From: Natronococcus sp. CG52
GTDB lineage: Archaea > Halobacteriota > Halobacteria > Halobacteriales > Natrialbaceae
Assembly: GCF_023913515.1 (NCBI RefSeq)
Contig: NZ_CP099393.1
Coordinates: forward strand, 124,001 to 188,000
Reading direction: 5' to 3'
Length of the DNA: 64,000 nt
Part shown: positions 1 to 64,000 of the stretch, one piece after another
How the letters are laid out: each line of letters begins with the position of its first letter
Numbering within the stretch: the stretch's first letter is position 1
The notes under the pieces: generated by a model
Database searches by the model: none
The model's input: only the letters and a program-made list of their open reading frames with translations
Told to the model about the DNA's origin: nothing
Program-made: the position numbers and the translations under genes

Positions 1-28
1 AAGTATTATATCTGGGGGCACGGTATTA

Positions 29-1426
29 GTGGCTATGCCTGGGTTTGTGAACCGAACGGAGGAACTCTTACACCTTTACAAACTCTATGAGTCAGATAAG
101 GCGGAGTTGGCGGTGATTTTCGGGCGACGACGCCTCGGGAAAACCGAACTCGTCAAGCAGTCTCTCAAAGGATACGACGAGGCAATCCTCTATCAGGCGA
201 AGCAAAAAACGAGTGCGCTACAGCTCCAGCAGTTCGTCGAAGTCGCTTCGGACGTGTACCCGGGGATCAGGCGGATCCGCGAAGAGTGGGAGTCTATCCT
301 CGGATATCTCGCAGATCAGGATGCGATCGTCGTCCTCGACGAGTTTCCATATTTGGTTGAACAAGACGAAAGCCTCCCCTCGGTTTTGCAGGCGATGTTC
401 GACCACGAACTCGACGACTCCAGTGCTACGTTCGTCCTCGTCGGTTCGTCGATCAGCATGATGGAGGAAGCTGCACTGTTGCGAAATAGTCCACTCTACG
501 GTCGTTCGTCACTAAAACTAGATATCAGACAGCTTCCGTTCGATGCGGCGATGGAGTTCTTCTCCGAGAGCTACACCGCTGACGAGCAGGTGTTCACCTG
601 GGGAATCTTCGGTGGCGTTCCGTACTATCTCGAAGAAGTGGATCCAACGGGGAGCCTCGGAGAGAACATTCAACGGACGATCCTCTCTCGGCACGGGACG
701 CTACACGACGAACCAGACTACGTTCTCCGAATGGAACTTACGGAGCCGACGCGATACTTTTCGATTCTGGAAGCGATCGCAGGCGGAAGTACGAGTCGAA
801 ACGAGATTGCCGGAGCGACGGGTATCGATTACAATCAACTATCAAAATACTTGAATCAACTCTCCCGGTTGCGACTGGTCGAGCAACACGTTCCAATTAC
901 CGAACGAAAGGAGCGGACCAAGCGAAGCCGCTACCGTATCCGTGACCAGTTCTTCCGGTTCTGGTTTCACTTCGTCTACGGGAGCGGTGACAGATACGAG
1001 GATTTTGGCGACGAAGCGTACGAGACGCTCATCGAGCCGGAACTCGCGGACTTCATAAGCGACTCGTTCGAAGATCTCTGCGGTTCCGCTCTTCGAACGC
1101 TGTATCCTGAGTATACGATCACGGACGTCGGTCAATGGTGGTATCAGGAGCACGAGGTCGACGTCGTGGGTCTGACGAACGAGGACGCGCTGATCGCTGG
1201 AGAGTGCAAATTCCAGCGGTCACCGTTGGATTACGACGCGTTCTCGAAGCTTCAAACTCACGTAAACGAACTTCGATGGACGCCATCCGGAGGCGGAGAG
1301 CGGAGGCACGAATACGCGTTGTTCTCTCGAAGCGGCTTTACGCAGGCCGTAGAGGACGCTGCCGAGGAACGAGATAATCTGCAGTTGTTCACCGTCGACG
1401 ACGTCGTAACAGCGCTGAAATCATAA
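29..1426 (+). CDS. Archaeal AAA-type ATPase with C-terminal DUF234 domain
   Basis: A 465-residue protein of the archaeal ATPase family. The P-loop reads GRRRLGKTE at residues 32-40 and the Walker B strand reads IVVLDEFPYL at about 100-109. A winged-helix-like segment lies near residues 245-290 and a DUF234-type domain ends the protein. That domain carries a D and E-x-K pair (EVDVVGL followed by GECKF), as in PD-(D/E)XK nuclease folds. Family members are often near mobile DNA; their substrates are mostly unknown. The start is GTG at 29, with an ATG two codons later at 35 as the alternative. It is intact and transcribed away from the broken glycosylase downstream. The family call is firm; any cellular role is not visible. 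Confidence 0.85.
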   Translation: MAMPGFVNRTEELLHLYKLYESDKAELAVIFGRRRLGKTELVKQSLKGYDEAILYQAKQKTSALQLQQFVEVASDVYPGIRRIREEWESILGYLADQDAIVVLDEFPYLVEQDESLPSVLQAMFDHELDDSSATFVLVGSSISMMEEAALLRNSPLYGRSSLKLDIRQLPFDAAMEFFSESYTADEQVFTWGIFGGVPYYLEEVDPTGSLGENIQRTILSRHGTLHDEPDYVLRMELTEPTRYFSILEAIAGGSTSRNEIAGATGIDYNQLSKYLNQLSRLRLVEQHVPITERKERTKRSRYRIRDQFFRFWFHFVYGSGDRYEDFGDEAYETLIEPELADFISDSFEDLCGSALRTLYPEYTITDVGQWWYQEHEVDVVGLTNEDALIAGECKFQRSPLDYDAFSKLQTHVNELRWTPSGGGERRHEYALFSRSGFTQAVEDAAEERDNLQLFTVDDVVTALKS

Positions 1427-1621
1427 CTGCAGGTACCGTTGAATTAGCGCCTCTACGAGGCGATTGCCTCTCTAAATACCTTAGTCGGGGTTCCATTTTC
1501 GCTTTCTCGCTCCGCTTGTGCAGTGACTCTCGAGGATTCCGGTACTGAGTGCGTGATTGAGTCACACCGTATTCCAGAGACGGCTGACTTCCTAAGTACG
1601 ATAGGGGGACCAAGCAGCCGT

Positions 1622-1995
1622 ATGTGCGATAATGACGGCGACGAATTCGTCGATATCCTACTGGAGTGGTATGCTATTAATGGACGCCACGATCTCCCGT
1701 GGCGCGATCCGAACACCACTCCGTTTGAAGTCCTCGTCGCCGAGTATGCTCCAACAGACGTCCGTGGAACAAGTTCTCGGCGTCTACGAAGAGTTCGTGG
1801 AAAAGTACCGACGCCGGCGTCGCTTGTCAATGCGGGATCCGACGAGTTCGGTGAAGATCTCGAACCACTCGGCTTGCACAAGCGGACGGCGTGCATTGAA
1901 AGGGCATCCGAGCAGATTATCGGACAGCACGACGGTGAGATGCCGGACACGCTGGACGAACTTCTCGACCTGCACGGAGTCCTCTCTCGTGTAGG
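1622..1995 (+). pseudogene. HhH-GPD DNA glycosylase (MutY/Mig-like), frameshifted and truncated
   Basis: The N-terminal third of an adenine or mismatch glycosylase is readable: LPWRD..TPFEVLVAE, then LLQQTSVEQVLGVYEEFVEKY in the next frame, then PTPASLVNAG, ERASEQIIGQHDGEMP and LLDLHGV back in the first frame. Two compensating shifts near 1750 and 1800 break the frame. The text stops being recognisable after the helix-hairpin-helix motif, so the catalytic Asp region and the Fe-S cluster loop are missing. Family members excise mispaired bases and may accompany DNA methyltransferases, but none is nearby. It is a decayed fragment. Whether it was MutY or a Mig-type enzyme cannot be decided. Confidence 0.75.
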
Positions 1996-2457
1996 TCCCG
2001 CAGGGCTTGATTTCAAAGTCGAGTTCCAGATAGACGAGAGTTGAAGCGGCATGACAGACCTGTTTTGCTTCGGTTGTCTTGACCATAGACGCCCTCATCA
2101 GCAGTGCTGTGAATTAGGTTCGGCGTCTACTGTTTCCGGCGAGGAGGTTGTCACCCTCCGAAACTGTGGTATTGGTAGCTCAGACCAGAAGTTGAGGCTG
2201 CGTTGGCCAATGCATATGGGAGTAGCATTTGCCTCGTCATACTCACTCACCTACGCGGATAAGATGATTCCCCTCCGTGGCGGCGGACTTTCGCCGCAGG
2301 ATACTCGCTAACCCAGCGTCCCTCTCCGTTTTTGTCTCTGGCCAGTCTCGCCTGTAACTCCACAACTATCAATCGCTATAGAGAACACTCCTATGGACAA
2401 CCCAACCGTATTGGAGGCCTGTACCTCCCCCCGAGTGGATCTTGTGGTGAATTACCT
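1996..2457 (+). other. Intergenic or decayed spacer
   Basis: About 460 bases between the glycosylase remnant and the cystathionine-synthase-like gene. Short open frames exist on both strands but none resembles a known family. The missing 3' part of the glycosylase gene is not found here. I see no clear promoter, RNA gene or repeat. Confidence 0.4.
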
Positions 2458-3641
2458 ATGACACAACACGATGACCGGTCCAATGAGAACCAATTCGCAA
2501 CCATCGCCGTCGGCGCTGCTGAGACCAAGACGCGCCCCCATGGAGGTGGAACGAGCGACGTCGTACCGCCAATCCACCTCTCGACCACGTTCGAGTGGGG
2601 CAGCGGGGACAAGGCCAACGAACACGACTACTCACGTGAGAGCAACCCGACGCGGGTGGCCCTCGAAGAGCAGTTAGCTCGCCTCGAAGGCGGCGAGCAT
2701 GCGTTGGCGTTCGCCTCGGGGATGGCCGCTATTTCGACGACGATGCTGTCGCTGGTCCCGCCGGGGGGCACCTCGTCTCCTCAGACTCTATCTATAGCGG
2801 CACCGAAAAACTGCTCACGGAACTCGCTGCCGGACACCTCAACGTCGACGTGGACTTCGTTGATGCCCGTGAACCCGAAAACGTTGCGACTGCAGTCGAT
2901 TCAGAAACCGACTTAATTTGGGCAGAGACGCCGACCAACCCGCTGATGCGGCTGTGCGACATTCAGGCGATCGTCGACATCGCTGACGACCACGGTATCC
3001 CGTTCGGAGTTGACGGTACCTTTGCGAGTCCGTACTTCCAAGCACCGCTCGATCTGGGTGCCGACATTGTCGTCCACAGCACCACTAAGTACCTCAACGG
3101 GCATTCCGACTCGATCGGCGGTGCCGTCATTACCAACGACGAAGGGGTCTTTGAGCAGTTGGCGTTCGCGCAGCGGGTCGGACTTGGGAATATGCTGTCG
3201 CCGTTTGACTGCTATCTGGTTGCGCGAGGGATGAAGACGTTGCCGGCGCGGATGGAACACCACGAGACGAACGCGATGGCGGTTTCGCAGTTCCTCGAGA
3301 GCCACGATCGGGTGGCACGTGTCTATTATCCGGGTCTGGAGAGTCACCCGCAACACGACCTTGCGAGTAAGCAGATGTCGGGGTATAGTGGAATGTTGTC
3401 GTTCGAGTTTGACGGTACGCTGGTTGAACTTGAAGCGTTCGTTAAGGGGCTTGAGGTGTTTACGCCGGGGGCGAGCCTTGGTGGGGTTGAGAGTTTGGTC
3501 GAGGTGCCGTCGTTGATGATTCCCGACGATATTGGCCATGGGGAGGCGACGGCGGAGATTCCCGAGACGCTGGTCCGAGTGTCGGTTGGTCTCGAAGACG
3601 CTGATGACCTCTGCGAGGATTTCCGGATGGCGCTGCCATAG
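2458..3641 (+). pseudogene. Cystathionine gamma-synthase/lyase family PLP enzyme, single frameshift
   Basis: This is a trans-sulfuration PLP enzyme acting on O-acyl-homoserine or cystathionine. The N-terminal part starts MTQHDDRSNENQ and includes PPIHLSTTF, YSRESNPT and FASGMAA. The C-terminal part includes ETPTNP, the PLP-lysine segment HSTTKYLNGH and the terminal strands. The frame changes at the run of six G at 2763-2768: after PPGG the expected continuation HLVSSDSIYSGTEKLL is found one frame over. One base is missing there. Everything else looks like an intact gene of about 395 residues, so this is either a recent mutation or a homopolymer sequencing error. Coding quality on both sides is good. 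Confidence 0.85.
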
Positions 3642-3780
3642 GCGCGCGTTCCCCTCCTCTGATCTCAGGTTCGATTCAGATTTTCTTCTGGAGTACGTTG
3701 TCTGTTAGCCCGTCGTAATAACCTACTCAAAACCAAGACATAAAGAAGGTTATTTACTACTAAACTGGGATTGTGTGAGC

Positions 3781-4272
3781 ATGAATTGGGTCGGAACTGC
3801 TGAGCGCATCTTCACTGCTCCTGACGCGGGCGTCGAAATGACCGAACGCGGTGAAGTTGAGGCCGTTGCTGAAGCTGGTCTTCGTGGTGACAGATATTTC
3901 CGTGAGATCGAAACAGGGACCTTCGTCAAGTGGGAGGCTGACGAAGAACGCCCGGATGGCTACGATCTAACGCTCATTGAGCGTGAAGCCATCCACGCGA
4001 TCGAGCGCGAGGCGGAGATCAAACTCGATTCTGGCGAACACAGGCGGAATATCGTCACCCAGAATGCCGCGCTCAACCATCTCGTTGGCAAGCGATTCCG
4101 TGTCGGTGACGCCGTCTGTCGCGGGGATCGACTGTGTGAGCCGTGTGGGTATCTTCAGCGTATCACGGGGGAAGAGGTCTTAGACGCATTGGCTCATCGG
4201 GGTGGGCTTCGAGCGGACATCCTCGAAAGCGGGACTATTCGGCCCGGTGATGAAATCGAACCGCTCGATTAG
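3781..4272 (+). CDS. MOSC domain-containing protein
   Basis: A 163-residue single-domain MOSC protein. Recognisable elements are EAGLRGDRYF near the N-terminus, the central RRNIVTQNAALNHLVGKRF segment, and GDRLCEPCGYL with its cysteines, followed by GLRADILESGTIRPGD. MOSC domains occur in molybdenum-cofactor sulfurases and in proteins handling oxidised or N-hydroxylated substrates; the exact substrate is unknown. A TTATTTACTAC box at 3750-3760 sits about 27 nt before ATG 3781 and supports a leaderless transcript starting there. A GTG two codons upstream at 3775 is the alternative. No operon partner is seen. Confidence 0.88.
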   Translation: MNWVGTAERIFTAPDAGVEMTERGEVEAVAEAGLRGDRYFREIETGTFVKWEADEERPDGYDLTLIEREAIHAIEREAEIKLDSGEHRRNIVTQNAALNHLVGKRFRVGDAVCRGDRLCEPCGYLQRITGEEVLDALAHRGGLRADILESGTIRPGDEIEPLD

Positions 4273-4435
4273 CTAAGGCACAGACTCGGCATCGAAAGAG
4301 CCGATTCACACGCCCACTCACCTGAGACTGTTTCGCCACCGGATGTGCGAAACGAGCGTTAGCGGCCTGCTGAATACTTCCTCTATACTGATCAGTTAGA
4401 CGGATTTTTGAACGTATCGCAGCCAGCATCTCGTA

Positions 4436-5521
4436 GTGGCCTCGACATGTGAGTCTCGACGGACTGTCTTTCGACGGATCGCACAACGGTCGTACGTAGA
4501 GTGGCCAGCATATGATTCGACACCGCTGTACGATCGAACCTCGCTTGGAGGATTGAAAGAAGATGTTCGCGTCGTTTCGAAACCGTGGTTCACTCATGAC
4601 GAGCACAACTCGGTCGATCAGTTCGTTTGCTCGCTCCCATTGGCATACTTCTGCTTCGATCCTCACGACTGTTATACGGGCTCGACACAGTATGAGATGG
4701 ACACGCTCTTTCGGGTATTCGTCCTGAAGGATCTCCACGGGTGGGACCACGAGACAGCACTCGTTGAGTATCTTAATCGCCACCCAGATCTCTGCGAGCG
4801 ATTGGGTCTGGAGACGATTCCGAACCAGTCGACGTTGTGGCGCAGCTGGCACAACCGATTCACTGCAGACCTTCGCGAGACAATCGAGACAGCTGCACGA
4901 ACTATCCTCATCAAAGCCCAGAACGCAGGCATCTCAATTCCGCGTGACCCGGACCGAAAGCTCCCTCGCCGTGATTGCGACACTGAAGAACCGGATCTAG
5001 ACAACCAGACCGTGCTGGAACAGACGGAGAAGATCACAAATCACGTCAGACGTCTCGTCTACCCCGCCTTCTCTCTTGACCGGGGAGAGGGGTGTGAAAT
5101 CCACGAGAATCCCTACTGGGACTTACAGACCTACCTCGGACTTCAAGAGAATCTAGCTGCCAACGAAGGGGCTCGCAGCTTCACCTACGAGTCGACTCGT
5201 GAGCGGATGCCGTTAGGTCACGCTCATCGCGAACATATTCGAACTCTCTCGATACCGGAGATTCGAGCAATGTACCGGCAAGCAGTGAGGAGGCTCTTAG
5301 ACGAGGTTGCGGACACAGAGGAGTTCTTTCGAGCTGGTATCGTCGCTATCGACATCACCGAAGATGCTCCGTTCACAGGGGACAGAGCGGGCCACGAGGA
5401 CGAAATCATTGGGACGAAGGTGCTTCGTAGGATCGCTAGCCGAGGCTTGATTTCGCTGTGTTCACTAATTCAGCCGCCAGTAAGAAACCGAGACACGGCG
5501 GTCGATCCTACGGATATCTAA
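4436..5521 (+). pseudogene. Haloarchaeal IS transposase, 3' truncated
   Basis: The first 330 or so residues resemble a haloarchaeal DDE transposase. An N-terminal DUF772-like stretch (LFRVFVLKDLHGWDHETALVEYL) is followed by a helical DNA-binding segment (STLWRSWHNRF) and the first catalytic aspartate (VAIDITEDAPF). After GHEDEIIGTK, near 5420, the frame runs into about 30 unrelated residues and stops beside the left end of IS6 copy 1. The second Asp and the Glu of the catalytic triad are lost. The family is not assigned. The loss fits an adjacent deletion by the neighbouring IS6 element. Confidence 0.75.
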
Positions 5522-5539
5522 CCATTCGGCGAAGATTAT

Positions 5540-6235
5540 GGTCGTATTTAGTTTGTAGCACTGTGCCAGACGGCGAAGGCTTGGAGCCACGATTCTGCGG
5601 TCGTTGGTCTCGCGTGGCTGAAACAGTTTGAGAAGGAAGAGGTTCGGCGTTTTACCTCCCGAAAGATACGTTCAACAGCGTTCCGATTTCCGTATTTCTC
5701 GTATCGAAATCGGAGCCCACGTCACCGGAGTGCTGTCTGAAGAGGGTGTGCTCCATCGACGAGAAACACGGTGTCGGAGAGATCATGTTTCTCAGCTAGT
5801 TCCCGCAGAAAGATCTCTGTCAAAGCGGTCGTGGTTGTCGAAAATAGCCGTATATGGAGCAATTCGTTCGTTTCGGGATTGACCGCAGCGTACAGCCAGT
5901 ACTGCTGATCGTCGATCCGAATCACGGTCTCGTCGAGCGCGACGTGATTCGGAGAGACCCTATCAGTCGGCTGTAGATCGCACTTGTGCACCCAGTCGTG
6001 GACTGCTTTCCGTGATCGTTCGACACCGAACTTCTCTAATTCTCGAACGATATTTGAAAGCGAGAGGACAGCCAGATGGAGTCGAATACCGAGCTCCATC
6101 AGCTGACGCGGTGTCCGCTCTCGCTCCACAAAACTCAAATCGATCCAGTCGCTACACCCGCTGAGGCGGTCGATTTTTGGCATTGACACCATGAAATCGT
6201 GCCGCCTCACCTTTCACGCTTAACTAAACACCGCC
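5540..6235 (-). mobile_element. IS6-family insertion sequence, copy 1
   Basis: A 696-bp element bounded by GGTCGTATTTAGTT at 5540 and, on the other strand, GGCGGTGTTTAGTT ending at 6235. These are the terminal inverted repeats shared with copy 2 at 42388-43083, which is exactly the same length. The flanks (AAGATTAT on the left, CCGGCGGC on the right) do not match, so there is no target duplication. Both flanks border truncated or unrelated sequence, which suggests a deletion or rearrangement after insertion. Confidence 0.88.
5548..6210 (-). pseudogene. IS6-family transposase, nonsense mutation
   Basis: A homologue of the intact 220-residue transposase of copy 2. It opens MRRHDFMVSMPKIDRL and has the DDE core with first Asp in HVALDETVIR and second in FLVDGA. 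A CGA to TGA change at 5722-5724 stops translation after LQTALR, removing about 58 residues that include the catalytic Glu region (HGNRNAVERIFREVKRR in copy 2). Downstream bases remain nearly identical to copy 2. The copy is therefore non-autonomous but could be moved in trans by copy 2. Confidence 0.9.
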
Positions 6236-6263
6236 CCGGCGGCCCGCGTCCTGGTGCTGTCGA

Positions 6264-6629
6264 CTACGCGTTGATGTTCCCCTTCGAGTCCCAGATTTCG
6301 GTGAGGAGGTCGACGAACAGCGCCGTTCGCTTCGGATAGCCGTCGCCGGTCGTCTTGTCGAGCGGACAATTCTCGAGGTTCGTGACAAGATCACAGGTGT
6401 GGGGCATTTCCCCCACGACCTCGCGAACGTCAAAAGAGATCCTGTTGTTGCTGTCCGTCTTCACCCATGCGACTGCACTCTGTTGATCTGTGTATTCAAT
6501 GGTGTACGTCTCTCCGCCGGCTAATTCGACGATGCTCTCCATGTGCCCAACTTCAAGGCAGTGGCCCTCGCGTTCCAGGTAGAGTGTCTCGTCCTCAATC
6601 CGGGGTTCGTATCGTGGGTGGTCCGTCAT
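6264..6629 (-). CDS. Conserved haloarchaeal hypothetical protein
   Basis: A 121-residue acidic protein starting MTDHPRYEPRIEDETLYLE and ending EIWDSKGNINA. It is soluble, with no signal peptide, membrane helix or known catalytic motif. The composition and the EYTDQQSAVAWVKT and VREVVGEMPHTC stretches look like a small conserved haloarchaeal family that I recognise only as hypothetical. Its end lies 28 bases from the border of IS6 copy 1. The gene looks intact; its function is unknown. Confidence 0.6.
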   Translation of the reverse strand: MTDHPRYEPRIEDETLYLEREGHCLEVGHMESIVELAGGETYTIEYTDQQSAVAWVKTDSNNRISFDVREVVGEMPHTCDLVTNLENCPLDKTTGDGYPKRTALFVDLLTEIWDSKGNINA

Positions 6630-6652
6630 CGTGTGTTAACTAAAGGCGCAGT

Positions 6653-6985
6653 TCACGCAGGGATAAATGATGTGTTCTTTTCTGCCCCGCTGTTCAGTGC
6701 GGAACACGAGCCGACCGCAAGGTCGCCGTCGTTCGTCTTGGCAACTGCACGGTACTCATAGTACCGCCTGCTCATGAGTTCGTCGAGGCGAACCGGGAAC
6801 GTTCCCGGTTCCTCGAGGATTCGAGCGGCGGTCGCCGATGTCGCGGCTGGTGAGGGCTTCATTCCCACGAGGTCGCGCAGTTCCGCAGTACAGAGCGTGC
6901 CGATGTTGTGGGTCGTGACCAGGAGCCCGATGAACACTTCGTCGCTCAACTCGATCTGATCCGCGTCGACACAAACCGGGAGACA
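6653..6985 (-). pseudogene. Remnant of secreted polysaccharide-active protein (concanavalin-like end plus FN3-like domain)
   Basis: The minus strand reads DADQIELSDEVFIGLLVTTHN..CTAELRDL, which resembles the last strand of DUF1349/LamG-like domains of haloarchaeal secreted proteins. It is followed by LEEPGTFPVRLDELMSRRYYEYRAVAKTNDGD, a typical end of an FN3-like repeat. No start codon, signal peptide or catalytic domain is attached, so only the C-terminal tail of a larger protein remains. The same kind of FN3-like domain begins the pectate lyase remnant at 10.4 kb. The two may be parts of one former locus. Confidence 0.5.
6790..6811. repeat. 22-bp perfect palindrome
   Basis: Bases 6790-6811 read the same on both strands, with arms GAACCGGGAAC and GTTCCCGGTTC. 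It lies inside the degenerate FN3-like remnant, downstream of the IclR gene. It could be a protein-binding site, a hairpin, or codon chance in G+C-rich sequence. Confidence 0.5.
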
Positions 6986-7031
6986 GCATTGAACGCACGT
7001 GCGGGGACCTCGAGGTTGCCCGCGTTCGAAC

Positions 7032-7805
7032 TTACGAGAACTTGGTGTTGAGTTCGATCACGTTCGCGGCTCGCTGGACGCTCTCGGCGAGTTCACCGTG
7101 GAGGTAGTCGTCCGTGATCCGGCTGGCCGGTCCCGTAATACTGATCGCACCGAGGACGGTCTGTTCGTTCCTGACGGGCGCGGCAATACAGCGAAGCCCC
7201 TTAATATTCTCCTCGTCGTCGATCCCGTACCCTCGTTCGGCGGTTGTCTCGAGCTCCTTGAAGAGGGTGTCGGGATCCGTAATCGTTTTCGGCGTCTTTG
7301 GCGTAAACGAGGCGTTGCTGACGATCTCTTCCCGTCGTTCTGCGGGGAGAAACGCGAGGATGGACTTCCCGAGAGAAGTCGAGTACATCGGCTGCTTTCT
7401 ACCGGCGCGCGAGACCGTCTCGACCGCTCGATTTCCTCGCGCCTTGTAGAGGTAGGAAACCTGGCCGTGTTCCTCCAGACCGAACTGGACAATCTCGCCG
7501 GTTTCGTCCGCCAGTTCGTCGACCTCGTCGACGATCACGTCGTAGTTGACGACCTGTTCGCGCACGTCGTTTGCCATGTCCAGTACCTGAAGGCTCAGCC
7601 GATAGCCGTCCCCGTCGTGGACGATGATCTCTTGGCTCTCGAGCGTCTGGAGGTGACTGTGGATCGTACTCTTCGAGTGGCCGAGTTCGTCGGCGAGTTC
7701 GGTTACGTTGGGCCGATGGTTCTTTCGAATGGCATCGAGAACCGTGAATGAAATCTCGACTGATTGGATCCTGCGTCCGGTGCGTTTGTTGGGAGCGTTT
7801 GCCAT
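7032..7805 (-). CDS. IclR-family transcriptional regulator (first copy)
   Basis: A 257-residue IclR protein from MANAPNKRTGRRIQSVE. An N-terminal winged helix-turn-helix (VTELADELGHSKSTIHSHLQTLESQEII) is followed by an effector-binding domain with YSTSLGKSILAFLP and GLRCIAAPV, both family signatures. The start at 7805 is preferred; an upstream in-frame ATG at 7832 would place the start close to the palindrome at 7839-7855. Members in haloarchaea control sugar catabolism, XacR of Haloferax being one. The adjacent uronate/pentose genes and the palindrome 34 bases upstream make a local and possibly autoregulatory role plausible. Whether it activates or represses is not visible. Confidence 0.9.
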   Translation of the reverse strand: MANAPNKRTGRRIQSVEISFTVLDAIRKNHRPNVTELADELGHSKSTIHSHLQTLESQEIIVHDGDGYRLSLQVLDMANDVREQVVNYDVIVDEVDELADETGEIVQFGLEEHGQVSYLYKARGNRAVETVSRAGRKQPMYSTSLGKSILAFLPAERREEIVSNASFTPKTPKTITDPDTLFKELETTAERGYGIDDEENIKGLRCIAAPVRNEQTVLGAISITGPASRITDDYLHGELAESVQRAANVIELNTKFS

Positions 7806-7838
7806 ACCACGTACAGTATTTTTCAGGCACATAAAATT

Positions 7839-7855
7839 GTTCCCTTGAGCGGAAC
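7839..7855. promoter_or_regulatory. Candidate IclR operator, site 1
   Basis: GTTCCCTTGAGCGGAAC is an inverted repeat with arms GTTCC and GGAAC separated by 7 bases, 33 bases upstream of the IclR start at 7805. Related 17-mers occur at 18891, 21229 and 40313. The position fits autoregulation. Assignment to this regulator is inference from family and location. Confidence 0.55.
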
Positions 7856-8479
7856 TAGTGGCAACGGTATCCGTCGGCGAGTGGCCCGCTCTGATCGTTC
7901 AAACGGTAGTGACGATCATTGACGCTTCGCGTACGTCGGGGGTGTGGTGCTTATTCACAGCAGAAACATGACCTGAAAACCGTGATTGTGAATCTCACTG
8001 AGTGCTCTACCGCAACCGGGTTTGGCATTACCCATATACGAACGCACCTAGAGCTCGAATTACGGAGTATTGGGCCTTGAGAGTGAATATCTGGAATCCG
8101 TCTTTCCACCCACTAGCTAATATCAACAGGTTTTTATACTCATATTCGTGTAATAAATCGTATCGTAACTATACAACCATACCTTTGTAAAATTCGGCGA
8201 GGGGGAACCAGTCGGCGACGAGAGGCCGATAAACGCTCGCAGTGAGTCGGCCGGCTACCAAGGTCGATGGCTATCAATATAATCATGATCTTTTCGACAC
8301 GTACCTGAGGTTGGATCGAAGGCTCGGTCCGCCGTTCAGCACCGACCTATTCCGATAGCCGTCGAGAACGCGAGAATCGAAGCTAGTCGGCTGCGTATCG
8401 GCGGCAAAAAGTGAACGGTCAGCAGCGCATTGCACTTCCGATTCGGCGCGGTCGGCGGGACCAACCTCACACCCGAGAG
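7856..8479. other. Spacer upstream of the IclR gene
   Basis: About 620 bases with an A+T-rich stretch near 8100-8190 that contains several TTTATA- and ATAAAT-like words. The minus strand from about 8336 to 8500 may hold the decayed C-terminal tail of pectate lyase remnant 1. No convincing gene or RNA is seen. Confidence 0.35.
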
Positions 8480-9236
8480 AACGGCGTCGGAAGCGTCCTG
8501 TCCCATAACGACCTTCGGTCCGTCGGGCCACAGCGGCTGCTCATTAGCCATCGTGATCATGCTCCCGGTTCCGGTCACCGGCATCAATTCCAGGTCGATC
8601 TCGTTGTACTCAATGTAGGCCGCCACCGGTCCCTACGCGTTAATGTAGATCGTACTGCTGACGGCTCGTCGATGGCGTACGCAGTCCCGAACGGTAATCG
8701 CCTCTGACAATTGCAGTGTTCGTTTCGTCGTCGCTGTGTTCGAGCGCGCGTTCGAAGTCGTACTCCGCGTCGTTCGCCACGACCGAACCCGAGCCGCTCT
8801 TGAGTCGCGGGTGTCGTCCGACTATACTCGTCCAGAAGTTCGCTGCAATGGTCACCTCTTTGCTGTAATCCATCACCGACGTGCCATAGGAATGGGTTCC
8901 CTTCGAGTGAGTCGAATCGTCGAGACGCTCCGCGATGAAGTTGTTACATGCATGATATCGATTTCTCGGGACCGCTGTTGGTCGAGATGCTCTTGTCGGT
9001 CCCTGACTCACCTACCAGTGCTTGAAAATGACGTTCGAACCGTTGTCGTTGCCCAGACTGTCGACCGGCGCTCGAATCTCGTCACCGGGTTGGGCACGGA
9101 GGTGCTGGAAGATCACGTCGTCGGCGTCAACGCCGATTGCGCCCCTGATGACCATAATCTCCGCAGTAGTCCCACTGTTGGGTATATTCAGCGTGTGCGT
9201 GTTGACGTCGTAGTCGGGATAGCCGCCGACCTCCAT
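8480..9236 (-). pseudogene. Pectate lyase (PL1-like) remnant 1
   Basis: Three frames together resemble a polysaccharide lyase family 1 beta-helix. From the 5' side, VIRGAIGVDADDVIFQHLRAQPGDEI is the early beta-helix signature, followed by HSYGTSVMDYSKEVTIAANFW and SIVGRHPRLKSGSGSVVANDAEYDFERALEHSDD from the central coils. A short tail near EPLWPDG lies around 8530. Frameshifts near 9010 and 8650 and missing segments disrupt the gene, and no signal peptide remains. Such enzymes cleave polygalacturonate by beta-elimination outside the cell. The match rests on the repeated N-x-V-V-N and R-x-P-R-L-K patterns. Confidence 0.65.
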
Positions 9237-9331
9237 TTAACTGTCGATCCACTCTCCCTCTCGCTCGAGGATATCATGCACAATTGGCTCCTCGTAGTCG
9301 GTTCAGTCGGCTGGCCTGGCACCGGCGTTCG

Positions 9332-10468
9332 CTAGGTTGTGTTCGACGACATCGGTTCCAGTCCCTCTCGCCACAGCGGCCGTTCCGCGAGTTGCGTGAC
9401 GTTGTCATAGACCATTGGCACGTCCGAATCCGTGTAGTTGTCGTCGACGTATGCGTCCATCGAATCGCTGTTTCGGCTGAAGACATTCGGGACGTCCGTC
9501 GTGGGTCTGAGATAGGCGTTGCCGACGATACTCACAACCGTCGAGTCGTCCGTCCAGGTCCCAGTATCGGAGTTGTATATCTCGTTGTTGACGACGCTCT
9601 CCGTTCCGGCCTTCAGTCGCGGATTCCGGTCCTTGTTGTGCGCCCAAACGTTCCCGGCGAGCGTGACGTTCTCTGCGTAATTGCCGATAAGCGAGCCGTA
9701 GACCCGTGCACACTTCTCGTGGACCGAATCGTACAACCCTTCCGCGTGAATGTTGTTAGTGAACGTGGTGTCGACGGTGTTGTAGTCGACTGAGAGCGTC
9801 TGCTCGATACCCCAGGCCGTCGTTCAGTGGTCCCAGACGTTGTTCCTCGTGTCGTCGCCCGTCCTGCTGTCGGGGATCCAGTCCTCGTCGTCTCGGCCCG
9901 CGTCGCCGGCGAAAAAGCGTAGGTGCTGAACCACGCACTCGTCGGCCTGGATGTTCACCCCGCCGCGAACGAGGGCGACCCCTGGGGACGACGCCGTCTG
10001 ACCGGCCAGATAACACTTGTCGTGTGAGATCGGCATCCATCGATCCTCTCCGCCGAGGTCGATTACGCCGCTGGTCTTGAAGACTACCAGTCACTCGTGG
10101 TCCACGTCGATCGCCCGTTCGAACTGCTCGCGCGTGGACTCGGTGATCGTGATGACCGGCGTCTCGTCGTCGAGCCACGGGGCGGGTTCCGCAAAGCCAT
10201 CGTCCGGATCGAACGCCGATTTCGATGACGGGCCGTTTGCCGCCGATCGCCCACCGGATGCGTTTTCGGTGACCAACAGGTCGCCGTCGCTCGTGACGGT
10301 CCCAGAGGCGTCGGTTTCGATGACCGCCCGTTGGTCGTAGATCCGTCGACCCGATAACCCGCTTGCCTCGATACTGAACTCGCCCGGTTCTGTGAGCGTT
10401 TGCCGTTCGTCGGTTGCAACCTACTCAGACTGTGGCACTTCTCGATACTCAACGTATACTTCGGCCAT
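9332..10468 (-). pseudogene. FN3-like domain plus pectate lyase (PL1-like) remnant 2
   Basis: This is one nearly continuous minus-strand frame with nonsense codons. It begins MAEVYVEYREVPQSE, then an FN3-like segment (GEFSIEASGLSGRRIYDQRAVIET). The lyase domain follows: VITITESTREQFERA, FKTSGVIDLGG, LVRGGVNIQADECVVQHLRF, then NVTLAGNVWAHNKDRNPRLK. Stops replace expected residues after VPQSE, after DVDHE (TGA in place of a Trp codon near 10094) and after NNVWDH near 9826. Otherwise little is lost, so the gene died more recently than remnant 1. No signal peptide is seen at this start. Together with remnant 1 it shows past pectin use. Confidence 0.72.
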
Positions 10469-10641
10469 TTCCGAATCGTTTGCGTGCTGTACGGAACGTA
10501 TTACCGCATTAGTTCGTCTCACCGGTATTAGTTGGTTTAGTTCGTCACGGTCAGTGCCTTCTCAAGCCGGTCGCTACGTGCGTCGATAGTATTGCCGGAA
10601 GGGGAATCTACGTATGGAGAAGAACGAAATGGCTAGTTAGA

Positions 10642-12096
10642 ATGCCGACAGCGCATCGTAACTATGTCGATGGAGAGTGGGTAGAATCGCGTTCTGGAGA
10701 CACATTCGAGGTACTGAATCCCGCAAACACTAACGAAGTCGTCGGGGAGTTCCAGTCGTCGACCGCCGAGGACGCCGAAGCGGCCGTCGAGGCCGCGGTT
10801 GTCGCCGAGGAGGAGTGGGCGGCGACCCCCGGTCCCGAGCGCGGCGCGATCCTCGAGGAGACTGCTCAGATCCTCGATGAACAGAAGGAAGGGCTGACCG
10901 AGACGCTGACCCGCGAGGAGGGCAAGACCCTCGACGAGGCCAGCGGTGAAGTCCAGCGGGCGATCGATATCTTCCGCTACTACGCCCAGAAGGCCCGCGA
11001 CCTCGGCGGCGCCGTCAAATCCCCCAGCGGCGAGGACAAGAACCTCTACACCAAGCGCGAGCCGCTGGGCACCGTCGGACTGATCACGCCGTGGAACTAT
11101 CCCGTCGCGATCCCTGCCTGGAAGCTCGCGCCCGCGCTGGCGGCGGGCAACACGGCCGTCCTCAAGCCCGCCTCGGCGGCGCCGACCGTCGCCTGGAAGC
11201 TGATCGAGGCGCTCGACGAGGCCGGCCTCCCCGCCGGTGTCGCCAACTACGTCACCGGCTCAGGCAGCGAGGTCGGCGGCGTGCTGACCGAACACGAGGG
11301 CGTCGACGCCGTCTCCTTCACCGGTTCGACGGCGGTCGGCACCGCCGTCGCACAGGCCGCCGCGGACGACCTCAAGCGCGTCCAGTGCGAGATGGGCGGG
11401 AAGAACCCGACGGTCGTCATGCCCAGCGCCGACGTCAACGAGGCCGTCGACATTGTCGGCGCCGGTGCGTTCGGCGTCACCGGCCAGGCCTGTACCGCCT
11501 GCTCCCGCGCGATCGTCCACGAGGACATCTACGACGAGTTCCTCGAGGGGGTCGTCGACTACGCCGAGTCGATCGGGATCGCCCCTGGCGTCGAGAACGC
11601 GGACATGGGCCCCCACGTCACGAACAGCGAGCTCGAGGGCACTCTCGAGTACGTCGAGATTGCCGCCGAGGAGGACGGTGCGACCCTCGAGACCGGCGGC
11701 GAGCGCCTCACCGGCGACGAGTACGACGACGGCTACTACGTTGAGCCGGCGGTCTTCTCGGACGTGACCAACGACATGCGCATCGCCCAAGAGGAGGTCT
11801 TCGGCCCGGTGCTTGCGGTGCTGAAGGTCGGGAGCTTCGAGGAGGGCCTCGAGGTCGCCAACGACGTCGACTACGGTCTGTCGGCCAGCATCGTCACGCA
11901 GGACCTCACCGAGGCCAACGAGTTCGCCGAGAGCGTCGAGTCGGGCGTCGCGAAGGTCAACGAGAAGACGACCGGGCTCGAGCTCCACGTCCCCTTCGGC
12001 GGCTACAAGGGGTCCTCGACGGACACCTATCGCGAACAGGGCGACGCCGGGCTGGACTTCTTCACGTCGACGAAGACGGTCTATCTGAACTACTAG
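10642..12096 (+). CDS. xacF: 2-oxoglutarate semialdehyde dehydrogenase-type aldehyde dehydrogenase
   Basis: A full-length ALDH of 484 residues. It shows TPWNYPVAIPAWK, VLKPAS, SFTGST, the general-base Glu in CEMGGKNP near residue 250, and the catalytic cysteine region GQACTACSRA near residues 281-290. EEVFGPVLAV and FGGYKGSS follow. It resembles haloarchaeal enzymes that oxidise 2-oxoglutarate semialdehyde (2,5-dioxopentanoate) to 2-oxoglutarate, the last step of oxidative pentose and uronate degradation. The nearby DHDPS-family and enolase-superfamily genes supply the preceding steps. G+C is clearly higher than in the pseudogenes to its left. The ALDH family is certain; the exact substrate is inferred. 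Confidence 0.88.
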   Translation: MPTAHRNYVDGEWVESRSGDTFEVLNPANTNEVVGEFQSSTAEDAEAAVEAAVVAEEEWAATPGPERGAILEETAQILDEQKEGLTETLTREEGKTLDEASGEVQRAIDIFRYYAQKARDLGGAVKSPSGEDKNLYTKREPLGTVGLITPWNYPVAIPAWKLAPALAAGNTAVLKPASAAPTVAWKLIEALDEAGLPAGVANYVTGSGSEVGGVLTEHEGVDAVSFTGSTAVGTAVAQAAADDLKRVQCEMGGKNPTVVMPSADVNEAVDIVGAGAFGVTGQACTACSRAIVHEDIYDEFLEGVVDYAESIGIAPGVENADMGPHVTNSELEGTLEYVEIAAEEDGATLETGGERLTGDEYDDGYYVEPAVFSDVTNDMRIAQEEVFGPVLAVLKVGSFEEGLEVANDVDYGLSASIVTQDLTEANEFAESVESGVAKVNEKTTGLELHVPFGGYKGSSTDTYREQGDAGLDFFTSTKTVYLNY

Positions 12097-12128
12097 ACGG
12101 TCGCCATCACCGTCCCATAGCAAGCGGA

Positions 12129-12156
12129 TTTTTTCGTGCCGGCCCTCACGGGCCGG
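12129..12156 (+). terminator. T-tract and hairpin between convergent genes
   Basis: A run of six T at 12129-12134 lies 33 bases after the ALDH stop, followed by the inverted repeat CCGGCCC-TCAC-GGGCCGG at 12139-12156. Archaeal polymerase stops at U-tracts. The hairpin follows rather than precedes the T run, so it is not a classical intrinsic terminator. Confidence 0.4.
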
Positions 12157-12208
12157 TCGTTCGCGACGTAGCGGCTGCACTCGCGCCCGCGAGTTCGGAG
12201 ACGGCCGT

Positions 12209-13060
12209 TCACTCGCCGCCAAGGCGGGTCGGCGGGACGATCCCGGGGTGGTCGAGTCGGAGGCGGTCGCCGACCTCGACCTCCTCGATGACGCGCGGGT
12301 ACTCCCAGGGCGTGGCTGCCTTCGAGAGCGCGCCCGGGTCTGCCTGTATCGACCGCCACCGTCGCCAATGGGTCGGCACCAACCGGTCGATCCCGACGGC
12401 GTTCGCGGCGTCGATCACGTCCTGGGTGTCGTTGTACAGCTTCCGGCGGATGACGTCGCCGTCGTCTAGGAGACGGGCCGTCGTCCCGTACGACAGCATC
12501 CCCATGTCGACGTCGAACTCTTCGCCGACCTCGCGGAAGGCCTCGCAGGGACGGTTGTCGCCGCCGTGGAAGATCGTCCCCTCATCGTGCTCGAGGACGT
12601 AGGTAACGCTGCCATCGGCGTCGGGGTCACGGCCGTCACGGACGTGGATGGTCAGGTCGCCGACCTCGTAGCTGTCGCCGGGTTCGGCGACGATCTGCTT
12701 CTCCTCGAGGACGTCGCTAACGTCGTGATTCTCGTAACACTCTGGCGGCGCGTGCACCGATCCGCCGTGCTCGAGCAGGGGGCCGAACGAGGGCGGCCAG
12801 AAGTGGTCGCGGTGGTCGTGCGTGCAGAACACGGCGTCGCAGGCCTCGGCCCACTGCGGTTCCATCGGCACCGGCAGCATCCGCGCGATGTACTCGCGGT
12901 CCCGTTCGGTGCTGAAGTACGGGTCGATGAAGATCGTCGTTTCGGTCGTCCTGATCGCCCAGCCGGTCACGCCGAGGAACCACAGGGAGACGCCCTCGAC
13001 CGGCGACCCGTAGAGCTCCTCGCGGGCCCACCACTCCCCCCAGTCGCTGTTGACCGTCAT
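12209..13060 (-). CDS. MBL-fold metallo-hydrolase (UlaG-like)
   Basis: A 283-residue metallo-beta-lactamase-fold protein. The metal-binding motif is THDHRDHFWP near residues 80-89, with further ligands likely in IFHGGDN and PTHWRRW. The N-terminal beta-sandwich contains GVTGWAIRT and IFIDPYFS. UlaG relatives hydrolyse L-ascorbate-6-phosphate lactone, and others act as sugar lactonases. In this setting a lactone-opening role between a sugar dehydrogenase and a dehydratase is plausible but unproven. It is convergent with the ALDH gene and looks intact. Confidence 0.85.
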   Translation of the reverse strand: MTVNSDWGEWWAREELYGSPVEGVSLWFLGVTGWAIRTTETTIFIDPYFSTERDREYIARMLPVPMEPQWAEACDAVFCTHDHRDHFWPPSFGPLLEHGGSVHAPPECYENHDVSDVLEEKQIVAEPGDSYEVGDLTIHVRDGRDPDADGSVTYVLEHDEGTIFHGGDNRPCEAFREVGEEFDVDMGMLSYGTTARLLDDGDVIRRKLYNDTQDVIDAANAVGIDRLVPTHWRRWRSIQADPGALSKAATPWEYPRVIEEVEVGDRLRLDHPGIVPPTRLGGE

Positions 13061-13556
13061 CGACTCACCCGATAATCTGTACTGTGGGCCTCACTGTTGC
13101 GATCCATGCGAAACCGTTCCGCTCGGCGGTGCGTAAACCTTTCGGCGCGATTCCGCGTCGCAGGTACGGACCCGCTTCGCAGTAGTTTGTGATACGCTTT
13201 CGTTGTTCCGGCCGGAGTCTGGACCCGAGTCTCCCCGATTTCGGTACGTGCATGTGCCAACCTTTTGCTCTGCGCTTCCTCGCTTCGGTCGGTCGCTCGG
13301 CAAAACGGTGATGAAAAGCACTCCTCCCTCCCCTCCGGGTCGGTCGTCGGCCGGCCCGCTCGCTCCCTTTGGTCGCTCGCGGTGAGTGCACACTTCCCCG
13401 CCTCTCCTGTCCGGAGCTTTCGCGCTCAAAACCGAATATGAAACCGTGCTACTATCTACTGCTCAGCCGCGGAGATGAGGCTCTGTCGGTGGTCAACAGT
13501 CGAATCCCGATCCGGTGTCGGCCCAGATCTGTGGTCGTTACTCCGTTTCCACGTTC
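13061..13556. other. G+C-rich intergenic region
   Basis: About 500 bases between the MBL gene and the SDR gene. Low-complexity CTCGC and TCGGTCGGT-type sequence dominates 13260-13400. Open frames on both strands have no recognisable protein content. No RNA gene or clear promoter was identified. Confidence 0.4.
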
Positions 13557-14393
13557 TCACTCCGGCGGCGCGTCCCACTCCTCGCCGTCGTCTTGCGGAT
13601 CGTAGCCGATCCGCGCGCGAGCGTGTTCGAGGTCGTACCAGCGCCGGTGGTTGTCACTGACGCCGCTGAAGATATCGAACGCGACGCTGTCGTCCTGGAG
13701 ACAACAATCGATCTGGTGGGCGAAGTCCCGACGGGACTGCCACGTGGCTTTCATCCGGGCGACCTGTTCTTCGTACGCATCGCTGCCGCGCTTCCAATCG
13801 CCCTCCGCGACACCGATCTCGGCGTCACCGTAGGGATGGTCGTACTCCTCGCTTCGAACGCTGCAGATCCGGATCGCGTAGAACTGCCGTGGGTACTCAC
13901 AACCCTCGACGTAATACCGGCCCAGATCCTCGCCAAAACTCTTGGAAGCGCCGTAGTAGGAGTCGGGACGTACCGGATCGGTGTGATCGACGACGAGGTC
14001 GTGGTTGCACTCGTAGATTTCGGGGGCGTTCTCGATTTCGTACATCCCCATGACGTGGTTGGTCGAACCGAAGACGACCGAGTCGACTTCGGCTTCGCGG
14101 GCGGCCTCGAGGACATTGTACATCCCAACGATGTTGGGTTCGAAGATATCCTGCCAGTTGCCGTCAGTGTATGGGTAGGCGGCGAGGTGAACGATGGCGT
14201 CCTGCCCTTCGCAGGCCTCGCGGAGCGCCTCGTAGTCCGCGACGTCGCCCACGACCGTCTCGTACTCGGCGTAGGGCCCCTCATCTCGGTCCGACCGGTT
14301 GAAGTACGTAAATTCGTACCGGTCGTCGTCGTGCAAGTGATCGATGATTGCGGTACCGCACCGGCCGTACGAACCGGTCACTAGTACGTCCAT
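13557..14393 (-). CDS. NAD-dependent extended SDR (uronate or sugar dehydrogenase-like)
   Basis: A 278-residue extended short-chain dehydrogenase. The Rossmann motif is TGSYGRCGTA at residues 6-15, followed by VVGDVADY, IVHLAAYPY and the active-site YYGASK near residue 150. This subgroup includes uronate dehydrogenases and the haloarchaeal sugar dehydrogenases that oxidise C1 to a lactone. Substrate-binding segments such as STNHVMGMYE and RICSVRSEEYDH agree with a small hydrophilic sugar. Its place among dehydratase, DHDPS-family and semialdehyde dehydrogenase genes makes it a candidate first step. G-6-P or another sugar as substrate cannot be excluded. Confidence 0.8.
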   Translation of the reverse strand: MDVLVTGSYGRCGTAIIDHLHDDDRYEFTYFNRSDRDEGPYAEYETVVGDVADYEALREACEGQDAIVHLAAYPYTDGNWQDIFEPNIVGMYNVLEAAREAEVDSVVFGSTNHVMGMYEIENAPEIYECNHDLVVDHTDPVRPDSYYGASKSFGEDLGRYYVEGCEYPRQFYAIRICSVRSEEYDHPYGDAEIGVAEGDWKRGSDAYEEQVARMKATWQSRRDFAHQIDCCLQDDSVAFDIFSGVSDNHRRWYDLEHARARIGYDPQDDGEEWDAPPE

Positions 14394-14473
14394 ACGTATA
14401 GCCCGTCCGGGGAGACTATCAAAATACCGGTCCCGTAAGCGGGTGGCGCTGTCGGGCGGGTCCAGCGGACCGA

Positions 14474-14931
14474 TTACTCCATCATGACGGTCACCGATCC
14501 GTCGAAGTTCAGCAGAACGCGCTGGGTGACATCGCCGAAAATGGCCTTACCGGTTGGCGATCGTTTACGGCCGACGATAAAGACGTGATCACAGCCGAGT
14601 CGCTCGGCCGTTGACAGAACCTCGTCGTCGATGTCTGCTTCGTCGGTGATGGCCGTCTCGATATCGACGTTGACGTCGATATCGTCAACCACGTCCGCAG
14701 TGAACTCTTCGGCGACCTTTCGCGTCATCGCCGTTGCGTCGGTTTTTTCGTACGTGGTTCCCTCTATCTCTTCGACCCACGCGATCGCGTCGTTGTTCTC
14801 TTTGGCCGCATCGGGGTCGTCCACGCCAGCACCACCAGTTCCGCGGCGCCGTTTTGGGCGAACTCAGCGGCGTCGGTGAGAAGTCGTCTGTGGGTGTCGG
14901 TATCATCGATAGCGACGAGTGCACGCTGCAT
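14474..14931 (-). pseudogene. Universal stress protein A family, single frameshift
   Basis: The start MQRALVAIDDTDTHRRLL and the strand AAELVVLAW are in one frame. The rest, from VDDPDAAKENNDAIAWVEE to CDHVFIVGRKRSPTGKAIFGDVTQRVLLNFDGSVTVMME, is in another. The shift lies near 14825. The C-terminal ATP-binding-type pattern (GRKRSPTGKAIFGD) is the same as in the intact UspA at 49191-49640. The gene is otherwise complete at about 150 residues. A real recent mutation or a sequencing error are both possible. Confidence 0.8.
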
Positions 14932-15005
14932 ACCGGCTATCCTGGCCGGCAGTCGGATAAAGGTACTCCGCCGACGGGACGTGCCGTCGACCCGCCGATC
15001 GCAAC

Positions 15006-16139
15006 TCAGTCGTCCCGATACCGCTCGAGTGTGTCCTGATCGATCTCGATACCAAGCCCTGGTTCCTGTGGCACGTCGATGGTGCCACCTGACGGATCGA
15101 ACGGCGTCTCGAGGAGATCGCTGCGAAGCGGGTTCTCGCTGCGGTCGAACTCGATCAGCATTGGTTCGGGGACATTTCGCGTGTGGGGATAGTTCGAGAC
15201 GCTGGCGGCGAACTGCACCGCGGCGGCCATCCCAACGGCGCTGTTCCAGATGTGTGGCCTGACGGCGACGTTCTCGGTCGAGGCCATCCCGGCGATCAGC
15301 CGCGCCTCCGAGAGCCCGCCACAGCGGCCGAGGTTCGGCTGGACGATGTCGACCATCCGGTCGTCGATCAGCTGTTTGAACGCAAAGCGGCCGTAGTGGG
15401 CTTCGCCGGCGGCGATGGGAACGTCTATCTTCCCCCGCAGTTCTCGGTAGCCCGACCGGTTCTCCGGCGGAACCGGCTCTTCGATCCACGTCACGTCGTA
15501 CCCTGCAATGGCCTGTGCCGACTTGACGGCCTGGTGTGGCCGGTAGTTGCCGTTCATGTCGACCATCAGGTCGGCGTCCTCACCCATGATCTCACGTGCC
15601 GTACGCACGCGCTCGACGTCCGACTCGGTGCCAGCCCCGATCTTGATCTTCGCGGCGGTAAACCCCTTGTCGACGGTCTCGCGGATCGGTTCCTCGATCG
15701 GCCGGTCGGTCTCCGTGAAGTACATCGTCGAGGCATAGGGAGTCAGTTCCTCGCAGTGCGTTCCCCCGAGCAGCCGGTGAACCGGTCGGCCGACGGTCTT
15801 CCCGATGATATCCCAGCAGGCGATGTCGATCGCACTGACGGCGCTCTGAACGAACACGTCACCGCCGAAGTGATACGGATCGGTGTAGGATTCTTCGGCG
15901 AGCGACTCGACCTCGAACGGATCCATTCCGATGACGTTGTCGGCGAACAGTTCTTCAATCGTCGCCGTCGCGATCGGCCCCGGCGCGAACGCCTCCCCCC
16001 AGCCGACGGTCCCGTCGTCCGTCTCGAGACGCACCAGCGTCGTCCCGCGGTCGGTCCCGAAGCCCCGTGCGTCTCCGAGCCCTCGTCCGTCCGGCAATGA
16101 GTGTGCGAGCGGAATCACCTGAATATCTGTAATCTCCAT
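15006..16139 (-). CDS. Enolase-superfamily (mandelate racemase-type) sugar acid dehydratase
   Basis: A 377-residue protein with the full mandelate racemase-type residue set: K164-x-K166 in AAKIKIGAG, metal ligands D194 (VDMNGNY), E220 (TWIEEP) and E246 (AAGEAHY), and H296 in VRPHIWNS. The Lys/His pair is typical of aldonate or aldarate dehydratases that make 2-keto-3-deoxy acids. A sugar acid dehydratase between the SDR and a DHDPS-family enzyme matches its neighbours. Galactarate, glucarate, xylonate and arabinonate are all possible substrates. ATG 16139 lies about 27 nt after an ATTATATTG box on the minus strand (16163-16172), so the message is leaderless. It is divergent from the DHDPS-family gene. 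Confidence 0.88.
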   Translation of the reverse strand: MEITDIQVIPLAHSLPDGRGLGDARGFGTDRGTTLVRLETDDGTVGWGEAFAPGPIATATIEELFADNVIGMDPFEVESLAEESYTDPYHFGGDVFVQSAVSAIDIACWDIIGKTVGRPVHRLLGGTHCEELTPYASTMYFTETDRPIEEPIRETVDKGFTAAKIKIGAGTESDVERVRTAREIMGEDADLMVDMNGNYRPHQAVKSAQAIAGYDVTWIEEPVPPENRSGYRELRGKIDVPIAAGEAHYGRFAFKQLIDDRMVDIVQPNLGRCGGLSEARLIAGMASTENVAVRPHIWNSAVGMAAAVQFAASVSNYPHTRNVPEPMLIEFDRSENPLRSDLLETPFDPSGGTIDVPQEPGLGIEIDQDTLERYRDD

Positions 16140-16382
16140 GGAGAATTCGACAGAGCCCCGATCAATATAATTTACGTTGACCGGTCCAGTACGGCGCGTC
16201 TGCGAGACCTCGATGAGACCGCCTATTCACTGCTCTCTGTCTCCCCCGTACCGACGCAAGATCCAATTACAGAGGACAGCTCACTCTTACAGCAGAATCC
16301 GAACTGAGTACCGGTCCCAGCGGATGGCGTTGGAGTCGAAGACACATTTAATATGGATGTTCGTCATAGTGGTGAACAGTAC
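16140..16382. promoter_or_regulatory. Divergent promoter region, dehydratase and DHDPS-family gene
   Basis: On the minus strand an AT-rich TATA-like word at 16163-16172 is placed for ATG 16139. On the plus strand ACATTTAATA at 16342-16351 would start transcription near 16374, a few bases before ATG 16383. No copy of the GTTCCC-N5-GGGAAC repeat is present here. Confidence 0.5.
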
Positions 16383-17316
16383 ATGGCAAGAGTTGCCCTC
16401 AGAGATAGCTTTCGGGACGTTGCGTTCACCACCGCAACCCCGTTCAGCGACGATGGGTCCGAAGTTCTGTCTAACGAACTCGCCGACAACCTCGCGAAGC
16501 AGTACGACGCCGGCGCTCGCCTGTTCATTCCGTGTGGGAACACTGGCGAGTACTACTCGCTTACCGACGACGAGCGGATTGAAATCGTCGAAACCCACGT
16601 CGAGTCGACCGGCGATGATGCGACGATTGCCGGCGGCGCGGTCGGCAGCCTCGAGGAGGTCAACCGGCTCGCCAACGCCTACAAAGACGCCGGTGCGGAC
16701 GCGATCATGGTGATGCACCCAGATCATACCTACACCCACGAGGACGGACTGACAAACTACTATCATCGGATCTGCGACGCGACCGACCTTGGCGTAGTCA
16801 TCTACAAGCGCGGCCCCGGGGTCACGCGAGATACAATCTGCGAACTGAGCGAACGCGAGAACGTCGTCGTGGTGAAGTTCGCGGTGAACGACATCAAGGA
16901 GTTCTCGCAGACCGTCGCGGACGCGCCCGGTGACGTAACCTGGGTCAATGGGATCGCCGAGCGGTACGCCCTTGCGTTCGCCATCGAGGGCGTGACGGGG
17001 TACACTACCGGCCTCGGCAACTTCGCGCCGGAGACGACGCTGGCGCTGTTCGACGCCGTCGAGAACGAGAATTGGGAGCGGGCCCGGTCGATTCAGCGAC
17101 TGCTCCGCCCGATCGAGGACCTCCGCGAAGAGTCCGGCGAGGGGAACGCGCTCCCTGCCGCGAACAACGTCTCCGTGGTCAAGTACGGTATGGATCTCGC
17201 GGGGTATACGGGGCCCGGTTCGCGACCCGCTGGTCGAACTCGCCGACGACGACGCAGCACGTCTCGAGGAGTACTACGAGCAACTCCGGACCGCATCGAT
17301 TCAGGAACTGGTCTGA
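16383..17316 (+). pseudogene. DHDPS/N-acetylneuraminate lyase superfamily protein, 3' frameshift
   Basis: This TIM-barrel class I aldolase or dehydratase-type protein begins MARVALRDSFRDVAF. It contains PCGNTGEYYSL, the Tyr in VVIYKRGP and a Schiff-base Lys in VVVKFAVND. The family includes 2-keto-3-deoxy-pentonate dehydratases and 5-keto-4-deoxyglucarate dehydratases, which yield 2-oxoglutarate semialdehyde, the presumed ALDH substrate. At about 17211 one base is missing in ACGGGGCCC. The expected end, PVRDPLVELADDDAARLEEY to QELV, continues in the next frame to a stop at 17316. As written the protein has a foreign 37-residue tail, while the core and catalytic residues are intact. Activity may survive. 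Confidence 0.82.
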
Positions 17317-17428
17317 TTCCCTAGACCGCGAACGCGACGACATGACAGCCTGCCGTACCCGTTTCATAGAGATGCTATTACGTTCGATGAGTTGCGCGAT
17401 CGAATAGGGTCAGACGATTGACTACCGG

Positions 17429-18679
17429 CTACCTATTCTCATCGTCATAGTGGAACTCCGTCCACGGACCGTCGACGAACGGATACTCTTCAAGGATGTT
17501 GAGGTCGACGTCTACGCCGAGTCCAGGCGCGTCCGAGACGGTCATGCGCCCGTTCTCGATGGCCGGCTGTCCCTCGATTATGTCGAAAGCGAGATCGAAC
17601 GGGTACATGCCGGGGTCGGTCGTCGTGTCGGCGAGCGCTGGGTCGTCCTCGAAGACGGGGTACTCGAGCAGCCGAACGTCCGGTGCCGCGGCGACGAGAT
17701 GGGCGTTAGCCTGCAGACCGAGCCAGGTCCCGAAGTTGTGTGGGACGAATTCGACGTTCCTGCCGTCGCAGTACTCGATCGCGTCCCGACAGCCGGTAAA
17801 GCCCTCGTGGTGGCGGACATCGCCCTGCAGAAAGTCGATCGCACCGGTCTTCCCGAGCTCAACTAGTTCCGTTGGCGATTCCTCGCTCTCCCCGCCGGCC
17901 AGCGGCGCGCCGGTTTCGGCTAGGTCGATGTACCCGGCGTAATCATCGGGTTCGACCGGTTCCTCGATCCAGTAGGCGCCCCGGTCGGCGGCGTGTTCGA
18001 CCAGTTCTCGGACGGTGTCTCGGCCGTAGGACTCGCCGAGCTTCCACCAAGTGTGGACGTCGAGCATGATCTCGATGTCGTCGACCGCGTCGGCGAGGAG
18101 GTTGACCGTCCGGCGGTCGCCCTCGGGACCGACCCCGGGCCGGTACTTGTAGCCGAAAAAGCCCAGTTCCTCGAGCGTTTCGGCCTGCTCGACGTATCCC
18201 TCCGGCTCCATGTACATTCCGGCACTGGCGTACAATGGCATCTCAACCGTCGGATCGGTGCCGTACTCCTCGGCCAACAGTTCGTAGATCGGTGCCCCGA
18301 GTTCCTTCCCCCGGAGGTCGTACAGCGCGACGTCGACAGCCGAGATTGCTTCCGTCCGGAGGTTGGCGGGCAGATCCGTTTCGACGATCAGATCGTGGGC
18401 GTCGGCGATTTCGTCGATCGACTCGCCCTCGAGCGCGCCGGCGACGGACTCATCGACGACCTCGGCGAACGTCTCCTGCGAGTCGCCCTCGAAGTACTCG
18501 CGCATAGCCGAACTGCTCGCACCTGCCGTCGCGAACCCCCGGCGGCCGTCTCGCGTCTCGACGACGACGAGAACGACGTCCCGCTTGCGGAGCCGTCGCA
18601 CGCCACCGAAGAACGGACGATCCTGTATCGGGTCGATAGAAGATGAGAGAGCGTACCCTCTCACATCGGTGATATCCAT
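17429..18679 (-). CDS. Enolase-superfamily sugar acid dehydratase (second type)
   Basis: A 416-residue enolase-superfamily protein, only distantly related to the one at 15006. Likely catalytic and metal positions are K178-x-R180 (GYKYRPG), D207 and H209 (MLDVHTWW), E239 (YWIEEPV), E264 (AGGESEES) and H314 (FVPHNFGTW). The residue set fits an acid-sugar dehydratase; the substrate is unknown. A GATTTATAC box near 18703-18711 precedes ATG 18679 by about 27 nt, giving a leaderless message. The perfect 17-bp repeat at 18891 lies 212 bases upstream. A deleted paralogue sits at 21351-22099. Confidence 0.87.
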   Translation of the reverse strand: MDITDVRGYALSSSIDPIQDRPFFGGVRRLRKRDVVLVVVETRDGRRGFATAGASSSAMREYFEGDSQETFAEVVDESVAGALEGESIDEIADAHDLIVETDLPANLRTEAISAVDVALYDLRGKELGAPIYELLAEEYGTDPTVEMPLYASAGMYMEPEGYVEQAETLEELGFFGYKYRPGVGPEGDRRTVNLLADAVDDIEIMLDVHTWWKLGESYGRDTVRELVEHAADRGAYWIEEPVEPDDYAGYIDLAETGAPLAGGESEESPTELVELGKTGAIDFLQGDVRHHEGFTGCRDAIEYCDGRNVEFVPHNFGTWLGLQANAHLVAAAPDVRLLEYPVFEDDPALADTTTDPGMYPFDLAFDIIEGQPAIENGRMTVSDAPGLGVDVDLNILEEYPFVDGPWTEFHYDDENR

Positions 18680-18890
18680 ACCGACCTATTCGCACCTACC
18701 CGTATAAATCATCCGCGTCGATCACCATCTCGTGAATGACGTAGCGCCCCATCAAATCTCCGCCCTTGGTAACTGTTCGCACGAGTGGATTAACACCGCG
18801 TGACCGCTGTCTACTCGTTTGAATTGGATCGAAATCGGCTCGATCGGACCCGAGATTGAGCGAATTGACCGGACCGTTGACGCCGATCCC

Positions 18891-18907
18891 GTTCCCCATT
18901 CGGGAAC
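18891..18907. promoter_or_regulatory. Candidate operator, site 2
   Basis: GTTCCCCATTCGGGAAC is a perfect inverted repeat with 6-base arms and a 5-base centre, 212 bases upstream of the enolase-superfamily gene on the minus strand. It has the same arms and spacing as site 4 at 40313. The distance from the basal promoter is larger than usual for a repressor site, so activation or a role for a plus-strand transcript is possible. Confidence 0.55.
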
Positions 18908-19593
18908 AGGGGTCCGGAAAAGCAGGGAGGGGTCGGTGTTCGCTGCCGGCCGTCAGTCGAGTTAGTCGGTTTGCGAGCGCCGCCTACCGTGGTTTTCGAT
19001 ATTCTACTCGAGACTAGTTTTAGGCTCAGGGGAACCCAGACAGCTCCGGTATTTTCCTACTACGGATTCGGCGGTATTTCCTACGATACCCATATCTAAC
19101 CGCTGTTTTCGGCGAATTCCGCGCTATTTCCCGCTCGTTTTACATCAAGTAGCCACCCATACACGTCATTTACATCGGTACTGTTGTAATAATAACGTGG
19201 GAATGTACTTATGGCGTTCGCATCTAGGGAACAGATAGAACACGGTCATCTATCGGTCGCGGGCTCGAGACGGACCGATACTGACGTAGCGAATCGAACA
19301 ATTCGTGCTCCGGACCCAGGGCATAGTCAAACGTGAAACCGTGTTGACGCCGCAGGAATAGCTCAAGCCCGGGGAACGGGAGGAACTCCGGAATTCTCGA
19401 GAGCCCTCGATCGACCGTAGCCGGACCAATCACCCGGTGGTTCGCGACGTATGGAGCTGCTTCGGGCGCTGCAGACCGTTTTCGTCGCCACTGCCGCTCA
19501 CGGTGAAGACTGCTGACCAATCGGGCATCCGTCGACCGGTTTGGGACGAGCGTGACCACGATGATTATCAAATTTCCTGGCAATATCTCGCGT
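18908..19593. other. Intergenic region before the ThuA remnant
   Basis: About 690 bases with little coding character. A+T-rich words around 19140-19200 (for example TTTACATC and TAATAATAACG) could be promoter elements for the former ThuA-like gene. I see no RNA gene or repeat. Confidence 0.4.
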
Positions 19594-20301
19594 ATGAGCA
19601 TCCAAGTTACGATCTGGAACGAAAACATCCAGCAATCGCCGAACGCTATCCCGACGGAGTCCACGGCGCCATCACGGACGCGGTTGGCGATGACGGACGT
19701 ACCGTCCATACGGCTACGCTACAGGAGCCGGAACACGGTCTTTCCGCAACGGTTCTCGAAAACACTGACGTGCTCGTCTGGTGGTCCCACTGCGCGAACG
19801 ACGAAGTATCCGACGAGATCGGCGATCGCGTCGTTGACCACGTCCACGAGGAGATGGGCTTCGTCCCGGTTCACTCCGGGAAGAACTCGAAACCCTTCAA
19901 GCGTCTGGTTACCACCTGTAACATCAAGTACCGCCACGGCGGCGAGACCGAACGGATCTGGGTCGCAGACCCCGGCCACCCGATTGCTGACGGGCTCGAG
20001 GAGTCGTTCGAGGTCCCCTCGACGGAAATGTACGGCGAGCCCTACGATATCCCGGAACCCGGCCGAACCGTCTTCATCTCGTGGTTCGAGGGCGGCGAGG
20101 TGTTTCGCTCGGGGATCTGTTACCGTCGCGGCCGGCGGGCGGATCTTCGCGTTCCGGCCCGGTCACGAGGAGTATCCCATCTTTTATCAGAAAGAGATCT
20201 AGACAGTTCTCGATAACGCTGTCGAGTGGGCGGCTCCTACCGAAGGGAGCGAGGTGGTCTGGGGTGAGGTCGAACCAATAGAACCGCTGGATGGCGAATA
20301 A
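19594..20301 (+). pseudogene. ThuA-family protein, several disruptions
   Basis: The start MSIQVTIWNEN is followed one frame over by HPAIAERYPDGVHGAI, TATLQEPEHG and VLVWWSHCANDEV. Then come HSGKNSKPFKRL and ISWFEGGEVFRSG, all typical of the trehalose-utilisation ThuA domain (a glutamine-amidotransferase-like fold). A second shift near 20120 moves the end (GRIFAFRPGHEEYPIFYQKEI) into another frame, where TAG at about 20200 interrupts before DNAVEWAAP. At least three lesions make it dead. ThuA-like proteins are linked to disaccharide or keto-sugar metabolism. Confidence 0.8.
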
Positions 20302-21228
20302 CGCCCGATCGGGTGCGGTCTGAGTGCCAGGTCGAGGTAAGCCATCACATTATCCAACCTCTCGCCGGCGCAATCGTCTCTGACGGTGCCACTTACGACG
20401 CGTCCGGTAAGAGCGATATCGCTGTGATGGCTCACCCGTGTGATGCTAAAAATCAATCATTGATTCCCGTGAAAAATCACCGACGAAGTTATCGCGGACA
20501 TCGTTGTTGGCGGAGTCAGACTGTACAAGAACATCTGTCTTAACCCCTCTGTCCTCCGTTAGACTGTACTCTTCAGCCTGAGGACCGCCGTACGAGCCCG
20601 GAATCGACTCTCCTCCAGCCTCTCGGCGATGACGCTGATGATGGCTGGGGGATACTGTACCAATTTACGGATCCCGAGTCCGGGGGACGTTCTTGATCCA
20701 AGCGTTGACAGTCTATCATACGGGTGGAGCAACCGGCTCCGAATGAGGGCTAGCGGGGCTGTACCCGGTAGGCGGTCCGTCAGTAGAGTAGTGGCGCTGT
20801 TCGGGATGCCTGTCTAACCGTCCGGAACAACGCTGCTGGAACCCCGGTACATAGGATAGAGTGGAGCGACCGCCGGGAGTGGAGCGAAGCCCTGATTTGC
20901 GTTCGCCCGCCTCCCGCACAGGGCTGGATCGGTCTATCTCGCTGGTTTCCATCTTCCGAACCGCTACGATACTAATAACGGTAGTACGATCGTTAGGAGG
21001 TCCGATTTCTGATTTGAACGGCGACTGATTGGCCCTAAACAAAGGATCGGATACATGAAGGACTGGTTTATCGGAATTAGAGGCATTTCAACGGACAGTT
21101 CGCGAGAGCGGAACAGGACCGATGATCACGGTTTGATCACCGCCACAGCGCCGATGACGACGCGCCTATCTTCAGAAATTGTCGCCTCGTCTCTTCACAG
21201 TCGTCTCGATAACGTGGTATCTAAGGGC
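20302..21228. other. Long non-coding or fully decayed stretch
   Basis: About 930 bases between two pseudogenes. Open frames are short and none has recognisable motifs on either strand. It may once have held a gene of the same cluster. No RNA gene was identified. Confidence 0.4.
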
Positions 21229-21245
21229 GTTCTCTCATCGGGAAC
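21229..21245. promoter_or_regulatory. Candidate operator, site 3 (one mismatch)
   Basis: GTTCTCTCATCGGGAAC matches the 17-bp GTTCCC-N5-GGGAAC pattern with one changed base in the left arm. It lies 105 bases upstream of the deleted enolase-superfamily paralogue at 21351. The intact paralogue at 17429-18679 also has a copy upstream, which supports a real regulatory relation. Confidence 0.45.
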
Positions 21246-21350
21246 GATTCCCGAAAATCATGTGACATCACCCTATCCAACGCGTCACAGGGGGAACGGA
21301 TACCCCGGCCGGCCCAGACCTTTTAGGATAGTTTGGACAGTTGTCTCGGT

Positions 21351-22099
21351 ATGGCGATTGCTGATGTCTCTGGATACGTGCTGTCATCACCAATCAAGCC
21401 GCATCAGGATCGCCAGTTCCACGGCGAATACCGCCACCTGCTCAAACGCGACATCGTCCTCGTTGTCGTCGAGACTGCCGACGGCACTTGCGGGGTCACC
21501 ATCGCTGGCGCGAGCAGTTCGGCCATGACCGAGTATTTCGAAGGCGATTCACAGGGGATCTTCGCTGACGTCGTCGACGACGCGGTCACGGACGCCCTGA
21601 CGGGCGAGATGATCGAGACGGTCACTGACGTCCACGACCTGCTCCGGGACGGGGACGTTCCGGAGGAAGACCTGATTGAGGCCATCTCGGCGATCGGAGC
21701 GAGGAGACGGCCGAGACACTGGTCGCGCTCGGTGAGACCGGCGCCGTCCGCTACCTCCAGGGAGACGTACGGCACCACAAGGGATTCACGGGCTGTTGGG
21801 CCGCCGTGGAGTTCTGCGCCGGTCGCGACGACGTCAAGTTCGTCCCCCACAACTTCGGGACTTGGATCGGCCTCGTCGCAAATGCTCATCTCGTTGAAGC
21901 CGCGCCCGAGGCGAACCTTGTCGAATACCTCATCTTCGAGGACGGTTCGCTGTTCGACACCGAGGTCGATCCCGGCATGTATCCGTTTGACCTCGCCTTC
22001 AACCTGATCGAGGGACAGCCTGACGTAACCGACGGCGTTCTGTCGGTTTCGGACGATCCCAGCCTTGGCATCAAGGAGAACATGGATGTCCTGGAGTAG
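21351..22099 (+). pseudogene. Enolase-superfamily dehydratase paralogue with internal deletion
   Basis: The first 116 or so residues (MAIADVSGYVLSSPI, KRDIVLVVVETADG, GASSSAMTEYFEGDSQ) and the last 130 or so (LVALGETGAVRYLQGDVRHH, FVPHNFGTWIGLVANAHLVEAAP, DPGMYPFDLAFNLIEGQP) closely match the intact 416-residue protein at 17429-18679. About 150 residues between them are missing, and the frame changes at the join near 21700. The loss removes the Lys, Asp and two Glu positions of the active site. TAG ends it at 22099. It cannot encode an active dehydratase. Confidence 0.9.
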
Positions 22100-22213
22100 T
22101 ACCCCTTCAGGGAGGTCCCTGGAGGAGTTCCACTATGATGAGTGATCTACACGCCGTAACGCTTCGACGGCAATTCTCGAACTGAACGGAAGTGAAGAAC
22201 GACGCTCTAGGGT

Positions 22214-23152
22214 TCAGCTGATAACCCGGGCGATGTCATCGTCGAGTTGGTTGTACAGTTCTTCGGCGCGTCGCTCGTTTTCCTCGGAGAGGACGCGGAT
22301 TGGTTCGCGGACCTCCCCGCAGTTGAAGCCGGCGAGCTCCAGGCCCTTTTTGACGGCCGAGACGCTGATGGCGCCTGGGATGGTGTTCTCCGATCCCGTC
22401 TCGTCGCGGAATTTCTGGTACGGCATACAGATGTTGCGCAGTTCACGTGCGCGCTCCCACTCTTCATTCTGGAGGGCTTCAAACAGTTCGAGGCCGACCT
22501 CGGGGCGGAAGTTGCTGACGCCGGCGGAGAAGCCCTCGGCGCCCTCCGCCCAGAACGAGATGGCATAGGGTTCGGCCAAGCCGTTGACCCAGACGACATC
22601 GTCGGCACCGGCCGCGGCGGCCTCTCCGAGCTTGACCGGGTCCTTGAGAGCGTACTTAATCCCGGCAACGCCGTCGACTCGGGTTAGCTCCGCGAGAAAC
22701 TCAACGGAGGGATTGAATCCGCGTGCGTAGGGAACTAGCGGCGCCTTGGCCACGCTGTCCAGTTCGTGGTAGTACTTGATGGCTGCCATCTCGTGAACGT
22801 AGGTGTGATCGAGCGGCATGATCATGTGGGCATCGACGCCGATATCGTCATATGCCCTGATCAGCTCCTGCGCGCTCTTGGTCGATCCGCCGACACCGGC
22901 GAGGACACAGGCGTCGTCTGGGAGAGCTTCGACGACTGTCTCGGCGGAGTCTATCCGTTCCTGCTGGGACAGTGAGTGATATTCGCTGATGTTAGCCGTC
23001 GTGAGAAACGTCTGGATCCCTTCGTCGTAAAGGTCGTGAGCGTTCTCCGCGAGTTCACTGTGATTGATTTCACGGTTTTTGTCAAATGGTGTGAGGAGTC
23101 CGACGGCGACACCGCGCAGGTGTTCCTGGACCCGGTTGGCTAGCAGCGACAT
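22214..23152 (-). CDS. DHDPS-family aldolase/dehydratase (second copy)
   Basis: A 312-residue TIM-barrel protein starting MSLLANRVQEHLRGVAVGLL. It shows TTANISEYHSLS in the position of the family's GTTGE segment, a Tyr in VPYARGF and the likely Schiff-base Lys in AGIKYALKDP. It is close to the protein at 39184-40122 and far from the one at 16383. Probable substrates are 2-keto-3-deoxy acids from the enolase-type dehydratases. The ATG at 23152 is chosen because GGATTTATC near 23180 is a well-placed TATA box. The gene looks intact. Confidence 0.87.
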   Translation of the reverse strand: MSLLANRVQEHLRGVAVGLLTPFDKNREINHSELAENAHDLYDEGIQTFLTTANISEYHSLSQQERIDSAETVVEALPDDACVLAGVGGSTKSAQELIRAYDDIGVDAHMIMPLDHTYVHEMAAIKYYHELDSVAKAPLVPYARGFNPSVEFLAELTRVDGVAGIKYALKDPVKLGEAAAAGADDVVWVNGLAEPYAISFWAEGAEGFSAGVSNFRPEVGLELFEALQNEEWERARELRNICMPYQKFRDETGSENTIPGAISVSAVKKGLELAGFNCGEVREPIRVLSEENERRAEELYNQLDDDIARVIS

Positions 23153-23582
23153 GGATTTAGAAATTCGGTGCGGACGAGATAAATCCATCGCTCGTTCGAG
23201 AAACTGATTACAGGCGACGCAACGACGAGCTGGATTCCCTGTTGACGAGTCGTCGCTTCCCGCTCGGACGTGATCTTCACGATCCGCTCCGGCCCGGTAT
23301 CACCCTGCGGCCGACGAGCAGGCGTTGGAACGCGGCAACCTCAGGGGACGCCCGGGTTGATAGCCGATATACGCATTTAGAACCTCACCAGACGGAACGT
23401 TCTCAACTCGATGCTACTCGTATTAGATAGGCACCCGAACCCACTCCACTATACCTCTCGCAGATACTCCAGTCCGAATGAGAGCCGCTGACTCTATCAG
23501 GCTGCCAGTGTCTTCATTCAAGCCGGTTCGGCTGAGTAGGTCATCGGAAAAGAATAAGTACCGGCGTTTCTACCATACTCGT
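23153..23582. other. Divergent intergenic region
   Basis: About 430 bases between the DHDPS-family gene (minus) and the first GH4 gene (plus). A GATTTATC box serves the minus-strand gene. AAGAATAAGTACC near 23550 may serve the GH4 gene. No operator repeat of the 17-bp type is present. Confidence 0.4.
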
Positions 23583-25070
23583 ATGCGTTCCGAGCAATTG
23601 CCTCATCGTGAGGAGACCGAAGAGGAAGCGTTGCCGTCACTGCCGGACGACGAAATCAAGATCACGTACATCGGCGGCGGAGCCCGCGAGTGGCCGCCGA
23701 AACTGTTCCGCGACCTCGCGCTCTGTTCGGACATTGAGGGCGAAGTCGCGCTGTTCGACCTGGATTACGAGAGCGCCCAGCTGAACGCCGAATTCGGCAA
23801 CTGGGTCCAGGAGCAGGACGGTGCGGTCGGAGACTGGACGTACACGGCGGTCGAAGACCGGGCGGAGGCGCTCGAGGGCGCCGACTTCGTCATCCTGTCC
23901 ACGCAGTTCAACCCGGCCGAGACCTTCGTTCACGACCTCGATATTCCGCGGGAATACGGCATTTACGGGGCCGTTGGAGCGACCATCGGTCCAAGCGGCA
24001 TGATGCGAATGATGCGGACGGTGCCGGTGTACCGCGAGTTCGGGAACGCGATTCAGGAGCACTGCCCGGACGCGTGGGTGCTGAACTACACCAATCCGCT
24101 GACGATGGCGACTCGGGCGCTGTACGAGGCGTTCCCGGACATCAAGGCGATCGGTCTCTGTCACGAGGTGTTCCACGCCCAGGATATGCTCGCTGACCTC
24201 GTCGCTAAATACTACGACGTGGAACGCCCCGACAGGGACGAAATCGATATCAACGTCAAGGGGATCAACCACTACACCTGGGTAGACGAGGCGCGCTGGC
24301 GAGGCATCGATCTTCTGACGATCGTCGACCATCACATCGGGCAGGGCGACGGACTACGGGAGTACACGGTCGAAGAGATGGCCGATGAGGACCCGTTCGT
24401 CGACAACAACCAGGTCACATTCGAACTGTACCGTCGGTTCGGGATTCTCCCTGCCGCGGGGGACCGCCACCTCGTCGAATACGGGACATGGTTCATCCAG
24501 GGCGACATGCCTGAGGACCTCAACCGCTGGGGTGTCAAGCGCACCACCAGCGACTACCGGGCGAAACACTGGAACCCCTCCGAGTCGGAGCAGACGACGG
24601 ACGTGACGGCCTGGATGGAGGGCGAGACTGAATTTGAGCTGGACCCCTCCGGCGAAATCGCCGTCGACCTGATGCGGACCCTCACGGTCGGCGACAGCAT
24701 GAAAACCCACGTCAACCTTCCGAATACGGGTCAGATCACGGGTCTCCCCGAGGGGGCTGTTGTTGAGACGAACGCCCTGATTACGCCGGGCAGCATCAAG
24801 CCGATCAACGCCGGACCGCTGCCTCGACAGGTCCGAAACCAGATCCAGACTCACGTGAACAATCACGAGACGATGATTGAGGCGGCGTTCGCGGGCGACG
24901 TCGACCTCGCGTTCCGGGCGTTCCTCAACGACCCGCAGGTCAAGACGCTCCAGACTGAGACCGCCCGGGAGATGTTCGCCGAGCTGGTGGCTGCTGAGGA
25001 GGAGTACTTACAGGACTGGAACCTCAAGGAGTCGGTGGTACTGGCGGAGTCCGAGGCGTTCGACAACTAA
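23583..25070 (+). CDS. Glycoside hydrolase family 4 enzyme (first copy)
   Basis: A 495-residue GH4 protein. These enzymes use NAD and a divalent metal and cleave alpha-glycosides, including uronides, by oxidation-elimination. The dinucleotide motif YIGGGARE is at residues 29-36. NYTNP at 168-172, the metal-binding C193-H194 in GLCHEVFH, and H230 in GINHYTW are all present. ATG 23583 is taken in preference to an in-frame ATG at 23478, because conserved sequence begins only after EIKITYIGGG and the extension is Arg-rich and unlike the family. There is no signal peptide, so it acts on imported oligosaccharides. Alpha-galacturonidase, glucuronidase or glucosidase activity cannot be told apart. 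Confidence 0.88.
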   Translation: MRSEQLPHREETEEEALPSLPDDEIKITYIGGGAREWPPKLFRDLALCSDIEGEVALFDLDYESAQLNAEFGNWVQEQDGAVGDWTYTAVEDRAEALEGADFVILSTQFNPAETFVHDLDIPREYGIYGAVGATIGPSGMMRMMRTVPVYREFGNAIQEHCPDAWVLNYTNPLTMATRALYEAFPDIKAIGLCHEVFHAQDMLADLVAKYYDVERPDRDEIDINVKGINHYTWVDEARWRGIDLLTIVDHHIGQGDGLREYTVEEMADEDPFVDNNQVTFELYRRFGILPAAGDRHLVEYGTWFIQGDMPEDLNRWGVKRTTSDYRAKHWNPSESEQTTDVTAWMEGETEFELDPSGEIAVDLMRTLTVGDSMKTHVNLPNTGQITGLPEGAVVETNALITPGSIKPINAGPLPRQVRNQIQTHVNNHETMIEAAFAGDVDLAFRAFLNDPQVKTLQTETAREMFAELVAAEEEYLQDWNLKESVVLAESEAFDN

Positions 25071-25154
25071 TCGCCGGTCGCTCCGGTTCCAAAACAGCGC
25101 TTTTCTCATTCCAGACTGGGAGCGACTCTCGACAGGAGCCGCACGAACCACCCG

Positions 25155-25829
25155 TTACCCGAAGCGGATCCGTCCGAAATACTCCGGGGAGTGGTAATCC
25201 GGTTCCGGCGTCGGCATCGGGCTCCACGTCGCTTTCATCGATTCGCGCTCCACCCCGCTTCGATAAACGTTCCCACGCCACGTCGTGCCGGATTTAGGGC
25301 CGATATCGACCTCGGTGAATTGCCGGAGGACGGAAAACGGGATCTCAGTAGCGACCCACCACTCCTCGTCCGACGAACGCGGCTCGCGCACCGGACTTTC
25401 AACCGATGACGCGACCCAGATCTGATCAGCGAGTTCGCGTGCGATCAGATCCCGACCGAGGTCACGCTCTTGCCATCCGTCTCGCTGCCAGCCGAGTTTG
25501 AACTGGCCACAGCAGTTCACCTCAAAGTTGAAGTATCGGGTGTCGGAGTCTGGGTTGGGGTCGACGAACAGTTCGACCGAGCTGTCCTGAAAGGTAGGTC
25601 CGTTCAGTTCGGTGACCTCAGCCGAGATGTTCTGATCTTCGACATGAAACTGGCCGTAGAGCGAGTTGTCGTCGTACAAGAACCGGGCGGCCGTCAGCGG
25701 CTTCGGCCCACCGGTATGCCAGTTGAATTGATCGATTAGCAATCGGTTCGCCCGGTCCCATGGCGTACCTTCGATGGCGCCATCCAGGGGCGGTGTTTCT
25801 CTCGTGGTCTCGATGACGTATTCTTGCAT
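25155..25829 (-). CDS. CBM9-like carbohydrate-binding protein without secretion signal
   Basis: A 224-residue protein resembling the carbohydrate-binding family 9-like fold (DOMON/CBM9 group). It begins MQEYVIETTRETPPLDGAIEG. LYGQFHVEDQNI, the aspartate-rich ELFVDPNPDSDTRYFNFEVN and GWQRDGWQERDL segments follow, then GKSGTTWRGNVYR-like terminal strands and YFGRIRFG. No signal peptide or membrane anchor is present, unlike most CBM9 modules, which are attached to secreted xylanases. The epimerase gene upstream ends one base before its start, so the two form an operon. A decayed relative lies at 40742-41031. The role is unknown; an intracellular sugar-binding or accessory function is inferred. 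Confidence 0.72.
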   Translation of the reverse strand: MQEYVIETTRETPPLDGAIEGTPWDRANRLLIDQFNWHTGGPKPLTAARFLYDDNSLYGQFHVEDQNISAEVTELNGPTFQDSSVELFVDPNPDSDTRYFNFEVNCCGQFKLGWQRDGWQERDLGRDLIARELADQIWVASSVESPVREPRSSDEEWWVATEIPFSVLRQFTEVDIGPKSGTTWRGNVYRSGVERESMKATWSPMPTPEPDYHSPEYFGRIRFG

Positions 25830-25830
25830 G

Positions 25831-26718
25831 TTATCGCATCATGGAAGGCGTCTGAACGTCCTCGTGTGCCGCACTTTTCCAGGAGTGTTGCGGTTCCCAA
25901 CCGAGGACGGTCTGGGCCTTGGTTGAGCTCAGTGCAGATTCGTTCCCGCTAATCGAAACCACCTCCGGCAACTCCCCGAAGAATTCCTCGAAGGCCGCCG
26001 TCGTCGGCCGCTCAAGGTAGCTATCGTCGGCGGCGATGACGAAGGATTTGTGGCCGGACAGCTCTGTTTTTAGCGTCCGTTCGATCGCGAATGCCACGTC
26101 CCGGCCATCGACGTATGACCAGAAGTTCCCGACGCCGGCTTCGAGGGAGTCTCGATTGTCGAGGACGGTGTAGTTCCCTGGGTACTGGACGTTCGAGATT
26201 CTGAGGGACGCGACCGGGATGTCGTACCGACGCGTGACGATCTCGGCGATGTCCTCACCGACCAGCTTTGACGATCCGTACGGGTCCTCCGGACGGAGAG
26301 GATGCGCTTCGTCGACGGGGAGGTAATCCGGAAGCGTCGGCTCGCGTGCGAACGGGAAGCCGTACGCACTCTCGCTCGAAGCCCACGTTACCGGAACTGA
26401 TGATTCGCCGGCGGCGACGAGGACGTTGTACGTGCTCATGACGTTGTTCTCGAACACATGTGTTCCGCTGTGTACCTCCGGATTAGGAATGGCGCCTAGG
26501 TGGACGATGGCATCAGGGGAGACACTCTTGACGATTTCCCAGACCGAACCCTGGTCGGTCAGATCGCATGCCCGGAGCTGGATGTCTTCCCGGATGTCCG
26601 CGTCAGACCCGGGATGTTTCCTATCGACTCCTATTACATTGTAGTCCGCGCTCGCCAGGTGATCGGCCGTCCAACGACCGAGCCGCCCAAGGCTGCCAGT
26701 GACTAGTACTGTCTCCAT
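25831..26718 (-). CDS. NAD-dependent epimerase/dehydratase (extended SDR)
   Basis: A 295-residue extended SDR starting METVLVTGSLGRLGRW at 26718. The Rossmann glycines are at residues 8-14. IVHLGAIPNPE, a Ser in TWASSESAYG and the active-site DPYGSSK with Tyr and Lys near residues 146-150 follow. Such enzymes epimerise or oxidise nucleotide sugars or free sugars. The intergenic base count of one to the CBM9-like gene implies co-transcription. It is only moderately similar to the SDR at 13557. The exact substrate is not visible. Confidence 0.83.
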   Translation of the reverse strand: METVLVTGSLGRLGRWTADHLASADYNVIGVDRKHPGSDADIREDIQLRACDLTDQGSVWEIVKSVSPDAIVHLGAIPNPEVHSGTHVFENNVMSTYNVLVAAGESSVPVTWASSESAYGFPFAREPTLPDYLPVDEAHPLRPEDPYGSSKLVGEDIAEIVTRRYDIPVASLRISNVQYPGNYTVLDNRDSLEAGVGNFWSYVDGRDVAFAIERTLKTELSGHKSFVIAADDSYLERPTTAAFEEFFGELPEVVSISGNESALSSTKAQTVLGWEPQHSWKSAAHEDVQTPSMMR

Positions 26719-26920
26719 GTGGCGTATCACATGTCCTATCAAGTTCAAACCAGATAAAATCTATGCGAGATATCAGACTGGTATGGGGCCTCGAAACCGG
26801 CGTTCCAGTCGGAGCCGCCTTGTTCCAACGCTTCTGTTCGTCGGTCCCTCCGAGTACGACGGATTCTGATCGTGTTGTGGCGCTGTCAGCGAAACGTAGT
26901 TTCGTGTTGCTCGCCGCGCC

Positions 26921-28375
26921 TCAATCAAGTACTGCTGGCTCGTTGAGGTCCCAATAGTCCTCGAGGTACGGGCGGACCGCGTCGACAAGCTCTCGGAACA
27001 TCGATTTCGCGTCGTCTATGGAGACGGTGACGAGCGAATCGTTGAGGAAGGCCTGGAACGCGCGGTCGACGTCGCCCGCGAACGCCGCCTCGACCATCGT
27101 CTCTTGGTTCTGCACGTGCGGGAACGTCATGTTCCGAACCTGGTCCGGCAGGTCGCCGGCCGTGAGCGGCCTCACACTCCCCTGCGAGAACAGCGCGTTC
27201 GTCTCGACGACGGCGCCCTCTGGGAGATTCGGGATCTGTCCGACGTTGGGGAGGTTCACGTTGGTCTTGAGGTCTTCGACGCCCACCAGCGCGCGCATCA
27301 TGTCGACCCCCTTCTCGCCCGACTCGGAGAACTTGAACTCCTCTTCGCCGTTCATCGGGTCGTGGAACTTCGAGATCGCCTCCTCTTGCCGTTCGACACG
27401 GTACTCGCTCGGGGTGAGGCGAATCCCCCAGGACTGGACCTCTGCCGGTTCGTCAACCGAGAGGAACCATGGGACGAACTCGGCGAGATGTCGGTCGCCC
27501 GCCGCGGGCAATGTGCCGAACCGCTCGAAGAGTTCGTAGGTGACGAGCTGGTTGTCCACGAACCACGACTCGTCGTCCAGCTCGCCCGGTTCGAAGGTGC
27601 GATCACGGATTTCCTCCTCGTGGTGTCGCTCGACCAGCGGATAGATATCGCGGTCGTTCCACGACGCCTCGTCGATCCAGGTGAAGTGATTGATCCCCTT
27701 GACGTTCACGTCGATCTCCGTTCGCGGTGGTTGCTCGACGTCCAGGTACTCGGCGACGAGTTCGGCGAGGTGCTCTTGTGTGTGGAACACCTCGTGACAG
27801 CACCCAAAGGCGTTGATGTCCGGGAACTCCTCGTAAAGGGTCCGAACACAGATCGTCATAGGGTTAGTGTAGTTGAACACCCACGCGTCCGGACAGTGCT
27901 CACGGATTCCGGCAGCGATGTCCCGGTAGACCGGGATCGTCCGCATAGCTCTGACGACTCCGCCGGGCCCGACGGTGTCACCGACGGACTGATAGATACC
28001 GTACTCCGCTGGGATGTCGAGCTCGTGAGCCATCGTTTCGGCCGGCGGATCCTGCGTGGACAGGATGACGAAGTCGGCGCCCTCGAGCGCCTCCGCCCGG
28101 TCTTCGACCGCCGTGTACGTCCAGTCTCCGACCGCACCGTCCTGCTCCTGGACCCAGTTGCCGAACTTCTCGTTGCGCTTGGCGCTCTCGTAATCCAGGT
28201 CGTAGAGGAATACCTCACCCGCAACGTCGGTACATTGGGCGAGGTCGTTTATGAGCGTGTGAGCCCAACCGCGACTTCCGCCGCCGATATACCCGATTTT
28301 AACAGTTACAACCGAACCACTGCTCGAGTCGGTAGACCTACCAGTACCTACCTTATTTCCGATTTCGGTTTCCAT
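26921..28375 (-). CDS. Glycoside hydrolase family 4 enzyme (second copy)
   Basis: A GH4 protein of 484 residues, clearly paralogous to the one at 23583: the stretch around NWVQEQDGAVGDWTYTAVED is shared word for word. NAD motif YIGGGSRGW, NYTNP, CHEVFH and GINHFTW are present. ATG 28375 is preferred over 28402, because TTTATTTAT on the minus strand at 28406-28414 would place the transcript start near 28384. It is a cytoplasmic NAD- and metal-dependent glycosidase; the substrate is unknown. Its promoter region is shared with the chaperonin gene on the other strand. Confidence 0.88.
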   Translation of the reverse strand: METEIGNKVGTGRSTDSSSGSVVTVKIGYIGGGSRGWAHTLINDLAQCTDVAGEVFLYDLDYESAKRNEKFGNWVQEQDGAVGDWTYTAVEDRAEALEGADFVILSTQDPPAETMAHELDIPAEYGIYQSVGDTVGPGGVVRAMRTIPVYRDIAAGIREHCPDAWVFNYTNPMTICVRTLYEEFPDINAFGCCHEVFHTQEHLAELVAEYLDVEQPPRTEIDVNVKGINHFTWIDEASWNDRDIYPLVERHHEEEIRDRTFEPGELDDESWFVDNQLVTYELFERFGTLPAAGDRHLAEFVPWFLSVDEPAEVQSWGIRLTPSEYRVERQEEAISKFHDPMNGEEEFKFSESGEKGVDMMRALVGVEDLKTNVNLPNVGQIPNLPEGAVVETNALFSQGSVRPLTAGDLPDQVRNMTFPHVQNQETMVEAAFAGDVDRAFQAFLNDSLVTVSIDDAKSMFRELVDAVRPYLEDYWDLNEPAVLD

Positions 28376-28399
28376 AGGACACAGCAATAGAGACTTGCT

Positions 28400-28582
28400 C
28401 ATGATAAATAAACATTGTGTGGATTCGTACCGTGCAGTGCCTACTGTGTGCACGAGCAGTTCGCCACGTGCGCAGTCGAAATGTCTCCACGAGAGCGAGA
28501 TCGCCTGTTGGGTCCACTCGGCCATCGGGACGGAATCACTTCGGGCAATACATTTATGTCAACCGTCCCTTGGAGAGTACAT
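28400..28582. promoter_or_regulatory. Divergent promoter region, GH4 and chaperonin genes
   Basis: The minus strand has TTTATTTAT at 28406-28414, placed for the GH4 start at 28375. The plus strand has ATACATTTATGTC near 28548-28560, about 28 nt before ATG 28583. Shared control of the glycosidase and the chaperonin is possible but no operator repeat is visible. Confidence 0.45.
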
Positions 28583-30136
28583 ATGAATCAAAGCGCCATT
28601 ACGAGTGAGGACCGATCTGACTTCAACGGGACCAGGCAGATTCAGCAACGGAACGCCGCTGCCGCGCGCGCGGTCGGCGATATCGTTACGTCGACGCTCG
28701 GACCTAACGGGATGGAGAAGATGATCGTGAGTGACAACGGAGAGGTGACGATTACCGGTGATGGATCGACTGTCGTCGAGCAGCTCGCATTCGAAAACCC
28801 GTTCGCGAGACTCATCGCGGCGGTTAGCGAGGATCAGCAAGCGGCAGTCGGTGACGGAACGACGACAGCTATCGCGATCACGACCGAGTTGTTGACGAGC
28901 GTCGAGACGCTCCTCGAGCAGGGAATCCATCCGACGAATATCGTCGACGGATTCCGGAAAGGGAACAAGGTCGCACAGGAAGCGATTGACGAGTTGTCAC
29001 ACCGGCTGGACCCAAACGACGGACAGATGCTTCGACAAGCAGTCGCCAGTCACCTCACCGGCGTCGTCTTCGGCAACCAACGGACGGACCTTGCGGATCT
29101 CATCGCTACCGCCGCCGAAGCCGTCGTCGAGGAAGCAGAGGCTGAACACGCCGACCGCATAGCTATCGATACGAGATCGGGTCAATGGATCGACGATTTC
29201 GAACTCCTCTCGGGAGCGGTCATCGAAAAAACGCCGATGCGGCCGAGTATGCCGACCGATCTTGAGTGTGCCGACGTCCTGCTGGTAGACGAACCGCTTG
29301 AGGTCGGAGAGATTGAACACGACTCCAACGTTGCGGTCGACACGCTGGATGAGTACGACCAGTATCTCGACTGGGAGGAGCGGGCACAGCGGGGGCAAGT
29401 CGACCAGATCCTGGCGACCGGCGCCGACGTCGTGTTCTGTCAGAAGCGAGTCGACGATAGAATCGCCAATCTGCTGTCCGAGGAGGGGGTACTGGTGACT
29501 CAGTTCACCGTCAAGCCCGACCTGGAGTTCCTCTCGAAACTACTCGATATCCGGATTGTCGGCGACCTCGCGGACCTCGGCGAGGCGGATCTCGGGCAGG
29601 CAAGCATTCGCCGGGACGACGATGCGGGGTTATTCTACGTCGAAAAGACTGATGCGACGGCGAAAACCCTGGTTCTCCGCGGTTCCACGGAGAGCGTCGC
29701 TGAGAAGCTCGAAAGCAATGTCGAGGAGGCAGTGGACCTCGCGATACAACTCGCCGTTGAGGGGCGCGTCGTCTCTGGCGCCGGGGCGACGGAGATCGAA
29801 CTTGCCCGTCGTGTCCGCGATGAAGCTACGCTGAACGACAGTCGGGAACAGATCGCTATGGAGGCCTTCGCCGACGCGCTCGAGCGAGTGCCGAAAGTGC
29901 TCGCCCGGAACGCGGGCCTCGATCCCATCGATACGATAACTGATCTCCGTGCCGCCCATGCAAACGGAGAGACGTCGGCGGGGATCGACGTGACCCATGG
30001 CGGAACTCTTGATGCGCTCGAAGCGGGCATCGTCGACGTACCGGCGATCAAGTCCGAAGCGATCACGAGCGCAACCGAAGCGGCGAACGTTGTCGTCAGC
30101 ATCGACGACGTCCTTCCGGCGAGGGAACTCGCCTAG
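28583..30136 (+). CDS. Thermosome/CCT-type group II chaperonin paralogue
   Basis: A 517-residue group II chaperonin starting MNQSAITSEDRSDFNG. ATP-binding motifs are STLGPNGMEKMI (usual form GPKGMDKM, here with Asn for Lys) and VGDGTTTAIAIT with the catalytic Asp. The apical and C-terminal equatorial parts are present (GRVVSGAGATEIELAR, NAGLDPIDTI). It ends ISIDDVLPARELA-like, without the long acidic or GGM-rich tail of the main haloarchaeal subunits, and is somewhat short. A divergent, possibly specialised subunit inside a sugar cluster is unusual. It may assist folding of the neighbouring enzymes or simply be a transferred paralogue. Confidence 0.88.
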   Translation: MNQSAITSEDRSDFNGTRQIQQRNAAAARAVGDIVTSTLGPNGMEKMIVSDNGEVTITGDGSTVVEQLAFENPFARLIAAVSEDQQAAVGDGTTTAIAITTELLTSVETLLEQGIHPTNIVDGFRKGNKVAQEAIDELSHRLDPNDGQMLRQAVASHLTGVVFGNQRTDLADLIATAAEAVVEEAEAEHADRIAIDTRSGQWIDDFELLSGAVIEKTPMRPSMPTDLECADVLLVDEPLEVGEIEHDSNVAVDTLDEYDQYLDWEERAQRGQVDQILATGADVVFCQKRVDDRIANLLSEEGVLVTQFTVKPDLEFLSKLLDIRIVGDLADLGEADLGQASIRRDDDAGLFYVEKTDATAKTLVLRGSTESVAEKLESNVEEAVDLAIQLAVEGRVVSGAGATEIELARRVRDEATLNDSREQIAMEAFADALERVPKVLARNAGLDPIDTITDLRAAHANGETSAGIDVTHGGTLDALEAGIVDVPAIKSEAITSATEAANVVVSIDDVLPARELA

Positions 30137-30255
30137 CGACGCTCCGCCACTCATTTCAGTTACACCTCGCGAAAGCGCTATCAGCGGTGCTCGCGGGCGG
30201 ACGACCCCTCGTAGAAGATCAGGCCAGTCGTCGATGCATGTCCCGGTAATCCGGC

Positions 30256-31398
30256 TCAGGCCTCCGGCGTCGCCGCGATCGGGATCGAACTGTCGGCGGG
30301 GAGTTCACGATTACAGAGCGCTTCGCCAGTCGAGCCGCTGAACAGGTGGATCTTCTCCTCAGGGAACCGCAACAGGACCTCCTCCTCTTCCTCGATATAA
30401 TACTCACCGGGTACCTTCACGGTCATCTCGGTGCCGGCGAGATCGACGTGCATGTAGTTGATGTCGCCCAGGGGCTCGACGACTCTGACGTCCACCCACA
30501 CGGTATGGTCGTCCGGCTCGTCGGCGATTTCGATGTCCTCGGGCCTAATGCCGAGGGTAACCCGATCTTCTCCTCGGATGGCGTCGAGACGCGAGCCGGA
30601 GAGCGGATAGTCGAAGTCGTCGCCGACCAGACGATCGTCGTCGACGCTCGTCTCGAAGAAGTTCATCGATGGCTCGCCGATGAAGCCGGCTACGAACTTG
30701 TTTTCAGGGGTGTAGTAACACTCTAGCGGCGTGCCGACCTGCTGGAGCTCTCCCTCGTTCAGAATCGCGATTTTGTCACCCATCGTCATTGCTTCGGTCT
30801 GGTCGTGGGTGACGTATACCGTCGTGATATTGAGCTCATCCTGCAGTTCCTGAAGCTCCGTGCGCATGTGAGCGCGAAGTTTCGCGTCGAGGTTACTTAG
30901 GGGCTCGTCGAGGAGGAAGACTTCGGGTTCGCGAACGATTGCGCGGCCCAGGGCGACGCGCTGTTGCTGACCGCCGGACAGCTCGGACGGTTTGTCGCCG
31001 AGGAGATCGTCTATCCCCATCATCTGAGCGACGTCCTCAACGCGCTCGTCGACCTCCTCGTCTGGGAGATCGGTCGTCATCTTGAGCCCGAAGCTCATGT
31101 TTTCTCGTGCGGTCATGTGCGGATACAGGGCGTAATTCTGGAACACCATCGCGATGTTCCGGTCCTTGGGGCTGAGATCGTTCACGACTCCGCCCCCGAT
31201 TCGGACTTCTCCGCTACTCACGTTTTCGAGGCCGGCAATCGATCTGAGCGTCGTCGATTTACCACACCCAGACGGGCCGACCAGAACGAGGAAATTCCCC
31301 TCCTCGAGCTCAATATTGAGGTTATCCACGCCGACGATCGGATCGTCCGAACTACTCTGATAGATCTTCGCGAGATCCCGGAGTTCCAAGTCTGCCAT
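30256..31398 (-). CDS. Sugar ABC transporter ATP-binding protein (MalK/UgpC/MsmK type)
   Basis: A 380-residue CUT1 ATPase. Walker A is GPSGCGKSTT at about residues 41-50. The Q-loop is VFQNYALYPHM, the signature is LSGGQQQRVALGRA, and Walker B is VFLLDEPLSNLDA followed by VTHDQTEAMTMGD. The C-terminal OB-like regulatory domain (LGIRPEDIEIA) is typical of MalK. It energises the two permeases encoded divergently at 31483-33373. A TTTATATTA box at 31420-31431 precedes ATG 31398 by about 27 nt. The run of glutamates near residue 345 (EEEEEVLLRF) is a haloarchaeal trait. Confidence 0.93.
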   Translation of the reverse strand: MADLELRDLAKIYQSSSDDPIVGVDNLNIELEEGNFLVLVGPSGCGKSTTLRSIAGLENVSSGEVRIGGGVVNDLSPKDRNIAMVFQNYALYPHMTARENMSFGLKMTTDLPDEEVDERVEDVAQMMGIDDLLGDKPSELSGGQQQRVALGRAIVREPEVFLLDEPLSNLDAKLRAHMRTELQELQDELNITTVYVTHDQTEAMTMGDKIAILNEGELQQVGTPLECYYTPENKFVAGFIGEPSMNFFETSVDDDRLVGDDFDYPLSGSRLDAIRGEDRVTLGIRPEDIEIADEPDDHTVWVDVRVVEPLGDINYMHVDLAGTEMTVKVPGEYYIEEEEEVLLRFPEEKIHLFSGSTGEALCNRELPADSSIPIAATPEA

Positions 31399-31482
31399 CG
31401 GTGCCTAGAGAATGGCAGATCTAATATAAATAGTTTAGCATAGCACAGATTTTATATATGGGGAATTAGTCTTATTAGCCTG
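31399..31482. promoter_or_regulatory. Divergent leaderless promoters of the ABC transporter
   Basis: Only 84 bases separate the two start codons. TTTATATTA (minus, 31420-31431) and TTTTATATAT (plus, 31450-31459) are each about 27-29 nt before their ATG. The close back-to-back arrangement means one regulator could control both sides. Confidence 0.6.
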
Positions 31483-32412
31483 ATGGCAACACCCCACAAA
31501 GAGCAGCCACGGTTACAACAATTACGTCAGTTTGTAATCGAGGCCAAGTGGTTCACACAGGAGACATGGATTGGGATTGGTCTTGTTGTCCCTGCGACCT
31601 TGATGATGACGGTGATCATCGTCTATCCGACGGTACGAGCCATCTGGATTAGTTTTCACTCTCGATCGTTCCTGCAGTTAGATCAGGTACAATGGGTCGG
31701 ACTTGCGAACTACCAGCAGTTGCTCGAGGACCCCGTCTTCAGTCAGGCACTCCTGCAAACTGTGTTCCTGACAGTCGGGGCGGTCGTGACGATGTACCTG
31801 CTCGGGCTCGGGCTCGCGCTATTACTGAAGGAAAATCTACCAGGCTTAGGGCCACTACGGAGCATCTCGATGGTGAGCTGGGTAATCCCGCCCGTCGTCA
31901 TTGTGATCATCTGGTCGTGGATGCTCGAAGCTGACTACGGCCTGGTCAACTTGATCTCTCAAATGTTTGGGGGCCCGAACAGGTCGTGGTTCGGAACCCA
32001 GGCTTGGGCGCTTCCGCTGGTCACCATGCTTCGCGTCTGGAAGGACACTCCCTTCGTCGCGATCGCGCTGATGGCGAGCATGCAGTCCATCCCAGAGGAG
32101 TACTACGAGGCGGCCGAGATCGACGGCGCAGGCCGACTCCAGAAGTTCCGCCACATTACTCTGCCGAACATCGCGTACATTTCGATGATCATGATCGTGA
32201 TCGAGACGATCGCAGCGTTCAACAGCTTCCAGATGATCTACATCGCGACCGGTGGCGGCCCGGTGAACCGGACCGAAGTCCTGGGAACGTACGTCTACCA
32301 GCAAGCGTTTCAGGAATACGCCCTCGGTTATGCATCGGCCGTCGGTACCGTGATGTTAGTGCTTCTGACGATCTTCACGGTCGTCTACATCAAACTGGAG
32401 GACACGGAATAA
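31483..32412 (+). CDS. Sugar ABC transporter permease (MalF/UgpA type)
   Basis: A 309-residue membrane protein with six predicted helices, the first near GIGLVVPATLMMTVIIVYP. The EAA loop reads EEYYEAAEIDGAGRLQKFRHITLP, the contact site for the ATPase. It belongs to the CUT1 oligosaccharide importers. The stop codon overlaps the ATG of a 16-residue micro-ORF, which in turn overlaps the second permease. The solute-binding protein is encoded at 34152-35447. Substrate: probably an oligosaccharide for the GH4 enzymes, by context only. Confidence 0.9.
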   Translation: MATPHKEQPRLQQLRQFVIEAKWFTQETWIGIGLVVPATLMMTVIIVYPTVRAIWISFHSRSFLQLDQVQWVGLANYQQLLEDPVFSQALLQTVFLTVGAVVTMYLLGLGLALLLKENLPGLGPLRSISMVSWVIPPVVIVIIWSWMLEADYGLVNLISQMFGGPNRSWFGTQAWALPLVTMLRVWKDTPFVAIALMASMQSIPEEYYEAAEIDGAGRLQKFRHITLPNIAYISMIMIVIETIAAFNSFQMIYIATGGGPVNRTEVLGTYVYQQAFQEYALGYASAVGTVMLVLLTIFTVVYIKLEDTE

Positions 32413-32462
32413 TGGAAACGAATATGCAACAGAACGACGCGCTAACGGGGAAGAGCTACTAA
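32412..32462 (+). CDS. 16-residue micro-ORF bridging the two permease genes
   Basis: ATG at 32412 overlaps the previous stop (TAATG), and its own TAA at 32460-32462 overlaps the ATG of the second permease (TAATG again). It encodes METNMQQNDALTGKSY. Such a double stop-start overlap would couple translation across all three frames. It could be a real small peptide, a coupling device, or the shortened former N-terminus of the second permease. Confidence 0.4.
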   Translation: METNMQQNDALTGKSY

Positions 32463-33373
32463 TGGCAGCACCAAGCAAAACCGTTCAAGACGGCAGGACA
32501 GGCATTGTTGGCCGATTTGACGCTTTCATCGGCGAAGACAACAGCATCAAGCACGCGCTCGGCGTTTACGGTGCGCTTACACTGTACTTCATCTGGTTTC
32601 TCGTCCCGATCCTCTGGCTCGCCCTTTCGACCATCAAACCGGGATCCATTATCCAGGCGGACGAGCTCATAATCATCCCCAGCATCGAACAGATCACGTT
32701 CGCCAATTACGAGATGGTGCTAACCAATCCGCAGTTCCAGACGATGTTCTTCAACTCGATCGTCATCTCGGTCAGCACCACCATCCTTACCCTGATAGCC
32801 GGTGTCCTCGGGGCCTACTCCCTCAGCCGATTCTCGTATCCGGGTCGGAAATCGCTCCTGATCGCTTTCATGGCGACCAAGATGCTTCCGCCGGCGTTGA
32901 TCCTCATCCCGTTCTTCATCATGATGTACACGCTGAACCTCGTGAACTCCTACACCGGGATTATCCTGGCGCACTGCGTGCGCGCGCTCCCGCTCGCCCT
33001 CTGGCTTCTCAAGGGCTTCTTCGACGATATACCTGAGGCGCTCGACGAGGCGGCGCGAATCGACGGCTGCTCTCACCTCAAGGTGCTCTATCACGTGATC
33101 GTCCCGCTCGCGAAGCCCGGCATCGCGGTCGCTGCCTTCTACACCTTCGTGACGTCGTGGAACGATTTCCTGTTCGTGTCCATCCTTTCCCAGGGAGACT
33201 CGACTCGGACACTCCCGTTCGGGCTGTACCTCTTCCAGAGCGCCAATACGGTTAACTGGGGAGCGACCCTCACCGCGGCGACCCTTACTGCAATCCCTTC
33301 TATCGTCTTCTTCGCACTGGTGCAGAAGTACATCGTTAAGGGGCTCGCGAGCGGCGGCATGCACGGCAGCTAA
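32462..33373 (+). CDS. Sugar ABC transporter permease (MalG/UgpE type)
   Basis: A 303-residue inner permease with six predicted helices (first around GALTLYFIWFLVPILWLAL). The EAA loop is IPEALDEAARIDGCSHLKVL. It pairs with the MalF-type subunit. The N-terminal 35 residues are hydrophilic and cytoplasmic. Expression is likely coupled to the upstream permease through the micro-ORF. The gene is intact and ends before a 780-base non-coding stretch. Confidence 0.9.
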   Translation: MAAPSKTVQDGRTGIVGRFDAFIGEDNSIKHALGVYGALTLYFIWFLVPILWLALSTIKPGSIIQADELIIIPSIEQITFANYEMVLTNPQFQTMFFNSIVISVSTTILTLIAGVLGAYSLSRFSYPGRKSLLIAFMATKMLPPALILIPFFIMMYTLNLVNSYTGIILAHCVRALPLALWLLKGFFDDIPEALDEAARIDGCSHLKVLYHVIVPLAKPGIAVAAFYTFVTSWNDFLFVSILSQGDSTRTLPFGLYLFQSANTVNWGATLTAATLTAIPSIVFFALVQKYIVKGLASGGMHGS

Positions 33374-34151
33374 CTCCGCTGCGGCACCAGTTTCGACGCA
33401 CGAGGTCCCAACAGCCATCGGTCGCCGTCCCGTGTCGTACCATAGGGAACAGAGCACGGACCCCCCTTCTCGCGCCTACAGTTGGATATGCAAGCATCCT
33501 CAGCGTGAATAAAGGTCAGTTGTGATAGGCTTCGCCTCGTACCCCGTAGAGATCCCCCGCGATTTGGTAGCCACCGAAGGAGACGCAGAACCGGTCAGTC
33601 ATCGGCACCGAGTTGGCAGGGTACCGCCGTGAACGCTGATCTCGACGGGTCGGAATAAGTGTACGACTCCATCGCCGAACTGACGTAGTTCCGAAGGACG
33701 CCAGGCACGACATCGACCCGAAAACGGATTACGCCAATGTCTCTCCCTCCCGATATAGAAGGCAGAACGACGCAGATTCTGAGACTCGATCAGTTTTCAC
33801 GCGACCGCTCGAAAACCGCGACGCGGTCCATCTCTTCCATGCTAATCCCGATATCTGATGGTTCGCTGGAGAGGTATTATGAACCCGTGTGCTCGGGTGT
33901 ATTTCCGCTCCGACCAGCCCCGCCCTGCGTCGACAACGGCGCCAATGGTCCATGTCCTTTTCTTTTTCTCTTCCGGCGATTCCTGGGTCTTGCCTGATTT
34001 GCACCGAGAATAAGAGAGGGTGGATGGCCGCTCGGCGAAAACACTCCCCACTCTGCGAGGTCTCCGTAGTTCGTTGAGCAGCTACAGAAGGCGGTAAGTT
34101 GGACGCAATATCGTCCCGAAGGGGCGCCGCGCCTCCTCTCTAACGGGCTGG
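33374..34151. other. Intergenic region between permease and binding-protein genes
   Basis: About 780 bases where convergent transcripts end. The minus strand at about 33515-33600 reads MTDRFCVSFGGYQIAGDLYG, which looks like the first strands of an alpha/beta hydrolase, but nothing follows. Purine-rich AAAGAAAAAGAAAAGG-like sequence on the minus strand near 33955-33980 could end the binding-protein transcript. No RNA gene is seen. Confidence 0.35.
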
Positions 34152-35447
34152 CTACATCTCGTTCGCTTTCTCCGACCAGGCTTCGTGAAGTCTTTCGCCA
34201 GCCTCCATGGGATCGATCTCGTCGTACATGACCTTCTGTGAGAGGTCGAACCAGGTCGACGAAACCTGACTGACGCTCCAGAAGCCGTAGGACTTGCCGG
34301 TCTCAAAGACGTCTTCGAACCCGGCCCAGTCCGGATTATCCGTGTTTTCGGGGACGGTCCACTCGACGTCCTCGTGAGCGGGGAGATTACCCGGATTCTC
34401 CTCGAGGTACGTCTGAATACCCTCGGGCGAGGTGAACGCTTTGATCGCTTTCCAGGCCTCTTCCTTGTTCTTCGAATGACGGTTGACGAAGAGGGGTTTT
34501 ACCTCGGCATACGTCCCTTTCTCGCCGCCTTCGACGCGCGGGTTGTGCGTCGCTGCGCTGTTCCTGTAGTTCTCTTCCGCCTGTTCGTTCGTGTCCTCGG
34601 ACGTCTCCATGAGACCGTACACCCAGGGACCAGTGGAGATGGCAGCGTAGTTCCCGTTCATGTACGCGATATCGTGCGCCAGGGAGTCGATGCCCCTTGC
34701 GTCCGGATTTGTCGCGGGGGTGTCGGTTGCGAAGAACGGATCGTAGAAATACTCCTTGAACACGATGCCGAAGTCCTCGGCAGTGGCATTGAGCGTAAAT
34801 CCGTCGCCGTCCGCCTCGAAGACTGAGTCGACACGCTGGAAGAGGAAGGAGAGGAACTCCTGGAGACCACGGGTATTCCCCTTCTGGCTGGTAAGGGTGA
34901 ATCCGTGCATGTCGTCTTCGTTCTTCGTGATCTCCGCACCCATTTGGATGAAGTCGCTCCACTGGTCCGGGACGTCGAAGCCGTACTTCTCGAAGATGTC
35001 CTGGCGATAGACGAATCCGCGGCCGTTCCCGATGTATGGGAGGGCCCAGGTTTCGTTCTGGTGCTTCATCGTATCCAGACCGATGTACCCGTCTTTGTAA
35101 TCGAGGTCGTCAATACGGTCAGTCAGCGGTTCGATCAGGTCGGCGGAGACGTAGTCTCCCCGGTGATTGGGGGTCGCCTCGACAGCATCCGGAGTACCGG
35201 TGTTCGCACCGGTGAGGTACTGCTCTTTGATGCTGTCGTACCGCATGTCGGTGAATTCGACTTCGACGTCCGTCGCGTCCTGGATGAGCTGCTGCGATTG
35301 GGGATGGTCCGAATCGGGGTTGTCTCCCCAATATGTGATGCTGTCTCCGCTACCGGATCCATTACCAGTGCAACCTGCGAAACCACCAGCTGCCATGCCA
35401 GCCGCCAGTCCCATGTACTTGCGTCTACTGTAGCTTTCGTCTGACAT
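34152..35447 (-). CDS. Sugar ABC transporter solute-binding lipoprotein
   Basis: A 431-residue extracellular binding protein of the CUT1 class. The N-terminus has a Tat-like SRRKYMGLAAG and a lipobox ending AGC near residue 26, followed by a Gly/Ser linker. The mature part opens ITYWGDNPD. Typical features of family 1 binding proteins follow (ALPYIGNGRGFVYRQDIFEKYG, AAISTGPWVYG, FTSPEGIQTYLEENPGNLPAH). AATTATATG near 35480 is a plausible TATA box for ATG 35447. It partners the ATPase and permeases across 33.4 kb although it is transcribed separately. Confidence 0.92.
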   Translation of the reverse strand: MSDESYSRRKYMGLAAGMAAGGFAGCTGNGSGSGDSITYWGDNPDSDHPQSQQLIQDATDVEVEFTDMRYDSIKEQYLTGANTGTPDAVEATPNHRGDYVSADLIEPLTDRIDDLDYKDGYIGLDTMKHQNETWALPYIGNGRGFVYRQDIFEKYGFDVPDQWSDFIQMGAEITKNEDDMHGFTLTSQKGNTRGLQEFLSFLFQRVDSVFEADGDGFTLNATAEDFGIVFKEYFYDPFFATDTPATNPDARGIDSLAHDIAYMNGNYAAISTGPWVYGLMETSEDTNEQAEENYRNSAATHNPRVEGGEKGTYAEVKPLFVNRHSKNKEEAWKAIKAFTSPEGIQTYLEENPGNLPAHEDVEWTVPENTDNPDWAGFEDVFETGKSYGFWSVSQVSSTWFDLSQKVMYDEIDPMEAGERLHEAWSEKANEM

Positions 35448-35608
35448 ACTTCGTTGGTAACCATGCATAGGCGACACATATAATTTCCCCCTTTTTAACA
35501 ATAGTACATGTGGTAGAAATACGAACAGTCATTTCCAACTTCCTCGTGCGAAAGAGAAAGAGAGGTGGAACGCAGACCCCCGCGAGGGAGAAACGTCGGG
35601 TTCTGATG

Positions 35609-36073
35609 CTACTGATCGGACGCTAAGGACGCCCACAGATCGGTGTACTTGCGCCGTCGGTAGAGATACACAGTGCAGACTACTGTCGTCGTGACCACCA
35701 GCGAGTACACGATAACGAGCGGTGATCCGCTCCCAAACAGGTCGAGTGACGGGGCTACCAACCGTGTCGCAAGTGGGATCGCGAAGCCCACCGCAAAATA
35801 CCAGAGCCAGTTGGGAGTCCACTCGACTTCTGCGTGTGAGAGGTGCACTGCGTCTCGGAACAGCGCTATGTATGCGAAGAAACTGAACAGCGCCGCTCCC
35901 GTGAGGATAAGCCCGCTGCGAAGGCTGAGTGGCGAGGCGTTGGCGGAGAGCACAGTCCAGACCACGTAGACAGTGACCACGATGCCGAGAGCGACGTAGC
36001 CGGCGAGGGTCAACCAGTGCCTCTCGTTCATCTGCGGTCGTGAAGTGATACTCGGACCGGGTGTCTGTGTCAT
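35609..36073 (-). CDS. Four-helix membrane protein, function unknown
   Basis: A 154-residue protein starting MTQTPGPSITSRPQ with four hydrophobic segments near residues 20-42, 55-72, 88-106 and 115-135. The C-terminus is basic (LYRRRKYTDLWASL). It resembles unnamed haloarchaeal membrane proteins; no catalytic or transport signature is visible. It lies between the binding protein and the aldo/keto reductase without an obvious operon. Confidence 0.6.
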   Translation of the reverse strand: MTQTPGPSITSRPQMNERHWLTLAGYVALGIVVTVYVVWTVLSANASPLSLRSGLILTGAALFSFFAYIALFRDAVHLSHAEVEWTPNWLWYFAVGFAIPLATRLVAPSLDLFGSGSPLVIVYSLVVTTTVVCTVYLYRRRKYTDLWASLASDQ

Positions 36074-36162
36074 TGGTGGAAGACTAGGGCGTGGAATAAT
36101 AAACGTCTGGTCCGAGGCGGGCAGTAGAGTTATTGGGGCGGTCGGCGACCTGCGATACGGCG

Positions 36163-37155
36163 ATGGAATACACGAAGCTCGGGACGACAGGAACAGAAGT
36201 GTCACAACTGTGTTTTGGAACCTGGCGATTCGGAAAGGAGACCGACGGAGTCGTCGAGACGACCCGCGACGAAGCACACGAGCTACTCGATACCTGTTGG
36301 GACCTGGGTATCAACTACATCGATACCGCGAACGTTTACGGCGATCCCCAGGGGACGAGTGAGAAGTACATCGGGGAGTGGCTGGAGGACCACGACCGCC
36401 AGGATTTTGTCATCGCATCGAAGGTATACAGCGACATGGGCGACAGACCCAACGACAGCGGGCTGGGGCGGAAACACATCCGGGAACAGATCGATGCCAC
36501 GCTGGAGCGTCTCGGTACGGACTACCTCGACGTCTACTACATCCACCGCTGGGACGAGGAGACTCCCATCGAGGAGACGCTGGCGACGCTGAACGAACTC
36601 GTCAAGGAAGGGAAAGTGAACCACCTTGGCGCGAGTATGATGTCCACTTGGAAACTCACGACCGCGCTCTGGGAGAGCGATGTCAACGGCTGGGAACGGT
36701 TTGAAGTAACGCAGCCGCGGTTTAACCCCGCTTACCGAGATGATGCCCCGTTTCGGCAGACGCCCGAGTATCCGGTCCACGTCAGCCATTACCTCGAGTT
36801 TTGTACAGAGCAGGGGCTGGCCGTCTGTCCCTATTCGCCGCTGGAGGGCGGCTTCCTGACCGGGAAGTACGAGCGCGACGGCGACAATCCAAGCGGATCG
36901 CGCGGTGACTTGGAGTTCTGGATCGACCACTTCGGCGACCGCGAGTGGTCGGTGCTCGACGAGATCCGCAGCGTCGCCGAGGAACTCGACGCGACACCGG
37001 CTCAGGTCAGCCTCGCATGGATGCTCCGACAGGAGAATCCGTCGGCCGTTCCGATCATCGGGGCCCGAACGCCGGAACAACTGACCGATAGCGCCAAAGC
37101 CGTCGATATCACGCTCTCGGACGACCAGTTCGACCGGATCACCGAGGCGTACTGA
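36163..37155 (+). CDS. Aldo/keto reductase
   Basis: A 330-residue AKR starting MEYTKLGTTGTEVSQL. The catalytic tetrad is readable: Asp in YIDTANVYG with the proton-donor Tyr, Lys in VIASKVYS, and His in YYIHRWD. The NADP-binding end has SAVPIIGARTPEQL. It is similar to general sugar or ketone reductases. It is followed 75 bases later by the UxuA-like gene in the same direction, so a link to uronate or ketouronate reduction is reasonable. ATG 36163 is preferred over 36133, because family conservation starts there. Confidence 0.88.
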   Translation: MEYTKLGTTGTEVSQLCFGTWRFGKETDGVVETTRDEAHELLDTCWDLGINYIDTANVYGDPQGTSEKYIGEWLEDHDRQDFVIASKVYSDMGDRPNDSGLGRKHIREQIDATLERLGTDYLDVYYIHRWDEETPIEETLATLNELVKEGKVNHLGASMMSTWKLTTALWESDVNGWERFEVTQPRFNPAYRDDAPFRQTPEYPVHVSHYLEFCTEQGLAVCPYSPLEGGFLTGKYERDGDNPSGSRGDLEFWIDHFGDREWSVLDEIRSVAEELDATPAQVSLAWMLRQENPSAVPIIGARTPEQLTDSAKAVDITLSDDQFDRITEAY

Positions 37156-37229
37156 TCCTATCGGGTCACTTCCCGATCAGACGGTCGACACCGTAACTCC
37201 CATTAGGGGACTCCGCATACGGGTTGTAC

Positions 37230-38294
37230 ATGGTGACTGAGCAAGCGACTCAGGAGAAAATGGAGCGTATCAGTGTCGGCTTCAGGACTCGCTGGTTGAA
37301 CGACGAACGGCTCCGGTTTATGTCACAGATCGGCGTCGAGGACATCTTCGTCGACGTCGTCTCACCAGGATACGAGGCGGACGCGTTCCCCGACGACCTC
37401 GACACTGACGGGGCGAGACATCTCAAGCTATCGCCGGATTCGATCCCCTCGGTCGAACGACTGACCGAGTTGAAGGAACTGTTCGACAGCTTTGGTCTTC
37501 GGTTCGCCGGCATTCACTCCCTGCATTACGGGATGTACGGCGACATCATGTTCGACCGAGACGGGCGTGACGAGCAGGTCGAGGCTATCGCGACCCTGAT
37601 CGAACGACTGGGCCAGGCTGGTATCGACACGCTTGGATATCAGTGGAATCCGCGAGGGGTCGTCCCTATGCGAACCGAGATGGATGCCACTGTGCGAGGC
37701 GGTGCAAAAGCGACGCGCTGGAACGAGGAAGATCTCGGCACCATTGATACGCCGCCGGGTGAGCTCGAACGAACGTACACGGAGGTGGAGTGCTGGGAGA
37801 ACTACGAGCAGTTCCTCGAAGAGATCATACCGATAGCCGAAGACGCGGGCGTTCAGATGGCGCTTCACCCCGCAGATCCCCCGGTATACGAGGAGATCGG
37901 CGGCGTCCCGAGACTGTTCCGCAACGTCGAAAGTTTCGAGCGCGCAATGTCGAGTGTTCCCAGCGATGCCCACGGGCTGAAGCTCTGCCTTGGCTGTTTC
38001 TCCGAGATGGGCGAAGACGTGCCCGACGTGATCCGGCAGTTCGGAGACAATATCATGTTCGTTCACTTTCGCGACGTCATCGGAACCGTCCCGGAGTTCA
38101 CCGAGACGTTCCTCGACGAGGGGAACTTCGATCCGCAGGAGGCCATGGGGGCGCTCCAGGGGATCGGATTCAAGGGCCCGGTATTACTTGACCACGTCCC
38201 ACACATTGAGGGCGACACGGAATGGCGCCATCGGTCGCGTTCGTACGGTGCGGGCTATCTTCGCTGTCTCATCGACACCTGCGAGCGGTCGTAG
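37230..38294 (+). CDS. uxuA: Mannonate dehydratase-like TIM-barrel protein (UxuA family)
   Basis: A 354-residue protein resembling D-mannonate dehydratase, which makes 2-keto-3-deoxy-gluconate from mannonate in hexuronate degradation. Key segments are GIHSLHYGMYGD, the metal region QMALHPADPP, EEIGGVPRLF, KLCLGCFSEMG with the conserved Cys, FVHFRDVIG and the C-terminal LLDHVPHI. It also resembles the broader xylose-isomerase-like barrel family, so an isomerase role is an alternative. ATG 37230 is used; TTG 37224 is an unlikely alternative. It is probably co-transcribed with the aldo/keto reductase. Confidence 0.78.
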   Translation: MVTEQATQEKMERISVGFRTRWLNDERLRFMSQIGVEDIFVDVVSPGYEADAFPDDLDTDGARHLKLSPDSIPSVERLTELKELFDSFGLRFAGIHSLHYGMYGDIMFDRDGRDEQVEAIATLIERLGQAGIDTLGYQWNPRGVVPMRTEMDATVRGGAKATRWNEEDLGTIDTPPGELERTYTEVECWENYEQFLEEIIPIAEDAGVQMALHPADPPVYEEIGGVPRLFRNVESFERAMSSVPSDAHGLKLCLGCFSEMGEDVPDVIRQFGDNIMFVHFRDVIGTVPEFTETFLDEGNFDPQEAMGALQGIGFKGPVLLDHVPHIEGDTEWRHRSRSYGAGYLRCLIDTCERS

Positions 38295-38369
38295 TTACTC
38301 CGGTCCGGATCCCCGCTGGTCCAGTCAGCAAACGGGTGCCCCCGTCTCGAAGACGGTCGGCCATACGCC

Positions 38370-39040
38370 GTCCGGATAGAGAACAGAGAGACCGCTGCAC
38401 CGCCGGAGTGGCCCATGATCCCGATCCGATCGGACTGCTGCTCGATGAAGCCGACGAGGTGCAGCACGTCCCAGGCCCGTTCACCGCCAGTGTCCGACCG
38501 AACAGTTGACCGACTTTCTGCAGTCGCGTACACGCCCGATACCCGCCGGCTTCGAGTTCCGGCCCGGCGAGTTCGCCGAATGCACGCATATCCGGTGCGA
38601 GGGCTGCATACCCACGCTTTACCGCTTGGCGAGCGAAATCCCGCTACTTCTCGGCAATTTCCGTCCGATCATCGCCGACGACGCCAACAGTAAGTGCTTT
38701 CCCGTCCTCACAATGCCAGTGAACCGTGAGGACGACGGAATACGGCAGGTCGGCCGCGTCCGAGATAAGGAGATAGAACGGGATACGAAACCCGGGTTCC
38801 GTTCGGATGTGCCATTTCCGACGCTCGTAGCCGGATTTCGCTTCGGTCTCGAGACGTTCTGGCTCGAGATCGTACGACCCAGCCGCCCGAATCGCAGGAA
38901 AGCCGAGTACCGTCGCCAATTCCCGTCGCACGGCGTCCTGCCAGGATGCAAACTCGGTCCCGGTTTGACCGTCGTATCTGTACTCGCACGGGGACGCTCG
39001 ACGAAGCTGCTCAAGGTACTGTTGAAACCCATGGTGATCT
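38370..39040 (-). pseudogene. Alpha/beta hydrolase (acetyl xylan esterase-like), frameshifted
   Basis: Minus-strand pieces in three frames form one protein: ASWQDAVRRELATVLGFPAI, RIPFYLLISDAADLPYSVVLTVHWH, then a stop after EIAEK, ALAPDMRAFGELAGPELE, and finally ERAWDVLHLVGF plus IGIMGHSGGAAVSLF with the nucleophile elbow GHSGG. The catalytic Asp and His part beyond it is lost near 38370. The fold resembles acetyl xylan esterase or dienelactone-hydrolase-like proteins that deacetylate plant polysaccharide fragments. It is dead. Confidence 0.65.
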
Positions 39041-39183
39041 GCGATTCCTATATTTCCTCAAATACGAGAACTCACTCACCAATTGCTCTTTGGCCCGATA
39101 TTGGGCTCTCAATCAACTATCTGTGGTCCCGGGAGACTTCGGTAAGCGATGGATTTATACTATTCGGGAAATATTCAAATTCT

Positions 39184-40122
39184 ATGTCATTGTCAGCCGA
39201 CAAGGTACGGGAACGTCTCCGTGGCGTTGCCGTTGGCTTACTGACGCCGTTCGACAACGACCTCGAAATCAAACACGAGGAGATCGCGGAGAACGCTCAG
39301 GAGCTGTATGAGGATGGGATCCGAACGTTTCTGGCGACCGCGAACATCAGCGAGTACCACTCGCTCTCGGTGAGCGAGCGCGTCGACGTGGCCGAGACGA
39401 GCTTGGAAGCACTTCCCTCGGACGCCTGTGTCCTGGCCGGCGTCGGCGGCAGCACCCCGGACGCTCAGGAATTGATCCGCGCGTATGATCGCATCGACGT
39501 CGATGCGATGATGATCATGCCGCCGGACCACACCTATCTCCACGAGCAGGGGTTATTAGAGTACTACCGGGACCTCTCCTCTGTCACCGAGACACCGCTC
39601 GTCCCGTACGTCCGTGGCTTCGATCCGTCCGTCGACTACCTCACCAGCCTCACCCGAATCGAGGGCGTCGTCGGGATCAAGTACGCGCTGAAGGACCCGG
39701 TTAAACTCGGCGCGGCCGTCGCCGCCGGCGACGACGACGTCGTCTGGGTCAACGGCCTCGCAGAACCGTTCGCCGTCTCCTTCTGGGCTGAGGGCGCGGA
39801 GGGGTTCTCTGCGGGCGTCAGCAACTTCCGACCGGAAATCGGGCTCGAACTGTTCGACGCGCTCTCGGAAGGTAACTGGGAGAGCGCCAGCAAACTCCGG
39901 AATATCTGCCTACCATACCAGAACTTCCGGGACGAGACCGGGCAGGAAAACGAGATCGAAGGCGCGATCAGCGTCTCGGCGGTCAAAAAGGGACTCGAAC
40001 TCGCCGGACTCAACGGCGGCAATGTGCGAGAGCCGATCCGGCCGCTTGCCCCCGAGGAGGAGCAAAAAGCCGAACGGCTGTATAAACAACTTGAGGACGA
40101 CATCGAATCCCTCATTGAGTAA
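39184..40122 (+). CDS. DHDPS-family aldolase/dehydratase (third copy)
   Basis: A 312-residue protein starting MSLSADKVRERLRGVAVGLL, strongly similar throughout to the copy at 22214-23152. The shared words include RNIC(L/M)PYQ(N/K)FRDETG and GAISVSAVKKGLELAG. The Tyr in VPYVRGF and Lys in VGIKYALKDP are kept. GGATTTATACT near 39150-39158 is about 29 nt upstream, giving a leaderless message from ATG 39184 and excluding the long open upstream extension. It probably handles a 2-keto-3-deoxy sugar acid. Confidence 0.88.
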   Translation: MSLSADKVRERLRGVAVGLLTPFDNDLEIKHEEIAENAQELYEDGIRTFLATANISEYHSLSVSERVDVAETSLEALPSDACVLAGVGGSTPDAQELIRAYDRIDVDAMMIMPPDHTYLHEQGLLEYYRDLSSVTETPLVPYVRGFDPSVDYLTSLTRIEGVVGIKYALKDPVKLGAAVAAGDDDVVWVNGLAEPFAVSFWAEGAEGFSAGVSNFRPEIGLELFDALSEGNWESASKLRNICLPYQNFRDETGQENEIEGAISVSAVKKGLELAGLNGGNVREPIRPLAPEEEQKAERLYKQLEDDIESLIE

Positions 40123-40741
40123 TCGCGTCGTCCGGCTGTGATTCCGGGCAACAGCCGGATGGCAGCCATCTTTCCGATTACTTCCTTTTGCGCGAACCAT
40201 CGATACAGTAGTTTACGCAGGGCCTCCGTCGCGACTGTGTCGAAAAACTGGAGTGTAGTAGCTGTTATGTAGCTGCTGGCCAAGCCGTGAGAGGGAATTA
40301 TATCGACGATGTGTTCCCTTGATGGGAACGAGTTTTGATACGGTCGTGCGATCGTTTCCGATCGACGCTCACAGTATTTCGATCGTACAAATCCTCGAGG
40401 ATGCGAAAGAGGCAGCACATTGTCCCACCATACTGTCGCACGTGCCTCCAGATCGGTACCGCGTCGTCACATCGATTCGTGATGTTCGACGAATCGACGC
40501 CAATCACCGTGAACTCGAGAGAACGCAGGCGTCGATTTTGGTTCGGCTTTCGGGAATCGCCGGGTAAATGATTCTATTCCCAGAAATAACGGTTATCAAC
40601 TCGAACTGAGGGGGAGAGCAACAGTAATTTCCAGTCCTGACACATACGGATTGTCACATACTCACGCGTAACAAGGCATATTACAGATGTACAGTTGTAA
40701 TTGTTCGCGGTGAGAGAATTAATCTCGCCCTCAACCGATCC
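40123..40741. other. Intergenic region with operator-like repeat
   Basis: About 620 bases after the DHDPS-family gene. It contains the perfect 17-bp repeat at 40313-40329. An AAATAACGG and GAATTAAT-rich promoter-like patch near 40580-40730 could have served the CBM9 remnant. No gene is convincing. Confidence 0.4.
40313..40329. promoter_or_regulatory. Candidate operator, site 4
   Basis: GTTCCCTTGATGGGAAC is a perfect inverted repeat with the same arms and 5-base centre as site 2 at 18891. It shares GTTCCCTTGA with site 1 upstream of the IclR gene. It lies 190 bases after the DHDPS-family gene and 413 bases before the CBM9 remnant. Confidence 0.55.
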
Positions 40742-41031
40742 GCGTCGTGAAAGATGAACGGTGAAGACCACGATATCACCGCTGACGTGTCTGAACGCAA
40801 CAAACCGACGTATAAGGACAATCCGGTCGAATTCTTCGCCGTCCCCAATTCAGGCAATGATTCACGCGGTAATTCAACTTCAAGTCCAGCTGCTGTGGTC
40901 AGTTCAAACTCGCCTGGCAGGAACGCGACTGGGAGGCGCGCGAAATCGGCCGCGGCCTCGTCTCGGCCGACGTCGCCGCGGAAATCAAGGTAGCGACGTC
41001 TGTTCCCGGTTCGACGAAAGAAAGTAGCCCC
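40742..41031 (+). pseudogene. CBM9-like protein fragment
   Basis: A fragment matching the middle of the intact CBM9-like protein at 25155-25829: DITADVSERNKPTYKDNPVEFF, then one frame over CCGQFKLAWQERDWEAREIG and ATSVPGSTKESSPKDEEW. The N-terminal third and the C-terminus are missing, and a frameshift lies near 40870. It ends at TGA where an unrelated fragment begins. Confidence 0.7.
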
Positions 41032-41039
41032 AAGGATGA

Positions 41040-41215
41040 GGAATGGTGACTCGGCGTGCCGGGCAGTCACCTCCCGACAGGAGCGAGACACACCCTCAAG
41101 GAAATCGGCTACGGCGACTGGATTGTGCTCGAAACCGCGGCGCCAACTGATCTGCTGTTGGATGCTGAGACGAACCTACAGCGGGCGCGGAGCTTTTTTC
41201 ATAATTGGCCTGAAT
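41040..41215 (+). pseudogene. Sugar phosphate isomerase/epimerase C-terminal fragment
   Basis: Directly after the CBM9 fragment the frame reads VPGSH, then TLKEIGYGDWIVLETAAPTD and ETNLQRARSFF. This resembles the last strand and helix of xylose-isomerase-like TIM-barrel epimerases. Nothing of the barrel's earlier strands is present. It is evidence of a deletion that joined two former genes. Confidence 0.55.
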
Positions 41216-41549
41216 GGTTTCGAGTTCATTACCTCGCGCTCACGTTCTGCCAACGTATCACCTCGCATAAACTCGTACTCATTCACACCGAACCCAACGC
41301 TTCACGAGTGATGCCACTCGAACTGCTCTCGAGTCCCCATTTTGGGAATCCGTGCGGAAGCCTATTTCTTAGGCCCAGTCTTTCCAAATAGAAGCGGCGG
41401 TATCCTTAGAGGAAATCGAAATAAATATTTCCTGTCACCAAATTTTCTTGTGCTATCGTTCTACACCATCTGTATGGAGCCAGAAATAACCCGGGTTGAA
41501 GCTATCGAGTTCAACTATCCGATCAAAAATGTTGGAACCGATGGAGAAG

Positions 41550-41557
41550 GATTCAAC
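41550..41557. repeat. 8-bp target duplication of the IS5-type element, left copy
   Basis: GATTCAAC, repeated exactly at 43202-43209 on the far side of the IS5-type element. Confidence 0.9.
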
Positions 41558-42387
41558 GGCTCTGTTGAATCGCTGTAAGGCGGTGGATTTCACTGTTTGA
41601 TGGCACGCTTGATGTTGTAGACGACACACATCAGAGCGATTTCACGGAACTCTCGACACCAGCCACGCGCTCGCACAGCGTAGCCGAGCGAGCGCTTGAC
41701 GGCTGAGTTGACGGTTTCGGTCATTGACCGCTGAGCGTACCGGTCTTCGTCAATTCGGGCGTTGTGTGCGTGATCGTACGGTGCGAAGATTCGGTGTTTG
41801 ATCAGTGTGTGAATGTCGAGTTCACGGAGCCGTTCGCGGAGTTGTTGCTTGTCATAGCCCTTCTCAGCGGCCAGTGACCGCAGATCGCCCGCGTTCCGGC
41901 GGGCGATCTGCTCACAGAGATCCGCGTCACTGCCGTCTAACGTCGTCGAATAGTGAAGATCGAGCACAGTTTGCGTTGCTGTATCGACGAGTTTTGTGAC
42001 CTTGAGCGTTTGAACGCGGTAATTCGTTCGTTGGCAGTAGTGGCGGCTCGCACGATCTCGTTCGTAGAATGTGTCGTCGATAGCAGCGTGTTCGGATGAA
42101 TCGTGTAGCTGCGCCGACTGGCGCAGCAACACTCGACAGACGCTCATCTCGATCCGGTCAAACGCCTTACACAGGGTGGAAGGTGCGGGGAGATCGGCCG
42201 CATTGAGGCCGATCTCGCCTGTTATTTGCGGCATTTCCTTCAGCAGATCGATGGTCATTCGGTAGGTGGCATCGAGGTAAATCCGGAGACAGTGCAGCGA
42301 AACGAGGGCATAGTCGGCGAATCCGCCGCCACCGCTCGGGGCGGCGGATTCGCCTCGTTCACCCGTAACTCTTTGTGCAATCGAGAC

Positions 42388-43083
42388 GGTCGTGTTTAGT
42401 TTGTAGCATTGTGCCAGACGGCGAAGGCTTGGAGCCACGATTCTGCGGTCGTTGGTCTCGCGTGGTTGAAACAGTTTGAGAAGGAAGAGGTTCGGCGTTT
42501 TACCTCCCGAAAGATACGTTCAACAGCGTTCCGATTTCCGTGTTTCTCGTATCGAAATCGGAGCCCACGTCGCCGGAGTGCTGTCTGAAGATGGTGTGCT
42601 CCATCGACGAGAAACACGGTGTTGGAGAGATCATGTTTCTCAGCTAGTTCCCGCAGAAAGATCTCTGTCACAGCGGTCGTAGTCGTCGAAAATAGCCGTA
42701 TATGGAGCAATTCGTTCGTTTCGGGATTGACCGCAGCGTACAGCCAGTACTGCTGATCGCCGATCCGAATCACGGTCTCGTCGAGCGCGACGTGATTCGG
42801 AGAGACCCTATCAGTCGGCTGGAGATCGCACTTGTGCACCCAGTCGTGGACTGCTTTCCATGATCGTTCGACACCGAACTTCTCTAATTCTCGAACGGTA
42901 TTCGAAAGCGAGAGGCCAGCCAAATGGAGTCGAATACCGAGCTCCATCAGCTGACGCGGTGTCCGCTCTCGCTCCACAAAACTCAAATCGATCCAGTCGC
43001 TACACCCGCTGAGGCGGTCGATTTTTGGCATGGACACCATGAAATCGTGCCGCCTCACTTTTCACGCTTAACTAAACACCGCC
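42388..43083 (-). mobile_element. IS6-family insertion sequence, copy 2, with target duplication
   Basis: A 696-bp element with terminal inverted repeats GGTCGTGTTTAGTT and GGCGGTGTTTAGTT. It is flanked on both sides by ATCGAGAC (42380-42387 and 43084-43091). The perfect duplication shows a direct insertion into the IS5-type transposase gene with no later rearrangement at this site. Confidence 0.95.
42396..43058 (-). CDS. IS6-family transposase
   Basis: An intact 220-residue transposase. An N-terminal zinc-less helix-turn-helix region (TPRQLMELGIRLHLAGLSLSN, VERSWKAVHDWVHKC) precedes a DDE core: Asp in HVALDETVIR, Asp in FLVDGAHH and Glu in GNRNAVERIFREVKRR. It ends SWLQAFAVWHNATN. It is nearly identical to copy 1 at 5548-6210, which has a stop at codon 163. 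It could mobilise both copies. Confidence 0.93.
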   Translation of the reverse strand: MRRHDFMVSMPKIDRLSGCSDWIDLSFVERERTPRQLMELGIRLHLAGLSLSNTVRELEKFGVERSWKAVHDWVHKCDLQPTDRVSPNHVALDETVIRIGDQQYWLYAAVNPETNELLHIRLFSTTTTAVTEIFLRELAEKHDLSNTVFLVDGAHHLQTALRRRGLRFRYEKHGNRNAVERIFREVKRRTSSFSNCFNHARPTTAESWLQAFAVWHNATN

Positions 43084-44303
43084 ATCGAGACACAACGCTC
43101 GGTGAAGCGGGAGATTTGCGTCATGGACAACTAAATTCTCCCGCTTCAACTCCTTTGATTTACTGACCTTCCCCTACGCCGTCTAGTGATTCAACGCAGC
43201 CGATTCAACCTAGTGTACGAACCGGAATCGACCCTCGAGAGTTCTACGCTAGCGATCAAGGTTCATACGAATACAGACGTTACTGGTGAGTACGTCCTCG
43301 TCACTTCGACCGCACCCGACCAGATCGCCTCATACGCGAAGTATCTCGTCGGGAAAAATCCACTACGACGCGAACGACATTGGAGTGAGATCAAACGCGG
43401 CCTACGAAAGTATGACCGGATGGGGATCGGTCCGCTTGATATCGCTCTCTGGGATTTCGCCGGAAAGCACTACGATGCACCAATTCACGAATTGCTCGGA
43501 ACGTACCGAAAACAGATCCCCCACTTACGCTTCAACGTACCACGCCGACGATAACGGCGGACTCAACTCGCCCGAAGCTTACGCCGACTTCGCCGAGCAG
43601 TGTCACGAGATGGGATACGAGGGATTCAAGATCCACGGCTGGGGAGGCAGCGACGAGCAGCGGGACATCGACCGCGAGATCAAGACGGTCCACGAGGTCG
43701 GTGATTGAGTCGGCGACGAAATGGGCCTCATGCTCGACCCCGCCTGCGAGTACGAGACGTTCGGCGACGCGGTGAAGGTCGGAAAGGCCTGTGACGAACA
43801 GGACTTCTTCTGGTACGAGGATTCGTATCGGGACGGGGGGAATCTCACAGCACACCGACCGAAAACTACGGGAGTCAATCAATACGCCGTTGCTCTTGAC
43901 AGAACACATCCGCGGACTGGAACCGTTTACCGATTTCATCGTAACGAAGCGACAGATTTTATTAGAGCTGATCCGGAGTACGACGGAGGGATCACCGGTG
44001 CGATCAAGCGAGCCCGGATCGCCGAAGGATTCGGCCTCGACGTCGAAATTCACGCACCTGGTCCTGCCCACCGTCACTGCATTGCAGCGATGCGAAACGC
44101 TAACTATTACGAGGTTGCTCTCGTCCACCCTGACTGTCAGAATACGCAGCCGCCGATTTACCGGTGTGGATACTCTGACATGGTCGACACTATTAACGAC
44201 GAAGGATACGTCGAAGTACCTGACGGACTCGGGCCCGGGGTCGAATATGATTGGGAGTACATCGAAGAAATGCAGGCTGGTTCGGTTCGCGTTTACGAAT
44301 AAA

Positions 44304-45403
44304 ATGACGTATCGTACAGGAATCATCGGCACGGGTGGTATCGCCGGAATGGGAATCCTCGGTATGCACAATGAGGTCAAGATCGGCCGGGAAAATCCGA
44401 GCCAGTTACGCCGGCGGGTTTGAGGCGCAGGACGAGATTGAGCTTGTCACGGCTGCTGACGTCGACGAAGAGAAACTCGAACGGTTCGGAACGGCATGGA
44501 ACATCCCCGCCGAACGCCGATACGTCGGACACGAGGCAATGCTCGCGACCGAAGAGCTGGACATTGTGTCGGTGTGTACTCCGTCGTACTTACACCACGA
44601 GCACGTTATCGACGCAGCGAGGTCGAAAGCCGATCCCGATCTTATCTGGTGTGGAAAGCTGATCGCCTCACGGGTCAGCGCCGCAGAGGAAATGACGTCG
44701 GCATGTGTAGAGAACGATATCGAACTGCTTGTCAACCACTCGTTCCGGTTTACCGACAAACAGCGGTAGCTCAAGCGGCTTATTTAGGAGGAGAAGCTCC
44801 TCGGTGAGATTCAGTCAGTCAGCACGCAGTTTCGCATGGAACCTCTGAGGAACTCGATACATCTGATCGACACGTTGGTGTACCTCCTGAATGCGCGAGC
44901 CAAAAATCATTTCGAGTCACATTACCGGCGAAAACGAGGCCGTCGATAGTCTCAATGCTAACCAAACCGTCGACGACGCTGGCGGAAGCGGTTTCGTCGT
45001 GATAGACGATAGCACGTTCGTCACCGTCGACTGTACGATCCCACGGGAGTAGTCGTCAATGACGATCTCGATCATCGGATCGAACAGCAAACTCTACCGG
45101 AACAACGACGACGGAGAGTGGCGGTACTGGCGACTCGCAGATGATGGAACTCACGTCGAGGAGACTCTTCCCGGCATTGAGGGAGCCTGGACTTGGGAAG
45201 ACGATTACAGGGGGGCGTTTAGTAACGCTGCTTCCCACATCGTCGACGTGCTGGACGGACGTGCCGAAAACGCGTCGCCCGGCGAAGAAGCGACCCGAAG
45301 TCTCGAGATCATCATCGCCTTCTACCTCTCGCACCACACGAACGGACAGATCGACGTGCCGCTCGCGAGGCCGCTTCGTAACGTGCGCGTCACGTCTTGG
45401 TAG
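44304..45403 (+). pseudogene. Gfo/Idh/MocA-family oxidoreductase, multiply disrupted
   Basis: The start MTYRTGIIGTGGIAGMG is a Rossmann motif. After a shift near 44390 it continues with FEAQDEIELVTAADVDEEKL, VCTPSYLHHEHVIDAA and NHSFRFTDKQR. Stops at 44767 and 44788, further shifts and a damaged middle follow. The C-terminal domain resumes near 45050 with MTISIIGSNSKLYRNNDD, ending DVLDGRAENASPGEEA and LIIAF-like helices. Such enzymes oxidise or reduce sugars and inositols with NAD(P). It begins 1 base after the enolase-family remnant, so the two formed an operon. Confidence 0.8.
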
Positions 45404-45599
45404 TCCGGACGGGACGCGTTTACTTCGGGGACCGGGCGAGTGATTCCTCTCGCAGTCAATACCTACCCAAAAGTGACAGTTCACAGCGTATTTCCTATCA
45501 TCTACCGAGAATATGCATACTCTCGGCAAGTACGCCAGTACATCGGTCTCGCCACACCTAACATTGTCGTTTTTCGGAGCAGAGCACACAAATATCCAG

Positions 45600-45993
45600 C
45601 GAAGGTTGTGCGGATGCACTTCAGTCGCGCCTTCCGGAATACGATCTCGAGTTAGCGTCGACGCCACAGGAAGAGAGAATTGATCGAACATGCACCGATT
45701 GCGACCGGGCTCAACATCGATACGGAGCTGTTCTCCAGTGCGTCTTCTCTCGAGCTATTTGCCGGTGCCTCTGCAGGCGTGGGGTACCTCCCCTGGAAAC
45801 ACTCGCAAAGAACGGCGCCTCGGTGACAAACGTCTCTGGGATCTACGCGCCGAATATTGCCGAGCACGTCTTCGGAAATCTACTCGTGTTCGCCCGACGG
45901 CTCCACGAAGGATGGCGTCGTCAGCACAACAACGAGTGGCGCCGTTTCCCGGCACGTGAACTCAACGGGAGTACAGTGACCGTCGTTGGGATC
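45600..45993 (+). pseudogene. D-2-hydroxyacid dehydrogenase N-terminal fragment
   Basis: Pieces in several frames give LPEYDLELASTPQEERELIEH, PIATGLNIDTELFSSASSLEL, FAGASAGVGYLPLETLAKNG, VTNVSGIYAPNIAEHVFGNLL and RELNGSTVTVVG. This is the substrate-binding half of a 2-hydroxyacid dehydrogenase up to the start of the Rossmann fold. At about 45993 it is cut and joined head-to-head to an SDR fragment on the other strand. Confidence 0.72.
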
Positions 45994-46217
45994 TCTTCGG
46001 GTTGCGAAAGGTCTGCCGCTATCCCGATGACATCTCCGTCGCCGATTTTGTCGAGTTCTGCAGCTGTCACTTCTACGTCGGATTCGGTCCGTGAGTTCAC
46101 GACGACATCCGCGTTCGCCTCGGCGAACGCTTTGACGATACCGTAACCGATACCACGGGTTGGTCCGGTGACGATGGCGCTCTCTCCTCGATACTCGTAT
46201 GTTGTGCTTCCAATCAT
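45994..46217 (-). pseudogene. Short-chain dehydrogenase N-terminal fragment
   Basis: Starts MIGSTTYEYRGESAIVTG and includes the NAD motif TGPTRGIGYGI, then VVVNSRTESDVEV and GIAADLSQPEE. The protein is cut after about 74 residues at the junction near 45993, so the active site is missing. TAAGTATGTCATTAAC upstream near 46225 may be its old promoter. Confidence 0.75.
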
Positions 46218-46379
46218 ATCGAATACTGTTAATGACATACTTATATAGATATACGGTCACGTCGTTACGATCGACTTCGAGTACCGATTATAGGCCGTGA
46301 TTCTGAGACGCGGACAGATACCTCGCTTCCAAGAAACGATCATGCCTGGCCGATAGCGACGATACTGGACCTATATCTA

Positions 46380-46770
46380 TCGCGCCTCCGGCATCGACGC
46401 CGTACAGGCTGACGCACATGGCGGAACGCGCGTATATTTACACTGCACGGCGCTCGGAAAAGCGATTCTTGCTTACCTTCCCGAAGAACGAGTCGACGCG
46501 ATCATTGACCGACATGGTTTACAGAGAGTAGGATAACGGGCCGGGACGAACTTCACGCGGAACTTGCCGACGTTCGGAAGCGCGGAATCGCCTTTGTCCG
46601 AAAAAGAGCGCGTCAACGGGCTTCGGTGTGCAGCGGCACCGATTTGTAGCAATACCGGTCGGGTCTTTGGGGGCGATTTCGCTATCCGGTCCGACGACGC
46701 GAATCACGGTGAGCACCTCGAAGAACGAATACTTTCCCTGCTAGAGCGACGAACATTATTGAACTCAATA
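46380..46770 (+). pseudogene. IclR-family regulator, C-terminal remnant
   Basis: Reads [30 protein letters not shown], then after gaps ERVNGLRCAAAPICSNTGRVFGG and GEHLEERILSLLER. These are the LGKA and GLRCxAAP signatures of the IclR effector domain. The DNA-binding domain is gone and several shifts are present. It resembles the intact IclR at 57590-58363 as well as the one at 7032. Confidence 0.75.
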
Positions 46771-46894
46771 TCGCGTACTCCTAGCGGTTTCGGTGACCCG
46801 AGCGCAAACGGTCCCTTTGAGAACGAACGCGTCCTGTAGGGATTTTGGGCTGGCTTCGTAATGCTACAGGCGTGGACGTTACTACTGTTCTGGA

Positions 46895-47640
46895 TCTAGC
46901 ATCTGAACTGGATGTACCGGCCGGCGTTCGAGCAGCGCGTCCAGCTGCTCGTGACACGAGGTCCCCGAGGCGACGACCAGTCGGTCGCCCGTCTCGGGGG
47001 TGGTGAACTGTTCCTGTAACCGCTTCCTGATTTCCATACTCAGATCGTAGTACTCGCGCTTATAGCCGAAGCTGCCGGTCATCCCGCAGTACTCGACGTC
47101 TGAGGTCTCAACATCGTATCCCAGTCGCTCGAGCACCGCGGTTGTGTGTGCCTCGAGGCCGAGGGTACGCTGCTGGCAGTGGCTATGGTAGGCCAGCCGC
47201 TCGTCACCCGTCCGGAGGGAATCCGCGTCTCCATCGTTCTTGAGCAGGCCTAGACGTACTCGAGGGTCTCGTAGCTCCCTTCAGAAATTGCCTCGTAGTC
47301 GGCCGGCGTGAGGGGCTTCTCGTAGTCGCCACGGAACATCGCCAGGTCGCCGGGCTCGATCACGACGGCGTAGTCCCCGCTCTCAAGGAATGGACGGAGC
47401 GTCTCGACAACCGATTCGGCCTTCCGTTCCGCCGTCGCGATCATGCACTGAGAGAGTGGTGCACGGCCGCTTCCCGGAATATCGGGAATCCCGACGGCGA
47501 CGCCGAGAGATTCAAGGACGCGAACGGCGGCTTTTCCGCGGTCGACCTGAACGTGGTACGTGTAGATGTCAGGGTAGAGGACCGCGGTCCGGTCGGCCTC
47601 GGCCGGGTCGACCTGAGAATTATGATATCAGGTCTCATGT
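46895..47640 (-). pseudogene. FAD-linked oxidase/Fe-S protein (D-lactate dehydrogenase-like), C-terminal remnant
   Basis: The minus strand encodes DRTAVLYPDIYTYHVQVD-like text, then LSQCMIATAERKAESVVETLRPFL and VIEPGDLAMFRGDYEKPL. After a shift and stop near 47252, HSHCQQRTLGLEAHTTAVLERLGYDVE, YCGMTGSFGYKREYYDLS and ASGTSCHEQLDALL follow. Cysteine-rich CCG-type segments like these end the large FAD-plus-[4Fe-4S] oxidases that oxidise D-lactate or glycolate. The FAD domain is absent. Confidence 0.7.
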
Positions 47641-47966
47641 GGTGGATGCGTTCTATTATTGTGAACAATGTCCATCTTCCCGGTCAGTGATCGCGGGAAA
47701 AGCAGTTGATATAGGTTTACAAACATACTATTGTAAAAATTGGGATAGTGTACCGTTCATTCATTCTGAACAGGATGGAGAAAACAGACCGCACATCTGA
47801 CCACCATCTTCACACGGCTGCCACGACCAGTGCGAAGTCAAACCGTTCAAACACTCGGCAGGTATCAGCGAATGGTTTCAATGAATCCGTGATTTCCCCT
47901 TACTATATCCGCTCAACTGAGCACGCAGTTACCCAACGTGCGATCGAGACAGTAGTGTAAAAGCAG
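47641..47966. other. Decayed spacer
   Basis: About 325 bases, more A+T-rich than the flanks, with a short plus-strand open frame (about 60 codons from MEKTDRTSDHHLHTAA) that matches nothing known to me. No RNA gene is visible. Confidence 0.35.
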
Positions 47967-48134
47967 TTAGGATACCACTCGGTAATACTGGTCTAATTTA
48001 CTACCACATCCGGGACACGAAGAGCCAGTTTCCTCACTCAAGGTGATGTTTGCAAAATCATCTCCACAGTTTTGGCATCCGTAGAGACCACACGGATGTG
48101 GTTTGAGCCAGTTGTAGAGTCGATCTAGGGCCAT
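47967..48134 (-). CDS. 55-residue double-CxxC zinc-ribbon protein
   Basis: A small intact frame, MALDRLYNWLKPHPCGLYGC and on. It has CGLYGCQNCGDDF and, 20 residues later, SSCPGCGSKLDQYYRVV. Two CxxC knuckles spaced like this form a rubredoxin-like zinc ribbon. Haloarchaea carry many such micro-proteins, often of unknown function. It sits between a decayed oxidase and IS relics, yet has no lesion. Expression is not certain. Confidence 0.55.
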   Translation of the reverse strand: MALDRLYNWLKPHPCGLYGCQNCGDDFANITLSEETGSSCPGCGSKLDQYYRVVS

Positions 48135-48189
48135 AAGACCCAATCCACCCTGGACTATAATAAATTATTGGGAAGGAACTGTCTGGATT

Positions 48190-48600
48190 AGCTAGAAGTA
48201 TACTTGGCATTGTTCAGATTAGCCGATTCCAGCAGTAGGCGTAGTCTTGCAACCATATTTTGGCAATGTCTGGATCGGTATTTTTGAAGTAGTTTCTAAA
48301 CTAGCAAACGGCATTTTCGATGTCGTATTCCTCGACGAGCTCAGTGAGAAAGATCAAGGAAATGCCTTCGTTTCTGGTCACAAAGAGCCAGATAAGCAGG
48401 AATTCGATAGTGCTGGGATTGACAGGCGGCGTACAGCCAATAGCGTTGATCATCGAGTGAAGTCACAGTCTCGCCGATTGCAGCGTGACCGGACTCCGTT
48501 CAGCGGCCGGCTGTAAATCCGTCTTTTCTCCCCAATTATGTACAGTGGATCGAGCCCGTTCGACACTTAAGTTCTTCAAGACAGAAACGGTATCAAAAGT
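48190..48600 (-). pseudogene. IS6-family transposase relic
   Basis: Minus-strand pieces LKNLSVERARSTVHNW and KTDLQPAAERSPVTLQ, then IFLTELVEEYDIENAV and finally IWLQDYAYCWN align in order with the IS6 transposase at 42396-43058. Stops and deletions separate them. It is much older than copies 1 and 2. Confidence 0.72.
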
Positions 48601-48830
48601 GATAGTCTTTGAAAGTGGTGGATATTGAGTCACATCAGCTCGTGCGGTGTCGCTAGCGTAGACGTGGAAACTGTTGTTCCACGCTCGGCTTCAGAGTCAG
48701 AAAGGCAGTCAGTATCGTCTTCGTCACCGAAGTAGGGCCACAGATGAAGGTCTGTGTAAACCTCTACCTGCTTGGAAACCACGTCAAAAATGTCTTTGCA
48801 GAGGAACATGCTGGCGATTCATTCGATCTA
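48600..48830 (-). pseudogene. Fragment of another haloarchaeal IS transposase
   Basis: Reads DVVSKQVEVYTDLHLWPYFGDEDDTDCLSD, EAERGTTV and, one frame over, FHVYASDTAR. The order of first catalytic Asp, PYxGDEDDTD and the RGTT strand matches haloarchaeal ISH-type DDE transposases. Only about 70 residues remain. Confidence 0.6.
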
Positions 48831-49190
48831 TTTGAGCTTGAACTTCATTCGGAGATGATACAAGACCGTGTTCCGATACGGAGAGTCCTCGCTTGCGTCA
48901 CATAACGTCGAAACTGAAGCCCCATTAGCGCTGGCGCCGACGAGGACCTCATAAGGGCAGTTCCGTCGATCTCGGGGAAGACACCGAGATTGAGTTCTAC
49001 ATCGAGACTGTCGACAAGACAGTTAAGATGTTGATTCTTGTGGATTTCACCATCTGCTTGTTTAGTCTTAGCCACACTTTCAGCAAGCAGCCATCTCAAC
49101 TACCTGTGCACCGGCAACTGAAAAGTATAGGAATGTTATTATATCTTCAGTTCCATAATTGCCATGTAGGAAGGCACCGATACTCAGGGT
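48831..49190. other. Spacer before the UspA gene
   Basis: About 360 bases. A minus-strand open frame (48845-49099, 84 codons, opening MRWLLAESVAKTKQADG) has no recognised relatives and may be further transposase debris. AT-rich TTATTATATC near 49136-49145 could promote the UspA gene. Confidence 0.35.
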
Positions 49191-49640
49191 ATGGAACGAG
49201 CTCTCGTAGTAATCGAGCCATCGCAGAAAGGACGCGAATTGACGAGAATTGCGGGCGAATTCGCCGAAGGATTGGGTGGCGAGTTAATCATCATACACGC
49301 GTTAGATGAGTCGAAATACCAGGAAGAAATTCAACGAAAGGGCCATTCTGGTGCCGAAATCAAATCAGAGAGCGATCTAATCGAGGAAGCGAGCAACACA
49401 GCAGAAGAAATCGCCACTGATGCCCTTAAGAACTATGACGTCTCGTACACCGCAGAGGGGATGGTCGGTTCCTTGCCCAACGATTTGCTTGACTTGGCAA
49501 CCGAGCAAAACTGTGATCACGTGTTTATTACTGGTGAACAACGATCACCAACGGGAAAGGCAGTTTTCGGAGACATCTCTCAGAAAATACTGTTGAACTT
49601 TGATGGCCCGGTAACGACGCTTATAGCGTACGACGAGTAG
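49191..49640 (+). CDS. Universal stress protein A family
   Basis: A 149-residue single UspA domain starting MERALVVIEPSQKGRELT. The C-terminal nucleotide-binding pattern is CDHVFITGEQRSPTGKAVFGDISQKILL. It is intact, and it is a relative of the frameshifted copy at 14474-14931. UspA proteins respond to starvation and stress, with partners usually unknown. Its position beside the RLP operon has no clear meaning. Confidence 0.88.
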   Translation: MERALVVIEPSQKGRELTRIAGEFAEGLGGELIIIHALDESKYQEEIQRKGHSGAEIKSESDLIEEASNTAEEIATDALKNYDVSYTAEGMVGSLPNDLLDLATEQNCDHVFITGEQRSPTGKAVFGDISQKILLNFDGPVTTLIAYDE

Positions 49641-49691
49641 CCGCTAACAACCTGTTCGGACGGATTATCAGTGGCCACTTCAAGAGTCGTC

Positions 49692-49958
49692 TCACGGACT
49701 GTTGTATTCACTGAATGGGCAGTCGGCACGGTCTCGAGCATAGTAGTCGAGATCGAGTTGCTCGTCTTCGGCAATTAAAAGACTGTGCTGTTCTCCTGTA
49801 CTCCTCGACGCAACTCGTCGGATCTGCTGTAATCGGTAGAGACGGTCTCTAATCTCGCATGTATCAGGCCGTGAGAGCGACGGAAACGACGCGAACGAAG
49901 AGGACAGTGCTTTGCTGCTACTTCGTCGTCCTAATTGTTGTTTCTTTCTCAGCACCAT
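49692..49958 (-). CDS. Possible small hypothetical protein
   Basis: An 88-residue frame opening MVLRKKQQLGRRSSSKA and including RDRLYRLQQIRRVASRSTGEQ and LLIAEDEQLDLDYYARDRAD. The second half is helical and acidic, as in haloarchaeal proteins. I do not recognise a family. The basic, Ser-rich start could mean the true start is internal. It could also be a non-coding frame. Confidence 0.3.
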   Translation of the reverse strand: MVLRKKQQLGRRSSSKALSSSFASFPSLSRPDTCEIRDRLYRLQQIRRVASRSTGEQHSLLIAEDEQLDLDYYARDRADCPFSEYNSP

Positions 49959-49999
49959 TGCGAATTCGGTTCAGGGGACTTACGACTACCGATGGGAAG

Positions 50000-51259
50000 T
50001 CACTCGTCCTCGTCTCCGTAGTACGCTAGTGCTCGCTCGAGTTCCGCGTGGTTCTCCGCGAACGTCTCAAGGTCAATGCCGTTCATAGCCGCCTCCCATC
50101 CCTGCCGGAGGTGTTCAACTCCCGCCGCGGGACCATCCGGATGACCGAGAATCCCCCCGCCGGCCAAGTGCATTAGATCGGAATTCCCGAGTGCGTTATA
50201 CGTCTTCGGTGCTTGTTTCGCCCACTGTCCCGACGAGAACACCGGAACCGCAACATCGTTCTCGTCGTCGATCGGCGTCTGAACCGCATTGGCCGACCGT
50301 ATGACGGATTCATTCGACTCTGTGAACTTGTTGTCGATGCCGTTTACGTGGATGTGATCGGCCCCTGCTAACCGCAGGAATTTTTGGTAGGCATCGAACT
50401 CGAAGCCGAGCAGGGGAGATCGGGACCGCGCACCCCAGCCGTTCCGGTGGACGTGAATCGGGACCTCCGCGTGTCGTCTGAGTGCGATGAGTCCGGACAA
50501 TCCGACGCTTTCGGCGCTGACCATAACGCAGTTTCCACCGGCCTCGACGACGGCATCGTGGTTTCGTTTCATTTCGTCGGTTTCTCCGGTGATATTGCAT
50601 GCGTACATGACTTCACCTTCGGTTTCTTCGTGTTGGCGAATAACATCCATCACCGCGGCGGCGCGATCTTCGACGGGTGAATACGGTGGAGATGCGATCA
50701 GCTCGTCGTCTTTGATGAAATCGATTCCGGATTCGACGAGCGTCTCGACCAACTCACCGGTTTCCTGGGGCGAGAGCCCCACATTCGGTTTGATGATCGT
50801 GCCAATCAACGGTCGATCGTGAACACCGGCAAGCTCACGCGTTCCTTCAACACCGAACTGCGGACCGGGACAGCGTTCGATCACCGGTTTCGGCATTTCG
50901 ACGTCGAGTAATCGGACGCCGGAGAGCTCCCGGAGTTCGAAGAGGTTTCCACCGACCGTTGTAAGGAGATTTGGAAGCGACCCACCAACATTCTGTGTGG
51001 GAAACGAAATTGTGATTTCCCCACGTTGATATGTCCCGGTTTCGCTGGCATCGGCTCCGGGAAGCTCTGGCTCCGACGTGCATTCAATCTCCGTTACATC
51101 TTCAACTATCGCACCGTGACGGTCATGAATGTCTGCTGTTGCGTGTTCGACCTCGACGAACGTTCCAGAGGATTGTTCACCCGCTATCGCATCGGCGGCT
51201 TCGACGAGCGAATACGGCGTTTCGATACGATACCGTGCCTCGAATCGGTTCTCGGTCAT
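50000..51259 (-). CDS. RuBisCO-like protein (RuBisCO large-chain superfamily)
   Basis: A 419-residue member of the RuBisCO large-chain superfamily, the last gene of a four-gene operon. Residues that match RuBisCO active-site positions are N105 (GGNLFEL), K157 (GTIIKPN), K183-D185-E186 (FIKDDE, the carbamate and Mg site), H271-R272 (HVHRNG), H304 (DHIHVNG), K311 (loop-6 lysine), S343-G344 (VFSSGQ) and G367-G369 (GGGILGHP). RuBisCO K177 is Asn159 here. This differs from form III archaeal RuBisCO and fits the RLPs that act on branched acid-sugar phosphates (3-oxo-isoapionate-4-phosphate) in D-apiose degradation. The start is at 51259, because the family begins there. The exact reaction is inferred. 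Confidence 0.85.
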   Translation of the reverse strand: MTENRFEARYRIETPYSLVEAADAIAGEQSSGTFVEVEHATADIHDRHGAIVEDVTEIECTSEPELPGADASETGTYQRGEITISFPTQNVGGSLPNLLTTVGGNLFELRELSGVRLLDVEMPKPVIERCPGPQFGVEGTRELAGVHDRPLIGTIIKPNVGLSPQETGELVETLVESGIDFIKDDELIASPPYSPVEDRAAAVMDVIRQHEETEGEVMYACNITGETDEMKRNHDAVVEAGGNCVMVSAESVGLSGLIALRRHAEVPIHVHRNGWGARSRSPLLGFEFDAYQKFLRLAGADHIHVNGIDNKFTESNESVIRSANAVQTPIDDENDVAVPVFSSGQWAKQAPKTYNALGNSDLMHLAGGGILGHPDGPAAGVEHLRQGWEAAMNGIDLETFAENHAELERALAYYGDEDE

Positions 51260-51305
51260 AACATTGATGAACGGTTTACAACTATAAAGGCTGTGTGAAC
51301 GGGAA

Positions 51306-52385
51306 TTAGACGAAGCGATGTTGTGGTTCCTCTCCTGCGAGCAGCAACTCCAGGTCGCTGGCGATAATCTTCGATCCGTTGAGGACCGCATCGCGAGTGG
51401 ATCCGGCCGTGTGTGGAGAGAGCCACGCGTTCTCGATGTCCAACAGCGGATGGGATTCGGGGAGCGGTTCCTCGTCGAACACGTCAAGTGCAGCCCCACC
51501 GATCTCTCCCGATTCGAGGGCATCAACTATTGCATCGGTGTCGACCAGCCCGCCTCGAGCAGTATTCACCAGTAAGCCGGTTTCTTTCATTTGGCTGAAT
51601 TCAGCTTCGCTGAGCAAGTTCTTCGTATCCTTGGAGAGCCGAGCGTGAAGCGTTACGATATCAGCCCCACCAAGCAATTTGTCGAGTGACGCGGACGAGA
51701 CGCCGTGATCTGCAAAAACTTCGTCGTCGACGAACGGATCATATGCAACGATATCCGGGCCAAATCCAGCCCAGCGTTTTGCAACCTGCCGACCGATGTT
51801 TCCAAATCCAATGATGCCGATAGTAAGACTCTTGAGGTCTCGCGGGAGGTTCTCCGGATTGAACTCTAAGGCCCACTCACCGTGGTTCGTGGTTTCGACG
51901 AAGTAGGGAATTCGTCGGTGAACAGAACAGGCGAACGAGACGGCGTAATCTGAGACGGCGTTTGCGTTTCGACCTGGGGCATGAAGGACCGTCACGTCGT
52001 GTTTCTCTGCCGCTTCGAGGTCGATGTTTTCGACTCCACCGCGGGCAGCGCCGACGACTTCCAGATCATCTCCCGCCTCGAAGACTGCTTGAGAGACCGG
52101 CGCTTTGTGTACTACAAGGTACTCGACACCGTCAAGATTCGAGACGATCTCGCTTGCATCGTAGTCGTTTGGACCGCGTTCTTCCATATCCATCGTCACA
52201 TCGCGGAACTTGGACGCGGACGAATCGCTGTGCCAGTCAGTCCGTTCGAACGTTACACCCTGTCCTTCGAGGAAGGACATCGACTCGTACATATATTCAC
52301 TCGGCTGCTGTGGATCGCCGCACAGGAGACAGTGTTTATTTCCCATCAATTCGATCTGACTGGGACCTAACTTAATTGTTGCCAT
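51306..52385 (-). CDS. D-isomer-specific 2-hydroxyacid dehydrogenase
   Basis: A 359-residue protein of the phosphoglycerate dehydrogenase/2-hydroxyacid dehydrogenase family. NAD motif GIIGFGNIGRQVAKR at about residues 194-208. The catalytic Arg is in VNTARGGLVD, the Glu in FDEEPLPESHPL and the His in LSPHTAGSTRDA. It opens MATIKLGPSQIELMGNKHCL. It overlaps the kinase gene upstream by 19 bases and lies 46 bases before the RLP gene, so it shares their transcript. It probably oxidises an acid sugar or its phosphate; the substrate is unknown. Confidence 0.9.
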   Translation of the reverse strand: MATIKLGPSQIELMGNKHCLLCGDPQQPSEYMYESMSFLEGQGVTFERTDWHSDSSASKFRDVTMDMEERGPNDYDASEIVSNLDGVEYLVVHKAPVSQAVFEAGDDLEVVGAARGGVENIDLEAAEKHDVTVLHAPGRNANAVSDYAVSFACSVHRRIPYFVETTNHGEWALEFNPENLPRDLKSLTIGIIGFGNIGRQVAKRWAGFGPDIVAYDPFVDDEVFADHGVSSASLDKLLGGADIVTLHARLSKDTKNLLSEAEFSQMKETGLLVNTARGGLVDTDAIVDALESGEIGGAALDVFDEEPLPESHPLLDIENAWLSPHTAGSTRDAVLNGSKIIASDLELLLAGEEPQHRFV

Positions 52386-53893
52386 ATCTGGCGTAGCGAT
52401 CGAATTGAATCTTCGAAGATGGGTTTGTGTTGCTCGTACAGGGACACCAGTTCAGGATCCGGTTCGTGTCGACGAGCAAGGTCGACCATATGCTCAACCG
52501 CTGTGGTGTGGTCCGAGTGGGTACCAACCGCGATAGCAGCGCTGATCGCCGCGCCGCGCGCACCGGCTTCTTCTCCGGCCGGAATGAGGACGTTTTCGTC
52601 GAGACAGTTCGCGAAGATCCCGCTCCAGATCTCGCTTCGTGCGCCACCACCTCCCAATCGAATTTCGTCAATACCGGTCGGCCCTATCAGATTTACCAGA
52701 TTCAAACTTTGTGCTAACGCAACTCCCTCGTAGATCGAACGGAGCATATGTGCTTTCGTATGGTCCGTCGTTAACCCGTAAAAGCCACCGCGGTCAGACG
52801 GATTGTCGGTTGATCCTTCGAGGTATGGATAAAAGAGGAGCCCTTCCGCACCTGGCGGGGTTTCGGTGACAATCTGGTTACTTAGTTCGTACAGGTTCAC
52901 CCCCTCAGCCGACGCTCGTTCGCGCCATTCGTGGCCAGCTTCGTCGAGGAACCAGTCCAGACACGCCGTTGCCGATCGGTTCCCCTTATACGAGATCCAG
53001 TGGTCTTCAAGAAAGCGCCGATCGAGCCCTGAACTGCAGTCTTCGGAGGTCGTCGGTTCCTCACGGATGACGATACTCTGACCCCACGTTCCGAGAATAA
53101 GCACGCATTGTCGTGCTCTGTGCGCGCCGACCCCGAGTGCGGTCGCGCCGATATCATGTAATCCGGATGCGACGGGGATCCCCTCAGGAAGTCCAGTCTC
53201 ACGGGTCGCTTGCGACGACACTTCCCCGCACGATTCCCAACTGGGAACGACGGCCGGAAGCGCTTCGATGCACTCCTCGAGACCGAGTGCCTCGAATACC
53301 CCCTGATCGTACGATTCCGATTGCGGGTCGTAGAAAACGCTGGCTTCCATTTCGTCCGTACAGATCGTTTCAGTCAGGCGGTACTTGAGGTAATCCTTAC
53401 AGAACAACAGGTGGTGGATCCGCTCATATGACTGCGGTTCGTGTTTTTTGAGCCACGCCAGGAGCGACAGTGGATCCGCTGCGAAGGGCCGGTACCCGAG
53501 CCGCCGGTCGATCGTTTCGGCGGTTCCGTCGGTTTCCCACTGGTCCATGAGGTCCGTTGCCCGACTGTCGGTAGATTTGATACCGGGGCGGACGGGGTTT
53601 CGCTCGGTGTCAAGTGCGTACAGTCCGTGTCCGTGTCCAGCAACGCCGATTCCAGTGATGTTGTCAGAGTGAACAGGTCCGTCTTCGATCACTTCGCGAA
53701 TTGTCGTCGTCGTCACATCCCATAGGGTTTCGAGTTCGACTTCGTGCTGATTCGGAGCGGGATGGGTAACTGGTGTTTTCCGGTCTGCCACCGCCAGCTC
53801 CTCTCCGTCTGGGGTGAACAGCACCGATTTCGTTTTTGTCAAGCCGGCGTCGATACCAAGGATACACTCGGTTTGTTTGTGCTCGGAACTCAT
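52367..53893 (-). CDS. FGGY-family carbohydrate kinase
   Basis: A 508-residue FGGY kinase. The N-terminal phosphate-binding loop is GIDAGLTKTKSVLF, followed by GVAGHGHGLYALD. The catalytic Asp is in SGLHDIGATALG, with the second ATP-binding motif GGGGARSEIW near residue 430. Its GHGHGLY pattern resembles L-xylulose, 3-keto-L-gulonate or tetrulose kinases more than glycerol kinase. The start overlaps the aldolase-like gene by 4 bases (ATGA). It would phosphorylate a ketose or acid sugar before the RLP or aldolase step. Confidence 0.9.
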   Translation of the reverse strand: MSSEHKQTECILGIDAGLTKTKSVLFTPDGEELAVADRKTPVTHPAPNQHEVELETLWDVTTTTIREVIEDGPVHSDNITGIGVAGHGHGLYALDTERNPVRPGIKSTDSRATDLMDQWETDGTAETIDRRLGYRPFAADPLSLLAWLKKHEPQSYERIHHLLFCKDYLKYRLTETICTDEMEASVFYDPQSESYDQGVFEALGLEECIEALPAVVPSWESCGEVSSQATRETGLPEGIPVASGLHDIGATALGVGAHRARQCVLILGTWGQSIVIREEPTTSEDCSSGLDRRFLEDHWISYKGNRSATACLDWFLDEAGHEWRERASAEGVNLYELSNQIVTETPPGAEGLLFYPYLEGSTDNPSDRGGFYGLTTDHTKAHMLRSIYEGVALAQSLNLVNLIGPTGIDEIRLGGGGARSEIWSGIFANCLDENVLIPAGEEAGARGAAISAAIAVGTHSDHTTAVEHMVDLARRHEPDPELVSLYEQHKPIFEDSIRSLRQIWQQLS

Positions 53894-54888
53894 TTGTAAA
53901 CGCTGTTCTGTGCACTTCCGGAAGTAGTCGCGATTTCATTGTATACGTCTGCGATCCGCTCGCGCACCAGCTCTCCGACAACCTGCGGGTTGAAATCGGA
54001 TTTGCGGGGGGACCACTTGCTGTCCGCGAAAAACGTTGCCCGGTCGTCCGCCGTGTCTTCCGGCGGGACGATCGAATCGGTGTGCTCTTGGTAGAATTCA
54101 CACGCGGTGCGTGCGTGTTCGTACTGGAAGCGTGTGTTCGTATTAAGCTTGCAAACCCCCGTTTTCATGAGCTCTGAAACCTGATCGGGGGTGAGTCCGG
54201 AGGATCCGTGAACGACCAGTGGTATGTCGAGACCGTGATCTTGCAGCGCCTCGTTGATTTCGGCTGCGAGGTCGACTCGGAGATCGAGATTATGTCCCTT
54301 CGAGACGCCGTGTTCGGTTCCAATGGACACGGCGAGGAGATCGCAGCCAGATCGGTCGACAAACTCGACGGCTTCTTCTGGATCGGTGTACAGTGCCTCT
54401 TCGGTCGTTTCACCGCTTTCCGTACCTGCGATCACTCCGAGTTCTGCCTCGACGAGTATTGGCTCGTCTCGCTCGTCAATACAGTCGACGACCGTTGCCG
54501 TTCGTTGGATATTCTCTTCGAGGGGATACTCGGATGCGTCGATCATTATTGACGACGGATTACTCGCCGTAATCGACGCGTCAAGCATCGCCGCATCTTC
54601 CACGTCAATGTGATCGACGTTCAGAAAGACCCCAACGTCGATATCTTTGGCAAGTTCCTCTAAATACGTCTCGATAATTCTGAGTCCTGCCGTCGCGTCC
54701 CCATTTCCGACGTATTCGGCGGTGTCGCGTTTTACTTGCAAAACAATGTCCGAGTTCGCTTGCTCTGCACCCATCAGCTGCCCGACCAATATATCTAGAT
54801 GAGTGATATTGCTGGCGATAAACCCGTAGTTCCCTTCCTTCGCTCTTCTATAGACGTCAGCAAGAGCTTCACCTCGTTTGTATGGCAT
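53890..54888 (-). CDS. Class II fructose-bisphosphate aldolase family protein
   Basis: A 332-residue zinc-type aldolase-like protein starting MPYKRGEALADVYRRA. Candidate zinc histidines are in FLNVDHIDVED, ISIGTEHGVSKG and VVHGSSGLTPDQV. The terminal barrel shows KLNTNTRFQYEHART. It belongs to the FbaA/GatY/KbaY group cleaving ketose phosphates to dihydroxyacetone phosphate and an aldehyde. ATG 54888 is chosen over 54906, because the A/T run at 54908-54924 on the minus strand is a well-placed TATA region for a leaderless message. It is the first gene of the RLP operon. Confidence 0.88.
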   Translation of the reverse strand: MPYKRGEALADVYRRAKEGNYGFIASNITHLDILVGQLMGAEQANSDIVLQVKRDTAEYVGNGDATAGLRIIETYLEELAKDIDVGVFLNVDHIDVEDAAMLDASITASNPSSIMIDASEYPLEENIQRTATVVDCIDERDEPILVEAELGVIAGTESGETTEEALYTDPEEAVEFVDRSGCDLLAVSIGTEHGVSKGHNLDLRVDLAAEINEALQDHGLDIPLVVHGSSGLTPDQVSELMKTGVCKLNTNTRFQYEHARTACEFYQEHTDSIVPPEDTADDRATFFADSKWSPRKSDFNPQVVGELVRERIADVYNEIATTSGSAQNSVYK

Positions 54889-54907
54889 AGATAATCCATA
54901 TCCCATA

Positions 54908-54924
54908 AATTAAAAAAAAATTAT
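54908..54924 (-). promoter_or_regulatory. TATA region of the RLP operon
   Basis: AATTTTTTTTTAATTT on the minus strand, centred about 27 nt upstream of ATG 54888. It is the only strong AT-box upstream of the four-gene operon. Confidence 0.5.
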
Positions 54925-55092
54925 GGTCTTGGTTGCGCCCTCCGAATCAAATTGAAATACACTCTTATAGAGTCCGAACGGATCGGTCCAAAATTCGCCA
55001 TTAGACGCACTTGAGGAGAGATTTCAACTAATCCTAGAAAATATAGATAGATAGTCAGTGATTTTACTTAGGGGGGTGTTGAAGACGATGGT

Positions 55093-55992
55093 ATGTCGTC
55101 AAAGACAATCGGATTTATCGGCCTCGGAATCATGGGTAGTCCAATGGCAAAGAACCTCCTGAGTGCTGGATACGACGTTATCGGACACAATAGATCACAA
55201 GGTCCGGTCAACGATCTCGTTGATTCCGGGGGTGCACCAGCTGACAGCGCCAAAGAAGCCACCGAAAACGCAGACGTGATTATCACATGCCTTCCGAATA
55301 CTGACACCGTATCCGAAATAGTTCACAGCGAAGAAGGGATACTTTCGGGCGTCTCCGGCGGAGAGACCGTCATCGACATGTCCACGATTTCACCGGTTGA
55401 AACGGAAGAAATCGCCGATGCGTTAGCCGAACACGACGTCGACATGCTTGATGCCCCGATTAGTGGCGGCGAAGAAGGAGCGATCGACGGCTCACTCTCT
55501 ATCATGGTCGGCGGAGACGAAGCGGTACTTGAGGAGTATAGACCAATTTTCGAAGCGATGGGTGAACGCATCACGTACTGCGGACCAAACGGGGCTGGTC
55601 AGGTCACGAAAGCTTGCAACCAGATCGTCGTTTCTAACACACTCGAGGCGATCGGCGAGGCGTTAGTGTTTGCCGAAAAAGCCGGCGCTGATCTCGAGGC
55701 GGTTATCGAAGCGATCAGCGGTGGCGCAGCCGGTTGCTGGGCACTGGACAACCGAGCGCCGTCGATGATCCGTGGTGATTTTGAGCCCGGCTTTTTCGCA
55801 TCATACCAGCACAAGGACCTCAGAATCGCAACCGATGCTGGCGAAGTGTTCGGTGCACCCATGCCAGTTACCGAGACCACTCGAGAGTTGTATAAGGCGA
55901 TGAAAGAGAATGGGATGGGGAAGGACGACAACTCCGGGATCATCCAAATAATCGAAATGCTCGGTGGGGAACAAGCCCGAATCGACAATTAA
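55093..55992 (+). CDS. Beta-hydroxyacid dehydrogenase (GarR/LtnD/HIBADH family)
   Basis: A 299-residue NAD(P)-dependent beta-hydroxyacid dehydrogenase. Rossmann motif GFIGLGIMGSPMAKNL at residues 7-22, substrate motif DAPISGGEEGA, catalytic Lys in GAGQVTKACNQ, and the C-terminal YQHKDLRIA segment. Tartronate semialdehyde reductases, L-threonate dehydrogenases and hydroxyisobutyrate dehydrogenases share this architecture. GATTTTACTTA near 55057-55067 gives a promoter, and a G-rich GGGGGGTG lies at 55071-55078. It is divergent from the RLP operon over 204 bases, so common control is likely. It is a candidate for the first oxidation of a tetronate or the last reduction of the route. Confidence 0.88.
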   Translation: MSSKTIGFIGLGIMGSPMAKNLLSAGYDVIGHNRSQGPVNDLVDSGGAPADSAKEATENADVIITCLPNTDTVSEIVHSEEGILSGVSGGETVIDMSTISPVETEEIADALAEHDVDMLDAPISGGEEGAIDGSLSIMVGGDEAVLEEYRPIFEAMGERITYCGPNGAGQVTKACNQIVVSNTLEAIGEALVFAEKAGADLEAVIEAISGGAAGCWALDNRAPSMIRGDFEPGFFASYQHKDLRIATDAGEVFGAPMPVTETTRELYKAMKENGMGKDDNSGIIQIIEMLGGEQARIDN

Positions 55993-56251
55993 TGCGCACG
56001 CAGTCGTCAAACGATTCGTGGCGGTATGTTGAGATCCGCCTGACAGAACCTCACTCCTTGTTGCTGAAGCAATTGTAACCACAGATAGTGTGCAGGCTTC
56101 ACGCTTTTGCGATTCCGATAGTACTTGGTGAATTAGAACATTGAATTGCTTACAGCAAAGCAGTCTCGAATAGACACAGTATACCGACTGCACCACTAGG
56201 AAATGACTCAAATCACCAGATAATGTTTGCCCACGAGTGACTGCTAGTGCT

Positions 56252-56632
56252 TCAGTGTAGTGTGTGGAAGACTTCTACTTCGTACCCGTCGGGATCCTTG
56301 ACAAACGCGACGCGGGCGTTCGCTGCGTCGACAGTCGTTGGTTCTTTGATGACCGGACAATCCGTTCTTTCACAGAGTTGGTTGAAAACGTCGTCTGTGT
56401 CGTCGACCAAGATACCGAGGTGAGCGAATCCCGACGGATCTATGGGTTCGGTTTTATCAGGATCATGAACGAACTGGATCCAGGTATCGAGCTCGTCCCC
56501 GGTCACGTAGTAGTTATGAACGCCCTCGTCGGTGTGGAAGTCCCACGCGTACTCAAGTCCGAGGCCGTTTTCATAAAACGATTTTGTCGCTTCTAAATCC
56601 GAGACCTGCATCGCGGAGTGTTGAATTTCCAT
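56252..56632 (-). CDS. VOC-family (glyoxalase-like) protein
   Basis: A 126-residue vicinal oxygen chelate domain, MEIQHSAMQVSDLEATKSFY and on. Likely metal ligands are His5, a residue in TWIQFVHD, His in GFAHLGILVDD and Glu in YEVEVFH. The pattern is that of lactoylglutathione lyase-like isomerases. In an acid-sugar cluster it may isomerise or epimerise a small keto acid. It has its own start, 123 bases downstream of the SDR gene. Confidence 0.85.
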   Translation of the reverse strand: MEIQHSAMQVSDLEATKSFYENGLGLEYAWDFHTDEGVHNYYVTGDELDTWIQFVHDPDKTEPIDPSGFAHLGILVDDTDDVFNQLCERTDCPVIKEPTTVDAANARVAFVKDPDGYEVEVFHTLH

Positions 56633-56755
56633 ACAGCCAAGGTATTCACCTCACAGCGTAAATAAGTGTACGATTGGTATGTCTGAAACCGCTTACTGTG
56701 TCTCGGTTCTTCAAGCAGACGGACAATTTGGAAGGTGACGGTTTCTCGCGTGGTA

Positions 56756-57535
56756 TCAGTAGATCGATAGACCGCCGTCAACGGTGATGATCTCGCCAGT
56801 CATGTATTCGGTCGCATCGCTCGCCATATAGAGGACCGTCGGCGCGATCTCTTTAGGAGTTGCCGGCCGTTCTGCGGGGATTTCTTTCTCTAACTGACCC
56901 GAGTCGGCCATCTCTGCTGCGTTCTTGGTGGTATCGGCGAGTGCGGTTACCGTTCTTCCGGGTGAGATACCGTTAACCCGGATTTCGTCGTCGATCAAAT
57001 CCAACGCGGCGCTTTTTGTTATCATTTTGACTGCCCCTTTCGTCGAATTATACAGGATTTGAGAGCCAAGGGCCAAATCCGTTCGAATGGATGCCGTGTT
57101 GATAATGCACCCGCTGACGTTTCGTTCAATCATATCCATCGCGGCGATTTGTGTGCCGAATAGGACGCCGAAGAAATTGACCCCCACAGCCGCCTCATAA
57201 TCCTCCTCGCTGATCTCTAAAATCGACTTTCGGAAGTTCACACCGGCATTGTTGACCATTATGTCGACGCCGCCATACTCTCGAGCCTCGTCGATGAGGG
57301 CGGTGAGGTCCGCAGAGTTCGTAACGTCCGTTTCTGCGTACGTAGCCGTTCCACCCCGTTGTTCGATGAGTTCGTGCGTGGCTGTTTCAACGTGGTCTGG
57401 CGACGCCTCGAGATCGCCGTTCACAACTGTTGCACCTGCTTCGGCAAATTGAAGCGCAATCTCGCGTCCGATTCCCGAACTTCCCCCCGTGACAACAACA
57501 GTCTCTCCCTCAAAATTGAAATTTACTTCTTGCAT
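56756..57535 (-). CDS. Classical short-chain dehydrogenase/reductase
   Basis: A 259-residue SDR starting MQEVNFNFEGETVVVTGG. NAD motif TGGSSGIGREIA at residues 16-27, DVTNSADL, NNAGVNF and the catalytic set Ser (INTASIRT), Tyr and Lys (YNSTKGAVK). The C-terminal YMTGEIITVDGG is typical of sugar and polyol dehydrogenases. CTTTATATATGC at 57558-57568 is a TATA box about 27 nt upstream, so it has a promoter of its own although the IclR gene lies upstream in the same direction. Confidence 0.9.
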   Translation of the reverse strand: MQEVNFNFEGETVVVTGGSSGIGREIALQFAEAGATVVNGDLEASPDHVETATHELIEQRGGTATYAETDVTNSADLTALIDEAREYGGVDIMVNNAGVNFRKSILEISEEDYEAAVGVNFFGVLFGTQIAAMDMIERNVSGCIINTASIRTDLALGSQILYNSTKGAVKMITKSAALDLIDDEIRVNGISPGRTVTALADTTKNAAEMADSGQLEKEIPAERPATPKEIAPTVLYMASDATEYMTGEIITVDGGLSIY

Positions 57536-57589
57536 CTTCAGGTAGGTTCCTTATCAGCATATATAAAGTTAACCTTTGGAACATACAGT

Positions 57590-58363
57590 TCAATAATGCT
57601 CATACTTCAGTTTTATAATGTTTATACTGTGGTCTAACTCATCAATGAGTTCGTCGATAGAACGCTTATCTAGCCGTTTTGTCGGTCCGGCGATGGCAAT
57701 CGAGGCTCTGTCCGCTTCTCCACAGACGAATGCCTTTCCAACCGAACGAAGACCGGATCGTCGTTCTTCGTCCCCGATAGCGTATCCAGTCTTGTTGATT
57801 CGGTCCAGTTCGTCACACAGCTTTTCCCACTTCGTAATCGTGTTCTCGGTCGCGGCTGGCAATCCGTGTGTATCGATTATCTCTTTGACTCGTTCGCGTG
57901 GAAGTGATGCAAGAAGCGCTTTGCCGAGCGCTGTCCAGTGCATGTGTGTGTATTCACCGGTTGGTGCCCGGTCGTAAACGGCGTCTTCCCCTTCAGACCG
58001 GTAGAGTACCACTCGCTTACCCATGTCCTCGACTGCTAAACTGACGAGTTCCCCCGTTTCGTCTGCCAGTCTGTTTACCTCGTCTTTTGCGCATCTGTAG
58101 ATCTTCATACGTTGTCTCGCGAACCCACCGTGTTTGAGAAACCGGATACCCGTATGATATTTCCCATTTGATTTTGTAATGTACCCCTTTTGAGCTAACG
58201 TCCTGAGATAGACATAGGTGGTACTTTCAGCCATATTGTATTCCGCAGCAATTTCCGAGACTGTTGCTCCCCGTTGCTCTTCAATTAGGTCAATTATATT
58301 GAAAGCAAGATCGACAGATTTTATCGTTTGTGTATTGGTTTCAGAGTTAGCCAGGTTCGCCAT
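57590..58363 (-). CDS. IclR-family transcriptional regulator (second copy)
   Basis: A 257-residue IclR protein starting MANLANSETNTQTIKSVD. The winged helix-turn-helix is ATVSEIAAEYNMAESTTYVYLRTLAQKG. The effector domain has HWTALGKALLASLPRERVKEI and RRSGLRSVGKAFV, the usual GLRS position. TTTTTTAGCGC on the minus strand near 58385-58395 is a plausible promoter. It sits in the middle of the acid-sugar module, beside the SDR, and is its most likely local regulator. Its binding site could not be found by eye; no copy of the 17-bp repeat lies in this half of the window. Confidence 0.9.
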   Translation of the reverse strand: MANLANSETNTQTIKSVDLAFNIIDLIEEQRGATVSEIAAEYNMAESTTYVYLRTLAQKGYITKSNGKYHTGIRFLKHGGFARQRMKIYRCAKDEVNRLADETGELVSLAVEDMGKRVVLYRSEGEDAVYDRAPTGEYTHMHWTALGKALLASLPRERVKEIIDTHGLPAATENTITKWEKLCDELDRINKTGYAIGDEERRSGLRSVGKAFVCGEADRASIAIAGPTKRLDKRSIDELIDELDHSINIIKLKYEHY

Positions 58364-58681
58364 GATTGATGTTTGGGCTTGTGCGCTAAAAAATTGCTTC
58401 GTTCCGGTGGGTCAATCGTGACAGTTCTAACGGTATCCAGCGCGTCAAAACGAAATTTTCAATCGCATTAACAATGTCTGATATGAAAGATTCCGCTTGA
58501 AATCGCCTTACCGGAATCGTTCGTAGCGGATCCGTTAGGTCAGTTGGATCACAAGGTACTTTTCGCTCTGCTACCGTTCTTGACTAGCCAAACGGTAGCA
58601 ACATGCGCCCCTTTGGTGAGAATTGCGACTGTATATTCGACGATGCAAAACGGTGGGCTAGTTATATACTAATCCAAGCCC
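58364..58681. other. Intergenic region upstream of the IclR gene
   Basis: About 320 bases. It holds the IclR promoter and, near 58660-58680, a TTATATACTAATCC box for the small membrane protein. Nothing else is recognised. Confidence 0.4.
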
Positions 58682-58894
58682 ATGTCTAGTCCGGTAATGA
58701 GAGTATCACAGTTCATGGACGAAGATGATGAAACTATTTCTGCCATTTTATCATTGTTGCTCTGGAGTTCGTTTTTTCTGGCATTATATATTGCAGTTAT
58801 CGGAAATATCGGTATCAATCTGTACTTGTTCGTCGCACTCATAATAGCGGCCGCGATTGCGATCGTGGTGATCTCAGAAATCAGAGGGCGCTAA
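58682..58894 (+). CDS. Small two-helix membrane protein
   Basis: Up to 70 residues. MSSPVMRVSQFMDEDDE is followed by two hydrophobic segments (ILSLLLWSSFFLALYIAVIG and LYLFVALIIAAAIAIVVI) and a basic end EIRGR. The AT-rich TTATATACTAAT box at 58660-58671 lies about 20-35 nt upstream of the possible starts at 58682 and 58697. No family is recognised. A TRAP DctQ subunit is larger, so it is not that. Confidence 0.5.
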   Translation: MSSPVMRVSQFMDEDDETISAILSLLLWSSFFLALYIAVIGNIGINLYLFVALIIAAAIAIVVISEIRGR

Positions 58895-59178
58895 CTTATA
58901 TTGACGTGCTGAATTAGACCTCGTTTTCCGGTTCACTCGTTCCACAATTGTTGGAATTGATCATTCATTCACGCAGATTAATCACGCATATCTGCCATGC
59001 TGGAGAAATATTTACGCCCATACTGGTGTAATATAGATGTATGTTATCATCAAGCAATGAATAGATCCGATTGATCTTCCCAACGAGTCGAACCTCCGTA
59101 TGGACAAGTACGGCCATTATTTTTAAGGATAGACCTTCACAAAATACGCCCTGAGATATCGAAAGGGTTCAATCGCGG

Positions 59179-60558
59179 TTAGTTGTCTTTCCACTCGCTC
59201 GCACCGTCACGAAGTTTGACAAAAAATTGCTTCCCACCGAGTTGTCCGCCTTTCAGGGCTAACTCAAGTCCATCGAATCTCTCTGAATTGGAATATGCTC
59301 GGCAGACCGGTGCTCCGGACGCGAGCGGGAAGCGAGTTTTGAGTGCCGAAATATCGAGCATTGAAGTCACATATCCGCATGTGTCACCGCCGGCAATACC
59401 AACTCTCGTAATATCGGTTTCGGATAACAACCTCCGGACGATCACTCCTTGCGTTTTACCAATACGGCGGTCGATGTTTCCGTCGAATTCTACGTCATCC
59501 GCGCGTTGGATCGTTTCATCTATTATCGAGTCGTTCGGCCCGCGTGCGGTGTACACGACGACGCTCTCTCCGTTTTCGAGTAACGCTTCCGCTGTCTCGT
59601 TAATACGGTTTTTCTCGGCATCGCGAGTGTCCGGATCTACTAGCCGCGGGGTATCGATCGGGACAAGCGAAAAGCCCGCCTCCTTTGCAGCAGCAATTTG
59701 GCGATCTGTCATCGGCGAGGCACTCCCGGACATCACGAGTACCTGATCGACAGCTGGCAGCGGCGGATATTCCGGTTCGAGATTAACGACACCGGCCGAT
59801 TTCCAATACGACGAGAGTGCGTACTCGACACCCGAGGAACCTACAATGAACGACGTCTCCGACAACTCTTTCCCAAATACTTCCCAGCACACTTCGCCGA
59901 ACGTGGTCATATGGGCTTTGTTCAACGCATCGAAAAACAGAACCTCGCTCCGTTCTCGAGCATCCGGAAGTTCCTCCTCGAGAGTCGTGGCCCCCTCTTC
60001 GACCGATAGCACGTCGAGCAACTCCATGGATTTCTCAGTTTGTTTCGAGAGGTGTTCAAGGAGGTTACTCTCGTCCATCGGCGTTACAGGGTGCTCGCTC
60101 ATCGTCGGGTGACAATCGAGCCGATAGATATCCGACGCCTCTTCTGCAAACATGTTCCCGAAGACAACGTACCTACCGAGTGGTGGTGCTGCCGGAAAAA
60201 CGGGAACGGTCCCGGTCTCGAGCGTCTGTTCTGCTACATCTATCGCCGTTCCGATGCTTCCGATCTCGGGCGAAGAATCGAACGTCGAACAGATTTTGTA
60301 GTGGAGAAGCGGCGCATCTATCTCCGCAAGCTGTTCGAAGACGGAAGGAAGCGACTCGGTCATTTCGTCGGGATTCATCGACCGGCTTGTTCCGGCAACC
60401 CCGACCGCTTGGGCATCGTCGAACTCTTCGGATACTTTTTCCGGATCTGGCGGCTCAAAGAACAGCACCGTTTCGATTCCTCGACGGCTTAGTGCGTCCA
60501 TTGCATCCGTCGAGCCCGTTATATCATCTCCATAGAACGATAAAAGGTAATCACTCAT
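59179..60558 (-). CDS. DUF1537 acid-sugar kinase (3-oxo-isoapionate kinase-like)
   Basis: A 459-residue four-carbon acid-sugar kinase family protein (DUF1537). The N-terminal substrate-binding motif is FYGDDITGSTDAMDAL. It is followed by YKICSTFDSSPEIGSIG and, in the C-terminal nucleotide-binding domain, MSGSASPMTDRQI, VVYTARGPNDS and VGIAGGDTCGYV. In bacteria this family phosphorylates threonate, erythronate or their 3-oxo forms. The subgroup with YGDDxTGSTD plus CSTFDSSPEIGSIG is the one I associate with 3-oxo-isoapionate kinase (OiaK). Co-occurrence with an RLP strengthens that reading. ATG 60558 is used; 60564 is also possible. It is divergent from the class II aldolase/adducin gene. Confidence 0.85.
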   Translation of the reverse strand: MSDYLLSFYGDDITGSTDAMDALSRRGIETVLFFEPPDPEKVSEEFDDAQAVGVAGTSRSMNPDEMTESLPSVFEQLAEIDAPLLHYKICSTFDSSPEIGSIGTAIDVAEQTLETGTVPVFPAAPPLGRYVVFGNMFAEEASDIYRLDCHPTMSEHPVTPMDESNLLEHLSKQTEKSMELLDVLSVEEGATTLEEELPDARERSEVLFFDALNKAHMTTFGEVCWEVFGKELSETSFIVGSSGVEYALSSYWKSAGVVNLEPEYPPLPAVDQVLVMSGSASPMTDRQIAAAKEAGFSLVPIDTPRLVDPDTRDAEKNRINETAEALLENGESVVVYTARGPNDSIIDETIQRADDVEFDGNIDRRIGKTQGVIVRRLLSETDITRVGIAGGDTCGYVTSMLDISALKTRFPLASGAPVCRAYSNSERFDGLELALKGGQLGGKQFFVKLRDGASEWKDN

Positions 60559-60729
60559 CACCACTCACCAGTCTCGTTTTGTGTTCCGTTGATCGAGATC
60601 GTGCGACTACAAATAGCGGTCTTTTGAGTATTAGTACTCATTGAATGAACCTTTTCTATTTCTTCGTATTAAGATTTCGCTCCCAGCACAACATATATAT
60701 GTTTGATAAGGGTAGTTGACAGGGAAGAT

Positions 60730-61380
60730 ATGGTAAATGACAATCTGAGGGAGCGGCGGCGAGCCGTTGGCGATCTCGGACGACAAATGCTTGAGCAAGG
60801 ATTGACGCGTGGGAGCGGCGGGAACGTTAGTGTACGGGCCGATGATCGTGTCGCGATCAGTCCATCGGGAGTTCCCTACGAAGACGTCTCCGCGGATAAT
60901 GTCCCGCTTGTTGATCTTTCCGGCGAGAGAGTGTTCGGGGAGCTGAAGCCGTCGAACGAGACGCCGATGCACACGATCATATACAACGAACGAAATGGTG
61001 TCGGTGGAATCGTTCATACACACTCTCCGTACGCGAGCACGTTTGCAAGCCTCAACGAACCGATTCCCGCGTCACACTATCTCATCGCGTATATTGGACA
61101 GGAAATCCCCGTTGCAGGGTATGCCCCGCCTGGATCCGAAGAGCTCGGGCAGTTGGCGATCGACGCCATGGGGAACGACCACGATGCGGTATTACTGAAG
61201 AACCACGGCGTTATCGCGGTCGGTGAAACTGGTGAAGATGCACTTGAGGTCGCACTCATGGTGGAGTACTGTGCCCGGATTCATTACCAGGCGGTGAATA
61301 TCGGCGAGCCCGAAATAATGGACAAAGATAACGTCGCTGACTTGCGAAAAATGTTCAGCGACCATTATGGGCAGCAGTAG
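60730..61380 (+). CDS. Class II aldolase/adducin-family protein
   Basis: A 216-residue zinc aldolase or epimerase-type protein starting MVNDNLRERRRAVGDLGR. The motif GLTRGSGGNVSVR and phosphate-binding ISPSGVPY are present. Catalytic Glu is in KPSNETPMH, zinc ligands in GGIVHTHSPYAS and LLKNHGVI. Relatives are fuculose-1-phosphate aldolase, ribulose-5-phosphate 4-epimerase and 3-oxo-tetronate-4-phosphate decarboxylase (OtnC). Next to a DUF1537 kinase the last is a good candidate. CATATATATG at 60690-60699 is a probable TATA box. Confidence 0.88.
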   Translation: MVNDNLRERRRAVGDLGRQMLEQGLTRGSGGNVSVRADDRVAISPSGVPYEDVSADNVPLVDLSGERVFGELKPSNETPMHTIIYNERNGVGGIVHTHSPYASTFASLNEPIPASHYLIAYIGQEIPVAGYAPPGSEELGQLAIDAMGNDHDAVLLKNHGVIAVGETGEDALEVALMVEYCARIHYQAVNIGEPEIMDKDNVADLRKMFSDHYGQQ

Positions 61381-61618
61381 AACCGCCGACAGCGCCCCTT
61401 CGGAAATGGCGTAGCGCACGATATGATTCGAGAACTCCCCTCTTGCGATTCCCCTTACTTAGACGATGCATTGAGCGTGAGCGAACTGTCAGCAAGAATC
61501 GCACCAAGTAAGCGCAGTTGCTTTCGAATGCTATCATCTCTGACTTGACTCTTCCCTGCTCTGGGAGCATCATTTAGTAGTTTGCTACTCGATGAAATAG
61601 AAGTGAAGATCCGTCGGA

Positions 61619-62896
61619 TTATAGAAGTTCGATGGTCCACATGAACGTTTCTGGGTAGAAGGTTATAATGAACAAGACCGCAAAGAGCGGGATATAGTAA
61701 GGAAGTATTTGTTTTATCGTCTCTTCGACCGGAACCTCAGCGATCTGGCTAGATAAGAACAGTGACAGCCCGAATGGCGGGGTCATCAGCCCAATCATGA
61801 GGTTGAACACGATGATCATGCCGAAGTGGATTGGATCAATTCCGATTTGCGTCGCAACGGGTAACAGCAGCGGCGTAATCATAACGAGCGCTGCAATTGT
61901 CTCGAGGAAGAGACCCGTAACCAAAATGATCAGATTCATGATTAAGAGCACTATTATCGGGTTGGTCGTGGTGCCGAGAATCGTTTCCGTAACGAAAGGC
62001 GCCATACGAGTAACCGACATGACCCACGCGAACAACGCCGCAGCGGCGACGATGAACAGAATGATTGATGTGGTTCGGACAGATTCTCTACTTGCACTCA
62101 TGATATAGCTTGTCGACACGTTCCGGTAAACGAATACGTTGATAGCGATGACATACAGAACGGTTATTGCGGCCACTTCACTCGGGCCAAAAAGTCCTGC
62201 AAGCATTCCGGCAATTAGGATGACCGGCGTCATGACGGCAGGAAGCGTGTAGGAAAACCCACTCCAACCGACCTTCTCGTCCGGATCGACTGTGGGAAAG
62301 TCCCGTCGCACCGAGATGAAGTACGTTGTGATCATAAGTAAGACGACGGTCATGAGTGCCGGGATGATCCCCGCCATAAACAACGCAAGAATTGACTCTT
62401 CAGCCAGTAGTCCATAAATGATCAGCGGAATACTCGGCGGGAATATTGGACCAGCGGTCGCCGAAGCAGCCGTTATCGCGGCCGCGTAGGCACTATCGTA
62501 ATTATACTCCTCCATTGCGTAGATCATCGCTCGACCGACTCCACCGATATCAGCCAGTGCAGCCCCGGACATTCCAGAGAAGATGAGACTCGCAATGATG
62601 TTGACCTGAGCAAGACCACCACGAATTCCTCCGACTAATTTATTCGAGAATTTAAATATTTTTGTTGTGAAATCAGCGTGATTTAGGAGAGAGCCGACAT
62701 AGATAAACAACGGAATCGTCAGGACCGTGTATGAATTGAGTGCATATACTACCCGTTGTGCGACGATGGTAATCGGTTCACCCGCCCACAACACATAGCC
62801 AATTGATGGTGCCAGCAGCGCAATCGCCACCGGGAAGCGTAAAAGCAACAGCAATAAGAACGCGGCAACGACCATCACTCCGAAGATTTCGCTCAT
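61619..62896 (-). CDS. dctM: TRAP transporter large permease (DctM)
   Basis: A 425-residue DctM-type permease with about 12 hydrophobic helices, opening MSEIFGVMVVAAFLLLLLLRF. Family marks are the first loop SLLNHADFTTKIFKF, the conserved MSGAALADIGGVG, and ITAASATAGPIFPPSIPLIIYG; LMTPPFG lies near the end. TRAP systems import carboxylates and acid sugars using an ion gradient and a periplasmic-type receptor. Only the tail of a small permease precedes it. No receptor gene is in the window, so the system is incomplete here. It suits import of a tetronate or apionate. Confidence 0.93.
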   Translation of the reverse strand: MSEIFGVMVVAAFLLLLLLRFPVAIALLAPSIGYVLWAGEPITIVAQRVVYALNSYTVLTIPLFIYVGSLLNHADFTTKIFKFSNKLVGGIRGGLAQVNIIASLIFSGMSGAALADIGGVGRAMIYAMEEYNYDSAYAAAITAASATAGPIFPPSIPLIIYGLLAEESILALFMAGIIPALMTVVLLMITTYFISVRRDFPTVDPDEKVGWSGFSYTLPAVMTPVILIAGMLAGLFGPSEVAAITVLYVIAINVFVYRNVSTSYIMSASRESVRTTSIILFIVAAAALFAWVMSVTRMAPFVTETILGTTTNPIIVLLIMNLIILVTGLFLETIAALVMITPLLLPVATQIGIDPIHFGMIIVFNLMIGLMTPPFGLSLFLSSQIAEVPVEETIKQILPYYIPLFAVLFIITFYPETFMWTIELL

Positions 62897-62990
62897 GACC
62901 CATCACCAAGTGTGTGCATGGTCGCCACAACATAATGCGCATACTTATACATTTCTATAGAGGAAATCTCGAACATATGTAAAAGGTACT
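62893..62990 (-). pseudogene. Possible 3' tail of TRAP small permease (DctQ), cut by IS66-type element
   Basis: An open minus-strand frame runs from the IS border to a TGA that overlaps the DctM start as ATGA. It reads YLLHMFEISSIEMYKYAHYV and ends MHTLGDGS. DctQ genes usually precede DctM with just such an overlap. The 5' part is missing beyond 62990. The assignment rests on position and overlap rather than on clear sequence similarity. Confidence 0.4.
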
Positions 62991-63903
62991 TGTTTACCCC
63001 CAGACTAATTTCGGTATTCTCTCGTAAGTGGAGAACAGTTGGCACGGTAGGTCGATGCAGCAGGCAAGCAAATGCATTTCTGAGGGATGGTCTCCAGGCA
63101 GGAGACCATCCCGTATCGCCTGCGCATGACTTCTTCAGAGCCTTCCAAAGAAGAGATACTCACTCGCCTTGCTGCGCTTGAGGACGAAGTCGAGCAGCTT
63201 CGTGAAGAGAACAAACGGCTTAGGCCAAGCTTCGATGGTACGAAGGACCGCATACACCACCTAGCAAAGACCAATCGACCGATGAGGAGTCGTCGTCCTC
63301 GTTGAGCGAGGACGACGACGAAGAGCCTCGGACTGACGGTGGGACGCCTGGTCGGAACCCTGAACATGATCCTGAATGGCGCTCTGCACCTGAGCCAGAC
63401 CGGGAAGTCCAAGTCACCTGTGACTGCTGTCCAGAATGTGGCGAGACGTTCGACGAGTCGGAGGGCGTCAGCCCTCGACTCGTCGAAGAGATTCCTGATC
63501 CGCAACCTCCAGAGACAACCCAGTACAACCGCCACCACTACGAGTGCGACTCCTGTGGGAACCAGACCGTTGCTTCTCACCCCGAGTGCCCTGACGAGGG
63601 GAAGTTCGAGGTGAGATCGAAGATAGGATTGACCACTGGCTCACCTTTGTCGGTGAGCCAGCGGTCTCCCCGACGAACAACGCCGCCGAGAACGCTCTTC
63701 GTGAGCCGGTCGTTCTCCGGCAAATCATCGGGACACTCCGCAATGACCGCGGGATGTTCGTTCACGAGACGTTGCTGTCCCTGCTGGCGCCACGTCGCCA
63801 GCAGGGACGGAATCCCTATGAGGAACTCAAGCGAGTCGTCCGAGATAACGGGATGGTTTCCCGGAAGCACGCTGTGCCAGCTGTCGAGTCCTCGGGGTAA
63901 ACA
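62991..63903 (+). mobile_element. Internally deleted IS66-type element
   Basis: A 913-bp element with ends TGTTTACCCC at 62991-63000 and, inverted, GGGGTAAACA at 63894-63903. Both extend to a similar CAG or GAG. It holds the two ends of an IS66-type transposase with a large central loss. No target duplication was found at these borders. It is non-autonomous and interrupts the TRAP transporter locus. Confidence 0.65.
63126..63900 (+). pseudogene. IS66-family transposase, central deletion and frameshifts
   Basis: The N-terminus MTSSEPSKEEILTRLAALED with coiled-coil EVEQLREENKRL is followed, after a shift near 63230, by a zinc-finger domain (CDCCPECGETFDESEG, YECDSCGNQTVASHPEC). Near 63610 the text jumps to the C-terminal end: DWLTFVGEPAVSPTNNAAE, ALREPVVLRQIIGT, FVHETLLSLLATWRQQGRNPYEELKRV. 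The catalytic core between them is lost. The sequence order and zinc finger are diagnostic of IS66 transposases. Confidence 0.75.
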
Positions 63904-64000
63904 CATACAATATTTTATTGATTCTCCTCTACTTCCGATACTGTCTCGCATCGCCGCCACCGTTATATTTATCCCTTCCCTCTACTATTGGCGAAAGTGC

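Follow-up and report, generated by a model that had tools for sequence, protein, structure and literature searches.

A predicted OiaT-like RuBisCO-like protein from a haloarchaeon: relatives, active site and gene setting

Apionate-type RuBisCO-like proteins (RLPs) have been characterised in bacteria. According to a review (PMC6302742), the RLP of Agrobacterium radiobacter K84 (OiaX) decarboxylates 3-oxo-isoapionate-4-phosphate, and the RLP of Xanthobacter autotrophicus (OiaT; Carter et al. 2018, as reported there) transcarboxylates/hydrolyses the same compound. An RLP oxygenase from the D-hamamelose pathway of Ochrobactrum anthropi (Kim et al. 2018) is cited in two further papers (PMC8914248 and PMC10176493), in one of which the pathway is said to end in 3-phosphoglycerate and glycolate. 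An RLP of this general type is described here from the haloarchaeon Natronococcus sp. CG52, in a 64-kb stretch of DNA that was analysed as a whole (the window), which lies on a 378-kb replicon of a 4.74-Mb genome. Because enzymes of this type are common among bacteria and are also present in other haloarchaea, the window RLP joins a kind already known, of which it is a haloarchaeal member in a rearranged and unusual gene setting.

The RLP gene and its relatives

The RLP gene is found at 50000-51259 on the minus strand, running from an ATG at 51259 to a stop codon at 50000 with no internal stop and encoding 419 amino acids. The protein matched the Pfam families RuBisCO_large (E 9e-72) and RuBisCO_large_N (E 2e-9), and its best NCBIfam model was OiaX (NF042437; 461 bits, E 3e-138); these matches are not due to chance. 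Structural modelling, which had been proposed in a preliminary description of this DNA, gave an AlphaFold2 model with the RuBisCO fold (pLDDT 91). The structure closest to this model was PDB 3nwr (Z 53.3, rmsd 1.4 Å over 399 residues), an RLP of Burkholderia fungorum that is the nearest solved structure and is 46-48% identical to the window RLP, with Tyr instead of Trp at the position of RuBisCO H298. No second RuBisCO-superfamily gene was detected in the genome by a search with the OiaX model, which also detects form III RuBisCO.

A maximum-likelihood tree built from 72 sequences placed the window RLP within a haloarchaeal clade of 14 RLPs (support 99/98), which together with bacterial RLPs and OiaX formed a superclade split from RuBisCO forms I and III, MtnW and Chlorobium-type RLPs at 100/99. 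The bacterial RLPs with which it groups come from loci with OiaK and PGDH_C genes, Xanthobacteraceae included. OiaX branched among OiaT-like sequences from bacteria, in a group with 99/97 support, which suggests that RuBisCO residues were secondarily lost in OiaX. The window RLP was 61-66% identical to its haloarchaeal relatives, mostly 51-58% to bacterial members (~55% to those of Xanthobacteraceae), 44-45% to the OiaX proteins from R. etli and S. meliloti and 47.6% to PDB 3nwr in the residue alignment, and its branch (0.49) was longer than those of other haloarchaeal members. The assignment of X. autotrophicus OiaT to the same clade rests on members of its bacterial family: among 61 Ancylobacter-family (Xanthobacteraceae) genomes, none had a protein above the OiaX cut-off, and six had RLPs of 412-463 bits, like that of the window. 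The window RLP shares its superclade with the RLPs of the family to which OiaT belongs, as well as the retained RuBisCO residues and the linkage of the clade to OiaK, whereas it is archaeal and its activity is a prediction. Within the D-apionate RLP group it lies in a haloarchaeal branch, probably on the OiaT-like (transcarboxylase/hydrolase) side.

Two more distant assignments were rejected. For MtnW, NCBIfam scores were 151-196 bits (151 against the cut-off of 513.6 for TIGR03332), and the tree position was apart. A true RuBisCO that carboxylates ribulose bisphosphate would be in line with the presence of most RuBisCO residues; nevertheless, it appears extremely improbable, since the protein is separated from forms I and III at the node with 100/99 support, reached only 253 of 497 bits with the form III model, and is changed at both K177 and H298. 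The preliminary description had already taken the protein for an RLP and not a form III enzyme, which agrees with this tree position; the metal-site and loop-6 residues that it listed are retained, and its view that CO2 fixation is unlikely is also supported.

Active-site residues and the predicted reaction

Residues were mapped with a 73-sequence alignment (given below as RuBisCO numbering = window RLP numbering), in which rows L107, L111, L113, L131, L132 and L135 are not valid. The metal/carbamate site is present in the RLP (K201=K183, D203=D185 and E204=E186), as are the catalytic residues K175=K157, H294=H271, R295=R272 and H327=H304 and the loop-6 lysine (K334=K311). Also retained are E60=E28, T65=T33 and N123=N105, and S379=S342, G381=G344, G403=G368 and G404=G369. 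In RuBisCO, the counterparts of Glu28, Thr33 and Asn105 are supplied by the partner subunit, and E60, N123, H327 and S379 act around the CO2 and phosphate sites. By this alignment, the near-complete RuBisCO active site that had been listed in the preliminary description was correct; its statement that only K177 (here Asn159) was changed was too narrow, as H298 is replaced by Trp275 and G380 by Ser343.

Such a site had also been regarded as unusual among RLPs. This was not supported: fewer RuBisCO residues are left in OiaX, MtnW and Chlorobium-type RLPs, but the catalytic set was common to 102-103 of 103 bacterial and haloarchaeal clade members at nearly every position, and the near-complete active site is therefore a property of the clade and not peculiar to the window RLP. 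Among these 103 relatives, the position of K177 was Ser in 98 and Asn in five, and that of H298 was Trp in all (these clade counts were made separately from the residue table, whose form III rows read G at K334 owing to a shift in the alignment of loop 6). The window RLP has the active-site set of the clade, with H298 replaced by Trp and G380 by Ser, and it deviated at three of 109 near-invariant columns (E40A, L44I and S159N), no more than other members did.

OiaX shares with the window RLP the Lys-Asp-Glu site, K175, H294 and K334 in addition to the superclade, whereas it has lost E60, N123, H327 and S379, all of which are kept by the window RLP; OiaX has Asp60, Gly123, Ala/Ser177, Gln327 and Gly/Cys379, with Ala177 and Gly379 in the R. 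etli and S. meliloti homologues. The retention of Glu28, Asn105, His304 and Ser342 argues for carbon-carbon cleavage over plain decarboxylation. A simple OiaX-type decarboxylase of 3-oxo-isoapionate-4-phosphate is suggested by the top NCBIfam model, yet this appears quite unlikely, as the score of 461 bits lies below the curated equivalog cut-off of 700 (R. etli OiaX scored 784 bits), the D60/G123/Q327/(G or C)379 pattern is absent, and LerI/DerI isomerases are missing nearby. In R. etli, OiaX is linked to LerI/DerI-like isomerases; its operon encodes DerI and a protein resembling triose-phosphate isomerase, in keeping with erythrulose phosphate as the product. In contrast, no TIM-like, LerI or DerI isomerase genes were found near the window RLP or in the OiaT-like loci surveyed. 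This R. etli RLP, encoded on p42f of strain CFN 42 (L013:9944-11239, RHE_RS26630) and annotated as OiaX, has been reported to be needed for the recovery of biotin-independent growth and has been linked to CO2 fixation (PMC8914248); what its residues and operon indicate is apionate decarboxylation and not CO2 fixation.

With the residues that are retained, a beta-keto acid phosphate could lose CO2 with the help of Mg2+ and form the RuBisCO enediolate. The most likely reaction of the window RLP is OiaT-like transcarboxylation/hydrolysis, in which 3-oxo-isoapionate-4-phosphate, or alternatively a close branched homologue, would be converted to 3-phosphoglycerate and glycolate (probability approximately 0.55). 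A carbamylated Lys183, together with Asp185 and Glu186, would hold Mg2+, and the phosphorylated branched 3-oxo acid (3-oxo-isoapionate-4-phosphate) would lose CO2 to give a RuBisCO-type enediolate, which may then be recarboxylated at the neighbouring carbon, hydrated and cleaved to the two products, so that the net outcome would be transcarboxylation/hydrolysis with no net fixation of CO2. We infer this reaction and its substrate from what the analysis provides directly, namely the predicted fold, the residues, the phylogeny, the conservation across the family and the gene neighbours of the clade, which include OiaK and in many cases a PGDH_C oxidoreductase. Chemistry on a branched acid-sugar phosphate, as put forward in the preliminary description, is also the best reading here. 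The second step might be carried out with CO2, as in OiaT, or with O2, as in the hamamelose-pathway RLP, and the sequence would fit either.

Gene setting

At each of the 14 other haloarchaeal loci, the RLP gene is followed within 1 kb by an OiaK-type kinase gene; nine of these loci also had a PGDH_C-family oxidoreductase gene within the stretch read (one more genome, G344, has it elsewhere). In bacterial loci, some of them on incomplete contigs, OiaK was nearby in 80 of 88 and the PGDH_C oxidoreductase in 48 of 88, and the PGDH_C gene adjoins oiaX-oiaK in R. etli. We take this PGDH_C-type (PF16896) protein to be the D-apionate oxidoisomerase (ApnO), judging from the published pathway and from operon position. 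The RLPs of Haloterrigena, Natrinema, Haloarcula, Natronosalvus, Halalkalicoccus and Halomarina belong to the same clade as the window RLP and have the same active site; they have an adjoining OiaK and mostly a PGDH_C oxidoreductase, whereas the window RLP has neither. No PF16896 (ApnO-type) protein was found in the genome by family and protein searches, which detected it in six of ten RLP-bearing haloarchaea, and the family was also absent from three further RLP-bearing haloarchaeal genomes. It is possible that a beta-hydroxyacid dehydrogenase encoded at 55093-55992 on the plus strand (tartronate-semialdehyde reductase/L-threonate dehydrogenase type by profile matches) stands in for the missing oxidoisomerase.

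The missing oxidoisomerase, here and in those three genomes, could also be explained if the enzyme were a D-hamamelonate-type oxygenase, in which a phosphorylated keto-hamamelonate would lose CO2 and the resulting enediolate would react with O2 to give 3-phosphoglycerate and glycolate. Such an oxygenase, of the type cited in PMC8914248 and PMC10176493, would require the same retained residues, and the branched substrate and the products of the O. anthropi enzyme would fit the active site. On the other hand, the ApnO-less RLPs are scattered and not grouped in the haloarchaeal clade, which speaks against a single substrate switch, and this alternative is rather unlikely.

The only OiaK-like kinase of the genome, a DUF1537 acid-sugar kinase at 59179-60564 (minus strand; it scored highest with the OiaK model, at 457 bits, where the cut-off is 700), lies 8 kb from the RLP. 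It clustered at full support with kinases that elsewhere are mostly located beside class II aldolase/adducin genes, as is the case here, and elsewhere its lineage adjoins the class II aldolase and not an RLP. A class II aldolase/adducin family gene (60703-61380, plus strand; 217 bits with the haloarchaeal ribulose-1-phosphate aldolase model, cut-off 300) is divergent from the kinase, and a TRAP transporter large permease gene (DctM) is present at 61619-62896 on the minus strand. The genome has three DUF1537 kinases, two of which group together outside the OiaK clade and are found beside PdxA-like genes (neighbours identified by reading the sequences). If the OiaT-like reaction takes place in this strain, the kinase at 59179-60564 may supply the RLP substrate. 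Compared with OiaT, the window genome differs in the lack of ApnO and in a kinase that is not adjacent and is of another lineage; the lack of a PF16896 protein, the aldolase-linked lineage of the kinase and the longer RLP branch count against the OiaT-like reading. In addition, the dehydrogenase, the DUF1537 kinase and the divergent class II aldolase (55093-61380) resemble the dehydrogenase-kinase-decarboxylase trio of tetronate degradation and may be a separate pathway with no need of the RLP.

Directly upstream of the RLP, on the same strand and separated from it by 46 bp, is a cassette consisting of genes for a class II (fructose-bisphosphate type) aldolase (fba; 53890-54906; NF041368, 551 bits, above cut-off), an FGGY-family sugar kinase (52367-53893; profile matches) and, as the third gene, a D-2-hydroxyacid dehydrogenase (51306-52385; profile matches). 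A kinase, a dehydrogenase and an aldolase had been named as functional partners of the RLP in the preliminary description. This was not supported: the cassette was examined at 12 further haloarchaeal loci and had no RLP nearby at any of them, which suggests that it is self-contained, and it was absent from all other RLP loci read. Several of these 12 loci also have a GlpR regulator. Furthermore, a haloarchaeal TATA-box-like motif, TTTATA, is present at 51283-51288 on the minus strand, at a distance of 24-29 nt from the ATG of the RLP (one of ten TTTATA copies on both strands of the 64 kb). Leaderless transcripts of haloarchaea would have such a spacing; by this motif match, the RLP may have a promoter of its own and may be transcribed alone.

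Recruitment of the RLP to another substrate, which the upstream FGGY kinase and 2-hydroxyacid dehydrogenase would produce in a pathway that also includes the class II aldolase, would agree with the short distance and shared strand, with the different lineage of the OiaK-like kinase, with the lack of ApnO and with the longer RLP branch. It is nonetheless improbable in view of the mutual independence of cassette and RLP in other loci, the TATA box directly before the RLP and the retention of family-invariant residues. Because ApnO is lacking, the kinase is of another lineage, the neighbours are new and the promoter is possibly its own, it is also conceivable, albeit unlikely, that the RLP of this strain has been uncoupled from the apionate pathway, and that it would perform a decarboxylation followed by recarboxylation or oxygenation of a branched acid-sugar phosphate new to RLPs.

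With regard to the product of the preferred OiaT-like reaction, pyruvate kinase and enolase genes are found downstream of the RLP and kinase in Haloterrigena KLK7, and one or both are nearby in Cupriavidus and Azospirillum, which fits 3-phosphoglycerate; such glycolytic neighbours were rare in bacterial loci (pyruvate kinase in 4 and enolase in 2 of 88). Another protein, of 268 amino acids (L002:13118-13924), is encoded directly upstream of the RLP in seven haloarchaeal loci (64-95% identical to the L002 copy); it had no Pfam or NCBIfam match, was absent from the window and may be a further partner in the pathway.

Distribution and surrounding sugar-acid genes

Among 391 sampled Halobacteria genomes, this type of RLP was detected in ten (461-515 bits), and the remaining matches scored under 200 bits, a level at which form III RuBisCO falls. 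The gene was absent from eight of eight other genomes of the genus, and seven haloarchaeal strains, representing six genera, carry it on plasmids. Its occurrence in bacteria is widespread (at least 572 confirmed stretches). A literature search, with most subscription papers beyond its reach, retrieved no published account of haloarchaeal apiose-type RLPs. The preliminary description had considered such chemistry to be new in a haloarchaeon, whereas at least 14 other haloarchaeal loci carry the RLP, most of them with presumed apionate-pathway genes.

These findings extend apionate-type RLPs to a well-supported haloarchaeal clade and suggest that branched-sugar acids from plants are used in salt lakes. 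Whether E60, N123, H327 and S379 are kept or lost may serve as a residue signature separating RLP decarboxylases from carbon-carbon-cleaving RLPs, the latter of which are still named RuBisCO large subunit in databases. If active, the window RLP would provide a test of RuBisCO-type carboxylation without K177.

The window also holds genes for sugar-acid dehydratases, dihydrodipicolinate-synthase-type aldolases, 2,5-dioxovalerate dehydrogenase and sugar transport. At 23478-28525, two GH4 glycosidase genes flank an NAD-dependent epimerase gene and are adjoined by ABC sugar transporter genes, and this region is likely to be involved in uptake and breakdown of plant glycosides. The GH4, sugar-acid and transport genes together mark the window as a sugar-acid catabolic island, which suits a plant-derived branched sugar acid in general and does not name a particular one. 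At 41590-44770, two transposase genes lie beside a split enolase-superfamily gene (MR_MLE_N at 43186-43551 and MR_MLE_C at 43721-44299) and a truncated Gfo/Idh oxidoreductase gene, a region of decaying sugar-acid genes next to insertion sequences.
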